NCBI GenBank assembly: GCA_024349765.1
Contig: AP026074.1
Coordinates: forward strand, 868,001 to 932,000
Length of the DNA: 64,000 nucleotides
Reading direction: 5' to 3'
From: Streptomyces nigrescens
GTDB taxonomy: Bacteria; Actinomycetota; Actinomycetes; Streptomycetales; Streptomycetaceae
A model generated the notes under the pieces. It had not been told where the DNA came from, did no database searches, and saw only the letters and a list, made by a program, of their open reading frames with translations. Made by a program: the position numbers and the translations under genes. Positions 1 to 64,000 of this stretch are shown here, in pieces. Numbering within the stretch: position 1 is the stretch's first letter; every line of letters begins with the position of its first letter.

Positions 1-2
1 CT

Positions 3-869
3 GCGGACCGGGTCCAGTTGCCGCGTCTGATCGGCGCGGAGCGGCCGGCGATGGTCGGCATGGCGCGCCCCGTACTGCACCGGATCCTGCGGGAGACGGC
101 CGAGCGGAGTGGGGTGGTGGTGCACTACGGGATGACGGTCGCGGCGGTGGACCAGGAGCAGGAGTTGGTCCGTGTGCGGTTCTCGGACGGGACGGTCCGG
201 CAGTTCGCGCTGCTGGTGGGCGCGGATGGCATCCGCTCGTCGGTCCGGGCCCTGCTGGGCTTGGCGACCTCGCTCGACTACCACGGGCAGATGGTCTGGC
301 GGGCCCTGGTGTCGCGTCCGCCGTGGGCCACGCGTATCCATCAGTTCGCCGGCGAGGTCAACACAGCTGGACTCATCCCCATCTCGGGCAGCCAGGCGTA
401 CGTGTTCCTCACGGAGAACGGAGTAGGACACAGCGCCCTACCCGATGCCGAACTCGCCCCGCGTCTGCGGCAGCTCCTGGGGGCCTTCCCGGGGCGGGTG
501 AAGGAGATCTGCCCTCTGGTGTCCGCGTCGGAGTCGGTGGTACGCCGCCCGGTCCAGACGGCGTTGTTGGCGGGTGCCTGGAACCGCGGAAACGGCGTCG
601 TCATCGGTGACGCCGCGCATGCGCCGGCACCGCAGATGGCCAGCGGCGCGGCCCTGGCGATCGAGGACGGGCTCGTGCTGGCCCACGAACTCGCGTGTCA
701 TGAGTCGGTCGGCGCGGGGCTTGAGTCGTTCGTCAACCGGCGTGCACGGCGATGCCGCACGCTCGTTCAGACCTCGGTGGCGATCGTCGGCCTGGAGCAG
801 GCACAGCATCACCACAAGGCGTACCCGCTGGTCAACGCATGTCACCAGCAGATGGCCGAGCCCGCGTAA
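3..869 (+). CDS. FAD-dependent aromatic monooxygenase (5' end outside window)
   Basis: C-terminal three quarters of a class A flavoprotein hydroxylase, which uses NAD(P)H, FAD and O2 to hydroxylate an aromatic or similar ring. The reading frame is open to the window edge, so the N-terminal GxGxxG FAD-binding site lies upstream; the TTG at 18 is not the real start. Seen here are the DG motif (GADGIRSSVR) and the second FAD motif GDAAHAPAPQMASGAALAIED, both diagnostic of the salicylate/p-hydroxybenzoate hydroxylase fold. It is followed 89 bases later by an extradiol dioxygenase and then an AraC regulator, so a role in ring hydroxylation before ring cleavage is a reasonable inference. The substrate cannot be told from sequence. 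Confidence 0.9.
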   Translation, partial: ADRVQLPRLIGAERPAMVGMARPVLHRILRETAERSGVVVHYGMTVAAVDQEQELVRVRFSDGTVRQFALLVGADGIRSSVRALLGLATSLDYHGQMVWRALVSRPPWATRIHQFAGEVNTAGLIPISGSQAYVFLTENGVGHSALPDAELAPRLRQLLGAFPGRVKEICPLVSASESVVRRPVQTALLAGAWNRGNGVVIGDAAHAPAPQMASGAALAIEDGLVLAHELACHESVGAGLESFVNRRARRCRTLVQTSVAIVGLEQAQHHHKAYPLVNACHQQMAEPA

Positions 870-958
870 CCTCCATCCGATGCCCACCGTCGATGCCCAC
901 TGTCATCGACCGGCTGACCGAACACCTCAGCCGATCCACCCCATACGAGGAGTGACCG

Positions 959-1900
959 ATGAGCGACACAAGCTTGATCACCCACCTGCGGCATATCGAT
1001 GTCGCCATGCCGAGCTTCGCCGAACAGCGCCAGTTCTACACCGAGTTATGGGGGCTGACGGAGACCGCCGGTGACACGGGTGTCTCGTTCCTGGCGGCCG
1101 AAGGCTCCCCGGAGCAGTACGTGGTGCGGCTGCGCGAGGACCAGCAGAAGCGCACCGACCTCATCGCCTTCGGTGCCGCCCACCCCGCCGATGTCGACGC
1201 CCTGGCCGCGCAGTTGATCGCGCAGGGTGTGAAGCTGGTGCGGGAACCGAAGATGCTGGACACTCCCGGAGGCGGCTATGCGGTCCGTTTCTTCGACAAC
1301 GAGGGCCGAGTGGTGGAGGTCTCCGCCGACGTCACCCCACGCCGGCACCGCACGATCGAGGCACGGGAGTCCATACCCGTGCGGCTGTCGCATGTGCTGA
1401 TGAACTCGCCCACACCCGAAGCCACGGTGGCCTGGTACATCAAGCATCTCGGCTTCCGGCTCTCGGACACCCTGTGCATCGGCAGCCGCGGCGAGATGAT
1501 GTGGTTCCTGCGCTGCAACACCTATCACCACAGCTTCGGCATCGTCCGCGGCCCGCATGCGGCCTTCCATCACGCGTCCTTCGAGATGCGCGGGGTGGAC
1601 GAGTTCCTGCGCGGCACGGGCCGGATGCAGCGGCTGGGCATCGAGCGCCTGTGGGGTCCGGGCCGGCACCGCGCCGGTGACAACTCCTTTAGTTACTACC
1701 TCGACCGGGCGGGCAACACCGTCGAGTACACCACCGAGCTCGAAGTCGTGGACGAGGACACCTGGCATCCACACCTCTTCGACCTGACGGACCCGGCCAG
1801 CGCCGACCAGTGGGGCACGGCCAACCAGATGAACGAATACATTGCCGCCAAGTCCCACAATGACGTCGACCCCGGGCTGTTCGTCGCCCCGCCGATCTGA
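959..1900 (+). CDS. type I extradiol (VOC-fold) ring-cleavage dioxygenase
   Basis: 313 residues with two vicinal-oxygen-chelate modules, the size and layout of catechol 2,3-dioxygenase-type enzymes, which open a catecholic ring next to the diol with Fe(II) and O2. The C-terminal module carries a plausible metal triad: His145 (LSHVLMN), His205 (AAFHHASF) and Glu257 (NTVEYTTE). The first module keeps only a vestigial His12. A GAGGAG ribosome site lies just upstream of the ATG. It sits between the FAD monooxygenase and an AraC regulator in the same direction, consistent with an aromatic catabolic operon. An isomerase or lactonase of the VOC superfamily is possible but less likely, because all three ligands are present. 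Confidence 0.85.
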   Translation: MSDTSLITHLRHIDVAMPSFAEQRQFYTELWGLTETAGDTGVSFLAAEGSPEQYVVRLREDQQKRTDLIAFGAAHPADVDALAAQLIAQGVKLVREPKMLDTPGGGYAVRFFDNEGRVVEVSADVTPRRHRTIEARESIPVRLSHVLMNSPTPEATVAWYIKHLGFRLSDTLCIGSRGEMMWFLRCNTYHHSFGIVRGPHAAFHHASFEMRGVDEFLRGTGRMQRLGIERLWGPGRHRAGDNSFSYYLDRAGNTVEYTTELEVVDEDTWHPHLFDLTDPASADQWGTANQMNEYIAAKSHNDVDPGLFVAPPI

Positions 1901-1951
1901 GCGTCCTCGGACCGAGGTGGCCAACGTCCGGCCGCAAAAGGAGTTCCCACC

Positions 1952-2953
1952 ATGACGCCGCCGTCCACGGGTGAAGCTGTGACCACTCCCCTGCACACGT
2001 TCCGCATCACCAAATCTCGCAACCCGGTCGATCTGCTCAACGCTGCCACCCGGCTGTTCGGCGGCTCGATCACCACCTCTCCGCTGGACGGCCTGGCCAG
2101 CGGAGAGCACGAACTGCGCGGCGTCGCCGCCTCCGACTTCGCGGTCGGCTACTTCGCCTCGCCACTCGACGTCCGCGTCGCTTCGGCGTCCGGCCGCCGC
2201 CGCTCCTACTTCGTCAACATAGGTGTTTCCGGCGCCATCGCGGCGACCTGCGGCAGCCTGCACGCGACCCTCGACAAGGCCACCGCAGGAGTCGTCAACC
2301 CCGGAGACACTCAGGAGCTGCGCCCCGCCCGCAGCCGGACGCGTTTTCTGGGTCTGCGGATCGATGCCGCCCTCGTCGACCAGGAGTTCGCCGCGCTCAC
2401 CGGGCAACTGCCGACATCCACCGTACGCTTCGACTTCGCCCTGGACCTGGCCAAACCCAAGGGCCGGGCGGTGCGGCTGCTGGTGCATTCCCTCGTGGAG
2501 CAGCTGGACTCAGGAGACCCCTTGTTCCAGCGTGCGGAGCTGCCGCGCAGCCAGCTGCGGTGCATTGCCACCGCCCTGCTGCTGGCCCAGCCCCATACGC
2601 ATACCGGCGAGCTTCGGGACGGCCCTCAACCCAGTCACCCGCGCTCGTTACGCGCGGCTCTCTCCTTCATCGAAACGAACCTCTCGGAACGCCTCACCCT
2701 CAGCGGAATTGCCGCCGCCGCAGACTGCAGCCCACGGACCGTCAGCTCCGCATTCCGCGCCCAACTCGGACTGTCTCCCCTCACCTACGTGCGCAATCTG
2801 CGACTGGACCGGATCCGCGAGGACGTCCTCACCTCCACCGATCACGTCAGCACCATCGCGTATCGGTGGGGCGTCTCCCACCTGGGCCGCTTCGCCGCCG
2901 AGTACCGCGACCGCTTCGACGAACTGCCCTCCGAAACGGCGGCCCGCCGGTAG
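1952..2953 (+). CDS. AraC-family transcriptional regulator
   Basis: 333-residue regulator. The N-terminal 200 residues resemble the AraC-binding-like sensor domain of long AraC/XylS activators, and the last 100 residues carry the two helix-turn-helix motifs (LTLSGIAAAADCSPRTVSSAFRAQLG and the downstream segment with VSTIAYRWGVSHLGRFAAEYRDRF). The start is fixed by an AAGGAG ribosome site 8 bases before the ATG. It is codirectional with the monooxygenase and dioxygenase genes and follows the latter by 51 bases, so it probably activates this cluster in response to an aromatic compound. It runs convergently toward the ridA-like gene. Confidence 0.9.
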   Translation: MTPPSTGEAVTTPLHTFRITKSRNPVDLLNAATRLFGGSITTSPLDGLASGEHELRGVAASDFAVGYFASPLDVRVASASGRRRSYFVNIGVSGAIAATCGSLHATLDKATAGVVNPGDTQELRPARSRTRFLGLRIDAALVDQEFAALTGQLPTSTVRFDFALDLAKPKGRAVRLLVHSLVEQLDSGDPLFQRAELPRSQLRCIATALLLAQPHTHTGELRDGPQPSHPRSLRAALSFIETNLSERLTLSGIAAAADCSPRTVSSAFRAQLGLSPLTYVRNLRLDRIREDVLTSTDHVSTIAYRWGVSHLGRFAAEYRDRFDELPSETAARR

Positions 2954-3013
2954 CAAACCGCCCCTGGAACTGGTGGTGGTCAGGGTTCCGCGCCAAGGCG
3001 TGACGCCAGCCGT

Positions 3014-3420
3014 TCAGTCGAAGACCGCAGTAGCTTCGATCTCGACCAAGTGCTCGGGGATGTCCAGTGCCGCTACGCCCAGCAGCGTGGCCGGCGGGAC
3101 GGGGGTGGTTCCCAGCCTGTCGGCGGCCCGGGTGACCCCTTCCAGGAGTAGGGGCATCTTGTCGGGGGTCCAGTCGACGACGTAGACGGTCGGTTTCGCC
3201 ACGTCGTCGAAGGAGCCGCCGGCCTCGGCCAGGGCGGTGCCGATGTTGAGGTAGCACTGTTCGACCTGCGCGGCGAGGTCGCCTTCACCGACCGTGGTGC
3301 CTTCAGCGTCGCAGGCGACCTGCCCGGCGATGAAGACCAGTTTCGATCCCGAGGCGATCGACACCTGCTGGTAGACGGGGACCTCCGGCAGTCCGCTGGG
3401 TTCAACAGGGTGATGGCCAT
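3014..3420 (-). pseudogene. ridA: RidA-family protein with a one-base frameshift near the start
   Basis: RidA/YjgF/UK114 proteins are small trimeric enamine/imine deaminases; family members also include 2-aminomuconate deaminases of aromatic pathways. From 3364 downwards the frame encodes a normal RidA body (KLVFIAGQVACD, YVVDWTPDKMPLL, PPATLLGVAAL, VEIEATAV). The expected N-terminus (ATG at 3420, MAITLLNPA) is in another frame. Restoring one G near 3393 would join MAITLLNPAG to LPEVPVYQQVSIASG. Either the gene is recently broken, a shorter protein starts at GTG 3364, or the sequence has a missed base. It lies divergent from the HxlR regulator and beside the dioxygenase cluster. Confidence 0.75.
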
Positions 3421-3436
3421 GCTGCCTGCTCCTTTG

Positions 3437-3486
3437 CCGTAAGAGACGCCTTTGGTCTCTTGTGGTTACTCAGGAACCGTAAGAGA
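3437..3486. promoter_or_regulatory. candidate HxlR operator between ridA and the hxlR-type gene
   Basis: The divergent intergenic region holds a perfect inverted repeat AGAGAC-N7-GTCTCT at 3442-3460 and a direct repeat CCGTAAGAGA at 3437-3446 and 3477-3486 (40 bases apart, about four helical turns). HxlR/MarR-type winged-helix dimers bind such short palindromes in divergent promoters, so this is the natural place for autoregulation and control of ridA. The assignment is inferred from position and symmetry only. Confidence 0.45.
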
Positions 3487-3537
3487 GTGGCTTCTGACAT
3501 GGAAGAACGCACTTTTTTTCGGTGACTGGGGAACCTC

Positions 3538-3921
3538 ATGGTGACCAAGCAGTTCAAGGGATCGTCCAAGGATGAAGCGGACCTGACGCGCGCGGACTCG
3601 CTGGCGCGGGAGATCTTCTCGGATGTCGCCAACAAGTGGGCGTTCCTGATCATCGAAGCCGTGGGTGACCGCACCCTGCGCTTCACCGCGCTGCGCAACG
3701 AGATCGAGGGCATCAGCCACAAGATGCTCACCCAGAACCTGCGCATGCTGGAGCGCAACGGTCTGATCGAGCGGTGCGTGCATCCGACCGTGCCGCCACG
3801 GGTCGAGTACACCCTTACGGAGCCGGGGCGAGCCCTGCGCGCGACCGTCGCCGGAATGTGCGACTGGACCCACCAGTACCTCGGCCACATCGAGACCGCC
3901 CGCCGCCGCTTCGACGACTGA
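3538..3921 (+). CDS. HxlR-family winged-helix transcriptional regulator
   Basis: 127 residues, the usual size for HxlR/DUF24 regulators. The typical core is visible: LAREIFSDVANKWAFLIIEAV, then LRFTALRNEIEGISHKMLTQNLRMLERNGLI, then VPPRVEYTLTEPG, the wing. These dimeric regulators often respond to quinones, formaldehyde or other electrophiles and usually control a divergent gene. Here the divergent partner is the ridA-like gene, with a candidate operator between them, so the regulator probably senses an aromatic intermediate or stress signal of the neighbouring pathway. Confidence 0.92.
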   Translation: MVTKQFKGSSKDEADLTRADSLAREIFSDVANKWAFLIIEAVGDRTLRFTALRNEIEGISHKMLTQNLRMLERNGLIERCVHPTVPPRVEYTLTEPGRALRATVAGMCDWTHQYLGHIETARRRFDD

Positions 3922-3990
3922 GGACGACGGCGCACGACTGCGGACGACTGCGGGTGACGATCGGAGGGGCCCGCGATTCAGAGGAGCCAA

Positions 3991-4911
3991 CTAGGGTCCG
4001 TCTTCAAACGGATCTTGCCCAGATCAGGAACGATGTGAGGGTGACCGCTGCTTCGTAGGAGGTGGCGGTCTTCTCGTATCTGGTGGCGATGCCGCGGAAT
4101 CCCTTGAGCTGGTTGAAGCAGCGCTCGATCACGTTGCGTTGCCGGTAAGTGTCCCGGTCGAACCCTGGCGGTCGGCCGCCGTGGCAACCGCGCCTGACCC
4201 GGTGCCGTCGCTGGTCGGTCTTCTCTGGGATGGTGTGCGCGATGCCGCGTTTCCGCAGGTAGGTGCGGAAGCCGCGGGAGCTGTAGGCCTTGTCTGCGAT
4301 GACCTGGTCGGGCCTGCAGCGTGGTCGGCCCAGCCCGGTGCGGGGAACGCGGATGCGTTCGAGTAGCGGGCGTGCGCAGATGCTGTCGTGACGTTGGCCG
4401 GGCGTGAGCAGGATCGCGAGCGGGCGGCCCTTGCCGTCGCATGCGAGGTGGATTTTGGTGGTCAGTCCGCCTCGGGATCAGCCGAGGGCGTGATCGTCCG
4501 GTTCGTCCGGCTGGTGCTGCCCCCTTTTCGGCCGGTGGCAGCGGCGTGCTGGTGGGCGCGGACGATGGTGGAGTCGATCTGGACGAGCCAGTCGATGTCG
4601 CCGGCCGCGTCCGCGTGAGCCTGGATCGTCTGCAGGGCTCGGGTGAACACGCCGTCGAGGGCGTAGCGGCGGAAGCGGGTGTAGACGGTCTGCCATGATC
4701 CGTAGCGTTCTGGCAGGTCGCGCCAGGAGACACCGGTCCGGATCTTGTAGACCATACCGTTGATGACCTGCCGGTCCTCCACGCGAGGCCGCCCCGTGGC
4801 GGCCCGCGGTATCAGCGGAGCGAGTAACTCCCACTCCCGATCGGTGAGTTCATGACGACGTATCACCCCGCCATGATCCAACACCCGATGATCTTTGAAG
4901 ACGGACCCTAG
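3991..4911. mobile_element. IS5-family insertion sequence (full length, probably dead)
   Basis: The element is bounded by an 18-base perfect inverted repeat CTAGGGTCCGTCTTCAAA (3991-4008 and 4894-4911). The outer CTAG may be the target duplication; it is itself palindromic, so the exact tip is uncertain. It contains a two-frame DDE transposase on the minus strand. A partial copy of the same family, with the same terminal sequence, lies at 55.25-55.69 kb. Confidence 0.85.
4004..4884 (-). pseudogene. IS5-family transposase, two frames, nonsense mutation in the second
   Basis: OrfA (4884 down to 4462) begins MLDHGGVIRRHELTDREWELLAPLIP and carries the first catalytic Asp in VQIDSTIVRAHQH. The second half lies in the -1 frame (GGLTTKIHLACDGKGRP ... 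ADKAYSSRGFR ... RQRNVIERCFNQLKGFRG ... LTSFLIWARSV, stop at 4004-4006). A frameshift-prone A4G5 run (plus-strand 4520-4528) lies in the overlap, as expected for -1 frameshifting in this IS group. In this copy the -1 frame meets TGA at plus-strand 4478-4480 where relatives have CGA (ALG-R-SRGG), so a full transposase should not be made. Confidence 0.75.
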
Positions 4912-5148
4912 TGCGATGCAGCCGGTTGACCAGCAGGCGGGAGTCCGGACTCACCTGCACGATCCGCCCAAGCAACACTTCGCCTTCCTCCTCGTCACGG
5001 ACCAGCCGGGTCGCGGCGGTGATCTCCAGTGACTTTGGCCGGCAGAGCACCGAGCAGCCGTCAGCGGTCCTCATCGTGCGGACCTTCGGGCTGCAGCTCC
5101 GGGTCGAAGCGTGGTTCGGCCCCCAGTGGCACAAGGGCCCGATGGACA

Positions 5149-5176
5149 GGAGGCCGACCGGTCAGGGTCGGCCTCC
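5149..5176 (-). terminator. hairpin terminator downstream of the ACT-domain gene
   Basis: A perfect 11-base stem (GGAGGCCGACC / GGTCGGCCTCC) with a 6-base loop lies 31 bases beyond the stop codon of the minus-strand ACT gene. There is no long T tract, which is normal for Streptomyces terminators. Confidence 0.7.
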
Positions 5177-5206
5177 GGCCCGTTCTGATGGTGTCCGTAC
5201 TCTGAC

Positions 5207-5635
5207 TCATCCGGCGGCCGGGCGACCAGGCCCGGCGTGCGACTCCCGAGCGAGGTCTTCGAGCAGCTTGACCGCCAAGGCGGCGCTGTCATGCGGGACG
5301 AACAAGTGGTCGTGGTAGAAGCCGGCCACGACATTGCAGCTGAGCCCCGCACGGGTCAGTACCTCGGAGATGGCAGCGGTCAAACCGACGGCTTCCAGGG
5401 ATGAATGCACCCGCAGCGTGATCCAGCCGGCCACGTACTCGTATTCCAGTCCCAGCCTGTCGGCTTCCTCCTTGCGCAGGACGAGCGTGAGCCCCTCTTC
5501 CTCCGCGACCGTTACGACCGGGGCCACTTCTGCGGGTATCGCCGGGCCGGGGATCGAGACGAACACGTACTCACCAGGGTGAAGTTCCGGGCGCATGCCG
5601 CTGAGCAGCGCTGACAGATGGGTTTCTCCAGCCAA
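5207..5635 (-). CDS. ACT-domain protein
   Basis: About 142 residues. The sequence has the paired ACT-like halves of the two-domain small-molecule-binding proteins found in many actinobacteria: an N-terminal part around PGEYVFVSIPG and VVTVAEEEGLTLVLRKEEAD, and a C-terminal ACT part with WITLRVHSSLEAVGLTAAISEVLTRAGLSCNVVAGFYHDHLFVP. Such proteins bind amino acids or similar ligands; no enzyme domain is attached. The TTG at 5635 is preferred because AGAAGGAG lies 7 bases upstream; ATG codons at 5653 and 5689 would place the ribosome site inside the gene. It follows a small membrane protein gene in the same direction, and a strong hairpin follows its stop. Confidence 0.8.
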   Translation of the reverse strand: MAGETHLSALLSGMRPELHPGEYVFVSIPGPAIPAEVAPVVTVAEEEGLTLVLRKEEADRLGLEYEYVAGWITLRVHSSLEAVGLTAAISEVLTRAGLSCNVVAGFYHDHLFVPHDSAALAVKLLEDLARESHAGPGRPAAG

Positions 5636-5685
5636 CTTCCTACTCCTTCTCATGAAATGGGGGTGAGGGGAGCCGAGGGGTGAGA

Positions 5686-5928
5686 TCACCCCCGGCTCCT
5701 GAAAACGGGCACCAGGGCGGCTGCAGACACGGCTGCCCAGACTCCCTCAAGGAGGAGGAAGCCCCAGGAGTGCTGGTCCAGGGCAACGATCGCGAGTATC
5801 GAGGAACCGGCCAGGTTGAGCGCGAGATAGGTGGTGGAGCCTGGGCTTAGCCGTCCTGCCTGCGCAGCGAGGAAGGACGAGAGGACGAACAGAGAGCCAC
5901 AAAGCTCAGCAAGATTTTGAAGGGACAT
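5686..5928 (-). CDS. small membrane protein, CBU_0592-like
   Basis: About 80 residues with three predicted membrane helices: around LAELCGSLFVLSSFLAAQAG, YLALNLAGSSILAIVAL and SWGFLLLEGVWAAVSAAALVPV. The order (two short helices around a Y-x-x-x-N-x-x-G motif) matches small CBU_0592-type membrane proteins of unknown function. The frame stays open upstream to 6198, and that extension also contains a hydrophobic stretch, but the ATG at 5928 gives the normal family length. It lies just upstream of the ACT-domain gene and is probably cotranscribed with it. Confidence 0.6.
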   Translation of the reverse strand: MSLQNLAELCGSLFVLSSFLAAQAGRLSPGSTTYLALNLAGSSILAIVALDQHSWGFLLLEGVWAAVSAAALVPVFRSRG

Positions 5929-6775
5929 CGTTGTGATGCGCGCCGTCTTTGCTCGGCCGGGTACGGCAGCGCTCTCGTCCGGGGCTGGCGCAGAACGCGC
6001 CGCCGCAGGCGACGCTAGCACGAACTCCATGCCCAGGCCCATGGGCGTCACCTTGGCTTGCCGATCCGAGCGCTTACCACGCCCGACCAGCCGGAAACCC
6101 TCTGCGATCAGAGCCCAGACCAGTCCGGCAGCCAGGAACCCTGAGCGGTGGGGGACTTCACGGGTGCGTACGTGTTCAGATGCAGGTCTTCTTCGCACAA
6201 CGGACCCGGCGCCTGCCCGTCAACCTGCATCGCGCCCCCTGCCATGAACAGGCGCCTGTCCCAACAACCTTCCTACCGCAGCATTCACCTGCCACCGGCA
6301 TGTCGCCCCGGACGCCTTGTTCGATCACAACCGTCCTCGTGATCGATAGAGATACGGCTTCTGAGAGGTGGCTCAGATGTCGACTGGTACACCCGAACCA
6401 ACCAGCAGCGCATCAGCCTCCACCCCCACGAAGTCACTGCTTCCACGGTCCCCGCACATCACCGCTGGCACGTCAGCTCCGGCATCGCCCACCCCGCACA
6501 CGACGGCACACTCTGGTGCCGCATCCCCCACACCCCAGCCAGCCGCGTCACCAACCTCACCGATCAGCACAGCCAGGCCCTGGGCGAGGGGGGCGCGCAG
6601 GGCCGAGGCGGTGTAGTCGCGTTCGGTGGTGCCCAGTCTGCTCATGGCGTGGGCGGTGGAGGGGATGACGGTCTGCCGTGGTGGTCACGGTGAGCATCCT
6701 TGGGATGCGGCCCTGCGCGGCTGAGGCGGATAGCCCGCAGGCTGGGGTATCCGCGCCGTTTCGGCGGCGGCTGTG
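5929..6775. other. stretch without an intact gene; two abutting gene remnants
   Basis: No complete gene is visible. From about 6341 to 6580 a plus-strand frame without ATG, GTG or TTG start (WYTRTNQQRISLHPHEVTA ... HRWHVSSGIAHPAHDG ... RIPHTPASRVTNLTDQH) has strongly GC-rich third positions and looks like the body of a truncated gene. From about 6690 to 6580 a minus-strand frame (AMSRLGTTERDYTASALRAP) looks like the start of another. The two meet near 6580, suggesting a deletion junction. I do not recognise either protein. The 5929-6330 part contains only the upstream extension of the CBU_0592-like frame. Confidence 0.4.
6726..6754 (-). terminator. possible terminator of the aldo/keto reductase gene
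   Basis: Nested inverted repeats GCGGATA ... TATCCGC with an inner AGCC-CGCA-GGCT lie 22 bases beyond the stop of the minus-strand aldo/keto reductase gene. A hairpin at this place is consistent with termination. Confidence 0.45.
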
Positions 6776-7627
6776 TCAGGCATCGACGCGGCGCTTGGCG
6801 AGCCAGTCGACCATTTCGGGGTCGTGGTGGTCGAAGAAGAGGGAGCTGCCGGTGTCGAGGGTGGCGATGGCTGCCATCTGCTCGTCGGTGAGCTGGAAAT
6901 CGAAGATGTCGATGTTCTGGGCCATGCGTTCGGCTCGGACGGTCTTGGGGATGGCGACGACGCCGCGCTGGGTCAGCCAGCGCAGGACGACCTGGGCGAC
7001 GGACTTGCCGTGTTCCTTGCCGATCTGGGCCAGGAGGGGGTGGGTGAACAGGTCGTTCTTGCCCTCGGCGAAGCCGCCCCAGGATTGGTGTTGGACGCCC
7101 CGCTCGCGCATCAGCTCCTGGTAGTCGGTGCGCTGGAAGAAGGGATGGGTCTCGATCTGGTTGACCTGTGGGGTGATCTCGTTGTTGAGGATCAGGTCGA
7201 TCAGCCGGTCGGGGTAGAAGTTGGCGACGCCGATCGCCTTCGTCAGGCCCTCGTGGTTGAGGGCTTCCATGGCGCGCCACTGGCCGTAGACATCGCCGAA
7301 GGGCTGGTGCATCAGGTACAGGTCCAGATAGTCCAGGCCCAGCTTGTTCAGGGACGTGGTGAAGGCGCGCTTGGTGTTGTCCTCGGCGGGGGCGTCCTGG
7401 ACCCACAACTTGGTGGTGACGAACAGCTCCTCGCGCGGGATGCTGCTGGACTTGATGGCCCGGCCGACGGCTTCTTCGTTGCCGTAAGCGGCGGCGGTGT
7501 CCAGCAGGCGGTAGCCGGCGGCCAGGGCCTGGCAGACGGCGCGCTCGGTGTCCTCGGCGGGAATCCGGTAGACGCCGAAGCCGAGGAGCGGCATCTCGAC
7601 GCCGTTGTTGAGGGTGACGGTCTGCAT
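6776..7627 (-). CDS. aldo/keto reductase (AKR5-like)
   Basis: 283 residues, complete. It is an NADPH-dependent carbonyl reductase of the 2,5-diketo-gluconate reductase type. The catalytic tetrad is visible: Asp43 and Tyr48 ([15 protein letters not shown]), Lys73 (FVTTKLW) and His107 (YLMHQP), with the nucleotide-binding segment [21 protein letters not shown] near the C-terminus. It is the last of three oxidoreductase genes in the same direction (aldo/keto reductase at 8759-9736, zinc alcohol dehydrogenase at 7666-8694, then this one), all divergent from an MmyB-type regulator at 9955. The set is common in Streptomyces as a carbonyl-stress or general redox block. Confidence 0.93.
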
Positions 7628-7665
7628 GGGCGGGATGTCCTTCGCTTAACGGGTGGGAACGGGTG

Positions 7666-8694
7666 TCAGGGACGGATGAGGGCCTTGAGAACCTGGCGGT
7701 TGGCCATCGCCCGGTAGGCGTCCGGAGCCTGGTCGAGGGTGAAGGTGCGATCGAAGACGCGGCCGGGGGTGATGGTGCCGTCCAGGACGTCGGGCAGCAG
7801 CTGCTCGATGTAGGCGCGGGCGGGGCTGGCGCCGCCGGTCAGGGTGATGTTGCGCATGAACTCGGCCGCGCCGATCGGGCCCTGCTCGTACTGCGGGGCG
7901 CCCAGGCGGCTGATGCTGCCGCCGTCCAGGACCGCGCCGAGCGCGGTGTCGAGGGCCTGGCGGGTGCCGACGGCCTCGATGACCTTGTCCACGCCGCCGG
8001 TCAGCTCGCGGATACGGGCGGTGCCCTCCTTGCCGCGTTCGGCGACCACGTCGGTGGCGCCGAACGCGCGGCCCAGGCCGGTGCGGGCTTGGTGGCGGCC
8101 GGCGAGCACGATCCGCTCGGCGCCCAGCCGCTTGGCGGCGATCACCGCGCACAGGCCGACCGCGCCGTCCCCGACGACCAGCACCGCATCGCCGTGGGTG
8201 ACGCCGACGCTGACGGCGCCGTGGTGGCCGGTGGTCATCACGTCCGACAGAGCCAGCAGCGACGGCAGCAGCGCGGAGTCGGCGGCCACCGGCAGCTTGA
8301 CCAGGGTGCCGTCCGCATGCGGGACGCGGACGGCTTCACCCTGCCCGCCGTCCACGCCGTCGAAGCCGTACCGGCCGCCGTTACGGCACGAGATGTGCAG
8401 GCCCTTGGCACAGTAGTCGCAGGTGTTGTCGCTGTAGGTGAACGGGGCGACGACCAGGTCACCGGTCTTCAGGCCGATCACGTCCGCACCGGTCTCCTCG
8501 ACGACGCCGAGGAACTCATGTCCCATGGGGCGGCCGGTTTCGGTGGCGGGCATGGACGCGTAGGGCCATAGGTCGCTGCCGCACACGCACGCGGCCAGCG
8601 TGCGCACCACCGCGTCGGTCACCTGGACGATCTTCGGGTCGGGCCGGTCCTCGACGCGGACCTCGCCGGCTCCGTACATCACTGCTGCACGCAT
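7666..8694 (-). CDS. zinc-dependent alcohol dehydrogenase
   Basis: 342 residues of the medium-chain dehydrogenase superfamily, oxidising an alcohol with NAD(P)+. Catalytic zinc ligands are Cys38 (VCGSD) and the His59-Glu60 pair (GHEF). The structural zinc site reads Asp89-x2-Cys92-x2-Cys95-x7-Cys103, so the first of the usual four Cys is Asp. The Rossmann motif is VVGDGAVGLCAVIAAKRLGA. It lies between two aldo/keto reductases, 38 bases upstream of the downstream one, and is probably part of one transcription unit regulated by the divergent XRE/MmyB gene. Confidence 0.92.
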   Translation of the reverse strand: MRAAVMYGAGEVRVEDRPDPKIVQVTDAVVRTLAACVCGSDLWPYASMPATETGRPMGHEFLGVVEETGADVIGLKTGDLVVAPFTYSDNTCDYCAKGLHISCRNGGRYGFDGVDGGQGEAVRVPHADGTLVKLPVAADSALLPSLLALSDVMTTGHHGAVSVGVTHGDAVLVVGDGAVGLCAVIAAKRLGAERIVLAGRHQARTGLGRAFGATDVVAERGKEGTARIRELTGGVDKVIEAVGTRQALDTALGAVLDGGSISRLGAPQYEQGPIGAAEFMRNITLTGGASPARAYIEQLLPDVLDGTITPGRVFDRTFTLDQAPDAYRAMANRQVLKALIRP

Positions 8695-8696
8695 GA

Positions 8697-9952
<1,256 letters not shown>

Positions 9953-9954
9953 TC

Positions 9955-10854
9955 ATGGCATCCCAGAGCGCGCACAGCGAGGGCGCCGAGCTGGGCCGCT
10001 ACCTGCGCGCCCGCCGCACCCAGACCAGCCCCGAACACGCCGGCCTCACCGTCGGCGCCGGCATCCGCCGCACCCCCGGCCTGCGCCGCGAGGAGCTGGC
10101 CACCCTCGCCGGCATCAGCATCGACTACTACGTGCGCCTGGAACGCGGCAAGGAGACCCGCCCCAGCCCCGCCGTCCTGGACTCCCTCGCCCGCGCCCTG
10201 AACATGGACGACCAGGAACACCAGCACCTGCGCGAGCTCGCCGCCCGCGCCGCCCGCTACGCCCCCGAACCGCCCCCGGCCCCCAGCCGCACCGTACGCC
10301 CCCACCTGAAACTGCTGCTGGAGTCACTGCGGCCGAACCCCGCCTACGTCATCAGCCGCAGCATGGACATGCTGGCCTGGAACCCCGGCGGCCTCGCCCT
10401 GTACGCGGGCCTGGAGGACTGGCCGGCCACACACCGCAACCTCGCCCGCTACCTCTTCCTCCACCCGGCCGCGCGGGACCTCTTCGGCGACTGGGACCGC
10501 CAGATCACCGGCTGCGTCGCCCGGCTGCGCGCCGTCGCCGGCACCGCCCCCGACGCCCCCGACCTGACCAACCTCGTCGGTGAACTCCTCCTCAAGAGCC
10601 CCGACTTCGCCCGACTGTGGGAGCGCTACGAGGTCACCGGCCGCAAGCCCGCGCAGAAGACCTTCCACCACCCCCGCGTCGGCACAGTCACGCTCACCTC
10701 CCAGTCCATGCACCTGGAAGGCACCCCCGGCCAGCGCATCGGCGTCTACACCGCCGAACCCGGCACCCCCGACCACGACGCCATGATCCTCCTCGACATG
10801 ACCACACCCACGCCGACCCCGCAGGACGCACACGCACACCACAAGCAGCCGTGA
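9955..10854 (+). CDS. XRE-family regulator with MmyB-like ligand-binding domain
   Basis: 299 residues from the ATG at 9955. An N-terminal helix-turn-helix (LRREELATLAGISIDYYVRLERGKETRPSPAVLDSLARAL) is followed by the MmyB-type domain (RPNPAYVISRSMDMLAWNPGGLALY ... LFLHPAARDLFGDWDRQ ... FHHPRVGTVTLTSQSMHLEG). Such regulators, very numerous in Streptomyces, typically control a divergent dehydrogenase or reductase gene; their ligand is thought to be a hydrophobic molecule such as a fatty acid. The divergent neighbour here is the aldo/keto reductase at 8759-9736. A longer frame runs upstream to 9751, but this start gives the normal family N-terminus. Confidence 0.92.
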   Translation: MASQSAHSEGAELGRYLRARRTQTSPEHAGLTVGAGIRRTPGLRREELATLAGISIDYYVRLERGKETRPSPAVLDSLARALNMDDQEHQHLRELAARAARYAPEPPPAPSRTVRPHLKLLLESLRPNPAYVISRSMDMLAWNPGGLALYAGLEDWPATHRNLARYLFLHPAARDLFGDWDRQITGCVARLRAVAGTAPDAPDLTNLVGELLLKSPDFARLWERYEVTGRKPAQKTFHHPRVGTVTLTSQSMHLEGTPGQRIGVYTAEPGTPDHDAMILLDMTTPTPTPQDAHAHHKQP

Positions 10855-11119
10855 CCACTCATCGGCTTCCGCGGCGTCAGGACAAGGCACCTCACCCCAC
10901 CCGGCAGACCACGTTGGCGCGTGATCTGCCGCAGGCCGGCGCCCATCAAAACGGGCTCACGCTCCGTCGCACCCACAGCCCCGGCACCACATCTCCGTGC
11001 GATGAGGCATGCCCTCACAAAAACGCTCTGTCCGCAGTTCCGTGAATCCCCAGGTCAGGGGCGGGAACGAGGGATCGTTTCGGCAGGGTGTTTCCTGCCA
11101 TGGCGAGCAAGACGGTCGA

Positions 11120-11667
11120 GGATGCGCCCGCTTCACTTAGGGCTCAGGGCCAGTCAGCGGCGCTCAGGTGTTCCAGGAGATCCGGGCGCGCTGTTACCGG
11201 GCAGCCGCCAGGTCGTCCGCAAGCGTCTCGCCGCTCTGCGGGCGGGCACTGCCGAACCGATCCGGGCCGACATCTCCAGCCCGCGCAAGATCACCGCGTG
11301 GATCATGCGGCCTCGTGAGACGCCCACCGACAGTCCCAACGATCGACTGCTTCAGGTCCGACGTGCCTGTCCGGACATCACGCGGGCCTGCGCCGTCGCC
11401 CGCGGGTTCGCCGACCTGGTACGCCACCAGCGCGGATACCTGCTGTTGGAGTGGATCCGCCAGGCCGAGCAGGACGCGCCGAGACCGATGAAGGGCTTCG
11501 CCGGCTTCCTCCGCCAGGACCTCGAAGCCGTCACCGCCGGACTCACCCTGCCGTGGAGTTCCGCGGTGGTCGAAGGCCACGTGAACCGGGTGAAAACGTT
11601 CAAGCGAGCCATGTATGGCCGGGCGTCGTTCGGACTCCTGCGGGCCCGGATCCTCACCCAGCTATGA
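11120..11667 (+). pseudogene. ISL3-family transposase, C-terminal fragment
   Basis: The frame encodes the last 150 or so residues of an ISL3/IS1165-type transposase: KITAWIMRPRETPTD, VRRACPDITRACAVARGFADLVR, APRPMKGFAGFLRQDLEAVTAGL and the C-terminal signature PWSSAVVEGHVNRVKTFKRAMYGRASFGLLRARIL. The N-terminal zinc finger, helix-turn-helix and most of the DDE domain are absent, so this is a relic. The preceding 250 bases after the MmyB-type gene hold no recognisable gene. Confidence 0.8.
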
Positions 11668-11740
11668 CCTTCACCAATCGCCGAAGAGCGGTTTCCTGGT
11701 TTTCGTGCAGGCCTGAGTCACGCCGTGGCTGGTGGGCTCG

Positions 11741-13327
11741 TCACTGACGGCTGATCGCCCGTGAGATGCCAGTCGTGACGGTCGTGGCGAGGATCCAGCC
11801 GGCAGCGGTCAGCCCGTAGGCGAGCCATTGTTCAATGCCTCGTGGTGCGAAAGCCGACTCCTGCCCGAAGGTGATGATGGGGACCAGCAGGTCGAGCGTG
11901 TAGAAGACCGCGTTGAACGCAGGTGCCTTTCCGGCTTCGAGCGGTGCGGGGGGATGCACGCCGAAGAAGATCGCACCGCAGGCGAGCAGAGCCATGAGCC
12001 ACAGGCCGGCGCGCACAGGCCGGTAGCCGTAGCCGACGGTCGCGTCCTGGATGTACCCCCAGGCGCCGCTGTGCGGGGGGAGCGTAGCGCGCCGATGGCG
12101 CTGTTTGGCCAGCAACACGGTGCGTGCTTCGTCCTCGTGCCCGATCCGTCGGTACGCGCCTGCGAGCTGCTCGTACGGCTGCGGGAGGTAGCCGTCGGTG
12201 CCGCGCCGGAGCCAGTCGAGGCGTTCAGAGGCCGCCAGGGGGTGTGCGAGGGCGTCGTAGGTGGCCTCGGCTAGCCGGAGGCGAGCCGGCCAGGTGTCCG
12301 GGGTGTCGTACAGGGTGCCCAGCTGAGCATTGCGTGCGTCGACGGTGCCGTCGATCGGTCGCTGGGTTCGCAGATCGGTCTCCCGGGCCTGGACGAGCCG
12401 CAGCGACAAGGCGGTGCCGTCGGGATGTGCGAGCGTGGCATCGCGGAGGCTGAGCTGCGTACCGATGTGGCTGCCGTCGAGTTTGATGCCGCCCACGACG
12501 GCGAGGCCCTGGCCGAGGTCGAAATTGCGGGCGACGCTGACATCGATGGCCTCCAGCGCGACGTCGTCGGCGTTGTTCAGCAGGGCGCCGCAGAAACCGA
12601 TTGCTGCCGAGACCGTGGCACCGGACAGGATGATTCGCCCCTCGGCCCTGAAGTTTGGGTGGAAGGTGAAGTCCTCGGTGATCTGGACGTGGTAGGCGTC
12701 CAGTGCGTGGCCGCCGGGGTTGCTCAGGGAGGCACCCTCCAGGTCGAACTCCCCGTCGATGGAGCCACCGGATATGCGGAAACCTCCCTGGACAGCCAGG
12801 TTGGTGCACAGCGTGTCACCGCTGATGGCCACATGGACCGCGGATATCGCCTCGGATTCGGGTGCCGTGATCACAGCGTCGCGGAGGTCCAGATCGCCGT
12901 TGATCTGAGCGCGGTTCAGTACCAGGGGGCCGGTCAGGTGGCAGCGGGACAGTACCAGTCGGCCGTCGACCTGGGCCGTGTCGGCAGCGAGACCTGGCAG
13001 AAAGCTTCCCGAGAGGGCCAATTCGCGGATCCTGGCGCCCTGGAGTAGCGGCACCTCCTCGAAGCGGCAATCTGCCAGAACGACCGGCACGGCAACCTCG
13101 GCGAATCTCAGATCCAGGCCGCCCGTGATGCGGGCACCGGTCAGACGCAGTGCTGGGCGGTCGCCCGGGGCGGGATCGGCGCCGGCGCCCAGCAACAGCG
13201 CCGCGATGACGTCGGCCCGTACTGCGGATTGCGCCGATGACGTGCCGTCGCGGACATCGACGGCAGTGCCCTGCGCGAAGGAGTCCCACAGCTGACGTTC
13301 AACAGCATCGAGTTCATCGAGATGCAT
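11741..13327 (-). CDS. beta-helix repeat membrane protein (paralogue A)
   Basis: 528 residues. The first 330 consist of degenerate repeats of about 20-25 residues around patterns such as LRLTGARITGGLDL, LVLNRAQINGDLDLRDA and SIDGEFDLEGASL, suggesting a right-handed beta-helix related to bactofilin or pentapeptide folds. Then comes a conserved linker (YLPQPYEQLAGAYRRIGHEDEARTVLLAKQRHRR) and a C-terminal membrane part with helices around AGLWLMALLACGAIFFGV, FYTLDLLVPIITFG and GLTAAGWILATTVTT. Streptomyces homologues are usually labelled membrane-associated oxidoreductase, but no oxidoreductase motif is visible. A second copy, paralogue B, lies at 35542-37098 in the same orientation. Confidence 0.75.
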   Translation of the reverse strand: MHLDELDAVERQLWDSFAQGTAVDVRDGTSSAQSAVRADVIAALLLGAGADPAPGDRPALRLTGARITGGLDLRFAEVAVPVVLADCRFEEVPLLQGARIRELALSGSFLPGLAADTAQVDGRLVLSRCHLTGPLVLNRAQINGDLDLRDAVITAPESEAISAVHVAISGDTLCTNLAVQGGFRISGGSIDGEFDLEGASLSNPGGHALDAYHVQITEDFTFHPNFRAEGRIILSGATVSAAIGFCGALLNNADDVALEAIDVSVARNFDLGQGLAVVGGIKLDGSHIGTQLSLRDATLAHPDGTALSLRLVQARETDLRTQRPIDGTVDARNAQLGTLYDTPDTWPARLRLAEATYDALAHPLAASERLDWLRRGTDGYLPQPYEQLAGAYRRIGHEDEARTVLLAKQRHRRATLPPHSGAWGYIQDATVGYGYRPVRAGLWLMALLACGAIFFGVHPPAPLEAGKAPAFNAVFYTLDLLVPIITFGQESAFAPRGIEQWLAYGLTAAGWILATTVTTGISRAISRQ

Positions 13328-13500
13328 GACCGGTGATCATCCCGGTGTGGCCTTCCCAGGACAAGACCTCAACCCCGATCTCGCGGACGGGGCGCAGCCA
13401 TGGGCACGCCGGCGCGGGGTACGACCCTTTCACGCAGCCGCGGTCAGAGCCCACAAAAGACCACGTCGTCTCACCTTGAACGGGCCTGCCCCTCAAAACC

Positions 13501-13569
13501 GCCTCCATCACGTCGCCTTCGGCTCACCGCCTCCGTCACGTCGCCTTCGGCTCACCGCTTCGGCTCACC
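13501..13569. repeat. 28-base tandem repeat with partial third unit
   Basis: Two copies of a 28-base unit differing at one base (GCCTCCRTCACGTCGCCTTC then GGCTCACC) occupy 13501-13528 and 13529-13556, followed by a partial unit to 13569. There is no spacer, so this is not a CRISPR. It lies 42 bases from the left end of the IS5 element, in the gap between that element and paralogue A; the rest of the gap (13328-13610) holds no gene. Confidence 0.8.
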
Positions 13570-13624
13570 GCCTTCGGGGCCGGGTACAACGGAAGTCCTC
13601 CACCCAGCCCTAAGACGGTGTCCT

Positions 13625-14469
13625 ATGTGGCGGAGGTTCGTTGGGCTGAATATGGGGCGGGGTACGTGGGATTGGATTGTTCCGGAGGGGTTGTGGGAGA
13701 TCGCGAGGCCGCTGATCCCTCCTTCGAAGGTGCGTCCGCAGGGTGGCGGCACGCAGGACACGCCTGATGAGACGCTGTTCGCCGCGATCATCTACGTGCT
13801 GGTCAGTGGTTGCGCCTGGCGTTCATTGCCGCCGTGCTTCGGCATCTCCAAGTCGACTGCTCACCGCCGGTTTCTGATCTGGTCGCGGGCTGGGGTGTGG
13901 GGTCGGCTGCATGAGGCGGTCCTGCACCGGCTGGACGACGCCGGCCTCATCGACGTGAGCCGCGTCGTACTGGATTCCGCTCACGTCAGGGCCAAAAAGG
14001 GGGCGAACACACAGGTCCGAGCCCCGTGGACCGAGGTAAACCGGGTTCCAAGATGCACGTCCTGTCGGACACGAACGGACTGCCCCTGGTCGTCGGCCTC
14101 TCCGCAGCCAACACCCACGACAGCGAAGGATTGAAGCCAATGGTCGAGGGTCACCAAACGAGACACGACCCCCACCGCGGCCGGCACTTCAAACCCCAAC
14201 GACTCCACGCAGACAAGGCGTATGACGTCCCTCACCTGCGTCAATGGCTCCGCGGCAAGCGGATCGGCGTCCGCATCGCCCGCAAGGGCATCGAGTCAAG
14301 CAAGCGATTGGGACGGCGTCGCTGGGTGATCGAACGCACCATCTCCTGGCTCTCGGGCTACCGCAGACTCAGCCCACGATACGAACGAGACCCCCGCAAC
14401 TACCTGGCCTTTCTCGGACTCGCTGCAGCCCTCTGCTGCTACAAACGCCTGATCCGCCTCACCACATAG
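13625..14469 (+). CDS. IS5-family transposase made by -1 frameshifting
   Basis: The first frame encodes the N-terminal domain and first catalytic Asp (IVPEGLWEIARPLIPPSKVRPQ ... VSGCAWRSLPPCFGISKSTAHRRF ... RVVLDSAHVRAKKG). At A5G5 (13994-14003) a -1 slip joins it to the second frame: GGEHTGPSPVDRGKPGSKMHVLSDTNGLPL, HADKAYDVPHLRQWLRGK and RRRWVIERTISWLSGYRRLSPRYERD, which holds the other acidic residues. No stops or indels are seen in the fused product, so this copy may be active. ATG codons at 13625 and 13651 are both possible starts. Confidence 0.85.
13994..14003 (+). promoter_or_regulatory. -1 ribosomal frameshift site of the IS5-family transposase
   Basis: The run AAAAAGGGGG lies exactly where the two transposase frames must be joined (RAKKG to GEHTGP). 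Programmed -1 frameshifting at A-runs is the known expression strategy of two-ORF IS elements. A sequencing error is less likely because a similar run occurs at the same place in two other IS5-type copies in the window. Confidence 0.7.
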
Positions 14470-14481
14470 GACACCGTCTTA

Positions 14482-14757
14482 ATAGAAGTCCGCCACCCCT
14501 GGCTCCTTCTTGCCGTCCTCGAGCGCCTTGCGCAGAGCTCGGTACACCGGCGCCAGCTGCGCTGGCCCGACGTGTCTGGCTCCGGACATTGCAACGTTCC
14601 AGTCTGGGACCGCTGCTGGCTGGACTGCGCGCCAGTGCTCCTCAGCCAAGGTGCGGCGCTGAGTGAACCGTACTGGGGGCCACCCGCAAGCCACGCGCTC
14701 AGTTCTGGCCGCCATCTCCCGCGTGACCACCGGCAAACTCGCCATGAGCGCCTCGCA
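14482..14757 (-). pseudogene. truncated gene of unknown function cut by the IS
   Basis: A minus-strand frame reads REMAARTERVACGWPP, LAEEHWRAVQPAAVPDWN, GPAQLAPVYRALRKALEDGKKEPGVADFY and stops at the tip of the IS5-family element. The RALRKALEDGKKEPGVADFY stretch resembles the linker before the membrane part of pentapeptide-type channel proteins in Streptomyces (from memory; not checked). Both ends are missing: upstream it merges with the acyl-CoA oxidase-like relic, which runs the other way. Confidence 0.35.
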
Positions 14758-14782
14758 ATCGGCGCCGAGCAGCCTTGGCGAT

Positions 14783-15530
14783 AACCGGCTGCTACGCCCA
14801 CCACCGCTACAACACCGGTAGCCCCGCCCCAGTGCCCATCGCCGCACGCCTCATCGCTCACCTGGCCACTACCTATGCGATGACTTTCCTGCACCGCCAG
14901 ACCTTCTATGCCATCTGCGATGACCACGACCGCCAGCACATCGAACGTACCGTCGCTCTGACCAGAACATTCACCACCTGGCAGGCCTGCGACATCGTCA
15001 CCGAAGCCCGCGAACGCTGCGGCGCACACGCCATGTTCCCCTACAACGGAATCGCCGGCCTCGCACCCGCGCTCGACGGAGCGATCACCGCGGAAGGCGA
15101 CAACCTCCCGATCCGGTGAAGGCAGCTGCCGAGATGCTGTTCGACCGCAAACTACCGGTCGACGCCACCCCACTTCAGACCTGGGAGGAATCGACAATCC
15201 CCTGAGCCAGCTACGCCACCTGCTCACCGTGGCCGAGGACCTTGCAGCCCGCCGCGCCCGGAGCCGCTTCAGCGCGAACCGAAAGGAGGCATCTCAGGGG
15301 GCTGGCACGGTGGAACAATGCCAGTCTGCCCGCCACCGAGGCCGCGAGCCTGCACACCGCTGGCCGAGCCGCCACCTTCCTCGTCGTTATCGACTCCCGT
15401 GGGTCATCAAGAACGTCACTCGTCCCGCCTGTCTGGATGAGACATCTGACCCGGTGAACCGCCTCATGGCCATCCCTGATGTCACCGCCTCGAAGGAATT
15501 GACATCACTACGAGACAAGCTCACCTCCAT
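14783..15530 (+). pseudogene. acyl-CoA oxidase/dehydrogenase-like gene remnant
   Basis: Three plus-strand frames together resemble the C-terminal half of an acyl-CoA oxidase, the flavoenzyme that introduces the alpha-beta double bond in acyl-CoAs. Segments in order are CDDHDRQHIERTVALTRTFTTWQA, ERCGAHAMFPYNGIAGLAPALDGAITAEGDNL, then in another frame VKAAAEMLF, then HLLTVAEDLAARRARSRF, then ARWNNASLPATEAASLHTAGRA. At least three frame changes and a missing N-terminus show a dead gene. The next stretch to 15.63 kb is featureless. Confidence 0.65.
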
Positions 15531-15639
15531 GGGCCACTGATCTCCCGCAACTGCCGCCGTCGTCCACCCATTCTGGTCGTCCCGCGGGCCTGCTTGTGGT
15601 GACTGGCGTCCGGTGGTCGTACGCGGCGAGGGTGGGGTA

Positions 15640-15935
15640 GAGGGTGGACCGGCCGACGCTCGCGGAGCTCACCGCCCTGGGCAAGCCCGCGGCCTTCGTG
15701 CCCCTGGCCTTCTCAGCGGGGAATGAGCAGGCGCACAACGCCAAGCACTTTGAGGACGCTGGCGCCGCCATTGCCCTCACCAGTGACGTCACCGCGGTCC
15801 GCCCGCAGGACGCGCTCGGCCCGCTGCTCGCCGACCCGGAGCGGCGCCCGGGGATGGCCCAGGCGCGCCCCGGGCGCATGGTCGGCCGGACGCGGCGGAC
15901 CGGCTTGTGGACGTGCCCTGCACCACGTCAGGTGC
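15640..15935 (+). pseudogene. MurG-like glycosyltransferase C-terminal remnant
   Basis: The frame PTLAELTALGKPAAFVPLAFSAGNEQAHNAKHFEDAGAAIALTSDVTA ... LGPLLADPERRPGMAQAR matches the nucleotide-sugar-binding end of MurG-type GT28 enzymes, which transfer GlcNAc to lipid I. A frameshift follows, after which another frame continues HGRPDAADRLVDVPC as expected for the family end. The N-terminal domain is absent. It runs toward the minus-strand sigma/IclR-like gene. Confidence 0.65.
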
Positions 15936-16064
15936 TCTTCCCTACACAAGTGGTGTTGGAGGCGTGCCTTTTGAAGATGTATCTCCCATGTGGTGGGTGT
16001 TGGGTTCGGCAAGGGCCCCGTGTCTCCCGCCCGGGTTGGTGGTGTGGGGGTGGGTGGGGGGTGT

Positions 16065-18202
16065 TCAGTGTGGGGTGGTGTGTATCTGGGGTAGGGCGCG
16101 GGCTGTATCGGTGAGGGCGAGTTGGGCAGTTTCTTTCGCAGTGGTGGTGTGGGGTGGTCGGTGCTTGGTTGGGGTTTCGTTGGTGAGGAGGAAGGCCAGG
16201 AGGAGTCCTGCGGAGCGTTCGCTGAGCTTGTGGGCGGTGGGCAGGAGTCGGTGGCGTTGTCCCGCCGGCAGCGATAGGGCGACGCATGAGGCATGCCTGG
16301 GGATGCCGAGGGGGAAGGCCGCGCAAGACCTCCTCGCGCGAGTACTCCAGCAGGTCGAATTGGGCGGCGCAGGGTCCGTGTCCGTCGAGTGCTTCGAACA
16401 GGGCGTGGGGGTTGGTGATGGTGCGCTCGGTCAAGGGGAGTGTAGGTGCTGACGTAGACAGCTGCCCCGAGCTGATCCCGCAGACCGGCCAGGGTCTGCT
16501 GTAGCAACTGGGTGCGTTGTTGGGGGTGATGGGTCATTTTCATCAAGGGTCCGGGTAGGTGGGCACCGGCGACGGTGCAGATGAGCTGCTGGCCACGCAG
16601 CCAGTCCACAAGCCTGGCCACCGCGGCGTGCGGAAGGCCGCTGCGGCCGGTCAGATCACGGGTGGTGATCCCGTCTGCCGCGTCGACGAGATAGAGAATG
16701 TCCAGCGCTCGGATTGCGGCTTTCCACTGCCCGGGTGTGTCGGCCTGCGCAGGGGTGCTGCGGGCCATGTCGGTCAACACCGCCGGCCGCAGAGCATCAG
16801 CACACCACCACGCGTCCCGCCCGCCGGTGTTGCCCGCTGGAGCAGTGGGGGAGACCCCGGGGTGTTCGGGCGCCAAGGGGAAGAGCAGGCCGTCCCCGTG
16901 ATGCGCGGCGCCGGACAGACTCGTGGACTGGGGCCGTTCGGCTGCATGGCCCTCGGCCACTGCCCGGGAAGGGCGACGGTGGAGCCACCGTGGGCGGGCG
17001 GCGAAGTTGAGTCGGGGGGCGGGTACCAGGACAAGACGGTCAGTACCCGATGCCGGTGTTCCCTGCGAACCATCGCGTGTTGGTGGTTCATCGGCCCCAG
17101 CCCCAGCCTCCTGCGGTAGCAGCGGAAGACCCAAACTTTCCCGGACTTCGTCGATGAACTGGGGGTCCTCGATGTCCGCAGGCGTGAGGTGAGCGAGGGT
17201 TTGGGCAGAGGTGGTTGCCTCGAGCAGTATGTGGGCGTCGCCGTGCCCGTGGCGCGCAGCCTCCGCAACCAGGTACCGCACGTCCTCCCGAGCTTCTTCA
17301 CTCCCTGCGCGCGCCGCGAGAGCGGCCATCCGGAAGAGTGCACCGGGATGGCCGGCCTCGGCGGCAGCGCCCAGCCACTCAGTGGCCGGCGAGAGTTCGC
17401 CACGACCCAGGGCCTTCGACCCCAGCCGATACAGCGAGTTGGCGTGCGCTCGCTCTTCCAATGTCAGCGCGTAGTGCTGTGTCAGGGGTCCGAAGTCTCC
17501 GCGCGGCCGGTCCCAAGGGTCGGGTGGTCCGGCCAGTTGGGTCAGCAGTTGCGCGAGCTGGGTGGGGACCACCGGCTCCGGGCGCCCCGCCGCCCTGCCG
17601 CGGTGGTCGTCGTACCTGCTCACATCCCTCACCTGTCCCTCTTGGCGTGCTGTGGCTTCTTGCGATGCCTCCCGAATATGCCCAGCAAGGCTGACTCTTA
17701 GATCCGTAATTGCCTTATTTCGCAGGTTAGATAGGCGATAGATGGATATGCCCAGTACTGTTGCGATCTCCATATCGCTCAGCCCCTGGCTCTGCAGGTC
17801 CACCACCTGGCGCCGCAGGCTCCCCGGCATCTCCTCGATAGCCGGGATCACCAACTCCTCAAGCACCGCCTGGCCTGCATCCGCCAACGCCCACCGTTCC
17901 GCGACGGCTTCCAGTGCTTCACCATCCATCAGCACCAGCCGCCGCCTGCCTCGCTGTTGTGCACGGCACCAGTCCACAGCGAGATTGCGCGCCGCCCGCC
18001 GCAGATACGCCCTCACATTCGTCTCCGTCGCCAGTTCCCCCTCCGCGGCCTTGTGGCCCACCGCCAGATAGGCCTCCTGCGCCAGGTCCTGGCATGCGGC
18101 CAGCGACAGCCCGGAAAAGGTCCGGTGCAGCCAGCGCGGCTCCGTTTCCATGAAGACCGGGTAGTAATCGAGCAGTCTTTGCCCCACGTCGTGCAGCGTC
18201 AC
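16065..18202 (-). pseudogene. sigma-factor / SEL1 / IclR-like fusion regulator, C-terminus damaged
   Basis: N-terminal 200 residues form an ECF-type sigma-factor module (region 2 around FSGLSLAACQDLAQEAYLAVG and ETNVRAYLRRAARNLAVDWCRAQQRGRR; region 4 around LQSQGLSDMEIATVLGISIYRLSNLRNKA). Next are SEL1-like repeats (LYRLGSKALGRGELSPATEWLGAAAEAGHPGALFRMAALA), a long linker and an IclR-type winged helix (WKAAIRALDILYLVDAADGITTRDLTGRSGLPHAAVARLVDWLRGQ). The IclR effector domain is broken: after AAVYVSTYT the sequence jumps frame to TERTITNPHALFEALDG ... FDLLEYSREEV, then again to AFPLGIPRHASCVALSLPAGQRH ... HKLSERSAGLLLAF, ending at 16065. Compared with intact Streptomyces relatives (from memory) about 50 residues seem deleted at the first break. 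GTG 18202 overlaps the upstream stop as GTGA. Confidence 0.7.
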
Positions 18203-18528
18203 GGCTTCCCTCGAGAGGCTGCTGTCGCCTCCCACGGCCCTGGCCCCCCTCCCGCCGCTGAATCGTCCACGCAGGGGTCGGCGCCGACCGCGATGCGGAC
18301 CGATACGGGCGCCTGGGCGGCGACCTCCAACCGCACGACTGCACAAACATGTGCAGCACCGCGACACGGGCCGTCGCAGTCTTGCGGATCCTGGTCGCCC
18401 TCGTTGGCTTGACGAAGCCTTCCTCCGCTAGGACTGCGCTCCCCAAACAGGCGCACCAGGGTGCCCAGCGCGTGGACCGCGCTCACGGCGACCGGGAGAT
18501 ATTCGGTCAACTCCAAAGCCGGAGTCAT
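18199..18528 (-). CDS. small protein coupled to the sigma/IclR-like gene
   Basis: 109 residues; I do not recognise the family. It begins TPALELTEYLPVAVSAVHALGTLVRLFGERSP, a mildly hydrophobic helix-rich start, and has a Cys cluster (DCDGPCRGAAHVCAVVRLEVAA). GGAGAG lies 8 bases before the ATG at 18528, and its stop overlaps the GTG of the sigma/IclR-like gene (GTGA), so the two are translationally coupled. It may be a partner or modulator of that regulator; this is inference from the coupling only. Confidence 0.6.
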   Translation of the reverse strand: MTPALELTEYLPVAVSAVHALGTLVRLFGERSPSGGRLRQANEGDQDPQDCDGPCRGAAHVCAVVRLEVAAQAPVSVRIAVGADPCVDDSAAGGGPGPWEATAASRGKP

Positions 18529-18759
18529 GTAGTGGCTCTCCATACATCGGACAGGGACGCGAAGTACGTCCTCGCCTCCCTGACGGATCCTGAGAGCCAC
18601 TTCTCCCTCCGGTCCCCTTCAGTTCACCCGAGGGAGTGAATGCGCGCTGTGCGTCGTGCAGCCAGCGGCCGCTTCATGTCACGGCCTGTGGGGGCTCCAC
18701 ATCAGGCCAAGCCTCGTACGAGGAAGGGATCTCGCATGGAGCCGTGACGTTGGATTCAG

Positions 18760-18911
18760 CAGTCCCCTTCGTCTGCGTGGAGAGGACCCTGGCGACCCTC
18801 GGTGCCGCCGGCTGGGGAGGTCGTTCAGCTCCGCTCACGCGGAGAGCGCGCCGGCTCGATTCAGATCACCACCCGTATCGCCGGTTCACCTCCGCTCACG
18901 CGGAGAGCCCC
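18760..18911 (-). CRISPR. small second CRISPR array, type I-E-like repeat, degenerate
   Basis: Two 29-base repeats at 18822-18850 and 18883-18911 share an identical core CTCCGCTCACGCGGAGAGC and are separated by a 32-base spacer (61-base period, as in type I-E). A further degenerate copy of the core lies at 18767-18784, about 62 bases earlier. On the minus strand the repeat reads GCTCTCCGCGTGAGCGGAG then GTGAACC, the same stem-loop design as Streptomyces I-E repeats but a different sequence from the 19.06-19.27 kb array. With only two clear units, the array is either a relic or a minimal array. Confidence 0.6.
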
Positions 18912-19061
18912 CTTCGCCACCTGCGATGTAGGAGCGCTTCGCTGGGGCTGGTTGGATGCTGCAGTCGTCGACGCCGGAGGCGCGCGGAAAAACGACCGGG
19001 CTGAGCTTCACACCAAGGGTTGCCAAGCACCCATCGTCATTTGCGACTCACTTCCCCCCGC

Positions 19062-19273
19062 GGAACTACCCCCGCAGGTGCGGGGACGACGCGAAGAAGG
19101 CTGTGCTGGAGACCTACACCAAGGAACTACCCCCGCGGGTGCGGGGACGACCGCAGCTTCGCGGCGTCGAGGGTGCCGGCCGCGGAACTACCCCCGCGGG
19201 TGCGGGGACGACGAGCCGGCGAGCTCGTCGAGGACCTGCAACACCGAACTACCCCCGCGGGTGCGGGGACGAC
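19062..19273 (-). CRISPR. type I-E CRISPR array, 4 repeats and 3 spacers
   Basis: Four 29-base repeats at 19062-19090, 19123-19151, 19184-19212 and 19245-19273 with three spacers of exactly 32 bases. On the minus strand the repeat reads GTCGTCCCCGCACCCGCGG then GGGTAGTTCC, a typical actinobacterial I-E repeat with a GC-rich hairpin. Repeat 1 has one stem change (CGCAGG for CGCGGG) and repeat 4 has its outermost base changed. By analogy with other I-E arrays, transcription should run on the minus strand with the leader to the right, but no leader can be proved. cas3 follows on the plus strand. Confidence 0.95.
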
Positions 19274-19410
19274 ACTTCTTGACCTGCGCGGATGCTAGCA
19301 GTGGGGTCGGTTTTCCTTTGGCGGCGTCGGGTGTTGGGGCATGTGGTCCAGGGGCACTGTCAGTGGGTGGGGCTATGGTGCGGCTCCACTGTACGGAGGA
19401 GGTTGCGCCG

Positions 19411-20487
19411 GTGGAGCGCATGCGGTCGATCGTTGACTTGAGGCGGGGGATGGGGCTGTCGGAGGAGGCAGTTGCCAGGGTGTCGCGGTTATGGGGGAAG
19501 TCCGCGGCGCGGAACGGGGGACGCACTCACCTGCTGCTTGGGCACTTGCTGGACACCGCTGCCGTGGCGGAGGTGATGTGGGAGTGGTATCTCTCGGCTG
19601 CGTTGCGGCACCGGCTGGAGGAGATCAGTGGCGGACGTGGGCGTCTGTGGTTCATGTGGATCTGTGGGATTCACGACTGCGGAAAGGCGTGCCCCGCTTT
19701 TCAGGCGCTGGACGAGGCGGAGGCTGCCCCGGTCAGGGCAGCGGGTCTGGTGTGGGGGAGGTTGCCGGCGGACCGGCGGCAGCGGTGGCGGCATGACGTG
19801 GCGGGTGCCGCATTGCTGCGGCCGAGGTTGGTCGCGGAGTGGGAGAGCAAGCGGATCGGCCCGGTTGGAGAATGCGGCCGGAGCGACGAGCCGTCGGCCT
19901 TCGATCCGTTCGACGTCTATGGGGCGACTGATGAGGACGCCGAGTACGGTATGTCTTCGTGGGCATTGGGCGGAAGCTGCGATCAGCATGAGCGGCGTGA
20001 CGGGCCGGCTCGGTGGTTTCTGGGGAACAAGCGGGGCCTGCTGACGGCCTTTGCCGTCGGCACCGTCGACCACCTCCTACATGCGGCGACCCGTACGGGG
20101 CACGTGATGCTGCGTTTCGCCGGCCTGGTGGGCAAGGTCGTGGTGGTCGACGAGGTGCATGCCGCGGATGTCTACATGCGGCAGTTCCTGCTGGAGGCGC
20201 TGCGCTGGCTCGGGCAGGCCAAGGTCCCGGTGGTCCTGCTCTCGGCGACGCTTCCGCCGGCGCAGCGGCAGGCATGTGTCGATGCATATCAGTCGGGTGT
20301 GCTGAACACGGCGGACGTGGTCTGTCCGGTGCCAGAGCCTGCCGGATATCCGTGCGTGACCGTGGCCTATGCCCTCAATGAGATCTACCGCTTCGGCGGC
20401 GGGGATCTCACTCGGCCCGACAGCCCGCAGATCATCTCCGACTTCTTCACCGAGCTCCTCACCCGCCACAAGGAGCCGACACCGTAG
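19411..20487 (+). CDS. cas3: Cas3 helicase-nuclease, internally deleted and C-terminally truncated
   Basis: 358 residues instead of roughly 900. The HD nuclease domain is present: His45 (HLLLGHLLDTAAVAE), His88-Asp89 (GIHDCGKACPAFQ) and His128 (RHDVAGAALL). The helicase part resumes at WFLGNKRGLLTAFAVGTVDHLLHA, then DEVH at 247-250 (motif II) and SAT at 278-280 (motif III). The stretch that should hold the Walker A/motif I lysine, between about residues 145 and 200, is missing, and the whole second RecA domain with motifs V and VI is absent after residue 358. GGAGGAGG lies 8 bases before GTG 19411, fixing the start. No casA-E, cas1 or cas2 gene is in the window, so interference by this locus alone is very unlikely. 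Confidence 0.85.
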   Translation: MERMRSIVDLRRGMGLSEEAVARVSRLWGKSAARNGGRTHLLLGHLLDTAAVAEVMWEWYLSAALRHRLEEISGGRGRLWFMWICGIHDCGKACPAFQALDEAEAAPVRAAGLVWGRLPADRRQRWRHDVAGAALLRPRLVAEWESKRIGPVGECGRSDEPSAFDPFDVYGATDEDAEYGMSSWALGGSCDQHERRDGPARWFLGNKRGLLTAFAVGTVDHLLHAATRTGHVMLRFAGLVGKVVVVDEVHAADVYMRQFLLEALRWLGQAKVPVVLLSATLPPAQRQACVDAYQSGVLNTADVVCPVPEPAGYPCVTVAYALNEIYRFGGGDLTRPDSPQIISDFFTELLTRHKEPTP

Positions 20488-20503
20488 CGACGGCCGCACC
20501 GCT

Positions 20504-21157
20504 TCAGTAGCCGGCCATGTCCATGACTTCCAGGTACTCGATCTGCCAGTCCTCGTACTCACCGAGATGAGCCGAGTAGCCGCCCCACAGCAGGTGCGCG
20601 AGCTTGTGCAGCTCGTTCACCTGCTCGTAGAAGTTGACGTTCTGCTGCACGGGCCGTGCCGGTGCCCGGCGGGCGCCTTGGCCGACCACGGCGTAACGGT
20701 AGGTCTCCCCTGTCGCATCCTCGCTGTCCAGCCAGTTGAGCTGGCTCCAGGACTCCGGATCGATGCGCTGTTCCACCTCGGGCAGGTCCAGCATGGCCAG
20801 GTACCGGTTGAGGCAGTCCGCCAGTCTCCTGATGTTGTGGGTGCGCAGGCGCTCGTCCAGCCGGTCGGGGCTGAGGTCTTCTTCTCCTGCGTAGCCCTCG
20901 CGCAGCGCACACTGGGCGGCCTTGCGGATCAGCCACTTCAGCGACAGCTCGATGCTGTGCCGGTAGTTGTAGAGGATCGGGAGGGGCAGCAGGTCGTCCG
21001 GGCCGTGGGCGATCCAGTGGCGTGCGGCGGTCTCGGCCACTCGCAGATAGCCGCCCGCAAGGGCGAGGTCGTCCTCGCTGGCACCTCCCCAGACTGCGAT
21101 CTCGGCATTCGCCCAGCGGGGCCGGGGCAGGCTCAACCGGTCTTCTGCTTCCTCCAT
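20504..21157 (-). CDS. unknown protein with possible HEPN-like helix bundle
   Basis: 217 residues from ATG 21157 (MEEAEDRLSLPRPRW). The middle has the helical signature LPILYNYRHSIELSLKWLIRKAAQ, which resembles the R-H-x-(I/L)-E-L-x-L-K helix of HEPN-type proteins, followed by an all-helical region (EQVNELHKLAHLLWGGYSAHLGEYEDWQIEYLEVMDM). HEPN proteins are often RNases or dimerisation modules in defence and toxin systems, and this gene converges on the cas3 remnant 17 bases away. The canonical R-x4-6-H active site is not clear. The family was not recognised with certainty. Confidence 0.55.
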   Translation of the reverse strand: MEEAEDRLSLPRPRWANAEIAVWGGASEDDLALAGGYLRVAETAARHWIAHGPDDLLPLPILYNYRHSIELSLKWLIRKAAQCALREGYAGEEDLSPDRLDERLRTHNIRRLADCLNRYLAMLDLPEVEQRIDPESWSQLNWLDSEDATGETYRYAVVGQGARRAPARPVQQNVNFYEQVNELHKLAHLLWGGYSAHLGEYEDWQIEYLEVMDMAGY

Positions 21158-21376
21158 CCCGTCAGGATGGCAACCGCCCGCCTCGTCCACTACCGCTTTT
21201 GGCAACTGCCCGCTGGCACAGCGTTCCTGGGCGTCGCCGGCGGGCGTCCGGGTGTCGTCATGCCGCAGGGTGTTCACGTCCCCCGCGAACGCCGTGGGCC
21301 CCGATTCGGCTGTCCGGATCGGGGCCCGCTGTTGCGTTTCCCCGACGGCTACTCCAGGCGTTGTTGGTAGTCCGCC

Positions 21377-21715
21377 TCAAGGCGCCGACCGATGCTGCGG
21401 TGCCGGCCCGGACGGGATCAGTGGGTAAAGCCGCAGGACAACCGTCCGGTTGAGGAGCAGAGCATCGGCATCGATCCAAAACTCTTCGACCAATTCTGCT
21501 GTCGGAGCGCCCCGCTCACCTCGGAACAGGTGAAAGGTTGGACAACCCAGGAGAATCGCATGTTTGTTGTTGACCTCTGTCACCACCTGGTCAGTGGCGC
21601 CGGCATTCAGTCCGTGCACGACGGTGTGGGCTTCGCGGCCGCCTGTTTCGAAATCGGCGAAGGGTTCTTCCGTTGCGTGGCGTTCCTGCGGCCGGGGAAC
21701 GGCAAGCACCGCCGT
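21377..21715 (-). CDS. possible small hypothetical protein
   Basis: An open minus-strand frame reads VPRPQERHATEEPFADFETGG, NAGATDQVVTEVNNKHAILLGCPTFHLFRGERG and AELVEEFWIDADALLLNRTVVLRLYPLIPSG. It looks protein-like, but third-position GC is lower than in neighbouring genes and the start is unclear: the frame is open upstream into the Nudix remnant. It may be an imported gene of different composition or a chance frame. No family recognised. Confidence 0.3.
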   Translation of the reverse strand, partial: TAVLAVPRPQERHATEEPFADFETGGREAHTVVHGLNAGATDQVVTEVNNKHAILLGCPTFHLFRGERGAPTAELVEEFWIDADALLLNRTVVLRLYPLIPSGPAPQHRSAP

Positions 21716-21779
21716 CAGAGGTGATGCCGACCTGTAGGTCCGGGCCCCAGCCGGATGCGATGCGGCTGGGGTACCGGCG

Positions 21780-21935
21780 GCGAGTCCGGCCGCACGACCG
21801 CGGCGTCTCGCCAGGCTCGATGCGGCCACCGGGCGGTTCCCAGAGCCACTTGCCGGCGAACGGATCCCGCCGATGCAAAAGACACAGGCGATGGCAGCGT
21901 CACGGCAGACGATCCGGGCGGCGGGCCGGTGCGTT
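21780..21935 (-). pseudogene. Nudix hydrolase fragment
   Basis: Two minus-strand frames joined near 21880 give ARIVCRDAA then LLHRRDPFAGKWLWEPPGGRIEPGETP, the strand before and the first half of the Nudix box (GGRIEPGET). The rest of the box (REUXEE) and the C-terminus are not found. Nudix enzymes hydrolyse nucleoside diphosphates linked to another moiety; this copy cannot be active. Confidence 0.6.
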
Positions 21936-22097
21936 GCTTCCACTGCCTTACCCCCGCTCCGATCGGGCAGTTCAGCGTGACTTCGGTCGTGAGTCTCTGG
22001 GCGGTGAACCCTTTTTCGGTAACGTCTTGTGGCGGTTGGTGATCGCTTTTCAGGGGACAGGTTTCGAAAGGGATCACGAACCTCCGCACGCGGGACT

Positions 22098-22715
22098 GTG
22101 ACGGAGCTCACGACAGATGCAGAACCTGCGCGCCGTGTCGGGCGTCTGGCTGGCGTGAGATCACGCAGGAGAGCGCTGGACGAGCTGGATGAGGAACGCC
22201 TCGTTCGGCTGGTGGCCAGAGGTGACCGCGGGGCGTTCGACGAGTTGTACCGGCGCACGTCGCCTTGGCTGGTGGTGCGGTTGCGCCGTCGCTGTGCGGA
22301 CGAGCAGATCGTCGCCGAGGTCATGCAGGAGACCTACCTGGCGGTGTGGCGCGCGGCTGGCGCGTTCGCCGGGAGCGCGGTCGGCGGGACGGCCGTGGGG
22401 TGGCTGTGGACGATCGCGGCGCGCCGCCTCGTCGACGCGTTCCGGCGCCGTGCCCACCACGCCGAACCGCCGGTCGCCGCCGCCGAGCGGGCGGTGGTGC
22501 CTGCGGCGGAGGAACAGGCACTCGCCAAGACCGTCGGCGGCGACGTGGGTGACGCCCTGCAGCGACTGGCGCCGGAACTCCGAGAGGTGCTTCAGGCCAC
22601 GGTGCTCGACGGGCTCACCATCCGGGAGACCGCCGTCCTGTTCAGACTGCCCGAAGGCACGGTCAAGACCCGCGCCCGCCGGGCCCGGATCGCGATGCGG
22701 GAGGCGCTGACATGA
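22098..22715 (+). CDS. ECF RNA polymerase sigma factor
   Basis: About 205 residues. Sigma region 2 is seen in ERLVRLVARGDRGAFDELYRRTSPWLVVRLRRRCADEQIVAEVMQETYLAVWRAAGAF and region 4 in LAPELREVLQATVLDGLTIRETAVLFRLPEGTVKTRARRARIAMREAL. The stop overlaps the next start by 4 bases (ATGA), and that next gene encodes a zinc-finger anti-sigma factor, so this sigma factor is held inactive at the membrane until a signal arrives. GTG 22098 is used; a later start is possible because the first 25 residues are outside the conserved core. Its likely target includes its own five-gene operon with an ABC exporter-like system. Confidence 0.92.
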   Translation: MTELTTDAEPARRVGRLAGVRSRRRALDELDEERLVRLVARGDRGAFDELYRRTSPWLVVRLRRRCADEQIVAEVMQETYLAVWRAAGAFAGSAVGGTAVGWLWTIAARRLVDAFRRRAHHAEPPVAAAERAVVPAAEEQALAKTVGGDVGDALQRLAPELREVLQATVLDGLTIRETAVLFRLPEGTVKTRARRARIAMREALT

Positions 22716-23539
22716 GCGGGGAACACGCGTCGAGGCGGTTGATCGACGACTACGCACGTGGTGACGCAACGATGGCCGCGGACACGGTATGGGCGTTGGA
22801 GGCCCATCTGGAGTCGTGCGCACCGTGCCGGAGCCACCTGGCGGCCTCGGTGGCCACCGAGGCGCCCGACGTCGCCGCGCTCCTCGACACCGTACGGGCC
22901 GGTCTGGAACCGCAGTTGGACGCGGCCGCAAGGGCGCCCTCGCGGCGACACCTGACGAGGCGGGTCTCGGCCTGGCTGACGCCGGCCATGGCCCCGTGGT
23001 TGGCCGTGATCGTCGTCGTCACCCTGATGGCGCTGCTGCTGAACGCGGTCGCGTCGCCGACGTTCTTCGGCGACACCTCTCCACTGTTGCTGATCGCGCC
23101 CGTGCTGCCGCTGTGCGGTGTCGCCGCATCGTGGTCGCGCGGACTGGACCCGGCGCACGAGCTGACGACCTCGGCCGCCCGAGCCGGCCTCCCCCTGCTC
23201 CTCAGACGCACCACGGCGGTCCTGGTGGTGGTCCTGCCCGGGCTCCTGGTGGGGGGATGGCTGACCGGAACCATGGCGGCCGCTCAGTGGCTGCTGCCTT
23301 CCCTGGCCTTCACCTCCACCGCCCTGGCGATGGGCAGCGTGGTCGGCGTGACCCGCGCCGCCACCGGGCTACTGGTCGCGTGGGGCGTCCTCGTCGTGGT
23401 ACCCGCCTCGGCCACCGGCCGCGTCCCTCATGCCCTGCAACGTGTGCTGCAGCCGGACCAACTGCCCTTGTGGGGGCTGCTCCTCGCGCTCGGAATCGGC
23501 GCCGTGATCGCCCGCAGAAACGCCTACTCAACGCTGTGA
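22712..23539 (+). CDS. zinc-finger anti-sigma factor, membrane bound
   Basis: 275 residues. The N-terminal cytoplasmic domain has the anti-sigma zinc motif His32-x3-Cys36-x2-Cys39 (AHLESCAPCRSH). Six or so membrane helices follow, for example around APWLAVIVVVTLMALLLNAV, PLLLIAPVLPLCGVAAS, TTAVLVVVLPGLLVGGWLTG and LPLWGLLLALGIGAVIA. The many helices are unusual compared with single-pass anti-sigma factors and suggest that the membrane part itself may sense an envelope or transporter signal. Translation is coupled to the sigma factor (4-base overlap). Confidence 0.88.
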   Translation: MSGEHASRRLIDDYARGDATMAADTVWALEAHLESCAPCRSHLAASVATEAPDVAALLDTVRAGLEPQLDAAARAPSRRHLTRRVSAWLTPAMAPWLAVIVVVTLMALLLNAVASPTFFGDTSPLLLIAPVLPLCGVAASWSRGLDPAHELTTSAARAGLPLLLRRTTAVLVVVLPGLLVGGWLTGTMAAAQWLLPSLAFTSTALAMGSVVGVTRAATGLLVAWGVLVVVPASATGRVPHALQRVLQPDQLPLWGLLLALGIGAVIARRNAYSTL

Positions 23540-23571
23540 AACCATCGTCGACCCTCGAAAGGGACCACCGC

Positions 23572-24381
23572 ATGACACCCGCCTCGAGCGCGGCTGACAC
23601 CGCGCCGAAGACCTACCCATGGGAGATCCGGGCCAGCGGCCTGAGAGTAGCCGTCGGACGGAAGAAGATGGCCGTCGACGGACTCGACCTCTCCCTGGGC
23701 ATCGGCACCCATGGCCTCCTGGGGCCCAACGGAGCGGGAAAGACCACCCTGATCCGGACGCTGGCCACCGTGCTGCGCCCCACCGAGGGCGAACTGGAAC
23801 TGCTCGGCACCTCCGTGGGCCGCATCGGCGACTACCGGGCCCTGCGCCGCCGGATCGGCTACCTGCCGCAGGATTTCGGCTACTACAAGCGCTTCACTGT
23901 GCGTGAGTTCGTCGAGTACATGGCCTGGTTGAAAGAGGTTCCCAAGGCGGACGTCCCCGCCGCCGTCCAGCGGGCCGTGGAACGAGTGGGCCTGGCGGAC
24001 CGCGCCGACCATCGGATGAAGACCCTGTCCGGCGGCATGGTGCGGCGGGCCGGCATCGCCCAGGCCATCGTCAACGCCCCCGCGGTGCTGCTGCTGGACG
24101 AGCCGACAGCCGGCCTGGACCCCGCGCAGCGACTGCGCTTCCGCGAGCTGCTACAGGAACTGGGCCGCGACACCTGTGTGGTCGTCTCCACCCACCTGGT
24201 CGAGGACGTCGCGGCCGCCTGCTCCGACGTGGTGCTCTTCGCCGACGGCCGCCTCGTCATCCAGGGCACGCCGGACGACCTGGCCGCAGCGGGCGGCATC
24301 GAGTACCCGGGCGACAGCCCCCTGGAGCGCGGCTACTCGGCGCTGCTCCGCAACTCCGGGCAGCAGGGAGGCACCTGGTGA
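23572..24381 (+). CDS. ABC transporter ATP-binding protein
   Basis: 269 residues. Walker A GPNGAGKT at 51-58, Q-loop GYLPQDFGYYKRFTVREFVEYMAWLK, signature TLSGGMVRRAGIAQAI, Walker B VLLLDEPTAGLDP and H-loop STHLVEDV are all intact. It is of the drug/bacteriocin-exporter type that pairs with a separate permease, here the overlapping downstream gene (ATG 24378). The frame is open far upstream, but ATG 23572 follows a ribosome-site-like GAAAGGGA and gives the normal length. Role: energising export or membrane remodelling by the system under the ECF sigma factor. Confidence 0.93.
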   Translation: MTPASSAADTAPKTYPWEIRASGLRVAVGRKKMAVDGLDLSLGIGTHGLLGPNGAGKTTLIRTLATVLRPTEGELELLGTSVGRIGDYRALRRRIGYLPQDFGYYKRFTVREFVEYMAWLKEVPKADVPAAVQRAVERVGLADRADHRMKTLSGGMVRRAGIAQAIVNAPAVLLLDEPTAGLDPAQRLRFRELLQELGRDTCVVVSTHLVEDVAAACSDVVLFADGRLVIQGTPDDLAAAGGIEYPGDSPLERGYSALLRNSGQQGGTW

Positions 24382-25775
24382 TCGGACGTGTCCTGCGCAT
24401 CGAACTGAAGCGCTCCATCGCCCCGTGGCCCGGCGTCGTCGTCCTGGGAGGCAGCCTGGCGATCTTCTGTCTGATCGACGGGTTCTGGTGGAGGGGCACC
24501 GCGGGGTGGACGGCCCAGGGGACCTCCATGGCCCTGTGGACCCGCTCCTGGCTGGCCTTCTGGTGGCCGCTCGTGGTGGGCACGGGAGCGGTGTACGGCC
24601 TGCGCGAATCCCGATCGCGGATGGCCGAACTGCTGACGACCACGCCGATGCCGTCCTGGCGCCGCGCCGCGCTGCCGGCCGGTGCGATGGCGCTCACGCT
24701 GGCGTCGGGCTTCGGCCTCCTGGTCGTCGTGGGCGGAGTCCAGGTGGCCCTCGGCCCCACCACCTACACGACCCTCGGGTGGCTGCCGATCTCGCTCGTG
24801 GCGGCGCTGGCCCTGGTCGCGGGGGCCGTGTTCGGCATGGGCGTCGCGCGCGCCCTGCCCTCCGTTCTCACCCCGCCGGCCCTGGTCGTGTTCTTCCTCA
24901 TGCTGACGGGCCTTCTTCTACGGCAGAACAGCGACGGGGCGGTGCCCTCGGGCATGGCGCCGAACCCGCTCACCCAGCTGTCCCCGGCGACCGCGCAACC
25001 GCGGGAGATGCTGCTGACCCTGTCCGGCTCCGTGCACCTCGGTCAGACACTCTGGCTTCTCGGCCTGCTCGCCACCGGCTTCGCACTGCTGTCGGCCGTG
25101 ACCCGCCAGGCCCGACTGCTCGCGGTGCTCCCCGTCCTGGCCGGCGCGACCCTGGCCCTGCTGGTCCTGCCGGCCTCCGCACACGAGACCTATGTCGTCG
25201 ACAAGGCCGCCGCTGCCCTGGTCTGCGACGGACCGGTGTGCGTGACGCAGGCGAACCGCTCACGCCTGCCCGAGCTCGCACCGCGCAGCAAGGAGGCGCT
25301 GTGCGTGCTGCACGAGGTCCTGGGCGACAAGGCGCCGAACTCGGTGCGGGAGTACACCAGGCTGCGCGCACTCGGCGACAAACGCGAACTCTCCGGCGAC
25401 GCGGTGCTGGTCGACTTCAACGACCGGCTGCTCGCCGATGCGACAGGGCAGAAACTGACCCGCGCGCTGATCGCCCAGGGTCTGGCACCGAGCTGCTACG
25501 CGTACAACGACCAGGAGGGCGGAGGACAGGACGGCGTCGCCGTCCAGAGCATCGCCGTGAGCTGGGCCCTCCATGACGGCCGGCTCCAACCGCTGGGGGA
25601 GAGGGGTAGCGACGGGTACTCGCGCAAGATCTGGGCGGACGCCGACGTCGCCTGGCAGAGGCTGACGACGCGGTCACCAGCCGAGCAGCGTTCGCAGATC
25701 GCCAAGGTACGCGCCGGGAGCTACTCCTGCGCGGGGGACCAGCTTTCGGCGCTTGCGGGGGAGGCGTCGCGATGA
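24378..25775 (+). CDS. ABC transporter permease with C-terminal extracytoplasmic domain
   Basis: 465 residues. About six to eight membrane helices occupy the first 260 residues (IAPWPGVVVLGGSLAIFCLIDGF, SWLAFWWPLVVGTGAVYG, LPAGAMALTLASGFGLLVVVGGVQVAL, WLPISLVAALALVAGAVFGMGVARA, ALVVFFLMLTGLLL, LWLLGLLATGFALLSAV, LLAVLPVLAGATLALLVLPASA). After SAHETYVVDKAAAALVCDGPVCVTQ comes a soluble C-terminal region of about 190 residues with several Cys that should lie outside the membrane. The start overlaps the ATPase stop by 4 bases, and the end overlaps the next gene the same way. No family name is certain for the C-terminal region. Confidence 0.82.
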   Translation: MIGRVLRIELKRSIAPWPGVVVLGGSLAIFCLIDGFWWRGTAGWTAQGTSMALWTRSWLAFWWPLVVGTGAVYGLRESRSRMAELLTTTPMPSWRRAALPAGAMALTLASGFGLLVVVGGVQVALGPTTYTTLGWLPISLVAALALVAGAVFGMGVARALPSVLTPPALVVFFLMLTGLLLRQNSDGAVPSGMAPNPLTQLSPATAQPREMLLTLSGSVHLGQTLWLLGLLATGFALLSAVTRQARLLAVLPVLAGATLALLVLPASAHETYVVDKAAAALVCDGPVCVTQANRSRLPELAPRSKEALCVLHEVLGDKAPNSVREYTRLRALGDKRELSGDAVLVDFNDRLLADATGQKLTRALIAQGLAPSCYAYNDQEGGGQDGVAVQSIAVSWALHDGRLQPLGERGSDGYSRKIWADADVAWQRLTTRSPAEQRSQIAKVRAGSYSCAGDQLSALAGEASR

Positions 25776-26338
25776 GATGGCTGACCCTGTACGCCCGTTC
25801 ACGACAGGTGCTCGCCTCGGCCACCGCCGTCGCGCTCGTCACGCTGGCGGTGTGGGCCCTCCACAGCCCAGGACCGGTGGATCCGGTGATGGCGGTCCTG
25901 GTCCTCACTGCGAACGTGGCGGCCGTTTCCATCGGGCTCGGTGGATGGGACGTCGTGCTGGAGAGGACGGCTGGGATCCGCTGGGTGCCCCGCCGGGCGG
26001 CGCACGTACTGCTGGCCGGCGCGATCGCCGGTGCGGCGCTGTTGACGGTCCAGGCGGCCGGAGTGCAGCTCGCCCCCACCGAGGTCGTCATCCGGGACAG
26101 CGCGGGTCTGGTCGGCGCGGCCGCGCTCGGGGCGGCGCTGCTCGGGGCACAGTTCGCCTGGACCCTGCCGACCGGCTGGTTCGCGGTCACTCTCTTCGCC
26201 CCGCCTCTGGGCGGCACTGCGGGACAGGTGGTCAGCTGGATGACCTTTCCTGCCGGCACGGCGGCGTCCACCGGAACCGCGTGGACCCTGTTGGCGACCG
26301 GCACCGTGCTGTACGCCCTAGCAGGACCGAAACGGTAA
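25772..26338 (+). CDS. membrane protein, last gene of the ECF/ABC operon
   Basis: 188 residues, nearly all hydrophobic: helices around VLASATAVALVTLAVWAL, PVMAVLVLTANVAAVSIGLGGW, AAHVLLAGAIAGAALLTVQAAG, LVGAAALGAALLGAQFAW and TAWTLLATGTVLYALAG. The start overlaps the permease stop (ATGA). It is likely a second membrane subunit of the ABC system. The family was not recognised. An IS fragment begins within 70 bases of its stop, so the operon may have lost downstream genes. Confidence 0.75.
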   Translation: MRWLTLYARSRQVLASATAVALVTLAVWALHSPGPVDPVMAVLVLTANVAAVSIGLGGWDVVLERTAGIRWVPRRAAHVLLAGAIAGAALLTVQAAGVQLAPTEVVIRDSAGLVGAAALGAALLGAQFAWTLPTGWFAVTLFAPPLGGTAGQVVSWMTFPAGTAASTGTAWTLLATGTVLYALAGPKR

Positions 26339-26399
26339 CGGGCACGCCCCGGCCTGCGCTCCGGAAGCCCGTGACCGTCTGCAGGAACCGGGGTCTTCT

Positions 26400-26785
26400 C
26401 GGCAACGTGACGGTTGTGGTGCTGCATGGCCTGCTTGCGCGTTCCCCGCCCCGCCGCGGAAGGCCGCGGACCCGGCCGGATGTGGTCCTGGCCGACAAGG
26501 CGTATTCCTCCCGCCGTGATCCGCGACCACCTGCGCAAGCGCGGCATCCGGGCGGTGATCCCCGTCCCGGACGACCAACGCGGACATCGACTTCGTCGCG
26601 GCAGCCAAGGCGGCAGGCCACCGGCCTTCGACCGCGAGACCTACAAACAACGCAACACCGTCGAGCGGTGCATCAACCGCCTCAAGCAGTGGCGCGGCAT
26701 TGCCGCCCGCTACGAAAAGACCGCAACCACCTACCTCGCCGGGCTGCGCATCGCGGGCATCTTCCTCTGGTCAGCAAGATGATCC
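26400..26785 (+). pseudogene. IS5-family transposase C-terminal fragment
   Basis: Two plus-strand frames give DVVLADKAYSSR and then IRDHLRKRGIRAVIPVPDDQRGHRLRRGSQGGRPPAFDRETYKQRNTVERCINRLKQWRGIAARYEKTATTYLAGLRIAGIFLW, the last third of an IS5-type transposase. The N-terminal half is gone and one frameshift separates the two pieces. Confidence 0.8.
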
Positions 26786-26917
26786 GATGGAAACGGTCTA
26801 GATGATCAATTCCAAGGGATGCCTGCGGCAGGGTGTGGGGTGGGCGGCGGCCGAAGCCACCGCGAGACGGTCAGGCGGCGGGCTACCGGCCCTGGTTGTC
26901 GAGGTGGCAGCGGGCGG

Positions 26918-27307
26918 TCAGGCGTCAGGGTCGACTTCGGGGTGCGTGAACCGCACGGACTTGCCCAGCGACCGGGCGTAGGCGATTTCGGCTCGGGTGC
27001 TGTCCCCGATGTAGTCGCCGACTACGAGCACCTCATCAGCGAGCCGGATCTTCGCCCGGTGCAGATCGTCGAGTCGAACCTTCAGCGCCTCGGCCTCGAC
27101 AGGATCGGACCAAAATTCGTGCGGCGACTTCATGTCACAGCCCGGTTTGACGACAATCTTTCCGGCTTTGGTCTCCCGCAGATCGGCCTCGTTCATCTCG
27201 GTCATGAAGCGGGTGGAGCCACAGATCACGACGATACGCGGGAGGCTCAACAGCTTCTTCGCGTCGGCGAGCTTCTCCTCGGGGGTGAGCAGTTGCGGGT
27301 ACAACAC
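26918..27307 (-). CDS. nucleoside 2-deoxyribosyltransferase-like protein
   Basis: 129 residues. The core RIVVICGSTRFMTEMNEADLRETKAGKIVVKPGC, followed by DDLHRAKIRLADEVLVVGDYIGDSTRAEIAYARSLGKSVRF, has the fold signature of nucleoside 2-deoxyribosyltransferase-like proteins: an ICGSxRF loop and a conserved acid in the DEVLV...GxxTRxEIxYA part. They are common in phages and plasmids. The start GTG 27307 has AGGAGG five bases upstream; a longer frame to 27397 would cover that site. Flanked by IS fragments on both sides. The reaction is inferred from the fold only. Confidence 0.75.
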   Translation of the reverse strand: MLYPQLLTPEEKLADAKKLLSLPRIVVICGSTRFMTEMNEADLRETKAGKIVVKPGCDMKSPHEFWSDPVEAEALKVRLDDLHRAKIRLADEVLVVGDYIGDSTRAEIAYARSLGKSVRFTHPEVDPDA

Positions 27308-27377
27308 TGGTTCCTCCTGGTGGTGTGGTCCAAGGGGTGCCTGCGGAGACGAGAACGAGGGCGTCCAAGATCGTTTT

Positions 27378-27815
27378 GTGACGAACGACGTGGACACCCT
27401 CGCGACGGCACTCTATGCGACGACCGACGACATGCTGAAGGAGCATCCCGACCTGGCACCGTGGCGCCCGCCGGCCGGCATTACGCCCCGCCTGAGCGAT
27501 GCCGAACTGGTCACCCTCGCCACGATGCAGGCCATACTCGGCTACACCAGGCCGAATGGCTCCGCCATGCCCGTGCCCACCTGCGCCACCTCTTCCCCTA
27601 CCTGCCCTAGCAGCCCGGCTACAACAAGCGGCTACGCAAGGCCGCCGGTCTGATGCGAAGCGTCAACCGGATCCTGGCCACCACCACCTCGGTGTGGAGC
27701 GACGACGTATGGGTCGTGGACTCCACCCCGGTGGAATGCGGCCGCTTCCGCGAGACCGTCAAACGCTCCGACCTGGCAGGTTGGGCCGAATACGGCTACT
27801 GCACCAGCCACAGCC
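27378..27815 (+). pseudogene. IS982-family transposase remnant
   Basis: Starts with GTG 27378 (TNDVDTLATALYATTDDMLKEHPDLAPWRPPAGITPRLSDAELVTLATMQAILGYTR). A frameshift near 27560 moves to WLRHARAHLRHLFPYLP, then an in-frame TAG, then GYNKRLRKAAGLMRSVNRILATTTSVWSDDVWVVDSTPVECGRFRETVKRSDLAGWAEYGYCTSHSRFF, where similarity ends abruptly near 27815. The C-terminal half of the transposase is missing. Confidence 0.82.
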
Positions 27816-27829
27816 GCTTCTTTCACCAG

Positions 27830-28018
27830 GGATCCCAGCGCGAGCCCGGCAGCCAGCACAAATAGCCGGGGCCACAGCTCGCCTTCCTTACGCCACGGCC
27901 ACGTGTACCCCGCCGACACGACAGCCGCAGCTAGGGACAGCACCGAGGCGGCTCCACCGCCGGCCAAGCCCCACAACGCCGCCTGCCGCCATGTTCTATT
28001 TGACGATAGGCACCCCAA
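27830..28018 (-). pseudogene. N-terminal fragment of a membrane protein cut by the IS982 relic
   Basis: The minus-strand frame begins near 28018 with WRQAALWGLAGGGAASVLSLAAAVVSAGYTWPWRKEGELWPRLFVLAAGLALGSLV: two membrane helices. The frame then runs into the antisense of the IS982 relic. A whole gene of this type would be longer, so this is the 5' end of an interrupted gene of unknown function. The following 28019-28441 carries only a short plus-strand piece (SGSAPEQQSETTMATLVDALRAEHLLTELPLPAGG) that looks like another gene fragment. Confidence 0.4.
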
Positions 28019-28441
28019 CCAGCTATTCGCACCATTTATGTAGGCTTGACATTTGAAGACAACTTTTTAGTTCGGCAACGCTGCATCGGACCCAGCGTTG
28101 CAGTTGCGCCGTAGTAGCGGCTGCTAAACGCTTGTAGGAGGGCCCGGTCGAGCCGATTCTGCAGATGCGCGCCCAGCTGGTCAGCGGCTCGGCGCCCGAG
28201 CAGCAGAGCGAGACCACCATGGCCACGTTGGTGGACGCGTTGCGCGCCGAGCATCTGCTCACCGAACTTCCGCTCCCCGCGGGTGGCGACCTGGCGGCCC
28301 TCTCAGCTGTTGCCGTGTCAACAGGCCCGAGGACCGTGGCCGCTCGCAGTCAGCCCGGTGCTCCCCACTCATCACCGTCCAGCCGACCGCTTGACCGAGG
28401 TAGGCGGCAGCCCTGCACACGAACCCAAGGAGCCAACGACC

Positions 28442-29524
28442 ATGGAAATGTTCACCGGTGCCTATCAGGACAACCTCGAGCCGGAGGGTGACCTGGGCCG
28501 CAACAGAAGCATGCAGGACGCACTCGACTCGTTTATGAACGGGCTGTCGGGCACAGACCTCACAGCGCTGGAGCGGGTGGGCCTCACCGTAGTCGCACTG
28601 ACGGGCAACGAATCACTGCCGTGGGCGGGGCACCGCCACAACGAGGTCCACTATTCCGCGAGCATGGTCAAGCTCCTAGCCATGTATGCCGCACATACGC
28701 TCAGATTCCTCGCCGAAGGCCTGCGCGCTGACCAGGCACCCGCCACGTCGGATGACTTCTTCGCCGCCCTGGCAAACGAGTTCAACGGCGAGATCCGCCG
28801 CGCCACGCCTGCGAAAATCCTGGCGACGTACCCGAACCAGGCCGACGAATCCAAGATCATTCCGGCCTATCAGACGGTTCTCGAACCGCAGCTCGACGCG
28901 AGCGGAACGCCGGTCGGTGTCGATTTCACCTTTGGCTACCGGACTCAGCTCCGAGGAATGCTCATCCAACAGCAGGACACCCCGGCGGCGGAGTGCATCC
29001 ACGGCGTCTCCTTCGGGTTCATGAACGCCAAGGCCGGCGACGACGGGTTCTTTGACAATACGAACCAGCGCGGCATCTGGCTTGCCGGCGACTACATCGG
29101 GCAATGGATTCCGGTGAAGATCGAATCCCTCAATGATGCGCTCGTCGCCCAGGCCACGACAGCTGTGGACATGGCGAAGCTCCTTGCACGGATGTTCTCC
29201 GGAACCTTGGAGAGCGGCAGCCTGACCGACCTGTTTCCCATGCTGACGCCGGGTGGGCGGAGCTGGTTCCACCAGCAGTTGATCTGGCCAAACGGGGATA
29301 TTTCTGCCACGCACTCGAAGGTTGGAATCGGTCCGCTCAAGCGGAACAGCGCCGGCGTGATCGAGCAGGTCGTCTCGGAGGCACTGATCGCACGTGACAC
29401 AGGCCGCGACCTCGATTTTGCAGTGATCTGGCAGAACCTGAAAGTGCCGGGGAGTCCCACGATGCCCGAGTTGATGCCGGTAGCCAACATGGTCGAGACG
29501 ACGATCAGGGCCTTCCAACCGTAG
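28442..29524 (+). CDS. serine hydrolase of the beta-lactamase/PBP-like fold
   Basis: 360 residues from ATG 28442, with AAGGAG ten bases upstream. The SxxK motif of serine beta-lactamases and DD-peptidases is Ser74-x-x-Lys77 (YSASMVKLLAMYAA), and a KTG-like element appears late (ATHSKVGIGPL). The sequence lacks a signal peptide, so it may act in the cytoplasm as an esterase-like enzyme, unlike secreted lactamases. The SxN motif is not obvious. The enzyme's substrate is unknown. Confidence 0.6.
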   Translation: MEMFTGAYQDNLEPEGDLGRNRSMQDALDSFMNGLSGTDLTALERVGLTVVALTGNESLPWAGHRHNEVHYSASMVKLLAMYAAHTLRFLAEGLRADQAPATSDDFFAALANEFNGEIRRATPAKILATYPNQADESKIIPAYQTVLEPQLDASGTPVGVDFTFGYRTQLRGMLIQQQDTPAAECIHGVSFGFMNAKAGDDGFFDNTNQRGIWLAGDYIGQWIPVKIESLNDALVAQATTAVDMAKLLARMFSGTLESGSLTDLFPMLTPGGRSWFHQQLIWPNGDISATHSKVGIGPLKRNSAGVIEQVVSEALIARDTGRDLDFAVIWQNLKVPGSPTMPELMPVANMVETTIRAFQP

Positions 29525-30026
29525 TGCTGTCATCCGCCTGCTGGACGAGTGGACGCCCGCGCGCTCCTGGCCGTGGATTCGCCAGTAGTCATCCACCCGG
29601 CGCACGTCGGCGAACGCCGAATCTACCGGTTGCAGGTCAGCGACCAGTTCAATGTTTCGGGGTTGCTGGAGCCACCGCGGAAGCACGTCTCATGCAGCCC
29701 CAGCGCAGCTGCGGCGAACTCGTTCTCCGGGGTCAGCAGCTGTGGGTCGATCTGCCCCTCTCTTCCCAGGTCTCCGGCAACAGCGTTGGCTGGCCACCGG
29801 GCTCTGAGGGTTGCAAGTGAGGCTCGAGGTGGCCGCTGTCCGCTGTCCGCACCATGTAGAGGAAAACGCTGATAGCCCGGAGGAACCACCACCACCTCCA
29901 CCGCCAAGACGCGGATGTGCCGGCCGTGATGCGGTGCAACACCCTTGTGGTGAGGCCTGGGCTGCCAGTCGCGCCGCCCACGGGGCCACAACAATGTGCT
30001 GGTGGCAGAGCTCAGGAAACCCTGAC
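29525..30026. other. intergenic stretch with small fragments only
   Basis: No intact gene. On the minus strand near 29750-29640 a frame reads IDPQLLTPENEFAAAALGLHETC; the PQLLTPE words also begin the deoxyribosyltransferase-like protein at 27307, so this may be a relic of the same family. Nothing else is supported. Confidence 0.35.
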
Positions 30027-30755
30027 TCAGCTGCCCGGAAGTTTGGCGAGGGCCGCTTCGATGTGCCGGTCGACGAGGGCGGGCGCGCCCACGAGGATCA
30101 CCAGTACGTTGCTGCGGCGGACGGCGGCCGTCTTGAGCACCTGCGCCCCTCCTGGGCCGGTCAGCGTGGTCGTGTAGGCGTAGACGTCTGGCCCGGGGCT
30201 GGGTGCGTCGTCTTTGCGTACGGTCACGGTGAGAGGGGTGCTGCCGGAGGTCATGGTGTAGGTGGGGCAGGACGTTTGAGCATGCACGAGCCTGCGCAGC
30301 CCTGCGGACAGTTTGGACGGTGCATCGCTGTGCAGTTCCTCGCCCAGCGTTGAATCCGCGCCGAATGTGAAGCCGGCGGAGGTCTTCGCCGCGAACTGCG
30401 CTTCGTCGCTGTGTTTGCCCAGTTCCTTCAAAGCGGGGCAGCCGCTCACGCCCATGTCGTCGTACCGGTGAGGGTCCGCGGCCTTCATGTCGTCGGGGGT
30501 CTCGGTCTGCGTGTATCCCGGTCCCAAGTCGTCAGCGGTCAGCAGGTAGTGACGTAACTGTTGGCCCTGGAGGGGCTTGAGGTCTGCCGGGGAAGTCGAG
30601 GAGGAGGGAGATCCGGGTGCTGTCGCCCTGGAGCCTGTCGGCTTGGCCTCGTGATTTCCAGCGGCGGGCGTGCTGCCGCAGCCAGCGGCCAGGGTCAGAG
30701 TCCCGAAGGCAGCCACTGCCGCCACCCCGGTGATTCGACGCTGCTTGCCCGGCAT
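30027..30755 (-). CDS. secreted lipoprotein of unknown function
   Basis: About 242 residues from ATG 30755. A Lys/Arg-rich n-region (MPGKQRRITG), a hydrophobic core and the lipobox LAAGC (TLTLAAGCGSTPAAG) mark it as a lipoprotein anchored outside the membrane. A Pro/Ser/Thr-rich linker follows, then a domain with LRHYLLTADDLGPGYTQTETPD, CPALKELG and SCPTYTM, the pattern of sensor-like lipoproteins common in Streptomyces. Two Cys (CPAL and SCPTY) may form a disulfide. The longer frame to 30785 would place extra residues before a normal signal peptide and is not preferred. Confidence 0.78.
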   Translation of the reverse strand: MPGKQRRITGVAAVAAFGTLTLAAGCGSTPAAGNHEAKPTGSRATAPGSPSSSTSPADLKPLQGQQLRHYLLTADDLGPGYTQTETPDDMKAADPHRYDDMGVSGCPALKELGKHSDEAQFAAKTSAGFTFGADSTLGEELHSDAPSKLSAGLRRLVHAQTSCPTYTMTSGSTPLTVTVRKDDAPSPGPDVYAYTTTLTGPGGAQVLKTAAVRRSNVLVILVGAPALVDRHIEAALAKLPGS

Positions 30756-31167
30756 CAGCCAACCCCCGTTATCGACACTGGACATGACCCTATCGACAGC
30801 CGGTCATCCAAGGTCGCGAGTCTCGCGGGGTGACGTGATCTTTTCGCTCTAGCCTGCCGAGTCGACGTCCACAACGCGGACCGCGGGGATCGCGCCGCGG
30901 GCCTCGCGCCAGGCGCCGCCGACAGCCACGCCCCGCCTCGCGATCGAGCGCCGGACTATTCGCGTGCGCGTGTGCGACACCCGGTGCTAGTTTTCGATCA
31001 TGGCAATCTTCAGCAACTTTCTCTGACGGGGTTCGTCGGCAGATGTGGCGCGCCGTTGGGCAAGTGGCCCGGCGCCGGTTGCGTCTGCGCATCGTCACGT
31101 CGCTTGTCCGCCGCATGCGGACGAGCTGCTGTGTCCTGAACTCCAAGCCGAGACATGAGCTACAGCT
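30756..31167. other. divergent intergenic region
   Basis: 412 bases between the divergent lipoprotein and erythromycin-esterase-like genes. No gene is visible; the short frames are Arg-rich antisense products. It must contain both promoters, but I see no clear promoter or operator motif. Confidence 0.4.
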
Positions 31168-32472
31168 GTGCCTGTTAAGCCTTCAGCCCGGACCGTGCTC
31201 GCCGATTGGTTTCGCGAACACTCCACCTCCCTGACCACCCTTGATCCGCAGCAGTCCCTCGACGACCTCGAAGGGCTCCGGGAGATCATCGGCGATGCCC
31301 GCGTTGTCGCGATCGGCGAGGGCGCTCACTTCGTCGAAGAGTTCTCCCGTGCACGCCAGCGGGTGCTGCGCTTTCTCGCCGAACGCTGCGGATTCACCGT
31401 TTTTGCCATGGAATTCGGCTTCAGCGAAGCCTTCCCGCTCGACCGGTGGCTGCAAGGCGAGGGGGACGACGGCGACCTGGCGAAAGTTAGCCGGGCCGCC
31501 GCCGAGTGGGGCGCCGCGGAACTCATGCACTGGCTGCGCCACCACAACCGCACCAGCAAACGCCCGTTGCGTTTCGCCGGCATCGACGTCCCCGAGGCCG
31601 GCGGGGCGCTACGGCCTGCCCTGGAGCCGGTGGCCGACTACTTGCGCGAGGTGGACCCCGACGCGCTCCGCCTCGTCGATACGGTGCTGGAGGTGAGCGA
31701 CCGGTTCCTCAAGGGCTGCGGCTCCGGCGCTGCGGCCGGGCCGGCGTGGGCCGGCCTTCCGGCCGCCGAGCAGAACGAACTGACTGCCGTACTGGCGCGG
31801 CTGTTGCTGCGGCTGCGCGCTGCCGAACCACTCTACGTCTCCCGCAGCAGCCAGAGCCGCTTCGACATCGCCCAGCGCCGAGTGGAAGCGGCCTGCCACA
31901 CCGACTACATGTTCCAGGCGATGAACGCCCTGCTGTCCGGCCGAGGCCTGACGGCAGACCTGTCGGTACGCGAGATCTACATGGCCGAATCCGTACGCTG
32001 GCACCTGTACCACTCCGAACCAGGGACCCGGATCGTCCTCGCGGCACACAACAACCACATCCACAAGACAGCGTTTTCTTTGGAGTTCGCCGGCGGACTC
32101 ACCACACTCCCGATGGGCCAGCACCTGCAGCGGATGCTCGGCCAGGACTACCGCACCGTGGCCCTCGTCCACACCGCGGACCATGTGCCGGAGATGTACC
32201 CCGACCACAGCGCTGCGGTCGGGTTCACCCTCGCCGAGGCCCACCTTGAGCCTGCCGAGCCCGGCAGCGTCGAGGCCGCCCTCACCGACGCCGGACTCGC
32301 CGACCGGATCACCTTGACGGACTTGCGCCACACACCGCGCGACACCCAGGGAGCACCATTACTCAACAAGATCCGGTTCCAGAGCTCCCAGCTGAGCACC
32401 CCCGTCCCTGAGGCGTTCGACGCCGTAATCGCAGTCTCTACGGTCACTCGGGACCGCACAGTGCACTTCTGA
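31168..32472 (+). CDS. erythromycin esterase-family protein
   Basis: 434 residues, full length for the EreA/EreB-like family. Visible family blocks are the IGEGAHFVEEFSRARQRVLRFL segment with the catalytic-type Glu/His, the FAMEFGFSEAFPLDRWL segment, MHWLRHHNRTSKRPLRFAGIDV, and VLAAHNNHIHKTAFSLEFAGG with the conserved His cluster. Known members hydrolyse the lactone ring of macrolides; many chromosomal homologues in Streptomyces have unknown substrates. GTG 31168 is the start. A macrolide-type glycosyltransferase lies at 43691-44878, but the two are not adjacent. Confidence 0.85.
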   Translation: MPVKPSARTVLADWFREHSTSLTTLDPQQSLDDLEGLREIIGDARVVAIGEGAHFVEEFSRARQRVLRFLAERCGFTVFAMEFGFSEAFPLDRWLQGEGDDGDLAKVSRAAAEWGAAELMHWLRHHNRTSKRPLRFAGIDVPEAGGALRPALEPVADYLREVDPDALRLVDTVLEVSDRFLKGCGSGAAAGPAWAGLPAAEQNELTAVLARLLLRLRAAEPLYVSRSSQSRFDIAQRRVEAACHTDYMFQAMNALLSGRGLTADLSVREIYMAESVRWHLYHSEPGTRIVLAAHNNHIHKTAFSLEFAGGLTTLPMGQHLQRMLGQDYRTVALVHTADHVPEMYPDHSAAVGFTLAEAHLEPAEPGSVEAALTDAGLADRITLTDLRHTPRDTQGAPLLNKIRFQSSQLSTPVPEAFDAVIAVSTVTRDRTVHF

Positions 32473-32489
32473 CTGGCCTGAACCCGAGC

Positions 32490-33228
32490 AGGCGGGGCCC
32501 TGCGACCGGGTAGAGCACGTGCTTGACCGCCTCGCCGCGCGCTTTCCCAAGCGCATGACCCTGGTCACCGGCGACACCTCGGGCGTCCGGCGGGCCACTA
32601 CCTCCACGCCGACGACGGATTGCCCGCGGCCACGGCGTTCTTCGTGGCCGCACCGGCGGGGGTCGCAGAGAGGGTCCGGCTTCGAGAAGTGGCGGACCGA
32701 AGTCACCGGCCGGCTCGGAATGGCGCTCAACCCGCTGCGAGAGCTACCGAAACCGGTGAAGCGCACGCCGTCCAAGGGCGGCCATGTCCCGGTGCGGCGC
32801 GCCCGCGTGCTCGGGGATGTCGTGATGAAGCCGAATATCTCGCCCGCCTCGACCTGGCAGTCTGACCTCCATACCCGCCACGGCGCGAGTGCCAGCGCAG
32901 TGATGGTCGCCCCCGTCGGCCCCGGTATCGGGACGCCGGTGGGGGCGACCCGCGTTTGTGGTCGGCAAAGCGTCCGCAGAAGACCCGGGCTGTGCAGGGC
33001 GATCTCGCGGACCACGTCGTCAGCAGCGCCCGGGTGGGAGTGGCCAAGCCGGGCCGGGAGATTTACGAGATCGCCGCCGCGCGGGCCGGAGTCGCCACCC
33101 ACCAGTGCCTGTTCGTGGACGACCGGCTGGAGAACGTCGAGGCCGCCATCACGCTCGGGATGACCGGTGTGCACTACCGCGAGGCTGCCGACCTTCAGGA
33201 GGCGCTGGGCTTCCTGCCCGACGACTGA
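32490..33228 (+). pseudogene. mosaic of gene fragments ending in a HAD-hydrolase C-terminus
   Basis: From about 32990 a plus-strand frame gives the last 70 or so residues of a HAD-IA phosphatase: VGVAKPGREIYEIAAARAGVATHQCLFVDDRLENVEAAITLGMTGVHYREAADLQEALG, with motif III Lys and motif IV DD. The N-terminal nucleophile Asp is missing. Upstream, 32510-32700 shows two overlapping frames (HVLDRLAARFPKRMTLVTGDTS, then HYLHADDGLPAATAFFVAAPAGVAERVRLREV) that look like one unrecognised gene with a frameshift. 32700-32990 is not assignable. Confidence 0.6.
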
Positions 33229-33289
33229 GAAGTCTCACTCTCCTGCGGTGCTGACCCTGGTAGAAGGCTGGGGGAGACCCGCCCTGAAC

Positions 33290-33830
33290 TCACGGATGAC
33301 GGATGGGAATTGATCGCGCCGCATCTACCGGTCGGACGATTCGGCCCCTATCCCGAGCGTCTGCGGGAGCAGTTCGAGGGCGTGATCTGGCGGTTCCGCA
33401 CCGGCCGCCCCTGGGGGACATGCCGGCTGAGCGCGGCGCCTGGCAGACCGTCTACCACCGGTTTCTGCAGTGCCGGGATGCAGGCGTCTCCGAGCAGCTG
33501 ATGGATGGTTCGAGGCGGCACGACGGGGGCAGGGACCTGTCGCCGGTCGTCGTGGACTCCACAGTGGCCCGCGCCCACCACCACGCGGCCAGGATGGTGG
33601 TGCGCGAGGAGGTGCTGACCGCTCTCGAGACTGCCAACCGGAAGAAGAGGGGGCATCGGGGCGGGCGGCCGGTCTCCCACGACACCGAGCTCGACCGCGA
33701 CCGCAACACGGTGGAACGCTGCATCAACAAGATCAAAGCGTGGCGCGGACTGACCTCGCGATACGACAAGATCCCTGGCCGGACTCCACTTACGTGGCAC
33801 AGTCATCTGGCTTCGAAGCCTCCGACCCGA
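33290..33830 (+). pseudogene. IS5-family transposase relic
   Basis: Plus-strand pieces include WELIAPHLPVGRFGPYPERLREQFEGVIWRFRTG, AWQTVYHRFLQCRDAGV, VVVDSTVARAHHHA and RDRNTVERCINKIKAWRGLTSRYDKIPG. The central section between the first catalytic Asp and the C-terminal domain is deleted, and frames change at least twice. Confidence 0.75.
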
Positions 33831-33856
33831 AACATGTTCCGGACCAGGAACGTTCC

Positions 33857-34798
33857 CTAGCCGTCCTGCGCGGTCTGCCGCTCGCGGCGGCTCGCTCTGG
33901 TTCCGGTGCCCGGCTTGTCCTGCGCTGCCCAGTCCGGCTCAGGACCAAGGGTTTTCGCCGACACCTTCGTCACCTTCAGCCCGGCCGCCCGGCCGCGGGT
34001 GTGCTGCCCTGTATCGCACGTCAGCAGCCGCACCTCACGGGCGGCGAGAGCCTGGATGGCTACCGCGCGGTCGATGATCTCGTCATCTGCGATGGGCAGG
34101 CGAACATGCCCAGGCTGGTCAAGGACGATCTCTACGCTCACCTCGCCGCGCCACAGGGCGGGTTCCCCGCTCGAATCTGCCTGGCGCAGGATGCCGAATG
34201 TTGATCCGGTCAGGGTGCTGTCCAGCAGTCCGAGGGTGTGGGATGCGCGCCAACGCGCCTGGTGCTTGCCGGCGTCCTTCAAGCCGTCCAGTTCGTCGAC
34301 TACGGCGATAGGGAACAACAGCCGGATGTGCTTGTCCGGGGGCAGGCCGAGGACCTGGTGGAGGTCGGCGTCGGCGAGCTTGTCGGGGTTCTGGATGTAG
34401 AAGCTGGAGTCGGCGACGACGAACATCTCCAGTCCGTTCCAGCGGCCTATCTGCGCGTTAAGGGCTGTCAGGGCGTCTTTGAACGCTTGGATGCGTTCGG
34501 CCACCTCCAGATTGACCAAGCCGTTGACAAGGCGCTCCTGGGAACTGCCGGCGAGCGTGCCGCAACTGCTCAGGAGGGCCTGGTACCGGCGGGTGAGGAC
34601 CAGGTGCTCGACATCGGAATCGCTAATCTGACAGCGGAGGGAGCCAGCGGTGTCGGTGGCCCAGTTGAGGTAACGCAACAGCCGGGAGAAGGCCGTTTCC
34701 GGGCCAGCACCCTGGAGGTTGCTGGCCGTATTGTGGGCGTTGTTGAGCGCCTCCCGGATGTTCCTGCGGTCAGCGCCTGGCATGGGAGTGATGAGCAT
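33857..34798 (-). CDS. PIN-domain protein (putative RNase)
   Basis: 313 residues from ATG 34798. The C-terminal half is a PIN domain of the kind that precedes PhoH-type modules: Asp130 (FVVADSSFYI), Asp168/Glu169 (AVVDELDGLK), Asp239-Glu240 and Asp243 (IADDEIIDRAVAI) and Asp262 (LLTCDTGQHTRG) form the usual acidic cluster for Mg2+-dependent RNA cleavage. The N-terminal 120 residues are helical and unrecognised. No antitoxin-like gene is adjacent, and both neighbours are IS relics, so it may be a stand-alone RNA-processing enzyme or the survivor of a lost pair. Confidence 0.75.
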   Translation of the reverse strand: MLITPMPGADRRNIREALNNAHNTASNLQGAGPETAFSRLLRYLNWATDTAGSLRCQISDSDVEHLVLTRRYQALLSSCGTLAGSSQERLVNGLVNLEVAERIQAFKDALTALNAQIGRWNGLEMFVVADSSFYIQNPDKLADADLHQVLGLPPDKHIRLLFPIAVVDELDGLKDAGKHQARWRASHTLGLLDSTLTGSTFGILRQADSSGEPALWRGEVSVEIVLDQPGHVRLPIADDEIIDRAVAIQALAAREVRLLTCDTGQHTRGRAAGLKVTKVSAKTLGPEPDWAAQDKPGTGTRASRRERQTAQDG

Positions 34799-34889
34799 CG
34801 CCTGATCGTGCCACGTGGGGTGATGCCGGGGCAGGCGTCTGCGCAAGGATGGAGGCGGTAGAGAAACTGTGGGCCGTCCTCTCGGCGCC

Positions 34890-35410
34890 CTGGACCCAGG
34901 TCGGGGAGCGCACCAGGCGGGCGGGCAGCGTATTGACAGTTTCGACCAGGGACCGAAGTACGGAGCCGACCGCGGCCATGGTGGACGCGCAGAGCGTGAA
35001 GACCTCGGGCAACGTCGCCGAGACCAGTCAGGGCATCGACGCCGGCAAAAAGATCAAAGGACGCAAGCCGCACCTGATCACCGACACCCTGGGCTTGGCC
35101 TTGGCCGTCCTCGTTACCGCCGCCTTGGTCCACGACTCCGCCGGCGGCAAGCAGTTGCTGGCCGAACTGGCCGTCACCCATCCTAGAGTGACCAAGGTCT
35201 GGGCAGACGGTGGCTACTCGGCAAGCGTCCTCCAGCATGGTGCCAGCGTCGGTATCGAGTTGAGGTCGTGCAGCGGCCGCGGGTGAAGGAGTTCCAGCCG
35301 TTACCGAAGCGGTGGGTGATTGAGCGGACCTTCGGCTGGTGCGGGAGTACGAGATGTCGCCACAGAGGTCCCGGGCGATGATCCACTGGGCAATGGGCTA
35401 ACACAAATGA
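34890..35410 (+). pseudogene. IS5-like transposase relic (DDE half)
   Basis: The frame TEPTAAMVDAQSVKTSGNVAETSQGIDAGKKIKGRKPHLITDTLGLALAVLVTAALVHDSAGGKQLLAELAVTHPRVTKVWADGGYSASVLQHGASVGI covers the catalytic Asp residues (VDAQSVK, ADGGY). After a frameshift near 35265 the next frame gives VKEFQPLPKRWVIERTFGW, with the catalytic Glu. A further break precedes the C-terminal MIHWAMG. The N-terminal quarter is missing. Confidence 0.8.
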
Positions 35411-35541
35411 GCCGCGAGCTCACAAGGGAATCGTCACCAACCTGGCGAATCGAAACGGACGCCTCGCTCACAACCACGTGAACGTTGATCAGGTTCCCTC
35501 TGAGGGCGGCGCGCTTGCCTGAGAACATCGGCCCCTTTCAT

Positions 35542-37098
35542 CTAGTTCTTCTGCAGGGTGCGGGTGAGACCCGCGATGACGGCGGTGGTCAGCACCCAGC
35601 CGAAGGCAATCAGCAGGTAGGCCAGCCATTGGAGGCTGCCGTCCGTCCAATACCAGGCCGTGCGCTGACCAAGACCACTGATGGGGATCAAGAGGTCGAG
35701 CGTGTAGACGAGGGGCTGGAACGGAGCGCCCTCGCCCGGCTTCACTGCACTGGGAGAGTCTGAGCCGAAGGCCAGGGTGCCCAGCAGAGTCAGCATCAGG
35801 AGCCAGACGCCGGCCAGCCAGGGCCGGTAGCCGTAGCCGACGGTCGCGTCGAGCAGGTGCCCCCAGGCGCGCGCGGGCAGGGACAGGCCGCGGCGTCGGT
35901 GACGCTGTTTCGCGAGGAGCACCCGGCGGGCGTCGTCGTCGTGGCCAATCGACCGGTACCAGCTCGCCAACTGCTCGTATGGCTGCGGGCTGTAGCCCGG
36001 GCTGCGGCGCAGCCACGCCACGCGGTCGGCCACGGACTTCTCGTACCTCGCGGCGTCCTGGGCTTCGCCCGCCTCGGCCACCTTGATGGAGCCGTAGCCG
36101 AAGCCGTCCAGCTTCACCACGTCCGGCCAGCTATACCGGTTCTCGTGCAGGTACGACACCTGTGCGCCGCGCAGGTCCAGCGGGCCGGACGGGGTCCGGG
36201 CGGGGGTGAGGCGGAAGTCGACGGCCTGCATCAGCGGGGCGGCCAGGGCCGGGCTGTCACCGTTGGGCGGCCCGTTGAGGACGGCTCCTTCGAAGCTCAG
36301 GTTGTCCCAGATCTGGGTGCGCCGCAGCCGTATGGTGCCGTTCGCGGTGAAGCCGTCGGAGAGTTCGAGTGTCGAGACCGCGGCATTGTCCAGGGCGAGT
36401 GCCACTCCGTGCCTGCCGGGGACCGCCAGGTGTGCGCCCTGCATGAACAGGCCGCCCCGCAACTGTGCGCCGACGAACCGTACTTCACCGCGCGCCACGA
36501 AACCGCGCTTGCAGAAGAAGCCCCCTTCCATGACCAGGCCGCCAGCGGACACGGCCCACCCTCCGGGTGCATTGAACTCGGCGCCGTTGAGGAGCACGCC
36601 GCCGGCCACGTGGGCGTCGCTCAGGGACAAGGCGGTGTTCTCGTGGTTGAAGGGCGATGAGGCGCCAGCTTCCACGACGGTGCTCCGCAGGTCAAGGTTG
36701 CCCTCGATACGGGCCGCGTCGGCTTCGATGCCCGGCACCCGACTTCTGGTGACCACGAGGGTGTGCAGCGTCGCCCCGAGCAGGTCCACCGATTCCTCGA
36801 ACCAGCAGTCCTCGAGCCACAAAGCGTGAGTGATCTGCGCGCCGGCCAGCTTGAGTCGCCCGGATATCCGCGCCCCGGCGATCCGCAAACACGGAACGGC
36901 GCCCGGTTGCGTGGTGTTCGCGCCCAAGAGGAGCGCCACGATCACGGCGGCCCGAACGCTGCGCTCGGTCCCCCATTGCCCCCCTCCGGCGACACGGACG
37001 TCTTCGGGCACACTCGTGCGCAGGTCCACGTGGCGTCCCTCGGGGAACGCGTCCCACAGCTCACGCTCCGGTGAAGTTAACTCGTCGTATGAGAGCAC
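35542..37098 (-). CDS. beta-helix repeat membrane protein (paralogue B)
   Basis: 518 residues, same architecture as the protein at 11741-13327: short N-terminal helix (YDELTSPERELWDAFPEGRHVDLR), about 300 residues of degenerate beta-helix repeats (LRIAGARISGRLKLAGAQI, VRFVGAQLRGGLFMQGAHL), the linker YSPQPYEQLASWYRSIGHDDDARRVLLAKQRHRRRG, then membrane helices around LAGVWLLMLTLLGTLAFG, QPLVYTLDLLIPISGLG and LAYLLIAFGWVLTTAVIAGLT. The linker and the YTLDLL(V/I)PI membrane motif are nearly the same in both copies. Function unknown; the usual oxidoreductase label has no support in visible motifs. Confidence 0.75.
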   Translation of the reverse strand: MLSYDELTSPERELWDAFPEGRHVDLRTSVPEDVRVAGGGQWGTERSVRAAVIVALLLGANTTQPGAVPCLRIAGARISGRLKLAGAQITHALWLEDCWFEESVDLLGATLHTLVVTRSRVPGIEADAARIEGNLDLRSTVVEAGASSPFNHENTALSLSDAHVAGGVLLNGAEFNAPGGWAVSAGGLVMEGGFFCKRGFVARGEVRFVGAQLRGGLFMQGAHLAVPGRHGVALALDNAAVSTLELSDGFTANGTIRLRRTQIWDNLSFEGAVLNGPPNGDSPALAAPLMQAVDFRLTPARTPSGPLDLRGAQVSYLHENRYSWPDVVKLDGFGYGSIKVAEAGEAQDAARYEKSVADRVAWLRRSPGYSPQPYEQLASWYRSIGHDDDARRVLLAKQRHRRRGLSLPARAWGHLLDATVGYGYRPWLAGVWLLMLTLLGTLAFGSDSPSAVKPGEGAPFQPLVYTLDLLIPISGLGQRTAWYWTDGSLQWLAYLLIAFGWVLTTAVIAGLTRTLQKN

Positions 37099-37430
37099 CT
37101 ATGAAGACTAGTGATCTGCCTTCGTGCTCGCCTCGCTTCACGCGCACGGATCGGAGGACGGTCCGTTCTGTTAGAAGTTCTTAGCGGACGGACTGCTTCC
37201 ACCGAGCCCGTCGCAGTCGATGCTCTGCCGTTGGGATACACTCCCCACGAGTGGCCGGGGCGCGAATACACCACCATGCTCTGCCGCGCCTACGGTGCAC
37301 GCCCGGTGCAACTCGGGCTCCCCACAGCGGCAACGATGACCTCGAGGCGCTCGGGACGGCGCCAAAGATCCGATACGGTCGAGTCGATGTGGAGGCATGC
37401 GAGGCATCCGCATGCAATGAGGTGGTGGTG

Positions 37431-37850
37431 ATGACTACATCCGCTGGTCTGCCGGCCGTCCGCGAATCCCTCTACCTTGCTCTCCTGGCCGACCCTGCCG
37501 GCAGCAGCGCGGTCACCGAACTCGCCGAAGCCGCCGTCGAGCACTACGCCTTGAACTACAGCAAACACCCACCGCACATCCTCTTCACCGAAGTGCGCAC
37601 CGCGCGCAGCCTGCTCACCGAAGCGCTGACCGCGCACAGCGTTGAGGAAGCCGTTGCAACACAGATGCGGCGCAGCATCGGATGGCTTTGCGCCCTGCTT
37701 GGCAGCCTCGCCTTCCATCTCGGCGACGTCACCGGCGCCCGAGCACACCTGACCGCCGCGCGCACCTACGGTGCGCGTGCGGGCGATGCACGATTGACCG
37801 CCTGGGCCTGGGGTGCACAAAGCATGGTCGCGCGCGCCGCAGGCAACTAA
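37431..37850 (+). pseudogene. C-terminally truncated TPR-like regulator fragment
   Basis: From ATG 37431: AGLPAVRESLYLALLADPAGSSAVTELAEAAVEHYALNYSKHPPHILFTEVRTARSLLTEAL ... WLCALLGSLAFHLGDVTGARAHLTAARTYGARAGDARLTAWAWGAQSMVARAAGN, then a stop made by the tip of the IS at 37848. This helical pattern is the tetratricopeptide-type middle of Streptomyces XRE-type regulators. The N-terminal DNA-binding domain is missing or lies in damaged sequence upstream, and the IS removed the rest. Confidence 0.6.
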
Positions 37851-38724
37851 AGCGTGTTGCAGAAGGTTGAGAGTGGGCAGGCCAGGGGTGGGTTGGTGCC
37901 TGGCCTTTTCATGTGGCCAGGGCAAGGTTGTGCATGTGGGCAACGGCCTGGATGGCGTGGTGGAGGCCGTGGCCGCGCTGCCGGCAGTCACGGAGGATAT
38001 TTTGTAGTGCTTCATGCGGGCGAAGGTGTGCTCGACGCGGGCTCGCACCCGGCGATGCTCTGTGTTGTCCGCTTCCTCGCCTGGCAGCAGCCGGCGTCCT
38101 GGGCGTTGGCGGTGCGGGACGACGAGCCCGGTGTTGATGTAGGCGCCGTCGCCAAGGACAGTCACGTCCCTGCAGGTCTGGGCGAGGCCGGAGTCCCGCC
38201 AGGCCTTCGCGTCGGCGGTGGTGCCAGGCACCGGGCGGGCCGCTGCGACCACCAGGCGGGTATCGGCATCGATGATGATCTGCACGTTTGCCGAAAAACG
38301 GTAGTTCCGTGAGGAGGCGCCGACCTTCCGGTCACGGACCGGGATCAGCGTGCCGTCCACGATCCACAGCCGCTCCACCGCATCGGCGGGGAGGGAAGCC
38401 TGCTCCAGGGCAAGAAGAGGCCGCAGCCGTTGGATGACTCGGCACACCGTTGCCGAGGAGACGCCGGACAACGGCGCGAGCTGCCGCATCGTGAGGTTCG
38501 TGCGGTAATAAACGGCCACCAGCAGCACCCGCTCCGCCAGCGGCAGGCACCACGGCCGACCACCACCGGGACCGTTTCCACCCCACTCGCGCACCACCTT
38601 CAACAACCGCTCGAACTACCGCATCCGCAGACCCGTGAACGTCTCCACCCACAACGACTCAGCCCTCAACACCCCACCCATACACGGAAAATGCCCGACC
38701 CACAGCCTTCTGCAACACGCTTTA
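37848..38724. mobile_element. IS5-family insertion sequence with defective transposase
   Basis: Perfect 19-base inverted repeats TAAAGCGTGTTGCAGAAGG (37848-37866 and 38706-38724). The element is 877 bases and carries one minus-strand DDE transposase with two defects. It interrupts the TPR-like gene at 37431-37850. Confidence 0.85.
37909..38681 (-). pseudogene. DDE_Tnp_4-type transposase with TAG and a 2-base insertion
   Basis: From ATG 38681 the frame reads MGGVLRAESLWVETFTGLRMR, then TAG (plus-strand 38616-38618), then FERLLKVVREWGGNGPGGGRPWCLPLAERVLLVAVYYRTNLTMRQLAPLSGVS ... RLWIVDGTLIPVRDR ... VLGDGAYINTGLVVPHR ... RARVEHTFARMKHYKI. All three acidic regions (VDGT, GDGAY, RVEHTF) are kept. 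An extra AT pair after KHYK shifts the frame; the proper end LRDCRQRGHGLHHAIQAVAHMHNLALAT stops at 37909. Internal initiation after the TAG is conceivable. Confidence 0.78.
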
Positions 38725-38844
38725 GGCTCTGTCTCCTCGATCGAGAGTCATTCCTGCTCCTGCTCAAACGCGATGTGCGGTAGTCGACGTCAGTGCGCGG
38801 CGTGGCCGATCGAATGGAGGAGTGCCCAGCCCCTGGGCGGCAGC

Positions 38845-40128
38845 TCAGTCGCCCGGCGCTATCTCCCGGCTGCGGCCTGCCCTCTGGATCACGTACGGCA
38901 TGGCGAGACCGGCTGCGACGAACACACCGCCCATCACGAGCCAGCCGGGCGCCCCCCAGGTCACGCAGAGCAGGCTCAGCAGGCTCGGCGCAACCACGTA
39001 GCACAGGCCCATGCCCATGCCGAACACCCCGGAGTACTGGCCCTGGGCATGTGCGGGAGCAAGCCGGAACCGCAGCTCCAGCGATCCGGCCGCATGCCAC
39101 AGTGAGCCCACCGTGTGAATGGCGACGCCGACCATCATGATCGTCACGGCGGCCCAGCCGGGTACGCCGGAGGCTGCGGCGATGACCGCCATGCCGATCA
39201 GGAACGCCAGCCCGGCTCGGCGGGTGGCCCGGCCGGCGACTATGCCGCCCTTGACCCCGCGACTGGTCCGGATCTGCAGGAACACCACCATCACGGTGTT
39301 GACTGCGATCGCCAGACCGACGAACCACCGCGGTGCGTCCGTGTGCAGGACCACCCACAGCGGCAGGGCGTACGACAGCACCTCGCTCTGGATCCACATG
39401 ATGCCGTCGAGCACGACGAACGCCACGTACGGCTTGTCCTTGAACGCGATCCACCGGCCTTCCTCGCGCGGGGAGGGCAGGGGTTCGAGCTTCGGCAGCT
39501 TGACCAGGACGGCGGCACTGCCGATGAATGTCAGCGCGTTGGCGAAGATGAGGGCGCGGTAGGCGAAGTCGCTGTCGATCTGCACCACCGCACCGGCCGC
39601 CAGCGCGCCGAACGTGCTGGCGAGCATGGCCACCGATCGCAGGTAGGAGCGGAACTTCGGCACCTCGTCACCGCCGAAGCGGCGGATCATCGGGCCACGA
39701 GCCGCACCGCCGGACGAGCCGGCGAGGTCCGTCACGGCCACAGCCAGGACGAACGACCATAACGCGTGGGCGAACAGCAACGACGTCATGGAAAGGGCCT
39801 GGATCAACAGAGTGATCAGAAAGATGCCCTTCGGGCCGCGGCGGTCAGCGAGATGCCCTACCGGGATACCGGCAATCAGACCGACCACCCCCGCGACACT
39901 GAGGCCGAGACCGACCTGCCCGATGGACAGGTGCATCACCCGCAGGGCGTACAGCGGCACGGTCGCCAGGAAGGCCGCGGTGCCGAGCTGGTTGACGAAG
40001 CCGGCGAGGGACAGCCCCCGCTGGGGGCCGGACTCCAGTAGCAGTCCTCGCCGTATTAGCCAGGACCGGTTTGCGTCGCCGTTTTCCCCAGGGGTGCTGT
40101 CGGTTGACGTGGTGGGGGCTTGGTTCAC
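38845..40128 (-). CDS. MFS transporter
   Basis: 427 residues with about twelve membrane helices. The A-motif between helices 2 and 3 is GIPVGHLADRRGPKGIFLITLLIQA, and a second DR-type loop lies in the C-terminal half. It probably exports a small molecule by proton antiport; the substrate is unknown. The GTG at 40128 is favoured by GGAG six bases upstream; longer frames up to 40398 would add a Pro- and Arg-rich non-hydrophobic extension. It stands alone between two IS elements, so cargo of a former composite transposon is possible but not shown. Confidence 0.88.
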   Translation of the reverse strand: MNQAPTTSTDSTPGENGDANRSWLIRRGLLLESGPQRGLSLAGFVNQLGTAAFLATVPLYALRVMHLSIGQVGLGLSVAGVVGLIAGIPVGHLADRRGPKGIFLITLLIQALSMTSLLFAHALWSFVLAVAVTDLAGSSGGAARGPMIRRFGGDEVPKFRSYLRSVAMLASTFGALAAGAVVQIDSDFAYRALIFANALTFIGSAAVLVKLPKLEPLPSPREEGRWIAFKDKPYVAFVVLDGIMWIQSEVLSYALPLWVVLHTDAPRWFVGLAIAVNTVMVVFLQIRTSRGVKGGIVAGRATRRAGLAFLIGMAVIAAASGVPGWAAVTIMMVGVAIHTVGSLWHAAGSLELRFRLAPAHAQGQYSGVFGMGMGLCYVVAPSLLSLLCVTWGAPGWLVMGGVFVAAGLAMPYVIQRAGRSREIAPGD

Positions 40129-40440
40129 CCTGTACTCCAATGTCTGTCGATCGTGCTGTGCCGAGATCAGGGGTGGCATGTGAGGCCGGTGTGCCAAATG
40201 GCTCCGCGGCGAGGATCGCGAGGGGGCGAGCCGATCCCTGAGAGACTGAGCGGTCACGGACGCTCCTTCCCAACAACCCCTGCACCGGGCAGGATTGAGA
40301 AGCGGCAGGCGTGGAGTATGCCCAGGTGAGAGCCATGATGAGAAGGCACCTGGTGTTGGGGGAATGTCACAGCGGAAACGGGAATCTGCGCACAGCACTC
40401 CCGGTTATGCGTAGTGGTGCTCCCCTCTCATGGACTCCTG

Positions 40441-41413
40441 TCACGAGCGGAGCCAGATGAGGAGCGCAGCGGCGGTGACGGTGCTGAGGTAGACGTACCC
40501 TCGCTTGTCATATCGGGTGGCGACGGCTCTGAACTGCTTGAGCTTGCCGATGGCCCGTTCCACCGTGTTGCGCTCTTTGTAGCGGCCCTTGTCGAAGCCC
40601 GGAGGCCGTCCGCCGCGTGAACCCCGCCGCAGGCGGGCGGCCTTGTGGTCCTTCTTCTCCGGGATCGCGTGCCGGATGCCGCGCTTACGCAGATAGGCGC
40701 GGATCTTGCGGTTGCTGTACGCCTTGTCAGCGCCCACGCTGTCCGGGGTGCGGCGGGGGCGCCCGAGCCCCGTGCGGGGAACGCGGATCTTGTCCCTGAC
40801 CGCCTCGAACTGGGTGCAGTCCGCCCGCTGCCCCGGTGTGATGAGCAGGGACAGCGGGCGGCAGCGGCCCTCCGCGGCAACATGGATCTTGGTCGTCAGC
40901 CCGCCACGGGAGCGGCCGAGGGCCTCACCCGGCGCACCGCCTCCTCCAGCAGGAGCCGCAGGATAATGTGCGCGTACACGTGAACTGATCTTTGTGGTGC
41001 CCCTTTTGAAGAGCTGGGTGGGGTGGGTGGCGGCTTCTTGGGAGCGCCGGCGGCGTGCTGGTGGGCTCGCACGGAGGTGGAGTCGACGTTGACGTTCCAG
41101 TCAAGGTCACTGTCGGCGTCGGCAGTGGCCTGAACGTGCCGGAGGAGCATCTCCCACGTGCCGTCGGCCGACCACAGCACATGCCGCTTGTGGACCGTCT
41201 TCCATGGGCCGAAGCGTTCGGGCAGTTCACGCCACTGCACCCCGGTGCCAAGCCGGTGAATGATCCCGTTGATCACTTGACGGTGATCCCGCCAGCGGTC
41301 GCATCGGTTGTTGCTCACCGGCAGCAGCGGCTCCAGCACAGCCCACTCGGTGTCAGTCAGATCCCCCTGCTGAGCATGACCAGAACAACGAACTACCTGA
41401 TCGAAGAGACACG
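40441..41413 (-). mobile_element. IS5-family element with two-frame transposase
   Basis: OrfA (QGDLTDTEWAVLEPLLPVSNNRCDRWRDHRQVINGIIHRLGTGVQWRELPERFGPWKTVH ... DWNVNVDSTSVRAHQHAAGAPKK) and the -1 frame (EALGRSRGGLTTKIHVAAEGRCRPLSLLITPGQRAD ... GADKAYSNRKIRAYLRKRGIRHAIPEKKDHKAARLRRGSRGGRPPGFDKGRYKERNTVERAIGKLKQFRA ... LLIWLRS) make a full DDE transposase. A4G4 at plus-strand 41000-41007 allows the -1 slip without meeting a stop. The start codon of OrfA and the terminal inverted repeats were not identified, so the outer limits are approximate. Confidence 0.75.
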
Positions 41414-41573
41414 GCCTAGTCAGCGCGATGGGGGAGTCCATGGAGCCGCTCCAAGCGATGTTGAACGATGAGGAGCGGCCGCTGGAGGACGTCGCCCCTG
41501 TCCGCGAAGTGGCCTCCAGACTTGCTAGGTCATCAGACATACCAGCGCTTCGTCATCGAATCGCGGGCGGCCT

Positions 41574-42377
41574 TCACAGCGCCGCCTCAGAATCGTCCTT
41601 CGTTGGAGTGAACTGAGCCCGCAGGTCCACATAGACAGAGTCGCTGGTGAGACAGAGGTCTGCCCGGATAACCGTATCCAGAATCACCGCTTGGCCATCG
41701 ACGAACAGCGTGCGAGCCCAGTCACGCAGGTCGGCGACCTCGCGCCGACGCCTCTCGCGCGCCGCCTCTTCCGCCTCGGCCCGTTCCGTCTCCCACTGGC
41801 GCTGCAGCTCCTGGGCCCGCCGGTCGGCCACCTCGCGGCACGGCTGACAACGCAGTGCGCTCCAGCGGGCCCAAGGCAGGGTTTCCTTCCACCAGGCCGT
41901 TGCGGCCTTCTTCGTGCTGGTCTTGGCGCTGTTGCAGTCCGGGCACAGGATCGCCTCCGGCAGCCACGCCGCGAACTCCTCCCGTTCCGTGCGGCGCTGG
42001 GCGGTCCGACAGTCAGGGCACAGCCTGCGGCGCAGGCCTCGAACCTTGGTCGGGGGAACCGGTCGAGGGCGCAGTGTCCCGCACTCGGCGCAGGTCCGCT
42101 CTTGGCGCCGGCGCCGGACGGCCTCGTCGCGCTCCCGGCACTCGTGGCACCGGCCTCGAACGATGTACTTGTGCACGGTGCCGCAGGCCGGGCAGGTGCG
42201 GCGCTGTGCACGGGCCTCCTTCTGCTTGGAGCTGAGCGGGTTCATCTTCGCCGCGGCGGCGGGGTCGTACAGCGGGGCATCCGTATCGAACCTGCGGGTC
42301 TTCACCCGCAGGTAGCCGAGCGGCTGCTGGCCTGCCGCCGGCTTCAGGCGCTCCTCCCGCAGCTGGGCGGATGTCAT
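41574..42377 (-). CDS. zinc-ribbon-rich protein, RRQRL-like
   Basis: 267 residues. The N-terminal part (TSAQLREERLKPAAGQQPLGYLRV, then LYDPAAAAKMNPLSSKQKEARAQRRTCPACG) resembles the RRQRL-motif zinc-binding proteins of Streptomyces plasmids and integrative elements (recognised from memory). Here it is extended by more CxxC pairs, six in all: CPAC, CHEC, CAEC, CPDC, CPDC and CQPC, with a charged coiled region (ELQRQWETERAEAEEAARERRRREVADL) near the end. The upstream in-frame sequence QQYAYGRAPAGL fits the family but has no start codon after the preceding stop, so the gene may have lost its original start. Likely nucleic-acid binding. Confidence 0.65.
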   Translation of the reverse strand: MTSAQLREERLKPAAGQQPLGYLRVKTRRFDTDAPLYDPAAAAKMNPLSSKQKEARAQRRTCPACGTVHKYIVRGRCHECRERDEAVRRRRQERTCAECGTLRPRPVPPTKVRGLRRRLCPDCRTAQRRTEREEFAAWLPEAILCPDCNSAKTSTKKAATAWWKETLPWARWSALRCQPCREVADRRAQELQRQWETERAEAEEAARERRRREVADLRDWARTLFVDGQAVILDTVIRADLCLTSDSVYVDLRAQFTPTKDDSEAAL

Positions 42378-43690
42378 GAGGCCAGCCGGGGCGCGGCCGT
42401 AGGCGTACTGCTGTTCTGCGGGGGAGCGTCAGTTGAACATCGTCATCTGAGTGTCAGTGGCACAGGCGCAGCGACCTGGTTGGCACTGACGGATGGTGCT
42501 CACCTGTTGCTGACATGAGTGACGAAAGGCCATGTCATTCTCATGCCGACTGCTATAGCAGGTGCGGAGTTGGCGCTGGTCAGATACGTGAGTTGCGCTG
42601 TGGAGAGGGATCTGTCCGCGCGCGCGGCGCCCAGACGACCAGCGGGCGCATCGCCCCGAGGAGGCCAGCCCACTCCACGGTCGAGAAGGCCAGCCGAGTG
42701 GACGACGCCGGCGAAGGACGATGCCTACACCTACGTCACCGACTGGGACACAGCGAAGCTGCGGTGGCCGCTGACCTGAAGCCAAGATCCTGCGCGCAAC
42801 TGCCGCGGGCAGGTGCCTGCCCCTGGAGAAGGTGGCAGGTGCAGGTGCCATCAGGAGCGGCGTGAATTGCTGCGGGTTGGTTGAGGTGTTGCTTCAGGCG
42901 CTCAGCGTACCGATCGGGCAGGCCCTGAGTGGCGCCAGGCTGAAAGATCGGGACTTTCTGGGTGAGCTTGAGCTCACAGCGGCCATTCGACAAGTCGGCC
43001 CGACGCAGCCGCAAGCGCGTTCCTGTCACTACCGATCGCTGATCACGCGACTGACGGTCACCGCCGACGGTGCTGGTGGCTCGGCCAGCAGGAACCGCCT
43101 CTCCCGTTCGACACGTGCGTACTTGCCCGGGTGAACCGCCTGACCTTCAACCCCACCTCTTTTGTCCATCATGAGGACAGCCTCTCAGCGCGAGAGCGCG
43201 GAAACACAAGGTCAACGGTGGTTCGTCGTCGTCAGCGGATGGCGTCGGCTTGCTCGGTCCGCAGGAACCAGGCCGCCGGTGCGCTCCGTCACGCGGGACG
43301 CAGGACGAGTCCCCGGAGCACCCGCCGGGACGCGGCCGGCGCGCACGTCCCGGAGGCGGCGGAGACGGGCGAGCCTGTAGTGACCGTGGCTGACCACCCG
43401 TCGGGGGACGCGGCATGCACCGCCCAGAGGGAGTCGCTGGCGTGCCGTCGGACAGCCCCACCCGCCGGTGCCGACCAACTCACCGCTGCCGGTTCGGTCC
43501 GGCACGCGCGGACGCTGCGGAGCCTGACTCGATGCTGCCGAGGGCGAGGGGGCGTTGCGGGGGCCTATGAGAGCACGAAGGGCGTGAGTGCTAGGTTCTC
43601 AACAAGCGTTTATTTTTTGAGAAGTCGGCCGTGAAGTCCGCGGTGCAGCCCACACGTTGGGGCCTGCACCGCATCGTGGAGAGCGAGCAC
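42378..43690. other. 1.3 kb without a supported gene
   Basis: No intact coding sequence was found on either strand. A short plus-strand end (DDAYTYVTDWDTAKLRWPLT, to 42779) looks like the tail of a lost gene. An imperfect inverted repeat (GTCAGTG ... CACTGAC) lies near 42449-42493. The frames in 42.8-43.6 kb have uneven codon use and look like noise. Confidence 0.45.
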
Positions 43691-44878
43691 ATGCGCATCC
43701 TCATCACCGCACAGGCAATCTATTCGCACCTCGCCCCCTTGGTTCTGCCAGTGGCAGAACGGGCCCGAGCCGCGGGCCACGAGGTGGCCATCGCCACTGG
43801 GCCCAGCGTCATCGAGCACGTCGAGAAGCGTGGACTCACCGCGTTGACGCTGCCCCATCTCCAGTCGATGGGGGAGGCGTTCCAGAGCGGTGAACTCCAG
43901 CCTCCGCCGGGCATGGAAAAGGCCGGGTCCGTGACCCTCGAACTGGCGCCGGACTTCTTCGCGGCGACCTTCGTCGGGCACCTCGCCGAGTCCAGCACCC
44001 AGGACCTCCTCGAAGCGGCGAAGGACTGGCAACCCGACCTGATACTCCACGAATCAACCGAATACGGCGGCTATCTGGCGGCAGAGCGCCTCGGTATCCC
44101 ACACGGCGCTCTGGACATCGCGCCCATGGCGCCCTATGCCCACCCCGCCGTGACGAAGGAGCTCAACCGACAGCGGAGCAAGCTCGGCCTGGCACCGGTC
44201 GACGACGCCTGGCATCCGTTCCGCGCCTTCCGCGCAGGGGTCGTTCCGGAGGACTTCTATCCCACAGACAGCCGACTGCCCAACGCCCGCTACTACCAGG
44301 TCCCTTCCCAGACAGCGCAGGCTGCTCTCGACCCTGACATCGCCCAACTCCCCTCCAACCGGCCCCTCGTCCTCGCCACCCTCGGCTCCAACGCCACCCG
44401 ACTTCCCGGCGGCGCTCACACCCTGCTCAACACCATCATCGAGACGCTGGGAAACCTGCCGGTCACCGGTGTCGTTGCCCTGGGCGCCGACCGCGACCCC
44501 CAGCAGTGGGACGGGGCACGCCCCGACAACGTCCACCTGACCTCGTTCGTACAGCAGGAACTGCTACTCCGCTCCAGCGACATGTTTCTTACGCACGCCG
44601 GTTTCAACGGGACGCGAGAGGCGCTGACGGCCGGAGTCCCCATGGTCGCCGTGCCGTTGTTCGCCGAGCAGTCCCACAACGCCAGCCGCCTCCAGGAACT
44701 GGGCGTCGGAACACGAATAGACGTCCAGAACGTCACACACGACTCGCTGGCCGCAGCGGTACGCAACGTACTCGACGACCGCTCCTACCGATTCCGCGCC
44801 CAAGGCATCCAGCGCCGGACCCACGCTCTGCCGGACCTCGACCGGCTGGTGAAAGACGCAGCAGCACTGGCTGCCTGA
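43691..44878 (+). CDS. macrolide-type (MGT/GT1) glycosyltransferase
   Basis: 395 residues, GT-B fold. N-terminal MRILITAQAIYSHLAPLVLPVAERARAAGHEVAIATGP is the acceptor-domain start; the C-terminal nucleotide-sugar site reads VHLTSFVQQELLLRSSDMFLTHAGFNGTREALTAGVPMVAVPLFAEQSHNASRLQELGVG. This is the pattern of MGT-family enzymes that glucosylate macrolides and other natural products, using UDP- or TDP-sugars. GGAG lies upstream of ATG 43691. A TetR regulator follows 269 bases downstream in the same direction. Self-resistance, detoxification or tailoring are all possible; no biosynthetic cluster is adjacent. Confidence 0.88.
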   Translation: MRILITAQAIYSHLAPLVLPVAERARAAGHEVAIATGPSVIEHVEKRGLTALTLPHLQSMGEAFQSGELQPPPGMEKAGSVTLELAPDFFAATFVGHLAESSTQDLLEAAKDWQPDLILHESTEYGGYLAAERLGIPHGALDIAPMAPYAHPAVTKELNRQRSKLGLAPVDDAWHPFRAFRAGVVPEDFYPTDSRLPNARYYQVPSQTAQAALDPDIAQLPSNRPLVLATLGSNATRLPGGAHTLLNTIIETLGNLPVTGVVALGADRDPQQWDGARPDNVHLTSFVQQELLLRSSDMFLTHAGFNGTREALTAGVPMVAVPLFAEQSHNASRLQELGVGTRIDVQNVTHDSLAAAVRNVLDDRSYRFRAQGIQRRTHALPDLDRLVKDAAALAA

Positions 44879-45147
44879 GCGGGACGGCTGCCGCCCGCAC
44901 ACGACCTCCAGGAAGCTTCCGCCGCGCTCCGGCTGTGGACACCCCACCGACCGGAGCCCGGCGGCGCTCCACCAGCCGCGCTGCGGCCCGGCGACACAGG
45001 ACGAAGTGCAGCCGAGGTGGATATGCCCTCACCCGTACCCGATGTCGGACTCTCCCCTACGAAGCCTTCCGGCCCGCCCCTTCAAGCGCTCGGCGTCACC
45101 CAAAGGCACTTGTAGCATCAGGGCCCGCACCGGAAAGGGGACCGACG

Positions 45148-45792
45148 TTGACCTGGGCCGATGTAGTGACGAATGCGCCCGGACAAGCCGCGCAGCGAAA
45201 GGCCGCTTCAGGCGGCCCGGCCACGGAAGCCGCCCTCGACGAGCGCAAAGGCGAGCGCACACGACGGCGCATCCTGGCGGCCGCGCGGCGGAAGTTCGCG
45301 GAGGTCGGCTACGAGCGCGCCACCATCCGGGCGATTGCGACCGAAGCCGACGTGGACAAGTCCTCAGTGATCCAGTACTTCGGCTGCAAACAGGACCTGT
45401 TCCGCGAGGCCGTCCAATGGCAGATCCCCCATGACCGACTCACCACAAACGACCCCGACCACACGGCGGAGAACCGCCTGCGCGGCATGCTGGGCACCTG
45501 GGCGGCGGACCCGGACAGCCCCATGGCAGTGCTCCTGCGAACCAGCATGACGAGCGACGAAGCAGCAGAACTGCTGCGCCGGCATGTCACCGCGGAAGTC
45601 ACCGATCACATCGCTGCCACCATCGACGCCCCCGACGCACGACTGCGAGCCGCACTGTTCAGCGCGATCATGATGGGCATCGCCACCCAACGCTTTCTGC
45701 TGCACATGCCCGACCTGGCCGAGGCAGACGTGGAGGACATCGTCCGCATCGCCGCCCCCCTGCTCCGCAGCCTCGTCGCCCCGGACGCTTGA
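45148..45792 (+). CDS. TetR-family transcriptional regulator
   Basis: 214 residues. The helix-turn-helix domain is RTRRRILAAARRKFAEVGYERATIRAIATEADVDKSSVIQYFGCKQDLFREAV; the rest is the helical ligand domain of the type common in actinobacteria (MLGTWAADPDSPMAVLLRTSMTSDEAAELLRRHV). The TTG at 45148 is preferred over the GTG at 45166 because AAAGGGG lies 7 bases upstream. It follows the glycosyltransferase gene, so regulation of that gene is plausible. No operator palindrome was found in the intervening 269 bases (44879-45147), which hold no other gene. Confidence 0.88.
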   Translation: MTWADVVTNAPGQAAQRKAASGGPATEAALDERKGERTRRRILAAARRKFAEVGYERATIRAIATEADVDKSSVIQYFGCKQDLFREAVQWQIPHDRLTTNDPDHTAENRLRGMLGTWAADPDSPMAVLLRTSMTSDEAAELLRRHVTAEVTDHIAATIDAPDARLRAALFSAIMMGIATQRFLLHMPDLAEADVEDIVRIAAPLLRSLVAPDA

Positions 45793-45869
45793 GAAGCCGC
45801 GCGGAATGGTCTGGTGGTTGGGGCATGGGCGGTGCTTTCCGATCGGGCGGTGTGCCACCGTAGGGCGGC

Positions 45870-46403
45870 ATGAGCGATGATCGCGCGAGGGATACGGGGC
45901 TGGCGCGAGCGGTGCAGTTGCGGGAACAGGGCCAGGCTGGGCAGGCCCGGGAACAGCTGGTGGAGCTGGCCGAGCGGTATCCCGAGGATGCCGAGATCGC
46001 CTACCAGGCGGCCTGGGTGCACGATGTCCTCGGCCTGGAGCGCGAAGCCGTCCCCTTCTACGAGTGGGCCCTGGGCGGTGCGGGCCTGTCCCCGGAGGAT
46101 CGTCACGGGGCTTTCCTCGGGCTGGGGAGCACTCACCGGGTCCTGGGCTCCTACGGGGAGGCCGTGCGGACCCTGCGGCAGGGACTTGAGGAGTTCCCGG
46201 ACGATCCTGCGCTGCGGGCCTTCCTTGCCATGGCGCTGTACAACGAGGGTGAGGGCCGCGAGGCGGTGCGGCTGCTGCTGAGGACGCTGGCCGCCACCAG
46301 CAGCGACCGTCGGGTGCAGGACTACCGGCGGGCGATCGAGCACTACGCCGATGATCTGGACGGCGTGCACCAGACGAACGATGATCCGCAGGAAGAGAGT
46401 TGA
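45870..46403 (+). CDS. tetratricopeptide repeat protein
   Basis: 177 residues made of TPR units: ARAVQLREQGQAGQAREQLVELAERYPEDAEIAYQAAWVHDVLGLEREAVPFYEWAL, then HGAFLGLGSTHRVLGSYGEAVRTLRQGLEEFPDDPALRAFLAMALYNEGEGREAVRLLLRTLA. It is a protein-interaction scaffold of the small cytoplasmic TPR type frequent in Streptomyces; partner unknown. No signal peptide or other domain is present. Confidence 0.85.
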   Translation: MSDDRARDTGLARAVQLREQGQAGQAREQLVELAERYPEDAEIAYQAAWVHDVLGLEREAVPFYEWALGGAGLSPEDRHGAFLGLGSTHRVLGSYGEAVRTLRQGLEEFPDDPALRAFLAMALYNEGEGREAVRLLLRTLAATSSDRRVQDYRRAIEHYADDLDGVHQTNDDPQEES

Positions 46404-46670
46404 GTCACCGGCGGCGCGTGGGCGGCCGTCCCAGCGATGGGTGAACCACGCTCGTCGGATCAGGCTGCGGACGGTGAGGACGGTGTCGGCGAGGTCGAAG
46501 AACGCGTTGCTCACAACAGTGCGGCGTTCGTCGCGCACGCTGAAGCGGTGATCAAGGTCGCGATGATCCGGCTCATGGCCGCCCGCCTCGCCGGCGAGGA
46601 GATCGAACCACGCGGTCCCATCGGGACCGAAGCAGCCCGCCGCCTCGCCGACGACCTCAAGAACGAGTGA
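46404..46670. pseudogene. transposase C-terminal fragments on both strands
   Basis: The plus frame ends AEAVIKVAMIRLMAARLAGEE, the usual tail of one IS5-type transposase. The minus frame around 46430-46510 reads NAFFDLADTVLTVRSLIRRAWFTHRWDGRP, the tail of another IS type whose N-terminal part lies at 48.0-48.4 kb. Both are relics. Confidence 0.6.
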
Positions 46671-46677
46671 TCATTTC

Positions 46678-47284
46678 TCAGCCGGGCGCGGCCAGCGGCG
46701 CGAGGAGGCTGTCGACGACGTGGCGGACCTTCGCGGCCGCCCTGTCGTCGCCCAGGCGCATCGCGGTGTTCGCGGCGGTGAGCACGGCGTCGATCTGGAA
46801 GGCTGTGAGGTCGGCATCGAGGCCGGCACTCGTCCCCGCATCATCGACGGCGTGTCGCAGCTCGGCGGCGATGCGGTCGCGCCGGGCCCGTTGCTGGCCA
46901 GCCAACATGTCCCGCACCGGGCCCGGCCGGCTGTCGAACTCGGGCAGGTTCGCCGCCCAGAAGAAGCCGCCCGGGAACAGCGGCTGCTTGGCGTAGGCGA
47001 GCCAGTGCTCGACCAGGGCGCGCAGCCGCTCGGCGCCCTGGGGTCGGGCCAGCGCGGGGCGGATCACGGCCTCCTCGAAGGCACGGCCAGTTGGAGCTTC
47101 TCCTTCGTGGCGAAGAGCGTCTGGACGCTTTGCCCACGTTCAGGTCCGTCGCGAGCCGACCGAAGCTGAGCCCGTCGAGCCCCTCCAACGACGCCGTGTC
47201 GACGGCGTGCCGCACGATCGTCCGTCGCGACCGCAGACCTCGAAGCAGGCGCCCGTCCTGCACATCCTCGCTCACCGGCCTCAT
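46678..47284 (-). pseudogene. TetR-family regulator with two frameshifts
   Basis: Three minus-strand frames reconstruct one TetR protein: GLRSRRTIVRHAVDTASLEGLDGLSFGRLATDLNV from ATG 47284, then VQTLFATKEKLQLA, then VIRPALARPQGAERLRALVEHWLAYAKQPLFPGGFFWAANLPEFDSRPGPVRDML to 46678. The frame changes lie within the recognition helix region (about 47120) and just after it (about 47075), so DNA binding should be lost. It is divergent from the SnoaL/DUF3237 genes with a near-perfect palindrome between them. Confidence 0.8.
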
Positions 47285-47309
47285 TGTGCCACCCCCTTGC
47301 GAAACACGT

Positions 47310-47325
47310 ACGTACGACCGTACGT
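47310..47325. promoter_or_regulatory. palindromic TetR operator
   Basis: ACGTACG-AC-CGTACGT, a perfect 7+7 palindrome with a 2-base centre, lies in the 47-base gap between the divergent TetR pseudogene and the SnoaL-like start. Such operators are typical of TetR repressors. An extra ACGT at 47306-47309 extends the left side. Confidence 0.7.
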
Positions 47326-47331
47326 TTTCGT

Positions 47332-47544
47332 CGTGAACACCCACCAGATGTTCGAACTCGCCCAGGCACTCGCGCACGCCAATAGCCGTCAGGGCGCGCC
47401 GAACTGCCGGTATTCCTCCAATTCACCTTCGCTGACGGCCTGATCGCCGGCGAGCGGTTCTTCCTCGACCTCGCGGAGCTGTGCGCCCAGTCGGGCGTCT
47501 CCACCGACCAGGTCCGCCACACCCTGCTGGGAGGCAGCGCATGA
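47332..47544 (+). pseudogene. SnoaL-like protein, internally deleted
   Basis: GTG 47332 starts NTHQMFELAQALAHANSRQ; then, after an internal loss and frame change, RAELPVFLQFTFADGLIAGERFFLDLAELCAQSGVSTDQVRHTLLGGSA. These are the first and last thirds of a SnoaL-type cone-fold protein (normally about 150 residues); the centre with the active-site pocket is absent. Its stop overlaps the DUF3237 start (ATGA), so the two once formed an operon under the divergent TetR. Confidence 0.7.
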
Positions 47545-48035
47545 CCCCCGACCCCCGCACGAAGACCCTCGGCGAGATCACCACGCGCCACCTGTTCGAC
47601 CTCGTCATCGACCTGAGCCCCCGACTGGACTTCGGCACCGGCCCGCTCGGCCGCAGAACGCTCTTCGGCGACACGGGAGGCACCTTCCACGGACCGCGCC
47701 TGCACGGCGACGTGCTCCCGATCGGCGGCGACTGGGCGCTGTTCCGCCCCGACGGGACGATGTCGCTGGACGTGCGCCTCACCCTGCGTACCCACGACGG
47801 CGCCCTGGTGTACATGACCTACGGCGGCCGCTGGGTCACCCCGCCCGAATTGCGGGCCGACATCGCCGATCCGGCCAAGAGGTACGACATCGACCCGGCC
47901 CGGTACTACTTCCGCACCAACCCGCTTTTCGAGACCGGATCGCAGGAGTACGCATGGCTGAACGACATCGTCTGCGTCGGAGCGGGCTACCTCATCGAAG
48001 GCGGGATCGCCTACAAGGTCGCCCAGGTCGAATGA
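47541..48035 (+). CDS. DUF3237-family protein
   Basis: 164 residues. The beta-rich DUF3237 pattern is clear: DLVIDLSPRLDFGTGPLGRRTLFGDTGGTFHGPRLHGDVLPIGGDWALFRPDGTMSLDVRLTLRTHDGALVYMTYGGRW, then YYFRTNPLFETGSQEYAWLNDIVCVGAGYLIEGGIAYKVAQV. Members form a small barrel; enzymatic function is unknown in general. It appears intact, while its operon partner (SnoaL-like) and regulator (TetR) are broken. Confidence 0.85.
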   Translation: MTPDPRTKTLGEITTRHLFDLVIDLSPRLDFGTGPLGRRTLFGDTGGTFHGPRLHGDVLPIGGDWALFRPDGTMSLDVRLTLRTHDGALVYMTYGGRWVTPPELRADIADPAKRYDIDPARYYFRTNPLFETGSQEYAWLNDIVCVGAGYLIEGGIAYKVAQVE

Positions 48036-48390
48036 GCGCCGAAGGCCGAAGGATTGTCAGGACGATCCGCTTCGGTGATCGATAGGACCGGCGGGCGGGA
48101 GGGAACCCGATGCTGCAGGTGCTGATGTCGGTTCTTGCGATGGCGGGATCCGCCAAGGGAGAAGTGCCCATGCCGTCTTCGAACGTAGCCGGCGTCCAGG
48201 TGCACGGTGATGTCGTCCGGCGGGGGCCCAAGCTCACCCAGCAGGTCCAGGGTCGGGGCCAGCAGCGGGGAGTCGTGTGGGCCGGATCGAACTCCGGCCG
48301 CGGCGGCAACAGGGCGGCGCACTGGTCCCACAACGGTTCGGTCAGCCACGATGGCAGCGCAGGCACAGATCTCCTTGGTGATCACGAGCG
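48011..48390 (-). pseudogene. transposase relic, N-terminal and central fragments
   Basis: Frames on the minus strand give LPSWLTEPLWDQCAALLPPRPEFDPAH (N-terminus of an IS5-like transposase), then after an internal deletion HDSPLLAPTLDLLGELGPPPDDITVHLDAGY with the second catalytic Asp. The matching C-terminal tail of this type is at 46430-46510, on the other side of the TetR/SnoaL/DUF3237 module. Confidence 0.7.
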
Positions 48391-48562
48391 TCGCAACTCC
48401 ATGATCACGGAACCTGTGCCTGCCTCATCTGCCACCCCGCCTACCGCCTATCCGCGCGACTTCTTGGTGAGTTGAGGGTGAGGCGTCGGATCCGAGCTGG
48501 GGCTCGTGGCCGCGTGGCCGAGGACGCACCGGCGTGTGACCGGTGCGGGGGAGAGGTGGGCA

Positions 48563-48946
48563 GTGCGCGGGACGAAGCGCCGGCTGTACGGGTCGACAGC
48601 CAAGACGCGGCAGATGGTCCTCGCCGCACTGGGTGTGGTGAAGGTGGCGACCGCCGAGCAGATCCGGCAGCTGATGTGTCCGGGCACGGCCAGTGCGCAG
48701 ACCATCCGCAAAGGCTCCCTCGACCTGGGCCGTGACGGCCTGGAGTCGTTCGGCCCGGCCAGCCGCACCAACGCCGCGGGCAATCTGGTCACCGAGAAGC
48801 TGTGGAACCTGACCGGCCCCGGGCTGGAGCCGCGGCCGCGGTGCTGGATAGGCCGGTGCGGGAGGTGGGCGGCACTGCGCGCGGCGCCGCGCGCTCGCGG
48901 ACCCGCGACGTGCCGAACCGCGCCTCGCGCCACTCGCTGGGTTTGA
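48563..48946 (+). pseudogene. replication-relaxation-family protein, N-terminal fragment
   Basis: From GTG 48563 (GAGAGG upstream): RGTKRRLYGSTAKTRQMVLAALGVVKVATAEQIRQLMCPGTASAQTIRKGSLDLGRDGLESFGPASRTNAAGNLVTEKLWNLTGPGLE, then in a shifted frame AAAAVLDRPVREVGGTARGAARS. This winged-helix start is that of actinobacterial plasmid replication-relaxation proteins. The frame change near 48835 and the loss of everything after ARS show a truncated gene. Confidence 0.65.
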
Positions 48947-48965
48947 TCCAGCCCAGGCGCCGCAT

Positions 48966-49760
48966 GTGGTCGAAATCGCTTTTACCGAACGTGACAGCAT
49001 CCGTATCGGTGCTTACCTGGAGCGATGCATTGCGTGTGTGCGCCCGCGCCATAGGGAGCGGAAGCCCTGTGCATACCCAGTCGAAGACGTTGGGTATGCG
49101 CTTCTGGTAGGCGAGCCGGGCCTGGACGAGCAGATCGTGGACGCCGCGCTCGCCACGTGCTACGTGGACGTCAGCGAGCCGAAGACGCTGCGCGGCCGGA
49201 TGCCCGCCTACCGCCTCTACACCGCCCGCTGGTCGCCGGCCGACCTCGAACCCGACTGCCGCCCGCCCACTGCCGCACCCGGCCTGGAGCCGGGGGAGTG
49301 GGAGATCCCCCGCGTCCCGTTGCAGTACGAGCGGGCCGTCCTCGCCGGCGCGGCGGTCCACGAGAAGCTGCGCACCACCGTCGCCGCGCGGGGCCGAGCC
49401 TACGACGTCGTCGCGCACCGGCAGGCGGCGATGCCCGAGCAACTGCTTGTGCCCGCGGCTGCCGAATCCGAGCACGGTGACCAGGAGCCGGAGACCGACC
49501 CCCGGGAGGCGGTCGACCTGACGGCGCTGCGGGTCTTGAGGGAATTCCGTACGGACGTGGAGGCCCTCGATCTCACGGCCGAGCGGCTGCGCCTCCTCCA
49601 GGACGTGTTCACCAGGGCGGCCCACGACTCCCGCGCCCGCGCGGACCGCTACGCCGAACACGACGATGCCGAGAGGCCGCCCCCGGTGCGCCAGGACGAC
49701 CAGCAGGCGCACCGACCGCAGCAGCCCGGAGCGCACCGTGGTCGGGAGTCCGGCCACTGA
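48966..49760 (+). CDS. unknown protein (plasmid-type), start uncertain
   Basis: From about 49.08 kb this plus-strand frame has a very high third-position GC content and reads YALLVGEPGLDEQIVDAALATCYVDVSEPKTLRGRMPAYRLYTARW, YERAVLAGAAVHEKLRTTVAARGRAYDVVAHRQAAMPEQLL, then DLTALRVLREFRTDVEALDLTAERLRLLQDVFTRAAHDSRARADRYAEH, a helical C-terminus. No family recognised. The first 40 codons (48966-49080) are poor and the minus strand there has a competing frame (FDWVCTGLPLPMARA, DAVTFGKSDFDHMRRLGWIKPSEWREARFGTSRVRE) that also looks coding, so a junction of two genes probably lies near 49.1 kb. Confidence 0.45.
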   Translation: MVEIAFTERDSIRIGAYLERCIACVRPRHRERKPCAYPVEDVGYALLVGEPGLDEQIVDAALATCYVDVSEPKTLRGRMPAYRLYTARWSPADLEPDCRPPTAAPGLEPGEWEIPRVPLQYERAVLAGAAVHEKLRTTVAARGRAYDVVAHRQAAMPEQLLVPAAAESEHGDQEPETDPREAVDLTALRVLREFRTDVEALDLTAERLRLLQDVFTRAAHDSRARADRYAEHDDAERPPPVRQDDQQAHRPQQPGAHRGRESGH

Positions 49761-49856
49761 GTGCACCCGATCCTGTTCCAATGACCGGATGCGCACCAGT
49801 CCGCGGGCGTGCGCGGGCCGTGTCCTGTGCCAGCGGAGAGGAACCCGCTTACGCTC

Positions 49857-49887
49857 GAGCTCCGCACCTGGTGCAGGTGCGGAGCTC
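49857..49887 (-). terminator. strong hairpin after the SGNH hydrolase gene
   Basis: Perfect 14-base stem GAGCTCCGCACCTG / CAGGTGCGGAGCTC with a 3-base loop, 8 bases beyond the stop of the minus-strand SGNH hydrolase gene. It probably also serves the plus-strand gene ending at 49760. Confidence 0.75.
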
Positions 49888-49894
49888 CGGTCGC

Positions 49895-51046
49895 TCAGCG
49901 GAAGGGGCCGTCGTCGGCGAAGGCGTGGGCGGCGAAGCGTTTGCCCATCCGGCGGTATGCGGCGGCGGTGGGGTGCAGGCCGTCGGCAAGGTCATCCACC
50001 TCGTCCGGGCCGAGCAGCTCGCGTCCGTCAAGATAGTGCAGGTGGGAATCGCGTGCTCGCCGGGCCGCCACGATTCGGGCCAGTTCATCACGCACCACCT
50101 TCAGCGACAACGACCCACAGGCCACATCGGCCGGGTCGCCCAGGGCTGTGATTTTCCCGTCCGGACCCATCGCGGTCGGGCCGGGAGTCGCGTCGAGTGC
50201 CGGACAGCTCACCGGGGACATCAGCAGCAGCGGCGTGTCTGGGTGACCGTCCCGGATCGTGTCCAGGAATCCGTGCACCGCTGGACCGAACGTCCGCAGT
50301 CGGAAGGCAGCCAGGCCCACGATGTTGATGCCTACCTTGAGGCTGATCAGGTCGGCGGGCATGTCGCGGATCGTCCGGGCGACATAGGGGTCCAGCATGT
50401 CGTTGCCCGCCTGACTGAGATTGATCACCTCCACTCCCCCGAGCGAAGCCGCCACCACCGGCCAGGTGCCGGTCGGGCCGTCGGCTTCGAGGCAGTGGCT
50501 GATGGAACTGCCGTGGTGCACCCAGCGGCGCCGACCGTCCGGCAGCGGTGCCAGCACCTCGCCGTCAGCACGTAGTGCCACCAGTTCCGTGGGGGTCTGC
50601 TGCGGCAGCCACAGCTCGACGTTCTTCATGCCACTCGGCAGCCCGGCGAACCGTACGGTCCCCGGCTCCCCCGGGACCAGCCGCTGCGCGGTCCCGGGAC
50701 CCGCCATCCGTACCACGTTGCCAATCGGTGCTTGCTGGCGCTCGGCGAGGGCGCCGTCCACCAGCAGTTCCAGCATCCCGGTCGGGCGAGGTTGGGGGTC
50801 GTCGTCGAGCTGCCCTGTGGAGGTGAGTACCTCGAACTCCAACTCACGCGCATCGGTGCGGAACACCAGCCGCACCCCCGAAGGCATCACCGTCACCCCG
50901 TAGACCGACGGGTCCTGGTACTGCTCCTTGGTCCATGCGGGCAACCGGCGAGGCATCACCCCTGCCTGCGTCCTCTCCAAGTCCAGCGCACCCCGTAACT
51001 CCACCGGCCCGCCCGCCAGCGGAAATGCCCGCATCGCCACCGTCAC
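49895..51046 (-). CDS. SGNH/GDSL-family hydrolase (two-domain)
   Basis: 383 residues. An N-terminal beta-rich region of about 170 residues (MLELLVDGALAERQQAP, VELWLPQQTPTELVALRADGEV) precedes the SGNH domain: block I HHGSSISH with the likely nucleophile among Ser180/Ser181, block II Gly near SLGGVEVINLSQAG, block III GND at 214-216, and block V Asp355-x-x-His358 (DGLHPT). Such two-domain SGNH proteins in Streptomyces act as esterases or deacetylases on carbohydrate or lipid esters. No signal peptide is visible, so a cytoplasmic location is likely. Confidence 0.82.
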   Translation of the reverse strand: MTVAMRAFPLAGGPVELRGALDLERTQAGVMPRRLPAWTKEQYQDPSVYGVTVMPSGVRLVFRTDARELEFEVLTSTGQLDDDPQPRPTGMLELLVDGALAERQQAPIGNVVRMAGPGTAQRLVPGEPGTVRFAGLPSGMKNVELWLPQQTPTELVALRADGEVLAPLPDGRRRWVHHGSSISHCLEADGPTGTWPVVAASLGGVEVINLSQAGNDMLDPYVARTIRDMPADLISLKVGINIVGLAAFRLRTFGPAVHGFLDTIRDGHPDTPLLLMSPVSCPALDATPGPTAMGPDGKITALGDPADVACGSLSLKVVRDELARIVAARRARDSHLHYLDGRELLGPDEVDDLADGLHPTAAAYRRMGKRFAAHAFADDGPFR

Positions 51047-51131
51047 TGCTCCCCAACGCTCTCAGGCGCGGATGCGTGTACGCACCCGCGAGTTCGCCCA
51101 TCCGCCACCCTGACACAAAAGCACTTCTCGC

Positions 51132-51421
51132 CACTCAAACTTCGTTGGCACGAGCGGGCTTGCTCGCCAACCTCCCCAAGTCGGCCGGTGCGCAGATGCG
51201 GTACCTGGTCAAGCAACACAAAGGCTCCAACAAAACCGTCGCCCAGCTGCTCGGCATCTCCCAGCGCACCAGACGCCCAGGCCGCCGGTGCCCCCGAGCA
51301 GCAGTTGCGCAACATCGCCGCCGAAGGTCTACAGGAGATCTACTTCAAGGACCGCGGCCGCCGCGCCGATGGCCTGCTGGTGGAGTTCACCGACATCGAC
51401 TATGTGGAGCTGGACTTCTGA
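51132..51421 (+). pseudogene. telomere terminal protein (Tpg-like) remnant
   Basis: LANLPKSAGAQMRYLVKQHKGSNKTVAQLLGISQRT is the N-terminal DNA-recognition part of Streptomyces terminal proteins (Tpg), which cap the 5' ends of linear chromosomes and plasmids. After an internal deletion and frame change the normal C-terminus follows: EQQLRNIAAEGLQEIYFKDRGRRADGLLVEFTDIDYVELDF, stop at 51419-51421. About half of the usual 185 residues, including most of the central region, are missing. No tap-like gene is adjacent, but a helicase relic is. Confidence 0.75.
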
Positions 51422-51600
51422 CCCGACCGCAACCGGGCCACATGCCCGCATGCCCCATGAGCCGAAGCACGATAGTTGTCACATAGGCAGGCTGGTTGTC
51501 ACCGACGGTGTTGTGGGTGGTTGAGCCTGAGCGCGACAGGTGCGTGTCGGGTTCAGTGGTCGCTCGCCGCTGGGGCGCGGTGCCCGCCGGCGCGAACGCA

Positions 51601-51633
51601 TCTGCCCCGGGGCCGTGGTAGCCCCGGGGCAGA
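51601..51633 (-). terminator. hairpin after the helicase relic
   Basis: Perfect 13-base stem TCTGCCCCGGGGC / GCCCCGGGGCAGA with a 7-base loop, 18 bases beyond the end of the minus-strand helicase relic. Confidence 0.7.
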
Positions 51634-51650
51634 TCGGGATCGTGGAGTGG

Positions 51651-52560
51651 TCAGCGCTGACCGGCGGCCTGTGCTGGCGCAGGCCTCGCCCACTGGACGC
51701 CCAGCGCTGCGAGGGCGGCGCGCTGCTCGGTGGTGAGATTTTCGCGCCTTGCGCGGGTGTTGGAGATCCACACGCCCAGCTTCACGACTGTCGCCTCCGG
51801 CTCCCCATCGCCCTCGCCGGAGAGGGCGATTTCTTCGCTGTGGCCGCGGGGCACCGGCCGGTCGCCTTCCCGCGCCACCCACTGCGCGAGGGCCGCCAGG
51901 CCGCGCTGGAACGCCTGCTGCGCCTTGCCGGGGCCCCGTGGTCGCACGCTTCGCCGCCGGGGCGGCAGGCGGCGCCTGAAGGGGCTCGACGCCCAACGCG
52001 GACAGTCGCTGCTGCTGCTCTTCCCACAGCTGCGCCCAGGTGCTCGCCTCCCGCTGCCGTGCCAGCCACCGCCCGATGTCGTCGCCATCGAAGAGCACCC
52101 CGGGCTCGATGCCGTCGGCGTCGACCAGATCCGCCAGGACGCGGTAGTGGCGCTGCCAGTCCAGCGGTCAGGGACAGTGCCAGTCCTCATCGATCGCCGC
52201 CAGCTGCTCCGCGCGCACAGCGGCCCGCTCCGCGTCCTTGCCAGACCGCCCTTCCGGCGCAGGTTCGCCAGGTGCTGCCCGATCGGCACCAGCGCCTCGC
52301 CCTCGCCCCACACGGCGTCCTGCCGCGGGGCCAGGTGCCCGGTGGCCTGCCGGTACGAGCGCAGCGCGGCCAGCTTGGTCTCCCACGCCTCCTCGCCCGG
52401 CTCCCACACCATCCCGGCCTCCGGCGCGTCCAGCAGGGTCTTGCGCCGCGGCTCCAGCTCCCCGGCCCGCAGAGCCTTGCGCTGCTGGTGCACCCACCTC
52501 CCCAGGGGAAAGTCCTTCGTCACACCCACCTCGGTCTCCGCGTCGTAGGAGACGGCGTGC
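51651..52560 (-). pseudogene. C-terminal part of a helicase with helicase-associated repeats
   Basis: Minus-strand frames contain repeated helicase-associated modules: FPLGRWVHQQRKALRAGELEPRRKTLLDAPEAGMVWEP, WETKLAALRSYRQATGHLAPRQDAVW, PIGQHLANLRRKGGLG, then WPLDWQRHYRVLADLVDADGIEPGVLFDGDDIGRWLARQREASTWAQLWEEQQQRLSALGVEPL and FQRGLAALAQWVAREGDRPVPRGHSEE ... LGVWISNTRARRENLTTEQRAALAALGVQW. Large DEAD/DEAH helicases with such C-terminal repeats are typical near Streptomyces telomeres (TtrA-like). The helicase core is absent and frames change at least twice. Confidence 0.7.
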
Positions 52561-52609
52561 AGTCCGGTGATCTCGTTCTGCGCCCGCCAGCGCGGCTCGG
52601 ACGAACGCG

Positions 52610-53102
52610 ACGGCTACACCGACTACACCGACGCCGTGCCGATCCTGGTCACCACCCTGGACCGGCTGCGCGAGCACGGGCCGCTGGGCCCGGTCCGTTC
52701 CGCTTCGGCCACCCCACCTGGCAGACCCTCGCCGACGCCCTGGACGACCCCGACGACGAACGCGCCTTCCGTCAGCGGCAGCGCCGGCGCGACCAGCTCC
52801 GCAAGCAGCAGCGCGAACAGGAGGAGCAGTAGCGCGAGCGCGAGCGCCAGGAAGCGAGGGAGCGGTGGGCCGCGCAGGAGGCCGCCGCTGACGCCGCAAG
52901 GGAGCCCGACCCGGTGTGCCAGGAGTGCGACGGGCCGCTGGAGAGCAGCCCCTTCGAGTACGACCCACGGGAAGAAGAAGCGCCGCCGGCCGACGGAGTG
53001 CACTGCGCGGGGTGCCGTATCCAGCTGGCCGAGCCCACAGGCCGCTTCGGTCGGGTGCTCCGCAGCCTGGTGAACGGCGACCAGTACTACCCCCGCCGGT
53101 AG
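52610..53102 (+). pseudogene. zinc-ribbon protein with a frameshift and an internal TAG
   Basis: Pieces in order: RDGYTDYTDAVPILVTTLDRLREHGPLG, then in another frame FGHPTWQTLADALDDPDDERAFRQRQRRRDQLRKQQREQEEQ, TAG at 52830-52832, then in the same frame RERERQEARERWAAQEAAADAAREPDPVCQECDGPLES ... GVHCAGCRIQLAEPTGRFGRVLRSLVNGDQYYPRR. A coiled-coil leads into a C-terminal CxxC...CxxC zinc ribbon. The TAG replaces a likely CAG in a Glu/Gln-rich stretch. Family unknown; composition suggests a plasmid gene. A protein from the GTG at 52914 could still be made. Confidence 0.5.
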
Positions 53103-53169
53103 CGGCCCGCCCAGGGGAGGGTGGGCCGGACACCAAGATGCTTACCCGGCCTGTGACCGGCGGGGTAAG
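53103..53169. terminator. two back-to-back hairpins between convergent genes
   Basis: Stem 1 is CGGCCCGCCC (53103-53112) with GGGTGGGCCG (53119-53128), directly after the plus-strand zinc-ribbon stop. Stem 2 is GCTTACCC ... GGGTAAGC (53139-53169) with inner GGCC/GGC pairing, 14 bases beyond the minus-strand stop at 53183. They form a bidirectional terminator region. Confidence 0.65.
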
Positions 53170-53182
53170 CGGCAGCCGACGG

Positions 53183-53386
53183 CTACGTGGTGGCCGATGC
53201 CTTGGTCCGCCCGGCTTCGACCTTGGCGCGGCACGTGGTGTACAGCGGGTTGCCGCCGTGGCCGTACCGGTGGCAGGGCTGCTGGCAGGACGCGCAGCGC
53301 CCGACCTCCTTGGGCGGGCAGGACAACGTCACGGTGGTGGACGTGGGGGCAGGTGTGGTCACGGCGGAACCATTCTTCTCAGCCAC
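53183..53386 (-). CDS. small Cys-containing protein
   Basis: 67 residues from GTG 53386 (AEKNGSAVTTPAPTSTTVTLSCPPKEVGRCASCQQPCHRYGHGGNPLYTTCRAKVEAGR). Five Cys in the pattern C..C-x2-C-x3-C-x14-C and a His suggest one zinc-binding site. It resembles small proteins of Streptomyces plasmids but no family was recognised. The 3' end is marked by a strong hairpin. Confidence 0.6.
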   Translation of the reverse strand: MAEKNGSAVTTPAPTSTTVTLSCPPKEVGRCASCQQPCHRYGHGGNPLYTTCRAKVEAGRTKASATT

Positions 53387-53427
53387 ATAATCCACCCGCT
53401 GCGGCCCGCATTCCCGCACCCGCGGGC

Positions 53428-53790
53428 TCAGTCGATCTGAAGCTCGCGATCCGGGCGGCACAGCGCACACGCCTCCACATCGGCGGTAAGCGCCTCGATG
53501 GCGGCGCGGCGGGTGATCGGCCGCACGCGAGGCTGCCCTACGGTGCACTGGCCGTGGTGAACAGCCACCGGGCGCGGGTCGGCGCTGACGTTCCTCTGCA
53601 TCGTCCAGGCTGGCGCCGGCATAGAACGAGCAGCGGCTTGGCGGGCGGCTTCTCGCTCGCGTTGCTCGCCCTCGGCGATATGGCGGTGCACACGCTCCAG
53701 ATCCAGCTGGAGGTAGGTCGCGATCACCCTCAGCCGAGGGAGGTCGGCAGGAAGAGGAGGATGTTCATGGCGCTGCGGTGTGCAGCTCAC
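53428..53790 (-). CDS. DUF6233-like protein
   Basis: 120 residues. The layout matches the small DUF6233-type proteins of Streptomyces accessory regions: DLPRLRVIATYLQLDLERVHRHIAEGEQREREAARQA helix, a basic linker, VAVHHGQCTVGQPRVRPITRRAAIEAL and the terminal ACALCRPDRELQ with a CxxC. Function unknown. The start near 53790 is tentative. Confidence 0.65.
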   Translation of the reverse strand: MSCTPQRHEHPPLPADLPRLRVIATYLQLDLERVHRHIAEGEQREREAARQAAARSMPAPAWTMQRNVSADPRPVAVHHGQCTVGQPRVRPITRRAAIEALTADVEACALCRPDRELQID

Positions 53791-54166
53791 GGCGGGGTGA
53801 CCGATGCTCTGCGCTGTGATGGCCGTGTCCTACGCGCAGCGAAAAGACCCTGCTCACCTGCGGGTATCCGGGACGCAAGCAAGCCGGGTAACCGCTTTGA
53901 GCAGGCAGGTTCGCTGGAGCGGCGTGAGCGGTCACCCTGGCCGACGCGCATCTGTCCGGCCGACGCACGCCCGGTCCGGCCGGCGCATCGGCCACGGCGC
54001 GGGGCCGTCGGCCATTCCCGCACCCTGTGGGGCGCGGACCGCAAGCACCGGCAGCGGCGCCCGTGGCACGTGGAAGCCCGCGACGGGGCCCGGGTGCTGC
54101 GTCTCGGCCTCGTCGCCCCGTGGCCCGAGCACGACGATGCCCCGGCCGCAGCTGGAGGTAGTCCGG
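53791..54166. other. stretch with no assignable gene
   Basis: Frames here are Arg- and Pro-rich on both strands and none looks like a known protein. The plus-strand end LWGADRKHRQRRPWHVEARDGARVLRLGLVAPWPEHDDAP might be the tail of a short gene that precedes the next one directly, but this is weak. Confidence 0.3.
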
Positions 54167-54658
54167 TGACTCACAACCTGACCGTGGGAGCCGAGGGACG
54201 GGTACGCAACGCGGTTCACCCCGGCGCAACCATCGCAGGCATCATGAGCCAGGCCCGAGCCGAAGCCGTCCACGACACCCACACCGCCGAGGACAAAGAA
54301 TTCAACGACCACGTCGACGCAGTGAACAGAGCAGTGAGCAAGGGCATCTTGATAGGCACGGGATCAATCCCGGCAACGTCGCCGGCAACGTTGCGGGCTA
54401 CGGCATCGGAGAAATCCAAGACCAAGTCGTAAAAAGCATCAAACACGACACCACCACGGACGCCCAGCACGACGCCGGCCTGAAGTACAGCGGCGGAATG
54501 CAAGCGGCACAGGACTCGGCCCGCGCAGCCGTCGAACGAGCCGCCCGACACGGACACTTCACCCCGTCAACCCTGACAGACCTCAAAAACGGCGCCGCCG
54601 ACGCCGCGACCGACGGTCACACCGCCGGCGCCCAATGGGAGGACGCACGACATGGCTG
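54167..54658 (+). pseudogene. helical protein upstream of a lipoprotein, one frameshift
   Basis: GTG 54167 starts THNLTVGAEGRVRNAVHPGATIAGIMSQARAEAVHDTHTAEDKEFNDHVDAVNRAVSKGILIG; one base lost near 54355 moves the continuation to INPGNVAGNVAGYGIGEIQDQVVKSIKHDTTTDAQHDAGLKYSGGMQAAQDSARAAVERAARHGHFTPSTLTDLKNGAADAATDGHTAGAQWEDARHG. The second part overlaps the lipoprotein start by 7 bases, so both belonged to one operon. The Gly/Ala-helical composition recalls secreted ESX/WXG-associated or phage-structure-like small proteins, but no family is certain. The break sits in ACGGGATC and may be a sequencing indel. Confidence 0.5.
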
Positions 54659-55236
54659 ACCCGGCCAAGACGGCCTCCACCACCACGAGGTGTCAAAGGG
54701 CAGCGGCGCCCGTCGCCGCCGTGTCCTCACTGATCCTGCTCGCTTCCGGGTGCGGCGGCCCTCAGGTCAACTACGCCCTCCCGAAGGACCTCTGCGGCAT
54801 CCCCGTCCACCAGGACCTGATCCGCCCCTTCTTCCCACCGGGAGACCGCATCGAGTTCGACGGCGATTCCTTCCTCGAGGGCAAGAAGGCCGAATCCTTC
54901 TGCCAGTACTACGTGGACGGCAACACCGCGCTCGCGGTGGACGCCACACGCAGCTCGCAGAAAGACACAGCACTACAGCTTGCTGCGCGCGTCGCCAAGC
55001 CCGCGCACCTCAAAGTCTGGAAACGCGCCGACGGACACATCGCCGGCTACGGCGGAACCGTCTACGGAACCAGCAGCTGCTCAGGAAGCCCCTCAGACAG
55101 CGACGGCCAGCCAGCACGCACATTCACCTTGCGAGTCTCCGCCAACCATGTCGGCAGCACACAATCAGCGCGCCTCGGCCTGGAGAAAGTCATGAGTGCG
55201 CTGTTGCCCGGGGCAGCTCATGCGAGAGGTTGTTAG
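54652..55236 (+). CDS. secreted lipoprotein
   Basis: 194 residues. The signal peptide (AAPVAAVSSLILLASGC) ends in a lipobox LASGC, so the protein is lipidated and surface-exposed. The mature part contains KDLCGIPVHQDLIRPFFPPGDRIEFD, AESFCQYYVDGNTALAVDATRSS and GTSSCSG, with three more Cys, in the pattern of DUF3558-like lipoproteins. It overlaps the stop of the preceding frame and is probably its operon partner. Function unknown. Confidence 0.75.
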   Translation: MADPAKTASTTTRCQRAAAPVAAVSSLILLASGCGGPQVNYALPKDLCGIPVHQDLIRPFFPPGDRIEFDGDSFLEGKKAESFCQYYVDGNTALAVDATRSSQKDTALQLAARVAKPAHLKVWKRADGHIAGYGGTVYGTSSCSGSPSDSDGQPARTFTLRVSANHVGSTQSARLGLEKVMSALLPGAAHARGC

Positions 55237-55253
55237 GGAGCGGCTGCTCCGTC

Positions 55254-55690
55254 ACCAGGGTCCGTCTTCAAAGTGATCTTGCCCAGAGCAGGATTGAGGC
55301 AGACTGACCGCTGCTTCGTAGGAGGTGGCGGTCTTGTCGTACCGGGTTGCGATGCCGCGAAAGCCCTTGAGCCGGTTGAAGTAGCGTTCGACGGTGTTGC
55401 GGCGGCGGTAGGTCTCGCGGTCACAGCCCGGTGGGCGGTCGCCTCGCCGACCACGGTTGCGGCGGTGCCGGCGTTGGTCGTCCTTCTCGGGATGGTGTGC
55501 GCGATTTTGCGTTTGCGCAGGTAGGCCCGCAAGCCGTGAGAGCCGTAGGCCTTGTCTGCGACGAGGTGGTCAGGCCTGCCGTGTGGTCGGCCATGGCCGG
55601 CGCGGGGTACCCGGATCCGTTCAAGCAGCGGCTCGGCCAGGCGGCTGTCGTGGCGTTGGCCGGCGGTGAGATGACGGCCCTGCGCATCCG
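55254..55690 (-). pseudogene. IS5-family relic of the same type as the 3.99-4.91 kb element
   Basis: The terminal sequence AGGGTCCGTCTTCAAA and the following GATCTTGCCCAGA match the end of the first IS. Minus-strand frames give MRAYLRKRKIAH and related C-terminal transposase words with frame changes. The other end of the element is missing; the similarity fades near 55.69 kb. The N-terminal transposase half is absent. Confidence 0.75.
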
Positions 55691-55804
55691 GCGCAGTTCG
55701 CGACTCGCCGGTGTCGCTTCAACCCGTGGGTGGAGGCGCTTGTCAACCCGGCGCTCAACCCGGGGGCTGGCGATTGGCGGCTGCGGTCGAAGCAGTCTGG
55801 GGCC

Positions 55805-56320
55805 GTGAACCTCACCGATTACTGTGTCAACGGGATCCTCGTCCTCCTCGTCGTGCGCCAGGTGTGTGGCAGCCGCCTGGATCTGATCAATCTTGTGCTG
55901 CCGGTCGTGCTGGTCGGCGCCACTGCTGTGTACTACCTGCGGTCGGTGCCGACGGCGGGCAACGACCTCGTCCTGGAACTGGTGCTGGCCGGCTCGGGAG
56001 TCGCCCTCGGGGTGCTCTGCGGGCTCACCACACACCTTCGCCGCAAGGCGGATGGTGTCTACGCCAAGGCGGGCGTCGTTGCGGCGGCGTTGTGGGTCTT
56101 CGGCATGGCATTCCGGATGGGCTTCGCCTACGCCGCCGATCACGGCGCCGGTGACGCCATCGCCACCTTCAGCCGCAGCCACCAGATCACCTCGGCCCAG
56201 GCATGGGTTGCGGCCTTCGTCATGATGGCGCTGGCCCAGGCGATGACCCGGCTGGTGGTGATCCGCTACCGCGCCTACCGGTTGACCTCCTGCGCGGCCC
56301 GCGACTTGGCTGCGGTGTGA
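55805..56320 (+). CDS. membrane protein upstream of a truncated sensor-like gene
   Basis: About 171 residues from GTG 55805 (NLTDYCVNGILVLLVVRQVCGSRLDLINLVLPVVLVGATAVYYL), with five predicted helices; others lie around LVLELVLAGSGVALGVLCGLT, AGVVAAALWVFGMAFRMGFAYA and AWVAAFVMMALAQAMTRLVVI. The pattern resembles small CcdC/DUF1453-type membrane proteins that precede sensor kinase genes in Streptomyces (from memory). The next gene starts 50 bases later in the same direction. Confidence 0.65.
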   Translation: MNLTDYCVNGILVLLVVRQVCGSRLDLINLVLPVVLVGATAVYYLRSVPTAGNDLVLELVLAGSGVALGVLCGLTTHLRRKADGVYAKAGVVAAALWVFGMAFRMGFAYAADHGAGDAIATFSRSHQITSAQAWVAAFVMMALAQAMTRLVVIRYRAYRLTSCAARDLAAV

Positions 56321-56370
56321 GCAGCGGGTATCAGCAGCCGGGCCCGGTCTTCCCGGGGCCGGCTGCTCCT

Positions 56371-56802
56371 ATGCTGTCCACCATGAGCGCAATGCCGCCC
56401 GGCGGTGGTCAGGGGGACAGCCCAAGGGTGGCGCAGGCCCGGTCGCGTGCGGCCGAACGTGCCGCGCGTCAGGCTGCGCGGATGCACTTGGCGCTGTGGG
56501 GCGTCATGCTCCTCACCACCGCCTCGGCTGTGCAGAGTCGGCCACACCCGGGGGTGACCGGTGAGCGGCTCGTCATCAGCCTGGCGCTGGCCGGGTGCCT
56601 GCTGTCACTGGCCGTCGCGGCCCTGGTCCGGGGCCCGTGGAAGTCGGAGGCGGCCACCGCTGCGATACCGCTGATCCTGGGTGCCGCCGGAGATGTGCTG
56701 GCATGGCTCCAGCCGACCTCGACGATGATGATCCCCGTCGCCACCGCAGTGGCGATGCTCTTCGCGCGCCTGCGGCCGCGTCTGGCCGTCCTTATGGCGT
56801 AG
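56371..56802 (+). pseudogene. membrane sensor-like protein, truncated at the Tn7-like element
   Basis: 143 residues: a charged start (DSPRVAQARSRAAERAARQAARMHLALWGVMLLTT), then three or four membrane helices (LVISLALAGCLLSLAVAALV, AATAAIPLILGAAGDVLAWL, MIPVATAVAMLFARLRPRLAVLMA) and an abrupt TAG. This looks like the N-terminal membrane part of a two-component sensor kinase whose catalytic part is missing. Base composition changes to more AT-rich right after the stop, where the left end of the Tn7-like element is expected. Confidence 0.55.
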
Positions 56803-56840
56803 CTGATGGTGTGCTTATTGATCTTGATTGTGGCCTGCTG

Positions 56841-56986
56841 TTGTTCAGTCGTACTGGGTGGTAGTTCTGATCAGTCGGTGGGGCTTACGCGAAACCGGGT
56901 GTCCGGTGTCGGGGGATACGTGGGTTGAGCTGGGTGTTTGGTGTTGCGCAGTGTGCTGAGCGGGGTGGTGGTTTTTGCTCAGTGTG
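56841..56986. repeat. repeated words at the left end, candidate TnsB-binding sites
   Basis: TTGCGCAGTGTG (56944-56955) and TTGCTCAGTGTG (56975-56986) are 31 bases apart; TTGTTCAGTCG (56841-56851) and CTGATCAGTCG (56867-56877) are 26 bases apart. All four share a (T/G)CAGT core in the same orientation. Tn7-like ends carry several TnsB sites of about 20 bases, so these are candidates, not proven. The rest of 56803-57057 has no gene. Confidence 0.4.
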
Positions 56987-57057
56987 GTTGGCGCGTCTAT
57001 AGGTACCGGTGCTGGCCGGCTGTGTGAGGGCTGGGGCGGTGTGGGGTGTGGGTTGGT

Positions 57058-57981
57058 TCAGCGGGTGGTGAGGCGTTGCCAGAGCAGGTCGTGGTCGGCG
57101 GGTGCGAGGCGGGTCAGGTGGAGGCGGCGGGCGAGGTGGTGGAGGAAGGCGGTCTGCTGGGTGCGGGTCAGGGGGGTGTGGCGGGGGAGGCGGTCGAGGG
57201 TTGTGGCGAGGGTGAGGGTTTCGGGGTAGGTGATCAGGGTCCGGCAGGTCAGGGCGGGGGAGGCCGGGCTGTGGGTGAGGTGGGGGTTGGCGGTGGTGAG
57301 CTGGTGCAGGCGGGTGTGCCAGCGGGTGTGGAGGTGCTGGTGGTGGTCGTACCAGCGGGTGGTGATCGTGGTGGCCCAGCTCAGGGAAGCCGTGGTGGGC
57401 GGCCGGCGGGCGGTGAGGCGGGCGTGGGTGAGTTCGGGCAGGGTCCGGATGTCGAGGGGGATGCGCTGTCGGGGGTCGCTGGAGGCTTGATGGTGACGGG
57501 TGCAGATCATGGCCCGGGGCCGGTCGGGCGCGGGGTGGATCCACGCGGGGGCGGCGTGGTGGGGCGGGCGGCGCAGGGTGCAGGCGGTGCAGGCCGGCAG
57601 GGGCTGCACGGCGGGGACGAGGGGCTGCCAGCGGGCGGTGGCGGTGGGGGCGGTGGCGATGGTGGCGGGCGGGGGCCGGCGGGTCAGTGCGCGGTTGAGG
57701 TGGGCGGGCGGGATGCGGGTGAAGGCGGCCAGGCGGCGGGCGGCTTCGTTGCTGAGGTGGAGTTCGGTGGCGTGCGGGGCGGCGGGGGTGCCGGTGGCGG
57801 TGATGTGCAGGCCGTCCAGGAGGTGGGCGGGGGAGAGGTGGTAGGCGGCGGCGAGGCGGGTGAGGTAGGAGGCTGCCGTTTCGCGGGGCAGCGGTCGCAC
57901 GCGCAGCGCGCCGGGCGGGCTGGGCCACATCGTGCCGGGCCGCACCGCGGGCATGGGGCGGGCCTGGGTGGGGGCGGTCAC
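57058..57981 (-). CDS. tniQ: TniQ/TnsD-family target-selection protein
   Basis: 307 residues. The TniQ start ALRVRPLPRETAASYLTRLAAAYHLSPAHLL and the zinc site Cys131-x2-Cys134 ... Cys160-x2-His163 (CTACTLR ... CTRHH) are clear. TniQ proteins bridge a target-recognition factor and the TnsC ATPase, or bind DNA themselves in TnsD-like forms. The C-terminal 130 residues are His/Thr/Arg-rich helices that may read DNA. GTG 57981 overlaps the tnsC stop (GTGA). No Cas or other targeting partner is in the operon. Confidence 0.88.
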   Translation of the reverse strand: MTAPTQARPMPAVRPGTMWPSPPGALRVRPLPRETAASYLTRLAAAYHLSPAHLLDGLHITATGTPAAPHATELHLSNEAARRLAAFTRIPPAHLNRALTRRPPPATIATAPTATARWQPLVPAVQPLPACTACTLRRPPHHAAPAWIHPAPDRPRAMICTRHHQASSDPRQRIPLDIRTLPELTHARLTARRPPTTASLSWATTITTRWYDHHQHLHTRWHTRLHQLTTANPHLTHSPASPALTCRTLITYPETLTLATTLDRLPRHTPLTRTQQTAFLHHLARRLHLTRLAPADHDLLWQRLTTR

Positions 57982-59012
57982 CGGCCGGGGCGGGTGCGGC
58001 GGGCGGGGGTTCGGGGCCGGTAGTGCTCTTCGGCGAGGTGGTCCAGTGCGATGGTGTCCAGCAGGGTCTTGGTGATGCGCTCGGTGCCTTCGCAGATGGC
58101 TTCGATGGCGGCCTGGCGGATCAGGCGTGAGAGGCTGCCGATGCGTCCGGCGGTTCGTTCGTGCAGGTACGGCGCCAGCCTGGGCAGGCTGCCGGTGCGG
58201 TGCGCGGTGAGGTCGAGGGCCGCTTCCAGGGCGGTGATCAGCTCGCGGAACGGCTCGCGGTGGCCGGCGCGGGCGGGCAGCGCTCCGCAGTCGATCAAAG
58301 AGGCGCGTCCGGCCAGCTGTGCGCCGCGTACTCCGCTGAAAACGGCGCTGGCGGTGACGTCGATGCCGGCGTAGACGAATGTGGCGCCGATACGTTCGGT
58401 GAGGTCCTTGAGCCAGTCGGCGGCCTCCGCGCCGCTGGAGGTACGCGGGTTGAGCCGGTGGATCTCGTCGATCAGCACGAGTGCGACGCCGGCCGTGGTG
58501 TAGGTGTGGCAGACGGCGGTCGTGATCTGCGCGGTGGTCATGCGGGCGGCCACGGGGATGCCGAGGTAGCGGGCGAACTCGGCGGCCAGGGTCTTGGCGG
58601 TGGCGCCGGGCGGTACCAGCACGTAGGCGACGGGCACGCTGGTGTCGCCCGGGTGGGCGCGGCGGGTGTGGGCGAGGTGGCAGGTACGGCCGACCTGGAG
58701 CAGCGCGGTGGTCTTGCCGGTGGTGGCCGGTCCGGTGACGATCAGCGACGGCCGGGCGGTGGCCTGCTGGTGGCGGCCCAGGATCATCAGGGTGCGGACC
58801 TGGCGTGCCAGGGATTCGATGGCCGGGGTGCGCACGGTGACGAACTGCGAGTGGTAGGCCAGGCGTTCCTCCGGCGTACGGGGTGCCTGGCCCGGCTGCG
58901 GCGGCGTGGGGGGTGCGGCGTGGGCGAACCGGGCGAAGCCGTCGAACGTCGTCACCGTGCCCGCGGCCGCCTCGCCGTCGGTCGGGGGCGAAGGGCGGGC
59001 AGGGCTCACCAC
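57978..59012 (-). CDS. tnsC: TnsC/TniB-family AAA+ ATPase
   Basis: 344 residues. Walker A GPATTGKT at 94-101, Walker B VALVLIDEIH at 176-185 (Asp182-Glu183), followed by a sensor region (GATFVYAGIDV) and the C-terminal helical part SRLIRQAAIEAICEGTERITKTLLDTIAL. In Tn7-like systems TnsC polymerises on DNA with ATP, receives the target signal from TniQ and activates TnsB. It overlaps tnsB2 by 7 bases and tniQ by 4, so expression is coupled. All ATPase residues are intact. Confidence 0.92.
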   Translation of the reverse strand: MVSPARPSPPTDGEAAAGTVTTFDGFARFAHAAPPTPPQPGQAPRTPEERLAYHSQFVTVRTPAIESLARQVRTLMILGRHQQATARPSLIVTGPATTGKTTALLQVGRTCHLAHTRRAHPGDTSVPVAYVLVPPGATAKTLAAEFARYLGIPVAARMTTAQITTAVCHTYTTAGVALVLIDEIHRLNPRTSSGAEAADWLKDLTERIGATFVYAGIDVTASAVFSGVRGAQLAGRASLIDCGALPARAGHREPFRELITALEAALDLTAHRTGSLPRLAPYLHERTAGRIGSLSRLIRQAAIEAICEGTERITKTLLDTIALDHLAEEHYRPRTPARRTRPGR

Positions 59013-61147
59013 AGTTCGGCCTCCTGGTCGGCGTCGTACAGCGTCAGCGCGCCGCTTGCCGGCAGCGTGAGTGCGCCGGACTCATCGGCGCCGACGTCGT
59101 CCCGGGCGGCTCGGGCGTCCAGCGCATCCAGGCTGTCCTCCGCCTCCGTTGCGGCCTGGGCCGCAGTACGGTGCGGTGCTGCCGGTTCGCCGCCTGCTGC
59201 CTGGGAGACCGCCTTCCCGGCGCGCGTGCCCGGCGCTGTGGCAGGCGCGGCGGGCGCTGGGGTGGTGGGCCGGGCCTGGCGCAGGATCTGGTCGGCGGCC
59301 TCGGCGAGGGCGGCTTCGTGGGCCTCGCGTTCGGCGCGCTGCTCGAGGGTGGTGCGGATGTGGCGCCAGGTGGTCTCGCTCATGGGCGCGTGGACGTGGT
59401 CGCGGTGGATCCACGGGATCTCGTGCAGGTGTCCGTCGGGCAGGCGGAGGTAGATCTGGCGGACGTCGTGCGGGTTGAGGTGGACCTCCCACTTGCCGCC
59501 GGGGCCGGTGGGGCAGGACCGTCCGCGGTGTTCGTTGAGGATGGCGTGGTCGTAGGTGCGGTAGTTGATGCGGATGCCGCGGCCGGTGACCGGGTGGAAG
59601 CGCACCGGCAGCAGTTCCGTGTAGTCGGCTCCCGTCAGCGGCAGCGGCACATAGCCGCTCGCGCCCAGCAGCGCACCCCACATCTCGCCCGGTGACAGCG
59701 CCTTCTTGGGCAGGAGGGGGTGGCGCAGCCCGTCGTGGGGGCGGTGCTGCCAGCACGCGGTGATCCACTCGTCCAGCAGTTCCTGCATCTGGGCCACGGT
59801 GAAGCGGGCTTCGTCTTCCACCGCCTCGCCGCGCGCCAGGATGTGGGGGCCGGTGTAGCCGGCGGCGTGCTGGGCGAAAAGGCTGTTGATGCTGCCGAAG
59901 GTCCGTTCCACGGCGCCCTTTGCGGTGGGGGAGCGGGGCGGGGCGGGCTGCACGCTCACCCCGAGGGATTCACAGGCGGCCAGGAAAGCGGCGGAGAGGA
60001 ACACCCGCCCGCGGTCGATGACGATCGTCTCCGGCACCACCACCGGCCGCGCCGCCGCCTGTTCAAGCCGCGCGTCCAGGGCGAGGAGCCGGTCGTAGGG
60101 GACGGCGGCGTGGGCCAGGCGCAGATGCTCGCCCCAGCCGGGCCGCACCGGGTGGGGCACAGCCATCTCCGCCAGCAGCAGGGCCGCGTCCACCGCCTGG
60201 GTGCTCTGCTCACGCAGCACGGCCGCCACCACCGACCGTGTTGCCACGTCCAGGGCGATCGTGAGCTCCGGGCGCACCGGCTTTCCGTCCTCCCCGATGG
60301 CCATGATGTCCAGCCGGGTGGTGTCGACCTGCACCAGCTCGCCCGGCCGCAGCGCCACCACCGGCGTGAACGGCCGCACCGGCACGGCGGTGGCGGTGCG
60401 GGCGGGACGCCCCGGGTGTTCCAGCGGGTCGGCCAGGACCCGCACCAGCCGGTTGAACGTCGACGGCGCCGGCAGCGCCACCGCGCCCGGCCCGTGGGCC
60501 TCGGCCAGGATCTGCCCGCTCAACTCCCGCAGCCCCTTCAGCGTGCCCGTGGAGCGGCCGCGCTGGCGGCGCAGCGCCTCCAGCACCGCGGCCACCACCC
60601 GCTCATCCGCACGCCCGGTCGCGCTCGACGGCTTGCGCTGCCGGACCAGGCCCATGACGCCGCCCGTGTGGTAGCGGGCGCGCATGCGGCGCACGGTGGC
60701 CCGGCTGGCCCGCGGCCAGCCCAGAGCCGCGAGTTCGTCGGCCTTGGCCTGCTCCCGCTCGGCCATCGAGGTGCGCTGCGGGTCGTACTCGGGCCGGGGG
60801 CAGCCGGTGCCGCCGGGCCCGTCGGGCAGCCCGGTCTCGATCTCGCGGATGTGCCGCTGCCAGGCCATCGCCCTCTCCCGCTCCCGTTCGGGCACCGCCT
60901 CCAAAAGGCCCCACGGCGCCGCGGCGGGGACCGGGCAGTCCACCACCGCGAAGGTGGGATCGGCGAACAGCAGCGAGGTCAGAACCGAGGCGGTCTGCCC
61001 GTCCTCGTCGACGAGGCGTACCGAGGCCCCGGCCACGGCGGCCACCTGCCAGGGGCGGCCCTCGAACGTCACATACGCCCCGAGTTTGACCTGCCGGCGC
61101 CGGGCGGCGGCCACGGCGCGGACCGGGCGGCCGGGAGCGCTCACCAC
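59006..61147 (-). CDS. tnsB: TnsB-family DDE transposase, catalytically intact (TnsB2)
   Basis: 713 residues: an N-terminal beta domain (LGAYVTFEGRPWQVAAVAG), the DNA-binding helices (AWQRHIREIETGLPDGPG, ADELAALGWPRASRATVRRMRARYHTGGVMGLV), the retroviral-integrase-type core and a Mu-type C-terminal barrel. The DDE triad is complete: Asp275 (VQVDTTRLD), Asp378 (IVIDRG) and Glu414 (GAVERTF), with 35 residues between the last two. After residue 620 comes an Ala/Pro-rich linker and a terminal peptide TLYDADQEAELW. It should cut and join the transposon 3' ends. The start overlaps the tnsB1 stop by 7 bases. Confidence 0.92.
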   Translation of the reverse strand: MVSAPGRPVRAVAAARRRQVKLGAYVTFEGRPWQVAAVAGASVRLVDEDGQTASVLTSLLFADPTFAVVDCPVPAAAPWGLLEAVPERERERAMAWQRHIREIETGLPDGPGGTGCPRPEYDPQRTSMAEREQAKADELAALGWPRASRATVRRMRARYHTGGVMGLVRQRKPSSATGRADERVVAAVLEALRRQRGRSTGTLKGLRELSGQILAEAHGPGAVALPAPSTFNRLVRVLADPLEHPGRPARTATAVPVRPFTPVVALRPGELVQVDTTRLDIMAIGEDGKPVRPELTIALDVATRSVVAAVLREQSTQAVDAALLLAEMAVPHPVRPGWGEHLRLAHAAVPYDRLLALDARLEQAAARPVVVPETIVIDRGRVFLSAAFLAACESLGVSVQPAPPRSPTAKGAVERTFGSINSLFAQHAAGYTGPHILARGEAVEDEARFTVAQMQELLDEWITACWQHRPHDGLRHPLLPKKALSPGEMWGALLGASGYVPLPLTGADYTELLPVRFHPVTGRGIRINYRTYDHAILNEHRGRSCPTGPGGKWEVHLNPHDVRQIYLRLPDGHLHEIPWIHRDHVHAPMSETTWRHIRTTLEQRAEREAHEAALAEAADQILRQARPTTPAPAAPATAPGTRAGKAVSQAAGGEPAAPHRTAAQAATEAEDSLDALDARAARDDVGADESGALTLPASGALTLYDADQEAELW

Positions 61148-63129
61148 TGTCCGGCCTCCGCCTCGGCGTCATACACCGACAACCCGCCCGGTTCCACGGC
61201 CGCCGTGCCGCCGCTGGCGGTGCCGGGCACCGCGCCGCCGGTCCCGCCCCGGGCAGCCGCTTCCCGGGGCTGCGCCGCGGCGGGGGAGGGGCCTGCTCTG
61301 ACGCTGCCCGCCTGCACACCACCGTCGGCACCGGCACGGGCACCGGCGGCGCGGTGCGCGAGGACGGCGCCTGTGCGGCGCCGCAGCAGCTCGTCGAAGG
61401 GCCGCAAGCCGTGCTCGCCCTGCGCCCAGGGCACCACGTGGAGCTGGCCGTCGGGCAGCCGGACGAAGACCTGCCGCGAGTCATGAGGATGGTGGTGGAC
61501 CTCGAACCGGTCCCCGCGGCCGCGGTGTTCGTCCAGGCACGCATCGTCGTAGCGGCGCCCGCCCAGCCGGATGCCGGACTCGGTCACCGCGCACCGGCGG
61601 GCCGGCAGCAGTTCGCCATAGTGCTGCCCGGCCAGCGGCAGCGGCACCCTCCCGGCCGCGCCCAACAGCACCTGCCACATCTCCTGCGGTGCCAGCCCCG
61701 CCCGGGGCAGCAGCGGATGCCGCAGCTGCTCCTGGGCGCGCTGGTGCCAGACGCCGGTGATCCATTCGTCCAGCAGGTCCTGCAGCTGAGGCATGCTCCA
61801 GTACGCCCCGTCCGCCTCGTCCGCCCGGTTCTCGCCCGCAGCGGCGGGCGGCCGGGCCGCCACCGCGTGCCGGGAGAACAGGCCGGCGAGCACCTCAAGC
61901 GTGCGCAGGGCACCGCAGCGGGCACCCGCCGTCCGGGGCGGGGCCGGCTCCAGGCTGATGCCAAGGCTCTCGCACACGGTCAGGACCGCCGAGGTGACGC
62001 CGGCCGTCCCGTGGTCGAGGACGAGCGTCTCGGGCACGGCCGTCGGACGCGCCGCGGTGGCCTCGATCCGGTCGGGCAAGGACATCAGCCGCCGCGCCGG
62101 CCCGCCCGCGTGGGCCTGCTCCAGCAGGGCGGGCCAGCCCGGGCGCAGCGGCCGGGGCACGGCCATCTCGGCCAGCAGCACCGACAACTGAACCGGCCCG
62201 CCCTGTAGCGGGTGCAGCACGGCGGCCAGCACGCAGCCGCTCGCCTGATCCAGCGCGGCCGTCACCGCCACCTCCACCGTGGTCCCGTCCTCGCCCACCG
62301 CGCCGACCGACAGGCGGGCGGTGGCCACCTGCACCCGCTCCGAGGGCCGCAGCGCGGCAGGCGGGCCACCCGCTGGGCCTGGGCGGGTGGCGGTGCGCGC
62401 CGCACTGCCCGGCGGCTCGGCCGGATCAGACAACGCCTTCACCAGCCGGTACATCGACGCCTTCGCGGGCAGCTTCACCCGCCCAGGACCGTGCCGGTCC
62501 GCCACGATCCGCTCCGCCAGATCGATGATCTGCTTCACCGTGGCCGCCTTGCGGCCGCGACGCAAGCGCAGCGCCTCCAGCACCGCGGCCACCACCCGGC
62601 CGTCAGCGCGTCCGGTCCCGGATCTGGGGCGCACGGTCCGCTGGTCGACCAGCCCCATCAACCCCTGCTTGTGGTAGGCGATACGCCGCCGCTGTACGGT
62701 TGCTCTGCTGACCTTCGTCCAGCCCAGCGCGGCGAGCTCCCGCGCTTTGGCGTGCTCGCGCTCGGCGAGCGTGAACCGCTGCGGGTCGTAGTCGTCTCTG
62801 GGAACCCCACGACTGCCAGGGCCGCCGGGCAGCCCGGTCTCGATCTCGCGGATGTGCCGCTGCCAGGCCAGAGCCCGCTCGCGTGCAGCCAGCGGCAGCG
62901 CCGCCCACGCCTCGGCCGACGGAATCGGAGGGTCAGCCTGCCCGACGACCTTGAAACCGGGGGCGGTCACCAGACGGGCGGCCAGCACACACCCCGTGGC
63001 CCCGTCGTCGGCGGCCACATACACCCGCCCGTCGGCCAGGCCGCTCACCTGCCAGGTGCGGCCCTCGAACTCGACTCGCGCCCCCACCCCAACACCCCGC
63101 CCGCCAAGGGCGGCTGGTTCGTTGCTCAA
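61141..63129 (-). CDS. TnsB-like paralogue without DDE triad (TnsB1)
   Basis: 662 residues from TTG 63129, which overlaps the tnsA stop (TTGA). It aligns with TnsB2 along its length (AWQRHIREIETGLPGGPG, ARELAALGWTKVSRATVQRRRIAYHKQGLMGLV, LLDEWITGVWHQRAQEQLRHPLLP). The first catalytic Asp is Ala269 (VQVATARLS) and the Glu position is Leu408 (CGALRT); only Asp372 (LVLDHG) remains. The frame is otherwise clean, GC-rich and free of stops, so loss of activity looks selected instead of decayed. The C-terminal peptide SVYDAEAEAGQW matches that of TnsB2. A structural partner or end-binding subunit is the simplest idea. Confidence 0.88.
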   Translation of the reverse strand: MSNEPAALGGRGVGVGARVEFEGRTWQVSGLADGRVYVAADDGATGCVLAARLVTAPGFKVVGQADPPIPSAEAWAALPLAARERALAWQRHIREIETGLPGGPGSRGVPRDDYDPQRFTLAEREHAKARELAALGWTKVSRATVQRRRIAYHKQGLMGLVDQRTVRPRSGTGRADGRVVAAVLEALRLRRGRKAATVKQIIDLAERIVADRHGPGRVKLPAKASMYRLVKALSDPAEPPGSAARTATRPGPAGGPPAALRPSERVQVATARLSVGAVGEDGTTVEVAVTAALDQASGCVLAAVLHPLQGGPVQLSVLLAEMAVPRPLRPGWPALLEQAHAGGPARRLMSLPDRIEATAARPTAVPETLVLDHGTAGVTSAVLTVCESLGISLEPAPPRTAGARCGALRTLEVLAGLFSRHAVAARPPAAAGENRADEADGAYWSMPQLQDLLDEWITGVWHQRAQEQLRHPLLPRAGLAPQEMWQVLLGAAGRVPLPLAGQHYGELLPARRCAVTESGIRLGGRRYDDACLDEHRGRGDRFEVHHHPHDSRQVFVRLPDGQLHVVPWAQGEHGLRPFDELLRRRTGAVLAHRAAGARAGADGGVQAGSVRAGPSPAAAQPREAAARGGTGGAVPGTASGGTAAVEPGGLSVYDAEAEAGQW

Positions 63130-63977
63130 CGTGCCTGCTGCTCCCGTTCGCTGCCGCCTGCGCCCGGATCGGACGGGCCGGGGCAGACGAGGGTGTGCTC
63201 GCCCAGCGGCCGGGTCAGGTCCGCGGTCAGCCGCGCGCTCCACAGCGCGTGGTAGAGCACCGGCAGCGCGCTCAGGACCTCGCCCGCCGCCGCGGCCCCA
63301 GCCATCAAAGCCCGCGGGGCGGCGAACGCGTCCAGGACCGCCTGCTCCAGCCCGCCGGCGTCGCGGTGGCGGGGGTGGCGGTAGCCGGCCAGCCACCGCA
63401 CGTTCGCCGCCACCATCTTGTCCGGTGGCACCAGGCGCCGGTAGGTGAAGCCCACCGCCGCACACGCCGCTTCGAGCACCGCGGCCGCCCGCGCGGCACG
63501 CTCCCCGGTGGGCTCCGACGTGGCGGGGCAGTCGGCGAGCAGGGCGCTGCCGTCGGTGTGGCGGGCGAACAACTGCGGCACCCAGGTCAGAACCCGCCTG
63601 CTGTCGGGGTCCCGCCAGATCAGCCGCACCGGCCGAGCCGACAGGCCCACCACCTGCGGATCACGGTCCAGCAGCATCAGCTGCGTGCACATCGCCTGCG
63701 AGCCGTGCATGACGTGCCGGGCGGTGGTGGCCGACCACCACCAGCCCGGCCCCCATCGCCGACCGGGCACCACCGGGAACGCAGCGACCGGCTGGAGCTG
63801 TTCGAAACGCACCGCGACGGCGGCCTCCGTCCAGCGGCGCTGCATCAGCGTGCCGTCCGACCCGGCGAACTCCGCCTCCACCGCGCCCGGCTCCGGCACC
63901 CGGCAGGCGCTGGGCGCGACGGCGGGTAAGCCGGACTGGGCGCTGTCCTGGCTGCTGTCGAAGATCACGTACTCCAC
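63126..63977 (-). CDS. TnsA-like protein with substituted catalytic residues
   Basis: 283 residues. The segment PGRRWGPGWWWSATTARHV, then LMLLDRDPQVVGLSARPVRLIWRD, then VPQLFARHTDGSALLADC, follows the TnsA-like endonuclease fold, which in Tn7 cuts the 5' ends. By comparison with active relatives (from memory: an E-R-D-H helix and an A-P-D-(Y/F)-F strand) the Glu position is Met96 and the Asp position is Gln135; Asp149 is kept but the basic residue after it is lost. The protein is probably not a nuclease. It is the first gene of the operon; the promoter must lie in or beyond the last 23 bases of the window. Confidence 0.75.
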   Translation of the reverse strand: MEYVIFDSSQDSAQSGLPAVAPSACRVPEPGAVEAEFAGSDGTLMQRRWTEAAVAVRFEQLQPVAAFPVVPGRRWGPGWWWSATTARHVMHGSQAMCTQLMLLDRDPQVVGLSARPVRLIWRDPDSRRVLTWVPQLFARHTDGSALLADCPATSEPTGERAARAAAVLEAACAAVGFTYRRLVPPDKMVAANVRWLAGYRHPRHRDAGGLEQAVLDAFAAPRALMAGAAAAGEVLSALPVLYHALWSARLTADLTRPLGEHTLVCPGPSDPGAGGSEREQQAR

Positions 63978-64000
63978 ACAACGTCATACCGGCCACGCCG

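Follow-up and report, generated by a model that had tools for sequence, protein, structure and literature searches.

The tnsA-tnsB1-tnsB2-tnsC-tniQ operon, located in a stretch of 64,000 nucleotides of Streptomyces DNA (the window), encodes two TnsB paralogs, and it is well supported by sequence comparison that one of these, TnsB1, is a dead TnsB that is kept by selection beside the active TnsB2. The DNA-binding half of this dead twin is kept in related elements, which points to a transposase that combines active and inactive parts. With a probability of about 0.6, TnsB1 would take part in a mixed transpososome as a non-catalytic subunit that binds the element end and contacts TnsC. The preliminary description of this DNA had proposed both the maintenance of the dead protein and a heteromeric transposase; the former is backed by nine genomes, by dN/dS and by the pattern of constraint over the domains, and the heteromer is still an inference. 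That description did not include the one-ended, telomere-borne nature of the element, the lost catalytic acids of TnsA, or the restriction of the pair to a rare sub-lineage.

The Operon and its Genes

The operon spans positions 57058–63977 on the minus strand (Table 1). All five genes lie where the preliminary description had placed them, and the core set of a Tn7-type element (DDE TnsB, AAA+ TnsC/TniB, TniQ, and TnsA) is encoded together. TnsA matches NF033179 (TnsA_like_Actin) with 267.8 bits. Among the Pfam families, rve matches TnsB2, with an additional match to Mu-transpos_C below the cut-off, and Mu-transpos_C matches TnsB1. The gene order is identical in all nine loci with a TnsB1-TnsB2 pair. 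A TTG at 63129, the candidate start of tnsB1, overlaps the stop codon of tnsA, while the open frame reaches upstream to 63465; on the other side, tnsB1 and tnsB2 overlap at ..TGGTGAG... Because of these overlaps, translational coupling of tnsB1 on both sides, as claimed earlier, is plausible for the predicted start codon.

Table 1. Features of the operon and of the adjoining element end.
Feature	Description	Position	Strand	Basis
tnsA	TnsA-like subunit with catalytic Glu and Asp positions lost (E to G, D to Q)	63126..63977	-	NF033179 match, alignment of 22 TnsA
tnsB1	Catalytically dead TnsB paralog (A269, D372, L408)	61141..63129	-	Numbering from TTG at 63129
tnsB2	TnsB with intact D275/D378/E414	59006..61147	-	Alignment, PDB profile match
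tnsC	AAA+ regulator, TniB/TnsC type	57978..59012	-	PF05621, 61.2 bits
tniQ	Short TniQ	57058..57981	-	PF06527, 35.0 bits
Element end	Single element end, terminus TATGGCGTAGCTG	56793..57057		Outer limit of 26-kb terminal repeat

Catalytic Residues and Origin of the Two TnsB Proteins

TnsB1 and TnsB2 share 52% identity across 591 positions, and their catalytic columns map onto the DDE motifs of Tn6677 TnsB in a profile search of the PDB. The residues that the preliminary description had read at these columns are indeed those of Table 1, and the window copy of tnsB1 is, as it had stated, open throughout, with neither stop nor frameshift. The first Asp column holds Ala in all ten TnsB1 rows, which derive from nine genomes, so that the recurrence of the pair with this loss, proposed earlier as a check, is confirmed. 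The Glu column lacks Glu in the same ten rows, although for L018 this depends on the alignment, because a Glu lies one residue past the column, beside a gap. D-D-E is found in 11 of 11 TnsB2 and 12 of 12 single TnsB proteins, as well as in 28 of 29 further matches that span all three columns, some of which may repeat the aligned proteins.

A DDE triad in shifted positions, which would have spoken against a dead TnsB1, is rejected: the first Asp is missing from all rows, and no row forms a full triad at the candidate places. The Glu five residues ahead of the lost first Asp is common to TnsB2. The Glu situated four residues further along in TnsB1 (TLEV) is present in most rows; the position is Gln in L010 and L015, and Arg in L018.

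Averaged over eight genomes, the identity between TnsB1 and TnsB2 is highest in the HTH region (65%), followed by the RNase H domain (47%) and the N-terminal barrel (42%). The earlier wording that the DNA-binding blocks of TnsB1 are almost unchanged is overstated in view of these values. An origin of TnsB1 as a recent copy of its co-resident TnsB2 is rejected, since each of the two is monophyletic (100/100) with TnsB1 on a long stem; a joint clade of TnsB1 and TnsB2 is a topology that is not rejected (p-AU 0.21). For this tree, L014 was dropped (same strain as L013) and the L027 TnsB was cut to 640 residues, while the frameshifted L015 TnsB1 was kept, both here and in the alignment of the catalytic columns. 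The AlphaFold models are weak, with a mean pLDDT of 50.2 and 55.6.

Selection on TnsB1

The dN/dS of TnsB1 is 0.41–0.58 in 10 of the 28 possible pairs, not near 1, and is higher over the whole protein than that of TnsB2. In the pair of the window and L010, the one covered by the neutral simulation, dN/dS is 0.47 compared to a neutral minimum of 0.59 in 240 simulated runs, an open frame being kept in 20 of these. The TnsB1 frame is open in nine of ten rows, at protein divergences of up to 39%. Ordinary decay of TnsB1 is rejected on the dN/dS values together with the simulation. Stops, frameshifts and a dN/dS near 1, by which a pseudogene would be recognized, are not found in TnsB1, with the exceptions of L015, L019, and L076.

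Constraint differs between the domains: TnsB1 matches TnsB2 in the constraint on its HTH region and is relaxed in its RNase H domain. In five pairs, dN/dS of the HTH region is 0.27–0.36 for TnsB1 vs. 0.26–0.54 for TnsB2, and that of the RNase H domain 0.44–0.65 vs. 0.05–0.20, with wide intervals for the domains (the upper limit for RNase H in the window-L010 pair is 1.30). The N-terminal barrel is relaxed in TnsB1 too (0.33–0.59 vs. 0–0.37). The Mu-transpos_C barrel of TnsB1 has values of 0.30–0.45 in four of five pairs, the fifth being 1.15 with a very wide interval. Of the residues that are invariant in 21 of the 23 other TnsB proteins (L022 and L027 were left out), nine TnsB1 proteins retain 28 of the 34 that lie in the HTH region, compared to 28 of the 57 in the RNase H domain. 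The L015 TnsB1 was left out of the dN/dS estimates and of the domain comparison of identity and invariant residues.

Behind a hypervariable linker, of which the dN/dS is near neutral (0.83–1.05), all nine unshifted TnsB1 rows end in the tail [YW]D...EA..W. TnsB1 therewith keeps the C-terminal tail region where TnsC-binding hooks lie. A C-terminal hook of 15 residues in ShCAST TnsB is described to bind TnsC and to be required, and the final residues of Tn7 TnsB to be required for the TnsB-TnsC interaction (PMC9371665).

Loss of the Catalytic Acids in TnsA

Among 22 aligned TnsA proteins, 20 carry E to G and D to Q changes at the catalytic positions, which we take to correspond to E63 and D114 of Tn7 TnsA; the Glu and Asp are kept only in the outgroups L030 and L031. 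The TnsA of the operon has no match to PF08722, two outgroup TnsA proteins match this family weakly, and a phmmer search of the PDB with an outgroup TnsA gives no match. With the catalytic acids gone, the element does not answer to a cut-and-paste Tn7 with an active TnsA endonuclease, and TnsB2 may therefore be the only catalytic subunit. TnsA is under purifying selection (dN/dS 0.22–0.39).

The Element End and the Telomere

The operon occurs twice in its genome, with one copy in each of two 26-kb inverted arms and different flanking sequences around each copy. Besides the operon, the 26-kb terminal repeat contains one element end, a TnsD-like gene, tpg, tap, and the telomere; in the own-genome arm, Tpg and Tap score 279.5 and 1080 bits. 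Conserved blocks of the element end lie at 56793–56863 and 56917–57009. A 31-bp direct repeat (56920–56950/56951–56981) probably constitutes TnsB-binding sites. The terminus is TGTGGCGTAGCTG in L011, L013, L014, and L019, and TATGG in the window, L010, and L015; a TGTGG-type terminus with repeated putative TnsB sites is a Tn7-like feature.

A second element end was not found in the arms on the telomere side. As there is exactly one end per arm, the element was not assigned to the usual Tn7-like type with two ends. At its centre, the inverted repeat resembles the ~290 bp at the terminus of pNL15-2K-Lin, a linear plasmid, the best piece reaching 79% over 151 bp with E 2e-24; at the settings used, no inverted repeats were found in this telomere centre. 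Because of this resemblance and the lack of a second end, the arms most probably represent terminal repeats that were joined in assembly, and the idea of a composite transposon of 26 kb whose ends face inward is rejected. One end with the telomere as boundary and telomere maintenance genes inside, the hallmarks of telomeric transposons, are thus both found in the window's genome. The same layout of one end and a telomere is seen in two linear records, where the element end lies ~29.7 kb from the right telomere (L018) or at position 15152 of a record that starts at 1 (L019).

Distribution among Relatives

The TnsB1-TnsB2 pair is a rare sub-lineage trait. All 12 single-TnsB records examined are without TnsB1, and four of these elements (L020, L021, L023, and L024) adjoin telomeres. 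A scan of viral_contigs yields no relative, and nothing similar turns up as a near match in the phage collection. The absence of TnsB1 from complete elements, which would have weakened the preliminary description, is not seen, and it is damaged elements that lack or fragment it. L019 has TnsB2, TnsC and an in-frame TnsB1 remnant (approximately the first 102 residues plus the tail), with no TniQ; L077 retains TnsC, TniQ and a C-terminal portion of TnsB2, with no TnsB1 of this type; and L076 is a wreck with fragments of TnsA and TnsB1 only. As both L076 and L077 are wrecks, they leave the odds of a TnsB1 at work in a mixed transpososome unchanged. Still, the partial TnsB1 of L019, the damage in L076 and L077, the L015 frameshift, the alignment-dependent Glu loss in L018, the weaker overall constraint on TnsB1 with its relaxed N-terminal barrel and wide domain intervals, and the single-TnsB records run counter to it.

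The genes tpg and tap are located on the telomere side of tnsA in the window's genome, L010, L015, and L018, and beyond the element end in L011. No match to either gene was obtained in the whole L019 element or in the 19.9–21.9 kb stretches of L012, L013, L014, L016, and L017; these five stretches have TnsB1. Within TnsB1 of the window, residues 26–265 are closest to L018 and the rest is closest to L010. The N-terminal half shares 55–79% per block with L010, although the element ends of the two are nearly identical, a divergence that strict co-evolution of TnsB1 with the end would not predict and that likewise counts against the mixed transpososome.

Proposed Mechanism and Alternatives

In the mechanism that we propose, the operon would serve as transposition module for a Tn7-like element that has one end and is borne by the telomere of a linear Streptomyces replicon. 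TnsB1 would bind the TnsB sites in the element end as well as TnsC, and would fill the structural (inner-site) positions of a tetramer, leaving the two catalytic ones to TnsB2. Since TnsA would be inactive, the 3′ strands alone would be cut and joined, and the element would consequently move by replication (copy-in).

TnsB1 could also be a regulator, a dead end-binder that competes with TnsB2 in a dominant-negative way or feeds target immunity via TnsC, and that limits transposition of a carrier of telomere genes. The loss of catalysis in a protein that keeps its DNA-binding region and a TnsC-type tail would suit this role, as would the dependence of the TnsB-TnsC interaction on the last residues in Tn7, and the loss of TnsB1 in L019 would be tolerated. 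However, tnsB1 is located ahead of tnsB2 in an overlapping arrangement, which suggests a fixed stoichiometry rather than separate control, and the constraint on the Mu-transpos_C barrel is as expected if TnsB1 still assembles into the complex. Regulation is therefore judged unlikely. It is still less probable that TnsB1 replaces the missing second end by binding subterminal or telomere-bound DNA or proteins (Tap/Tpg), giving the second half of the synapse. Such a function would agree with the single end per arm, with tpg and tap on the telomere side of tnsA in four genomes, and with the separate, L018-like history of the N-terminal half. Nevertheless, the four single-TnsB elements adjoin telomeres without TnsB1, TnsB1 is present in five stretches without tap or tpg and in L011 with both genes beyond the end, and no telomere-side binding site was identified.

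That TnsB1 is a slowly decaying, functionless duplicate was already disfavored and is very improbable. The higher dN/dS compared to TnsB2, the linker near neutrality, the L015 frameshift, the internal deletion in L019, the fragments in L076 and the absence in L077 could all be read as decay, but the frame is otherwise open, the window-L010 value falls under all 240 neutral runs, constraint is patterned by domain with a conserved tail, and the losses in L019, L076, and L077 extend beyond tnsB1 to further parts of the element. A more far-reaching and unlikely reading would be a machine rebuilt for a one-ended transposon. Of the three former nucleases TnsA, TnsB1, and TnsB2, TnsB2 alone would cut. 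In an asymmetric synapse, the dead TnsB1 would form the second half, which does not cut, and would tie the single end and TnsC to telomere-bound DNA; by replication, a copy of the element and its telomere would be placed on a new replicon end.

If the catalytic and structural roles are split into two genes, the structural role would become directly testable by gene removal. Such a split would also bear on synapsis in a one-ended transposon bounded by a telomere, and on the question of its spread by replication. The family-wide loss of the TnsA active site provides a separate testable prediction of copy-in movement.

Comparison with Known Systems

The element resembles prototypic Tn7 (TnsABC+D/E) in that genes for TnsA, TnsB, TnsC, and a TniQ/TnsD-type protein are found in one element, with a TGT-type terminus in several relatives and putative TnsB sites in the end. 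Unlike Tn7, it has lost the TnsA catalytic positions, has an extra dead TnsB, and has only one end that was found. Tn5053/Tn402 and the type V-K CAST (ShCAST) are TnsA-less copy-in elements. The predicted TnsB-type cutting and joining of 3′ strands without second-strand cleavage would be shared with these. However, they are wholly without tnsA, whereas here a TnsA that lacks the catalytic acids is kept under purifying selection.

In Mu/Tn7-type DDE transpososomes, copies of one protein adopt different conformations. ShCAST TnsB is described as a tetramer of two conformers (PMC9371665), and the arrangement proposed here would resemble this and the MuA tetramer in having transposase subunits in two different conformations. 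An account of a dead TnsB paralog was not found in the titles, abstract openings and passages that were searched. In MuA and ShCAST a single gene product serves in both roles, which in the present element would fall to two separate paralogs.

Telomeric transposons of linear bacterial replicons are reportedly the subject of a 2025 paper in Science by Hsieh et al. They are said to be bounded by a single transposon end and by the telomere, to contain telomere maintenance genes, and to transpose into or between telomeric regions. The element is like these in its one specific end with a telomere boundary, its Tn7-type core, its telomere maintenance genes and its location at the ends of linear Streptomyces replicons, and it would differ from them in its two TnsB genes, of which one is dead.

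The operon and its inactive TnsB

The five genes lie in the order tnsA-tnsB1-tnsB2-tnsC-tniQ, as in the preliminary description, and positions and family matches agree (table). Over 591 positions, TnsB1 and TnsB2 share 52% identity. The catalytic residues of TnsB2 are D275, D378 and E414, and at the same columns TnsB1 has A269, D372 and L408 (numbered from the TTG at 63129, which overlaps the stop of tnsA). A profile search of PDB sequences aligns these columns with the DDE motifs of Tn6677 TnsB. The two tnsB genes overlap, and the string TGGTGAGC, common to the tnsB1/tnsB2 and tnsB2/tnsC junctions, could be the scar of a tandem duplication.

Genes of the operon and of the region beyond tnsA
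Gene	Position	Strand	Match or location
tnsA	63126-63977	minus	NF033179 (NCBIfam)
tnsB1	61141-63129	minus	TnsB domains (Pfam/NCBIfam)
tnsB2	59006-61147	minus	TnsB domains (Pfam/NCBIfam)
tnsC	57978-59012	minus	TniB family (Pfam/NCBIfam)
tniQ	57058-57981	minus	TniQ family (Pfam/NCBIfam)
468-aa gene	L005 (stretch of the same genome): 2635-4041	minus	between TnsD-like gene and tnsA
462-aa TnsD/TniQ-like gene			beyond tnsA; PF06527 below cut-off, E 4e-5
tpg			beyond tnsA; NF047541, 279.5 bits
tap			beyond tnsA; NF047542, 1080 bits

Recurrence and distribution

Searching GTDB genomes with TnsB1 returned eight loci in seven strains (six titled Streptomyces, one 'Actinobacteria bacterium OV320'), and PLSDB adds one pair locus, on a linear plasmid, pNL15-2K-Lin, recorded as Kutzneria buriramensis. 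Gene order is the same in all nine pair loci. One relative (L015) has a frameshifted tnsB1, and in two contigs of one strain (L013 and L014) about 5.6 kb splits tnsC (14585-20176); about 10 codons match on both sides of this insert. In an alignment of ten TnsB1 rows from nine genomes, the window among them, Ala replaces the first Asp throughout, and the Glu gives way to Leu, Ala or Val in every row; in L018 a Glu stands one residue past its column, beside a gap, so that its loss there is alignment-dependent. The middle column has Asp in five rows, Glu in one and Ala in four. Pairs with this gene order and the Asp-to-Ala change recur; at the third position the loss of Glu recurs, with Ala and Val besides Leu. 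D-D-E is present in 11/11 TnsB2, in all 12 TnsB of elements with a single TnsB gene, and in 28 of the 29 matches from further genomes that span all three columns; the exception, L046, carries an internal stop and encodes Gly in place of the first Asp.

Of 81 genomes of the genus, 43 carry TnsB relatives, but an intact pair is confined to the window's own genome and to G022, apparently the strain of L013/L014. Another genome (G061) holds a wrecked element, in which one piece of TnsA survives beside a TnsB1-like piece (the latter 64% over 148 positions); no further pairs came from two overlapping samples, of 41 and 81 genomes. Among plasmid records (183 with a TnsB2 match, 140 with a TnsB1 match), TnsB1 is found at 60% or more in one only, and TnsB2 at 80-90% in three. 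L018 has the pair; L019 has TnsB2, TnsC and an in-frame TnsB1 remnant (roughly residues 1-102 and the tail), with no TniQ; and L077 (pSSP121038, 5641-12909) is a broken element at an internal site on a linear plasmid. L077 retains the C-terminal part of TnsB2 (86%), TnsC (92%) and TniQ (88%), no TnsB1 of the window type, and a different TnsA/TnsB N-terminal part (34-44%) ~3 kb away, before the TnsB2 part. The other 12 plasmid records retrieved (L020-L031) have one TnsB of this family beside tns genes. These findings mark TnsB1 as a rare trait of a sub-lineage, and one that elements can lose. In the tree, TnsB1 and TnsB2 each form a clade (100/100), and tree tests neither support nor reject their joint origin.

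TniQ and most of TnsB1 are both missing from L019 (11441-14879), where the element end is kept; from this joint loss, the two may work together. In three single-TnsB telomere-proximal elements (L020:1088-, L024:3884-, L025:2142-) and in L019:6473-, a TniQ/TnsD-like N-terminus matches the beginning of 'helicase associated domain' proteins, as though a target selector had been fused to a helicase. On the linear plasmid pST1, genes for a DarT-type ADP-ribosyltransferase and an ADP-ribosylglycohydrolase (L020:4012-6386) adjoin the transposition genes.

Selection on TnsB1

By the Nei-Gojobori method (10 of 28 possible pairs; eight pairs for TnsC), dN/dS is 0.41-0.58 for TnsB1, 0.23-0.40 for TnsB2, 0.22-0.39 for TnsA, 0.15-0.29 for TnsC and 0.43-0.96 for TniQ. 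The value near 1 named in the preliminary description as speaking against a functional TnsB1 is thus not seen. For one pair, window and L010, neutral evolution was simulated from the window tnsB1 with 298 substitutions and four base compositions (240 runs): dN/dS averaged 0.90-1.31 and never fell below 0.59, against 0.47 observed, and runs gained 1.6-6.6 stops on average, 20 of 240 being stop-free.

By domain (five pairs, with wide single-domain intervals), dN/dS for TnsB1 and TnsB2 is 0.27-0.36 and 0.26-0.54 in the HTH region, 0.44-0.65 and 0.05-0.20 in RNase H, and 0.33-0.59 and 0-0.37 in the N-terminal barrel; the TnsB1 linker has 0.83-1.05. Identity to single TnsB is 63% (TnsB1) and 61% (TnsB2) in the HTH region, and 43% and 72% in RNase H. 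Counting residues that do not vary among 21 of the 23 other TnsB, nine TnsB1 keep 28/34 in the HTH region and 28/57 in RNase H. Together, these measures indicate that the HTH part of TnsB1 is held and the cutting part released.

The window TnsB1 is also mosaic. In its 675-residue frame, residues 26-265 are nearest L018 TnsB1 (75-95% per 40-residue block) and the rest nearest L010 (76-95%), with the break between the DNA-binding and catalytic parts.

Element end, arms and telomere

The window ends within a 26-kb arm. The contig carrying the operon, C2 (1,073,703 bp), has inverted arms at 924793-950788 and 952609-978604 that are 99.98% identical. The element end (window 56793) is the outer limit of each arm, with differing flanks, and profile searches of a 142-kb region place one copy in each arm and none elsewhere. 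Its terminus is TATGGCGTAGCTG, and TGTGGCGTAGCTG in L011, L013, L014 and L019; the window, L010, L011, L013, L014, L015, L018 and L019 share two conserved blocks that define the end. L016 (5986) and L017 (5987) carry its first 22-24 bases only, ~3 kb upstream of tnsA and away from tniQ, and miss the usual end next to tniQ; no element end was found in L012.

Past tnsA lie the 468-aa gene, the TnsD/TniQ-like gene, tpg, tap and a helicase gene. The 468-aa protein has no Pfam or NCBIfam match; L015 and L018 have it at 88-92% conservation, and it was not found in the other pair loci. Because the arm centre matches the terminal ~290 bp of pNL15-2K-Lin, C2 is most likely a linear replicon with its telomeres joined in the assembly. 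Between the arms (C2:950788-952609; ~788-2609 of L006, a stretch of the same genome) there is a lone telomere-like stretch of ~300 bp and an adjoining 302-bp length difference; here the assembly has apparently placed two telomeres head to head. In the linear record L018, the element spans its end to the right telomere (~29.7 kb, computed), and in L019 it spans base 1 to 15152, with no tap or tpg match. This layout, one end plus a telomere, is the one reported for telomeric transposons by Hsieh et al. 2025.

TnsA and the C-terminal tail

In an alignment of 22 TnsA, an E..PD motif (ESWLERD; TPDYFAR or APDFFAR) is kept in two outgroups, L030 and L031. In the remaining 20, whether or not their elements encode TnsB1, Gly replaces the Glu and Gln the Asp. 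Both outgroups match the Pfam TnsA model weakly (E 4e-4, below cut-off), and three of three other TnsA tried do not match it. We take the replaced positions to be the catalytic sites, by the motif and Tn7 residues E63 and D114. If so, TnsA would be catalytically dead in 20/22 and TnsB2 therefore the sole catalytic subunit, with copy-in movement predicted.

Beyond a variable linker, TnsB1 terminates in [YW]D...EA..W in 9/9 unshifted rows, and the frameshifted L015 gene retains the motif in another frame. The tail occurs in 9 of 11 TnsB2 (the other two have YN) and, in exact form, in 6 of 12 single TnsB. In ShCAST, transposition requires a hook made of the final 15 TnsB residues, which decorates TnsC filaments; TnsB there is a C2 tetramer with two conformers and cleavage in trans (PMC9371665). 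By its position, the TnsB1 tail may be the same hook.

Role of TnsB1 and comparison with known systems

TnsB1 would be a non-cutting subunit that still binds DNA and TnsC, and a mixed TnsB1/TnsB2 transpososome is the most likely reading of the sequences (probability about 0.6). That TnsB1 is instead a regulator ranks second and seems unlikely; a telomere-side partner standing in for the missing second end ranks third and is more doubtful still; and a mere relic, ranked last, is very improbable. Structure models (mean pLDDT 50.2 and 55.6) are too weak to inform mechanism.

The titles, abstract openings and some passages searched, which did not cover Hsieh et al. 2025, gave no account of a dead TnsB paralogue. 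Within that literature, the operon appears to be a variant of a known transposon type, of which the dead TnsB paralogue is the apparently new part.
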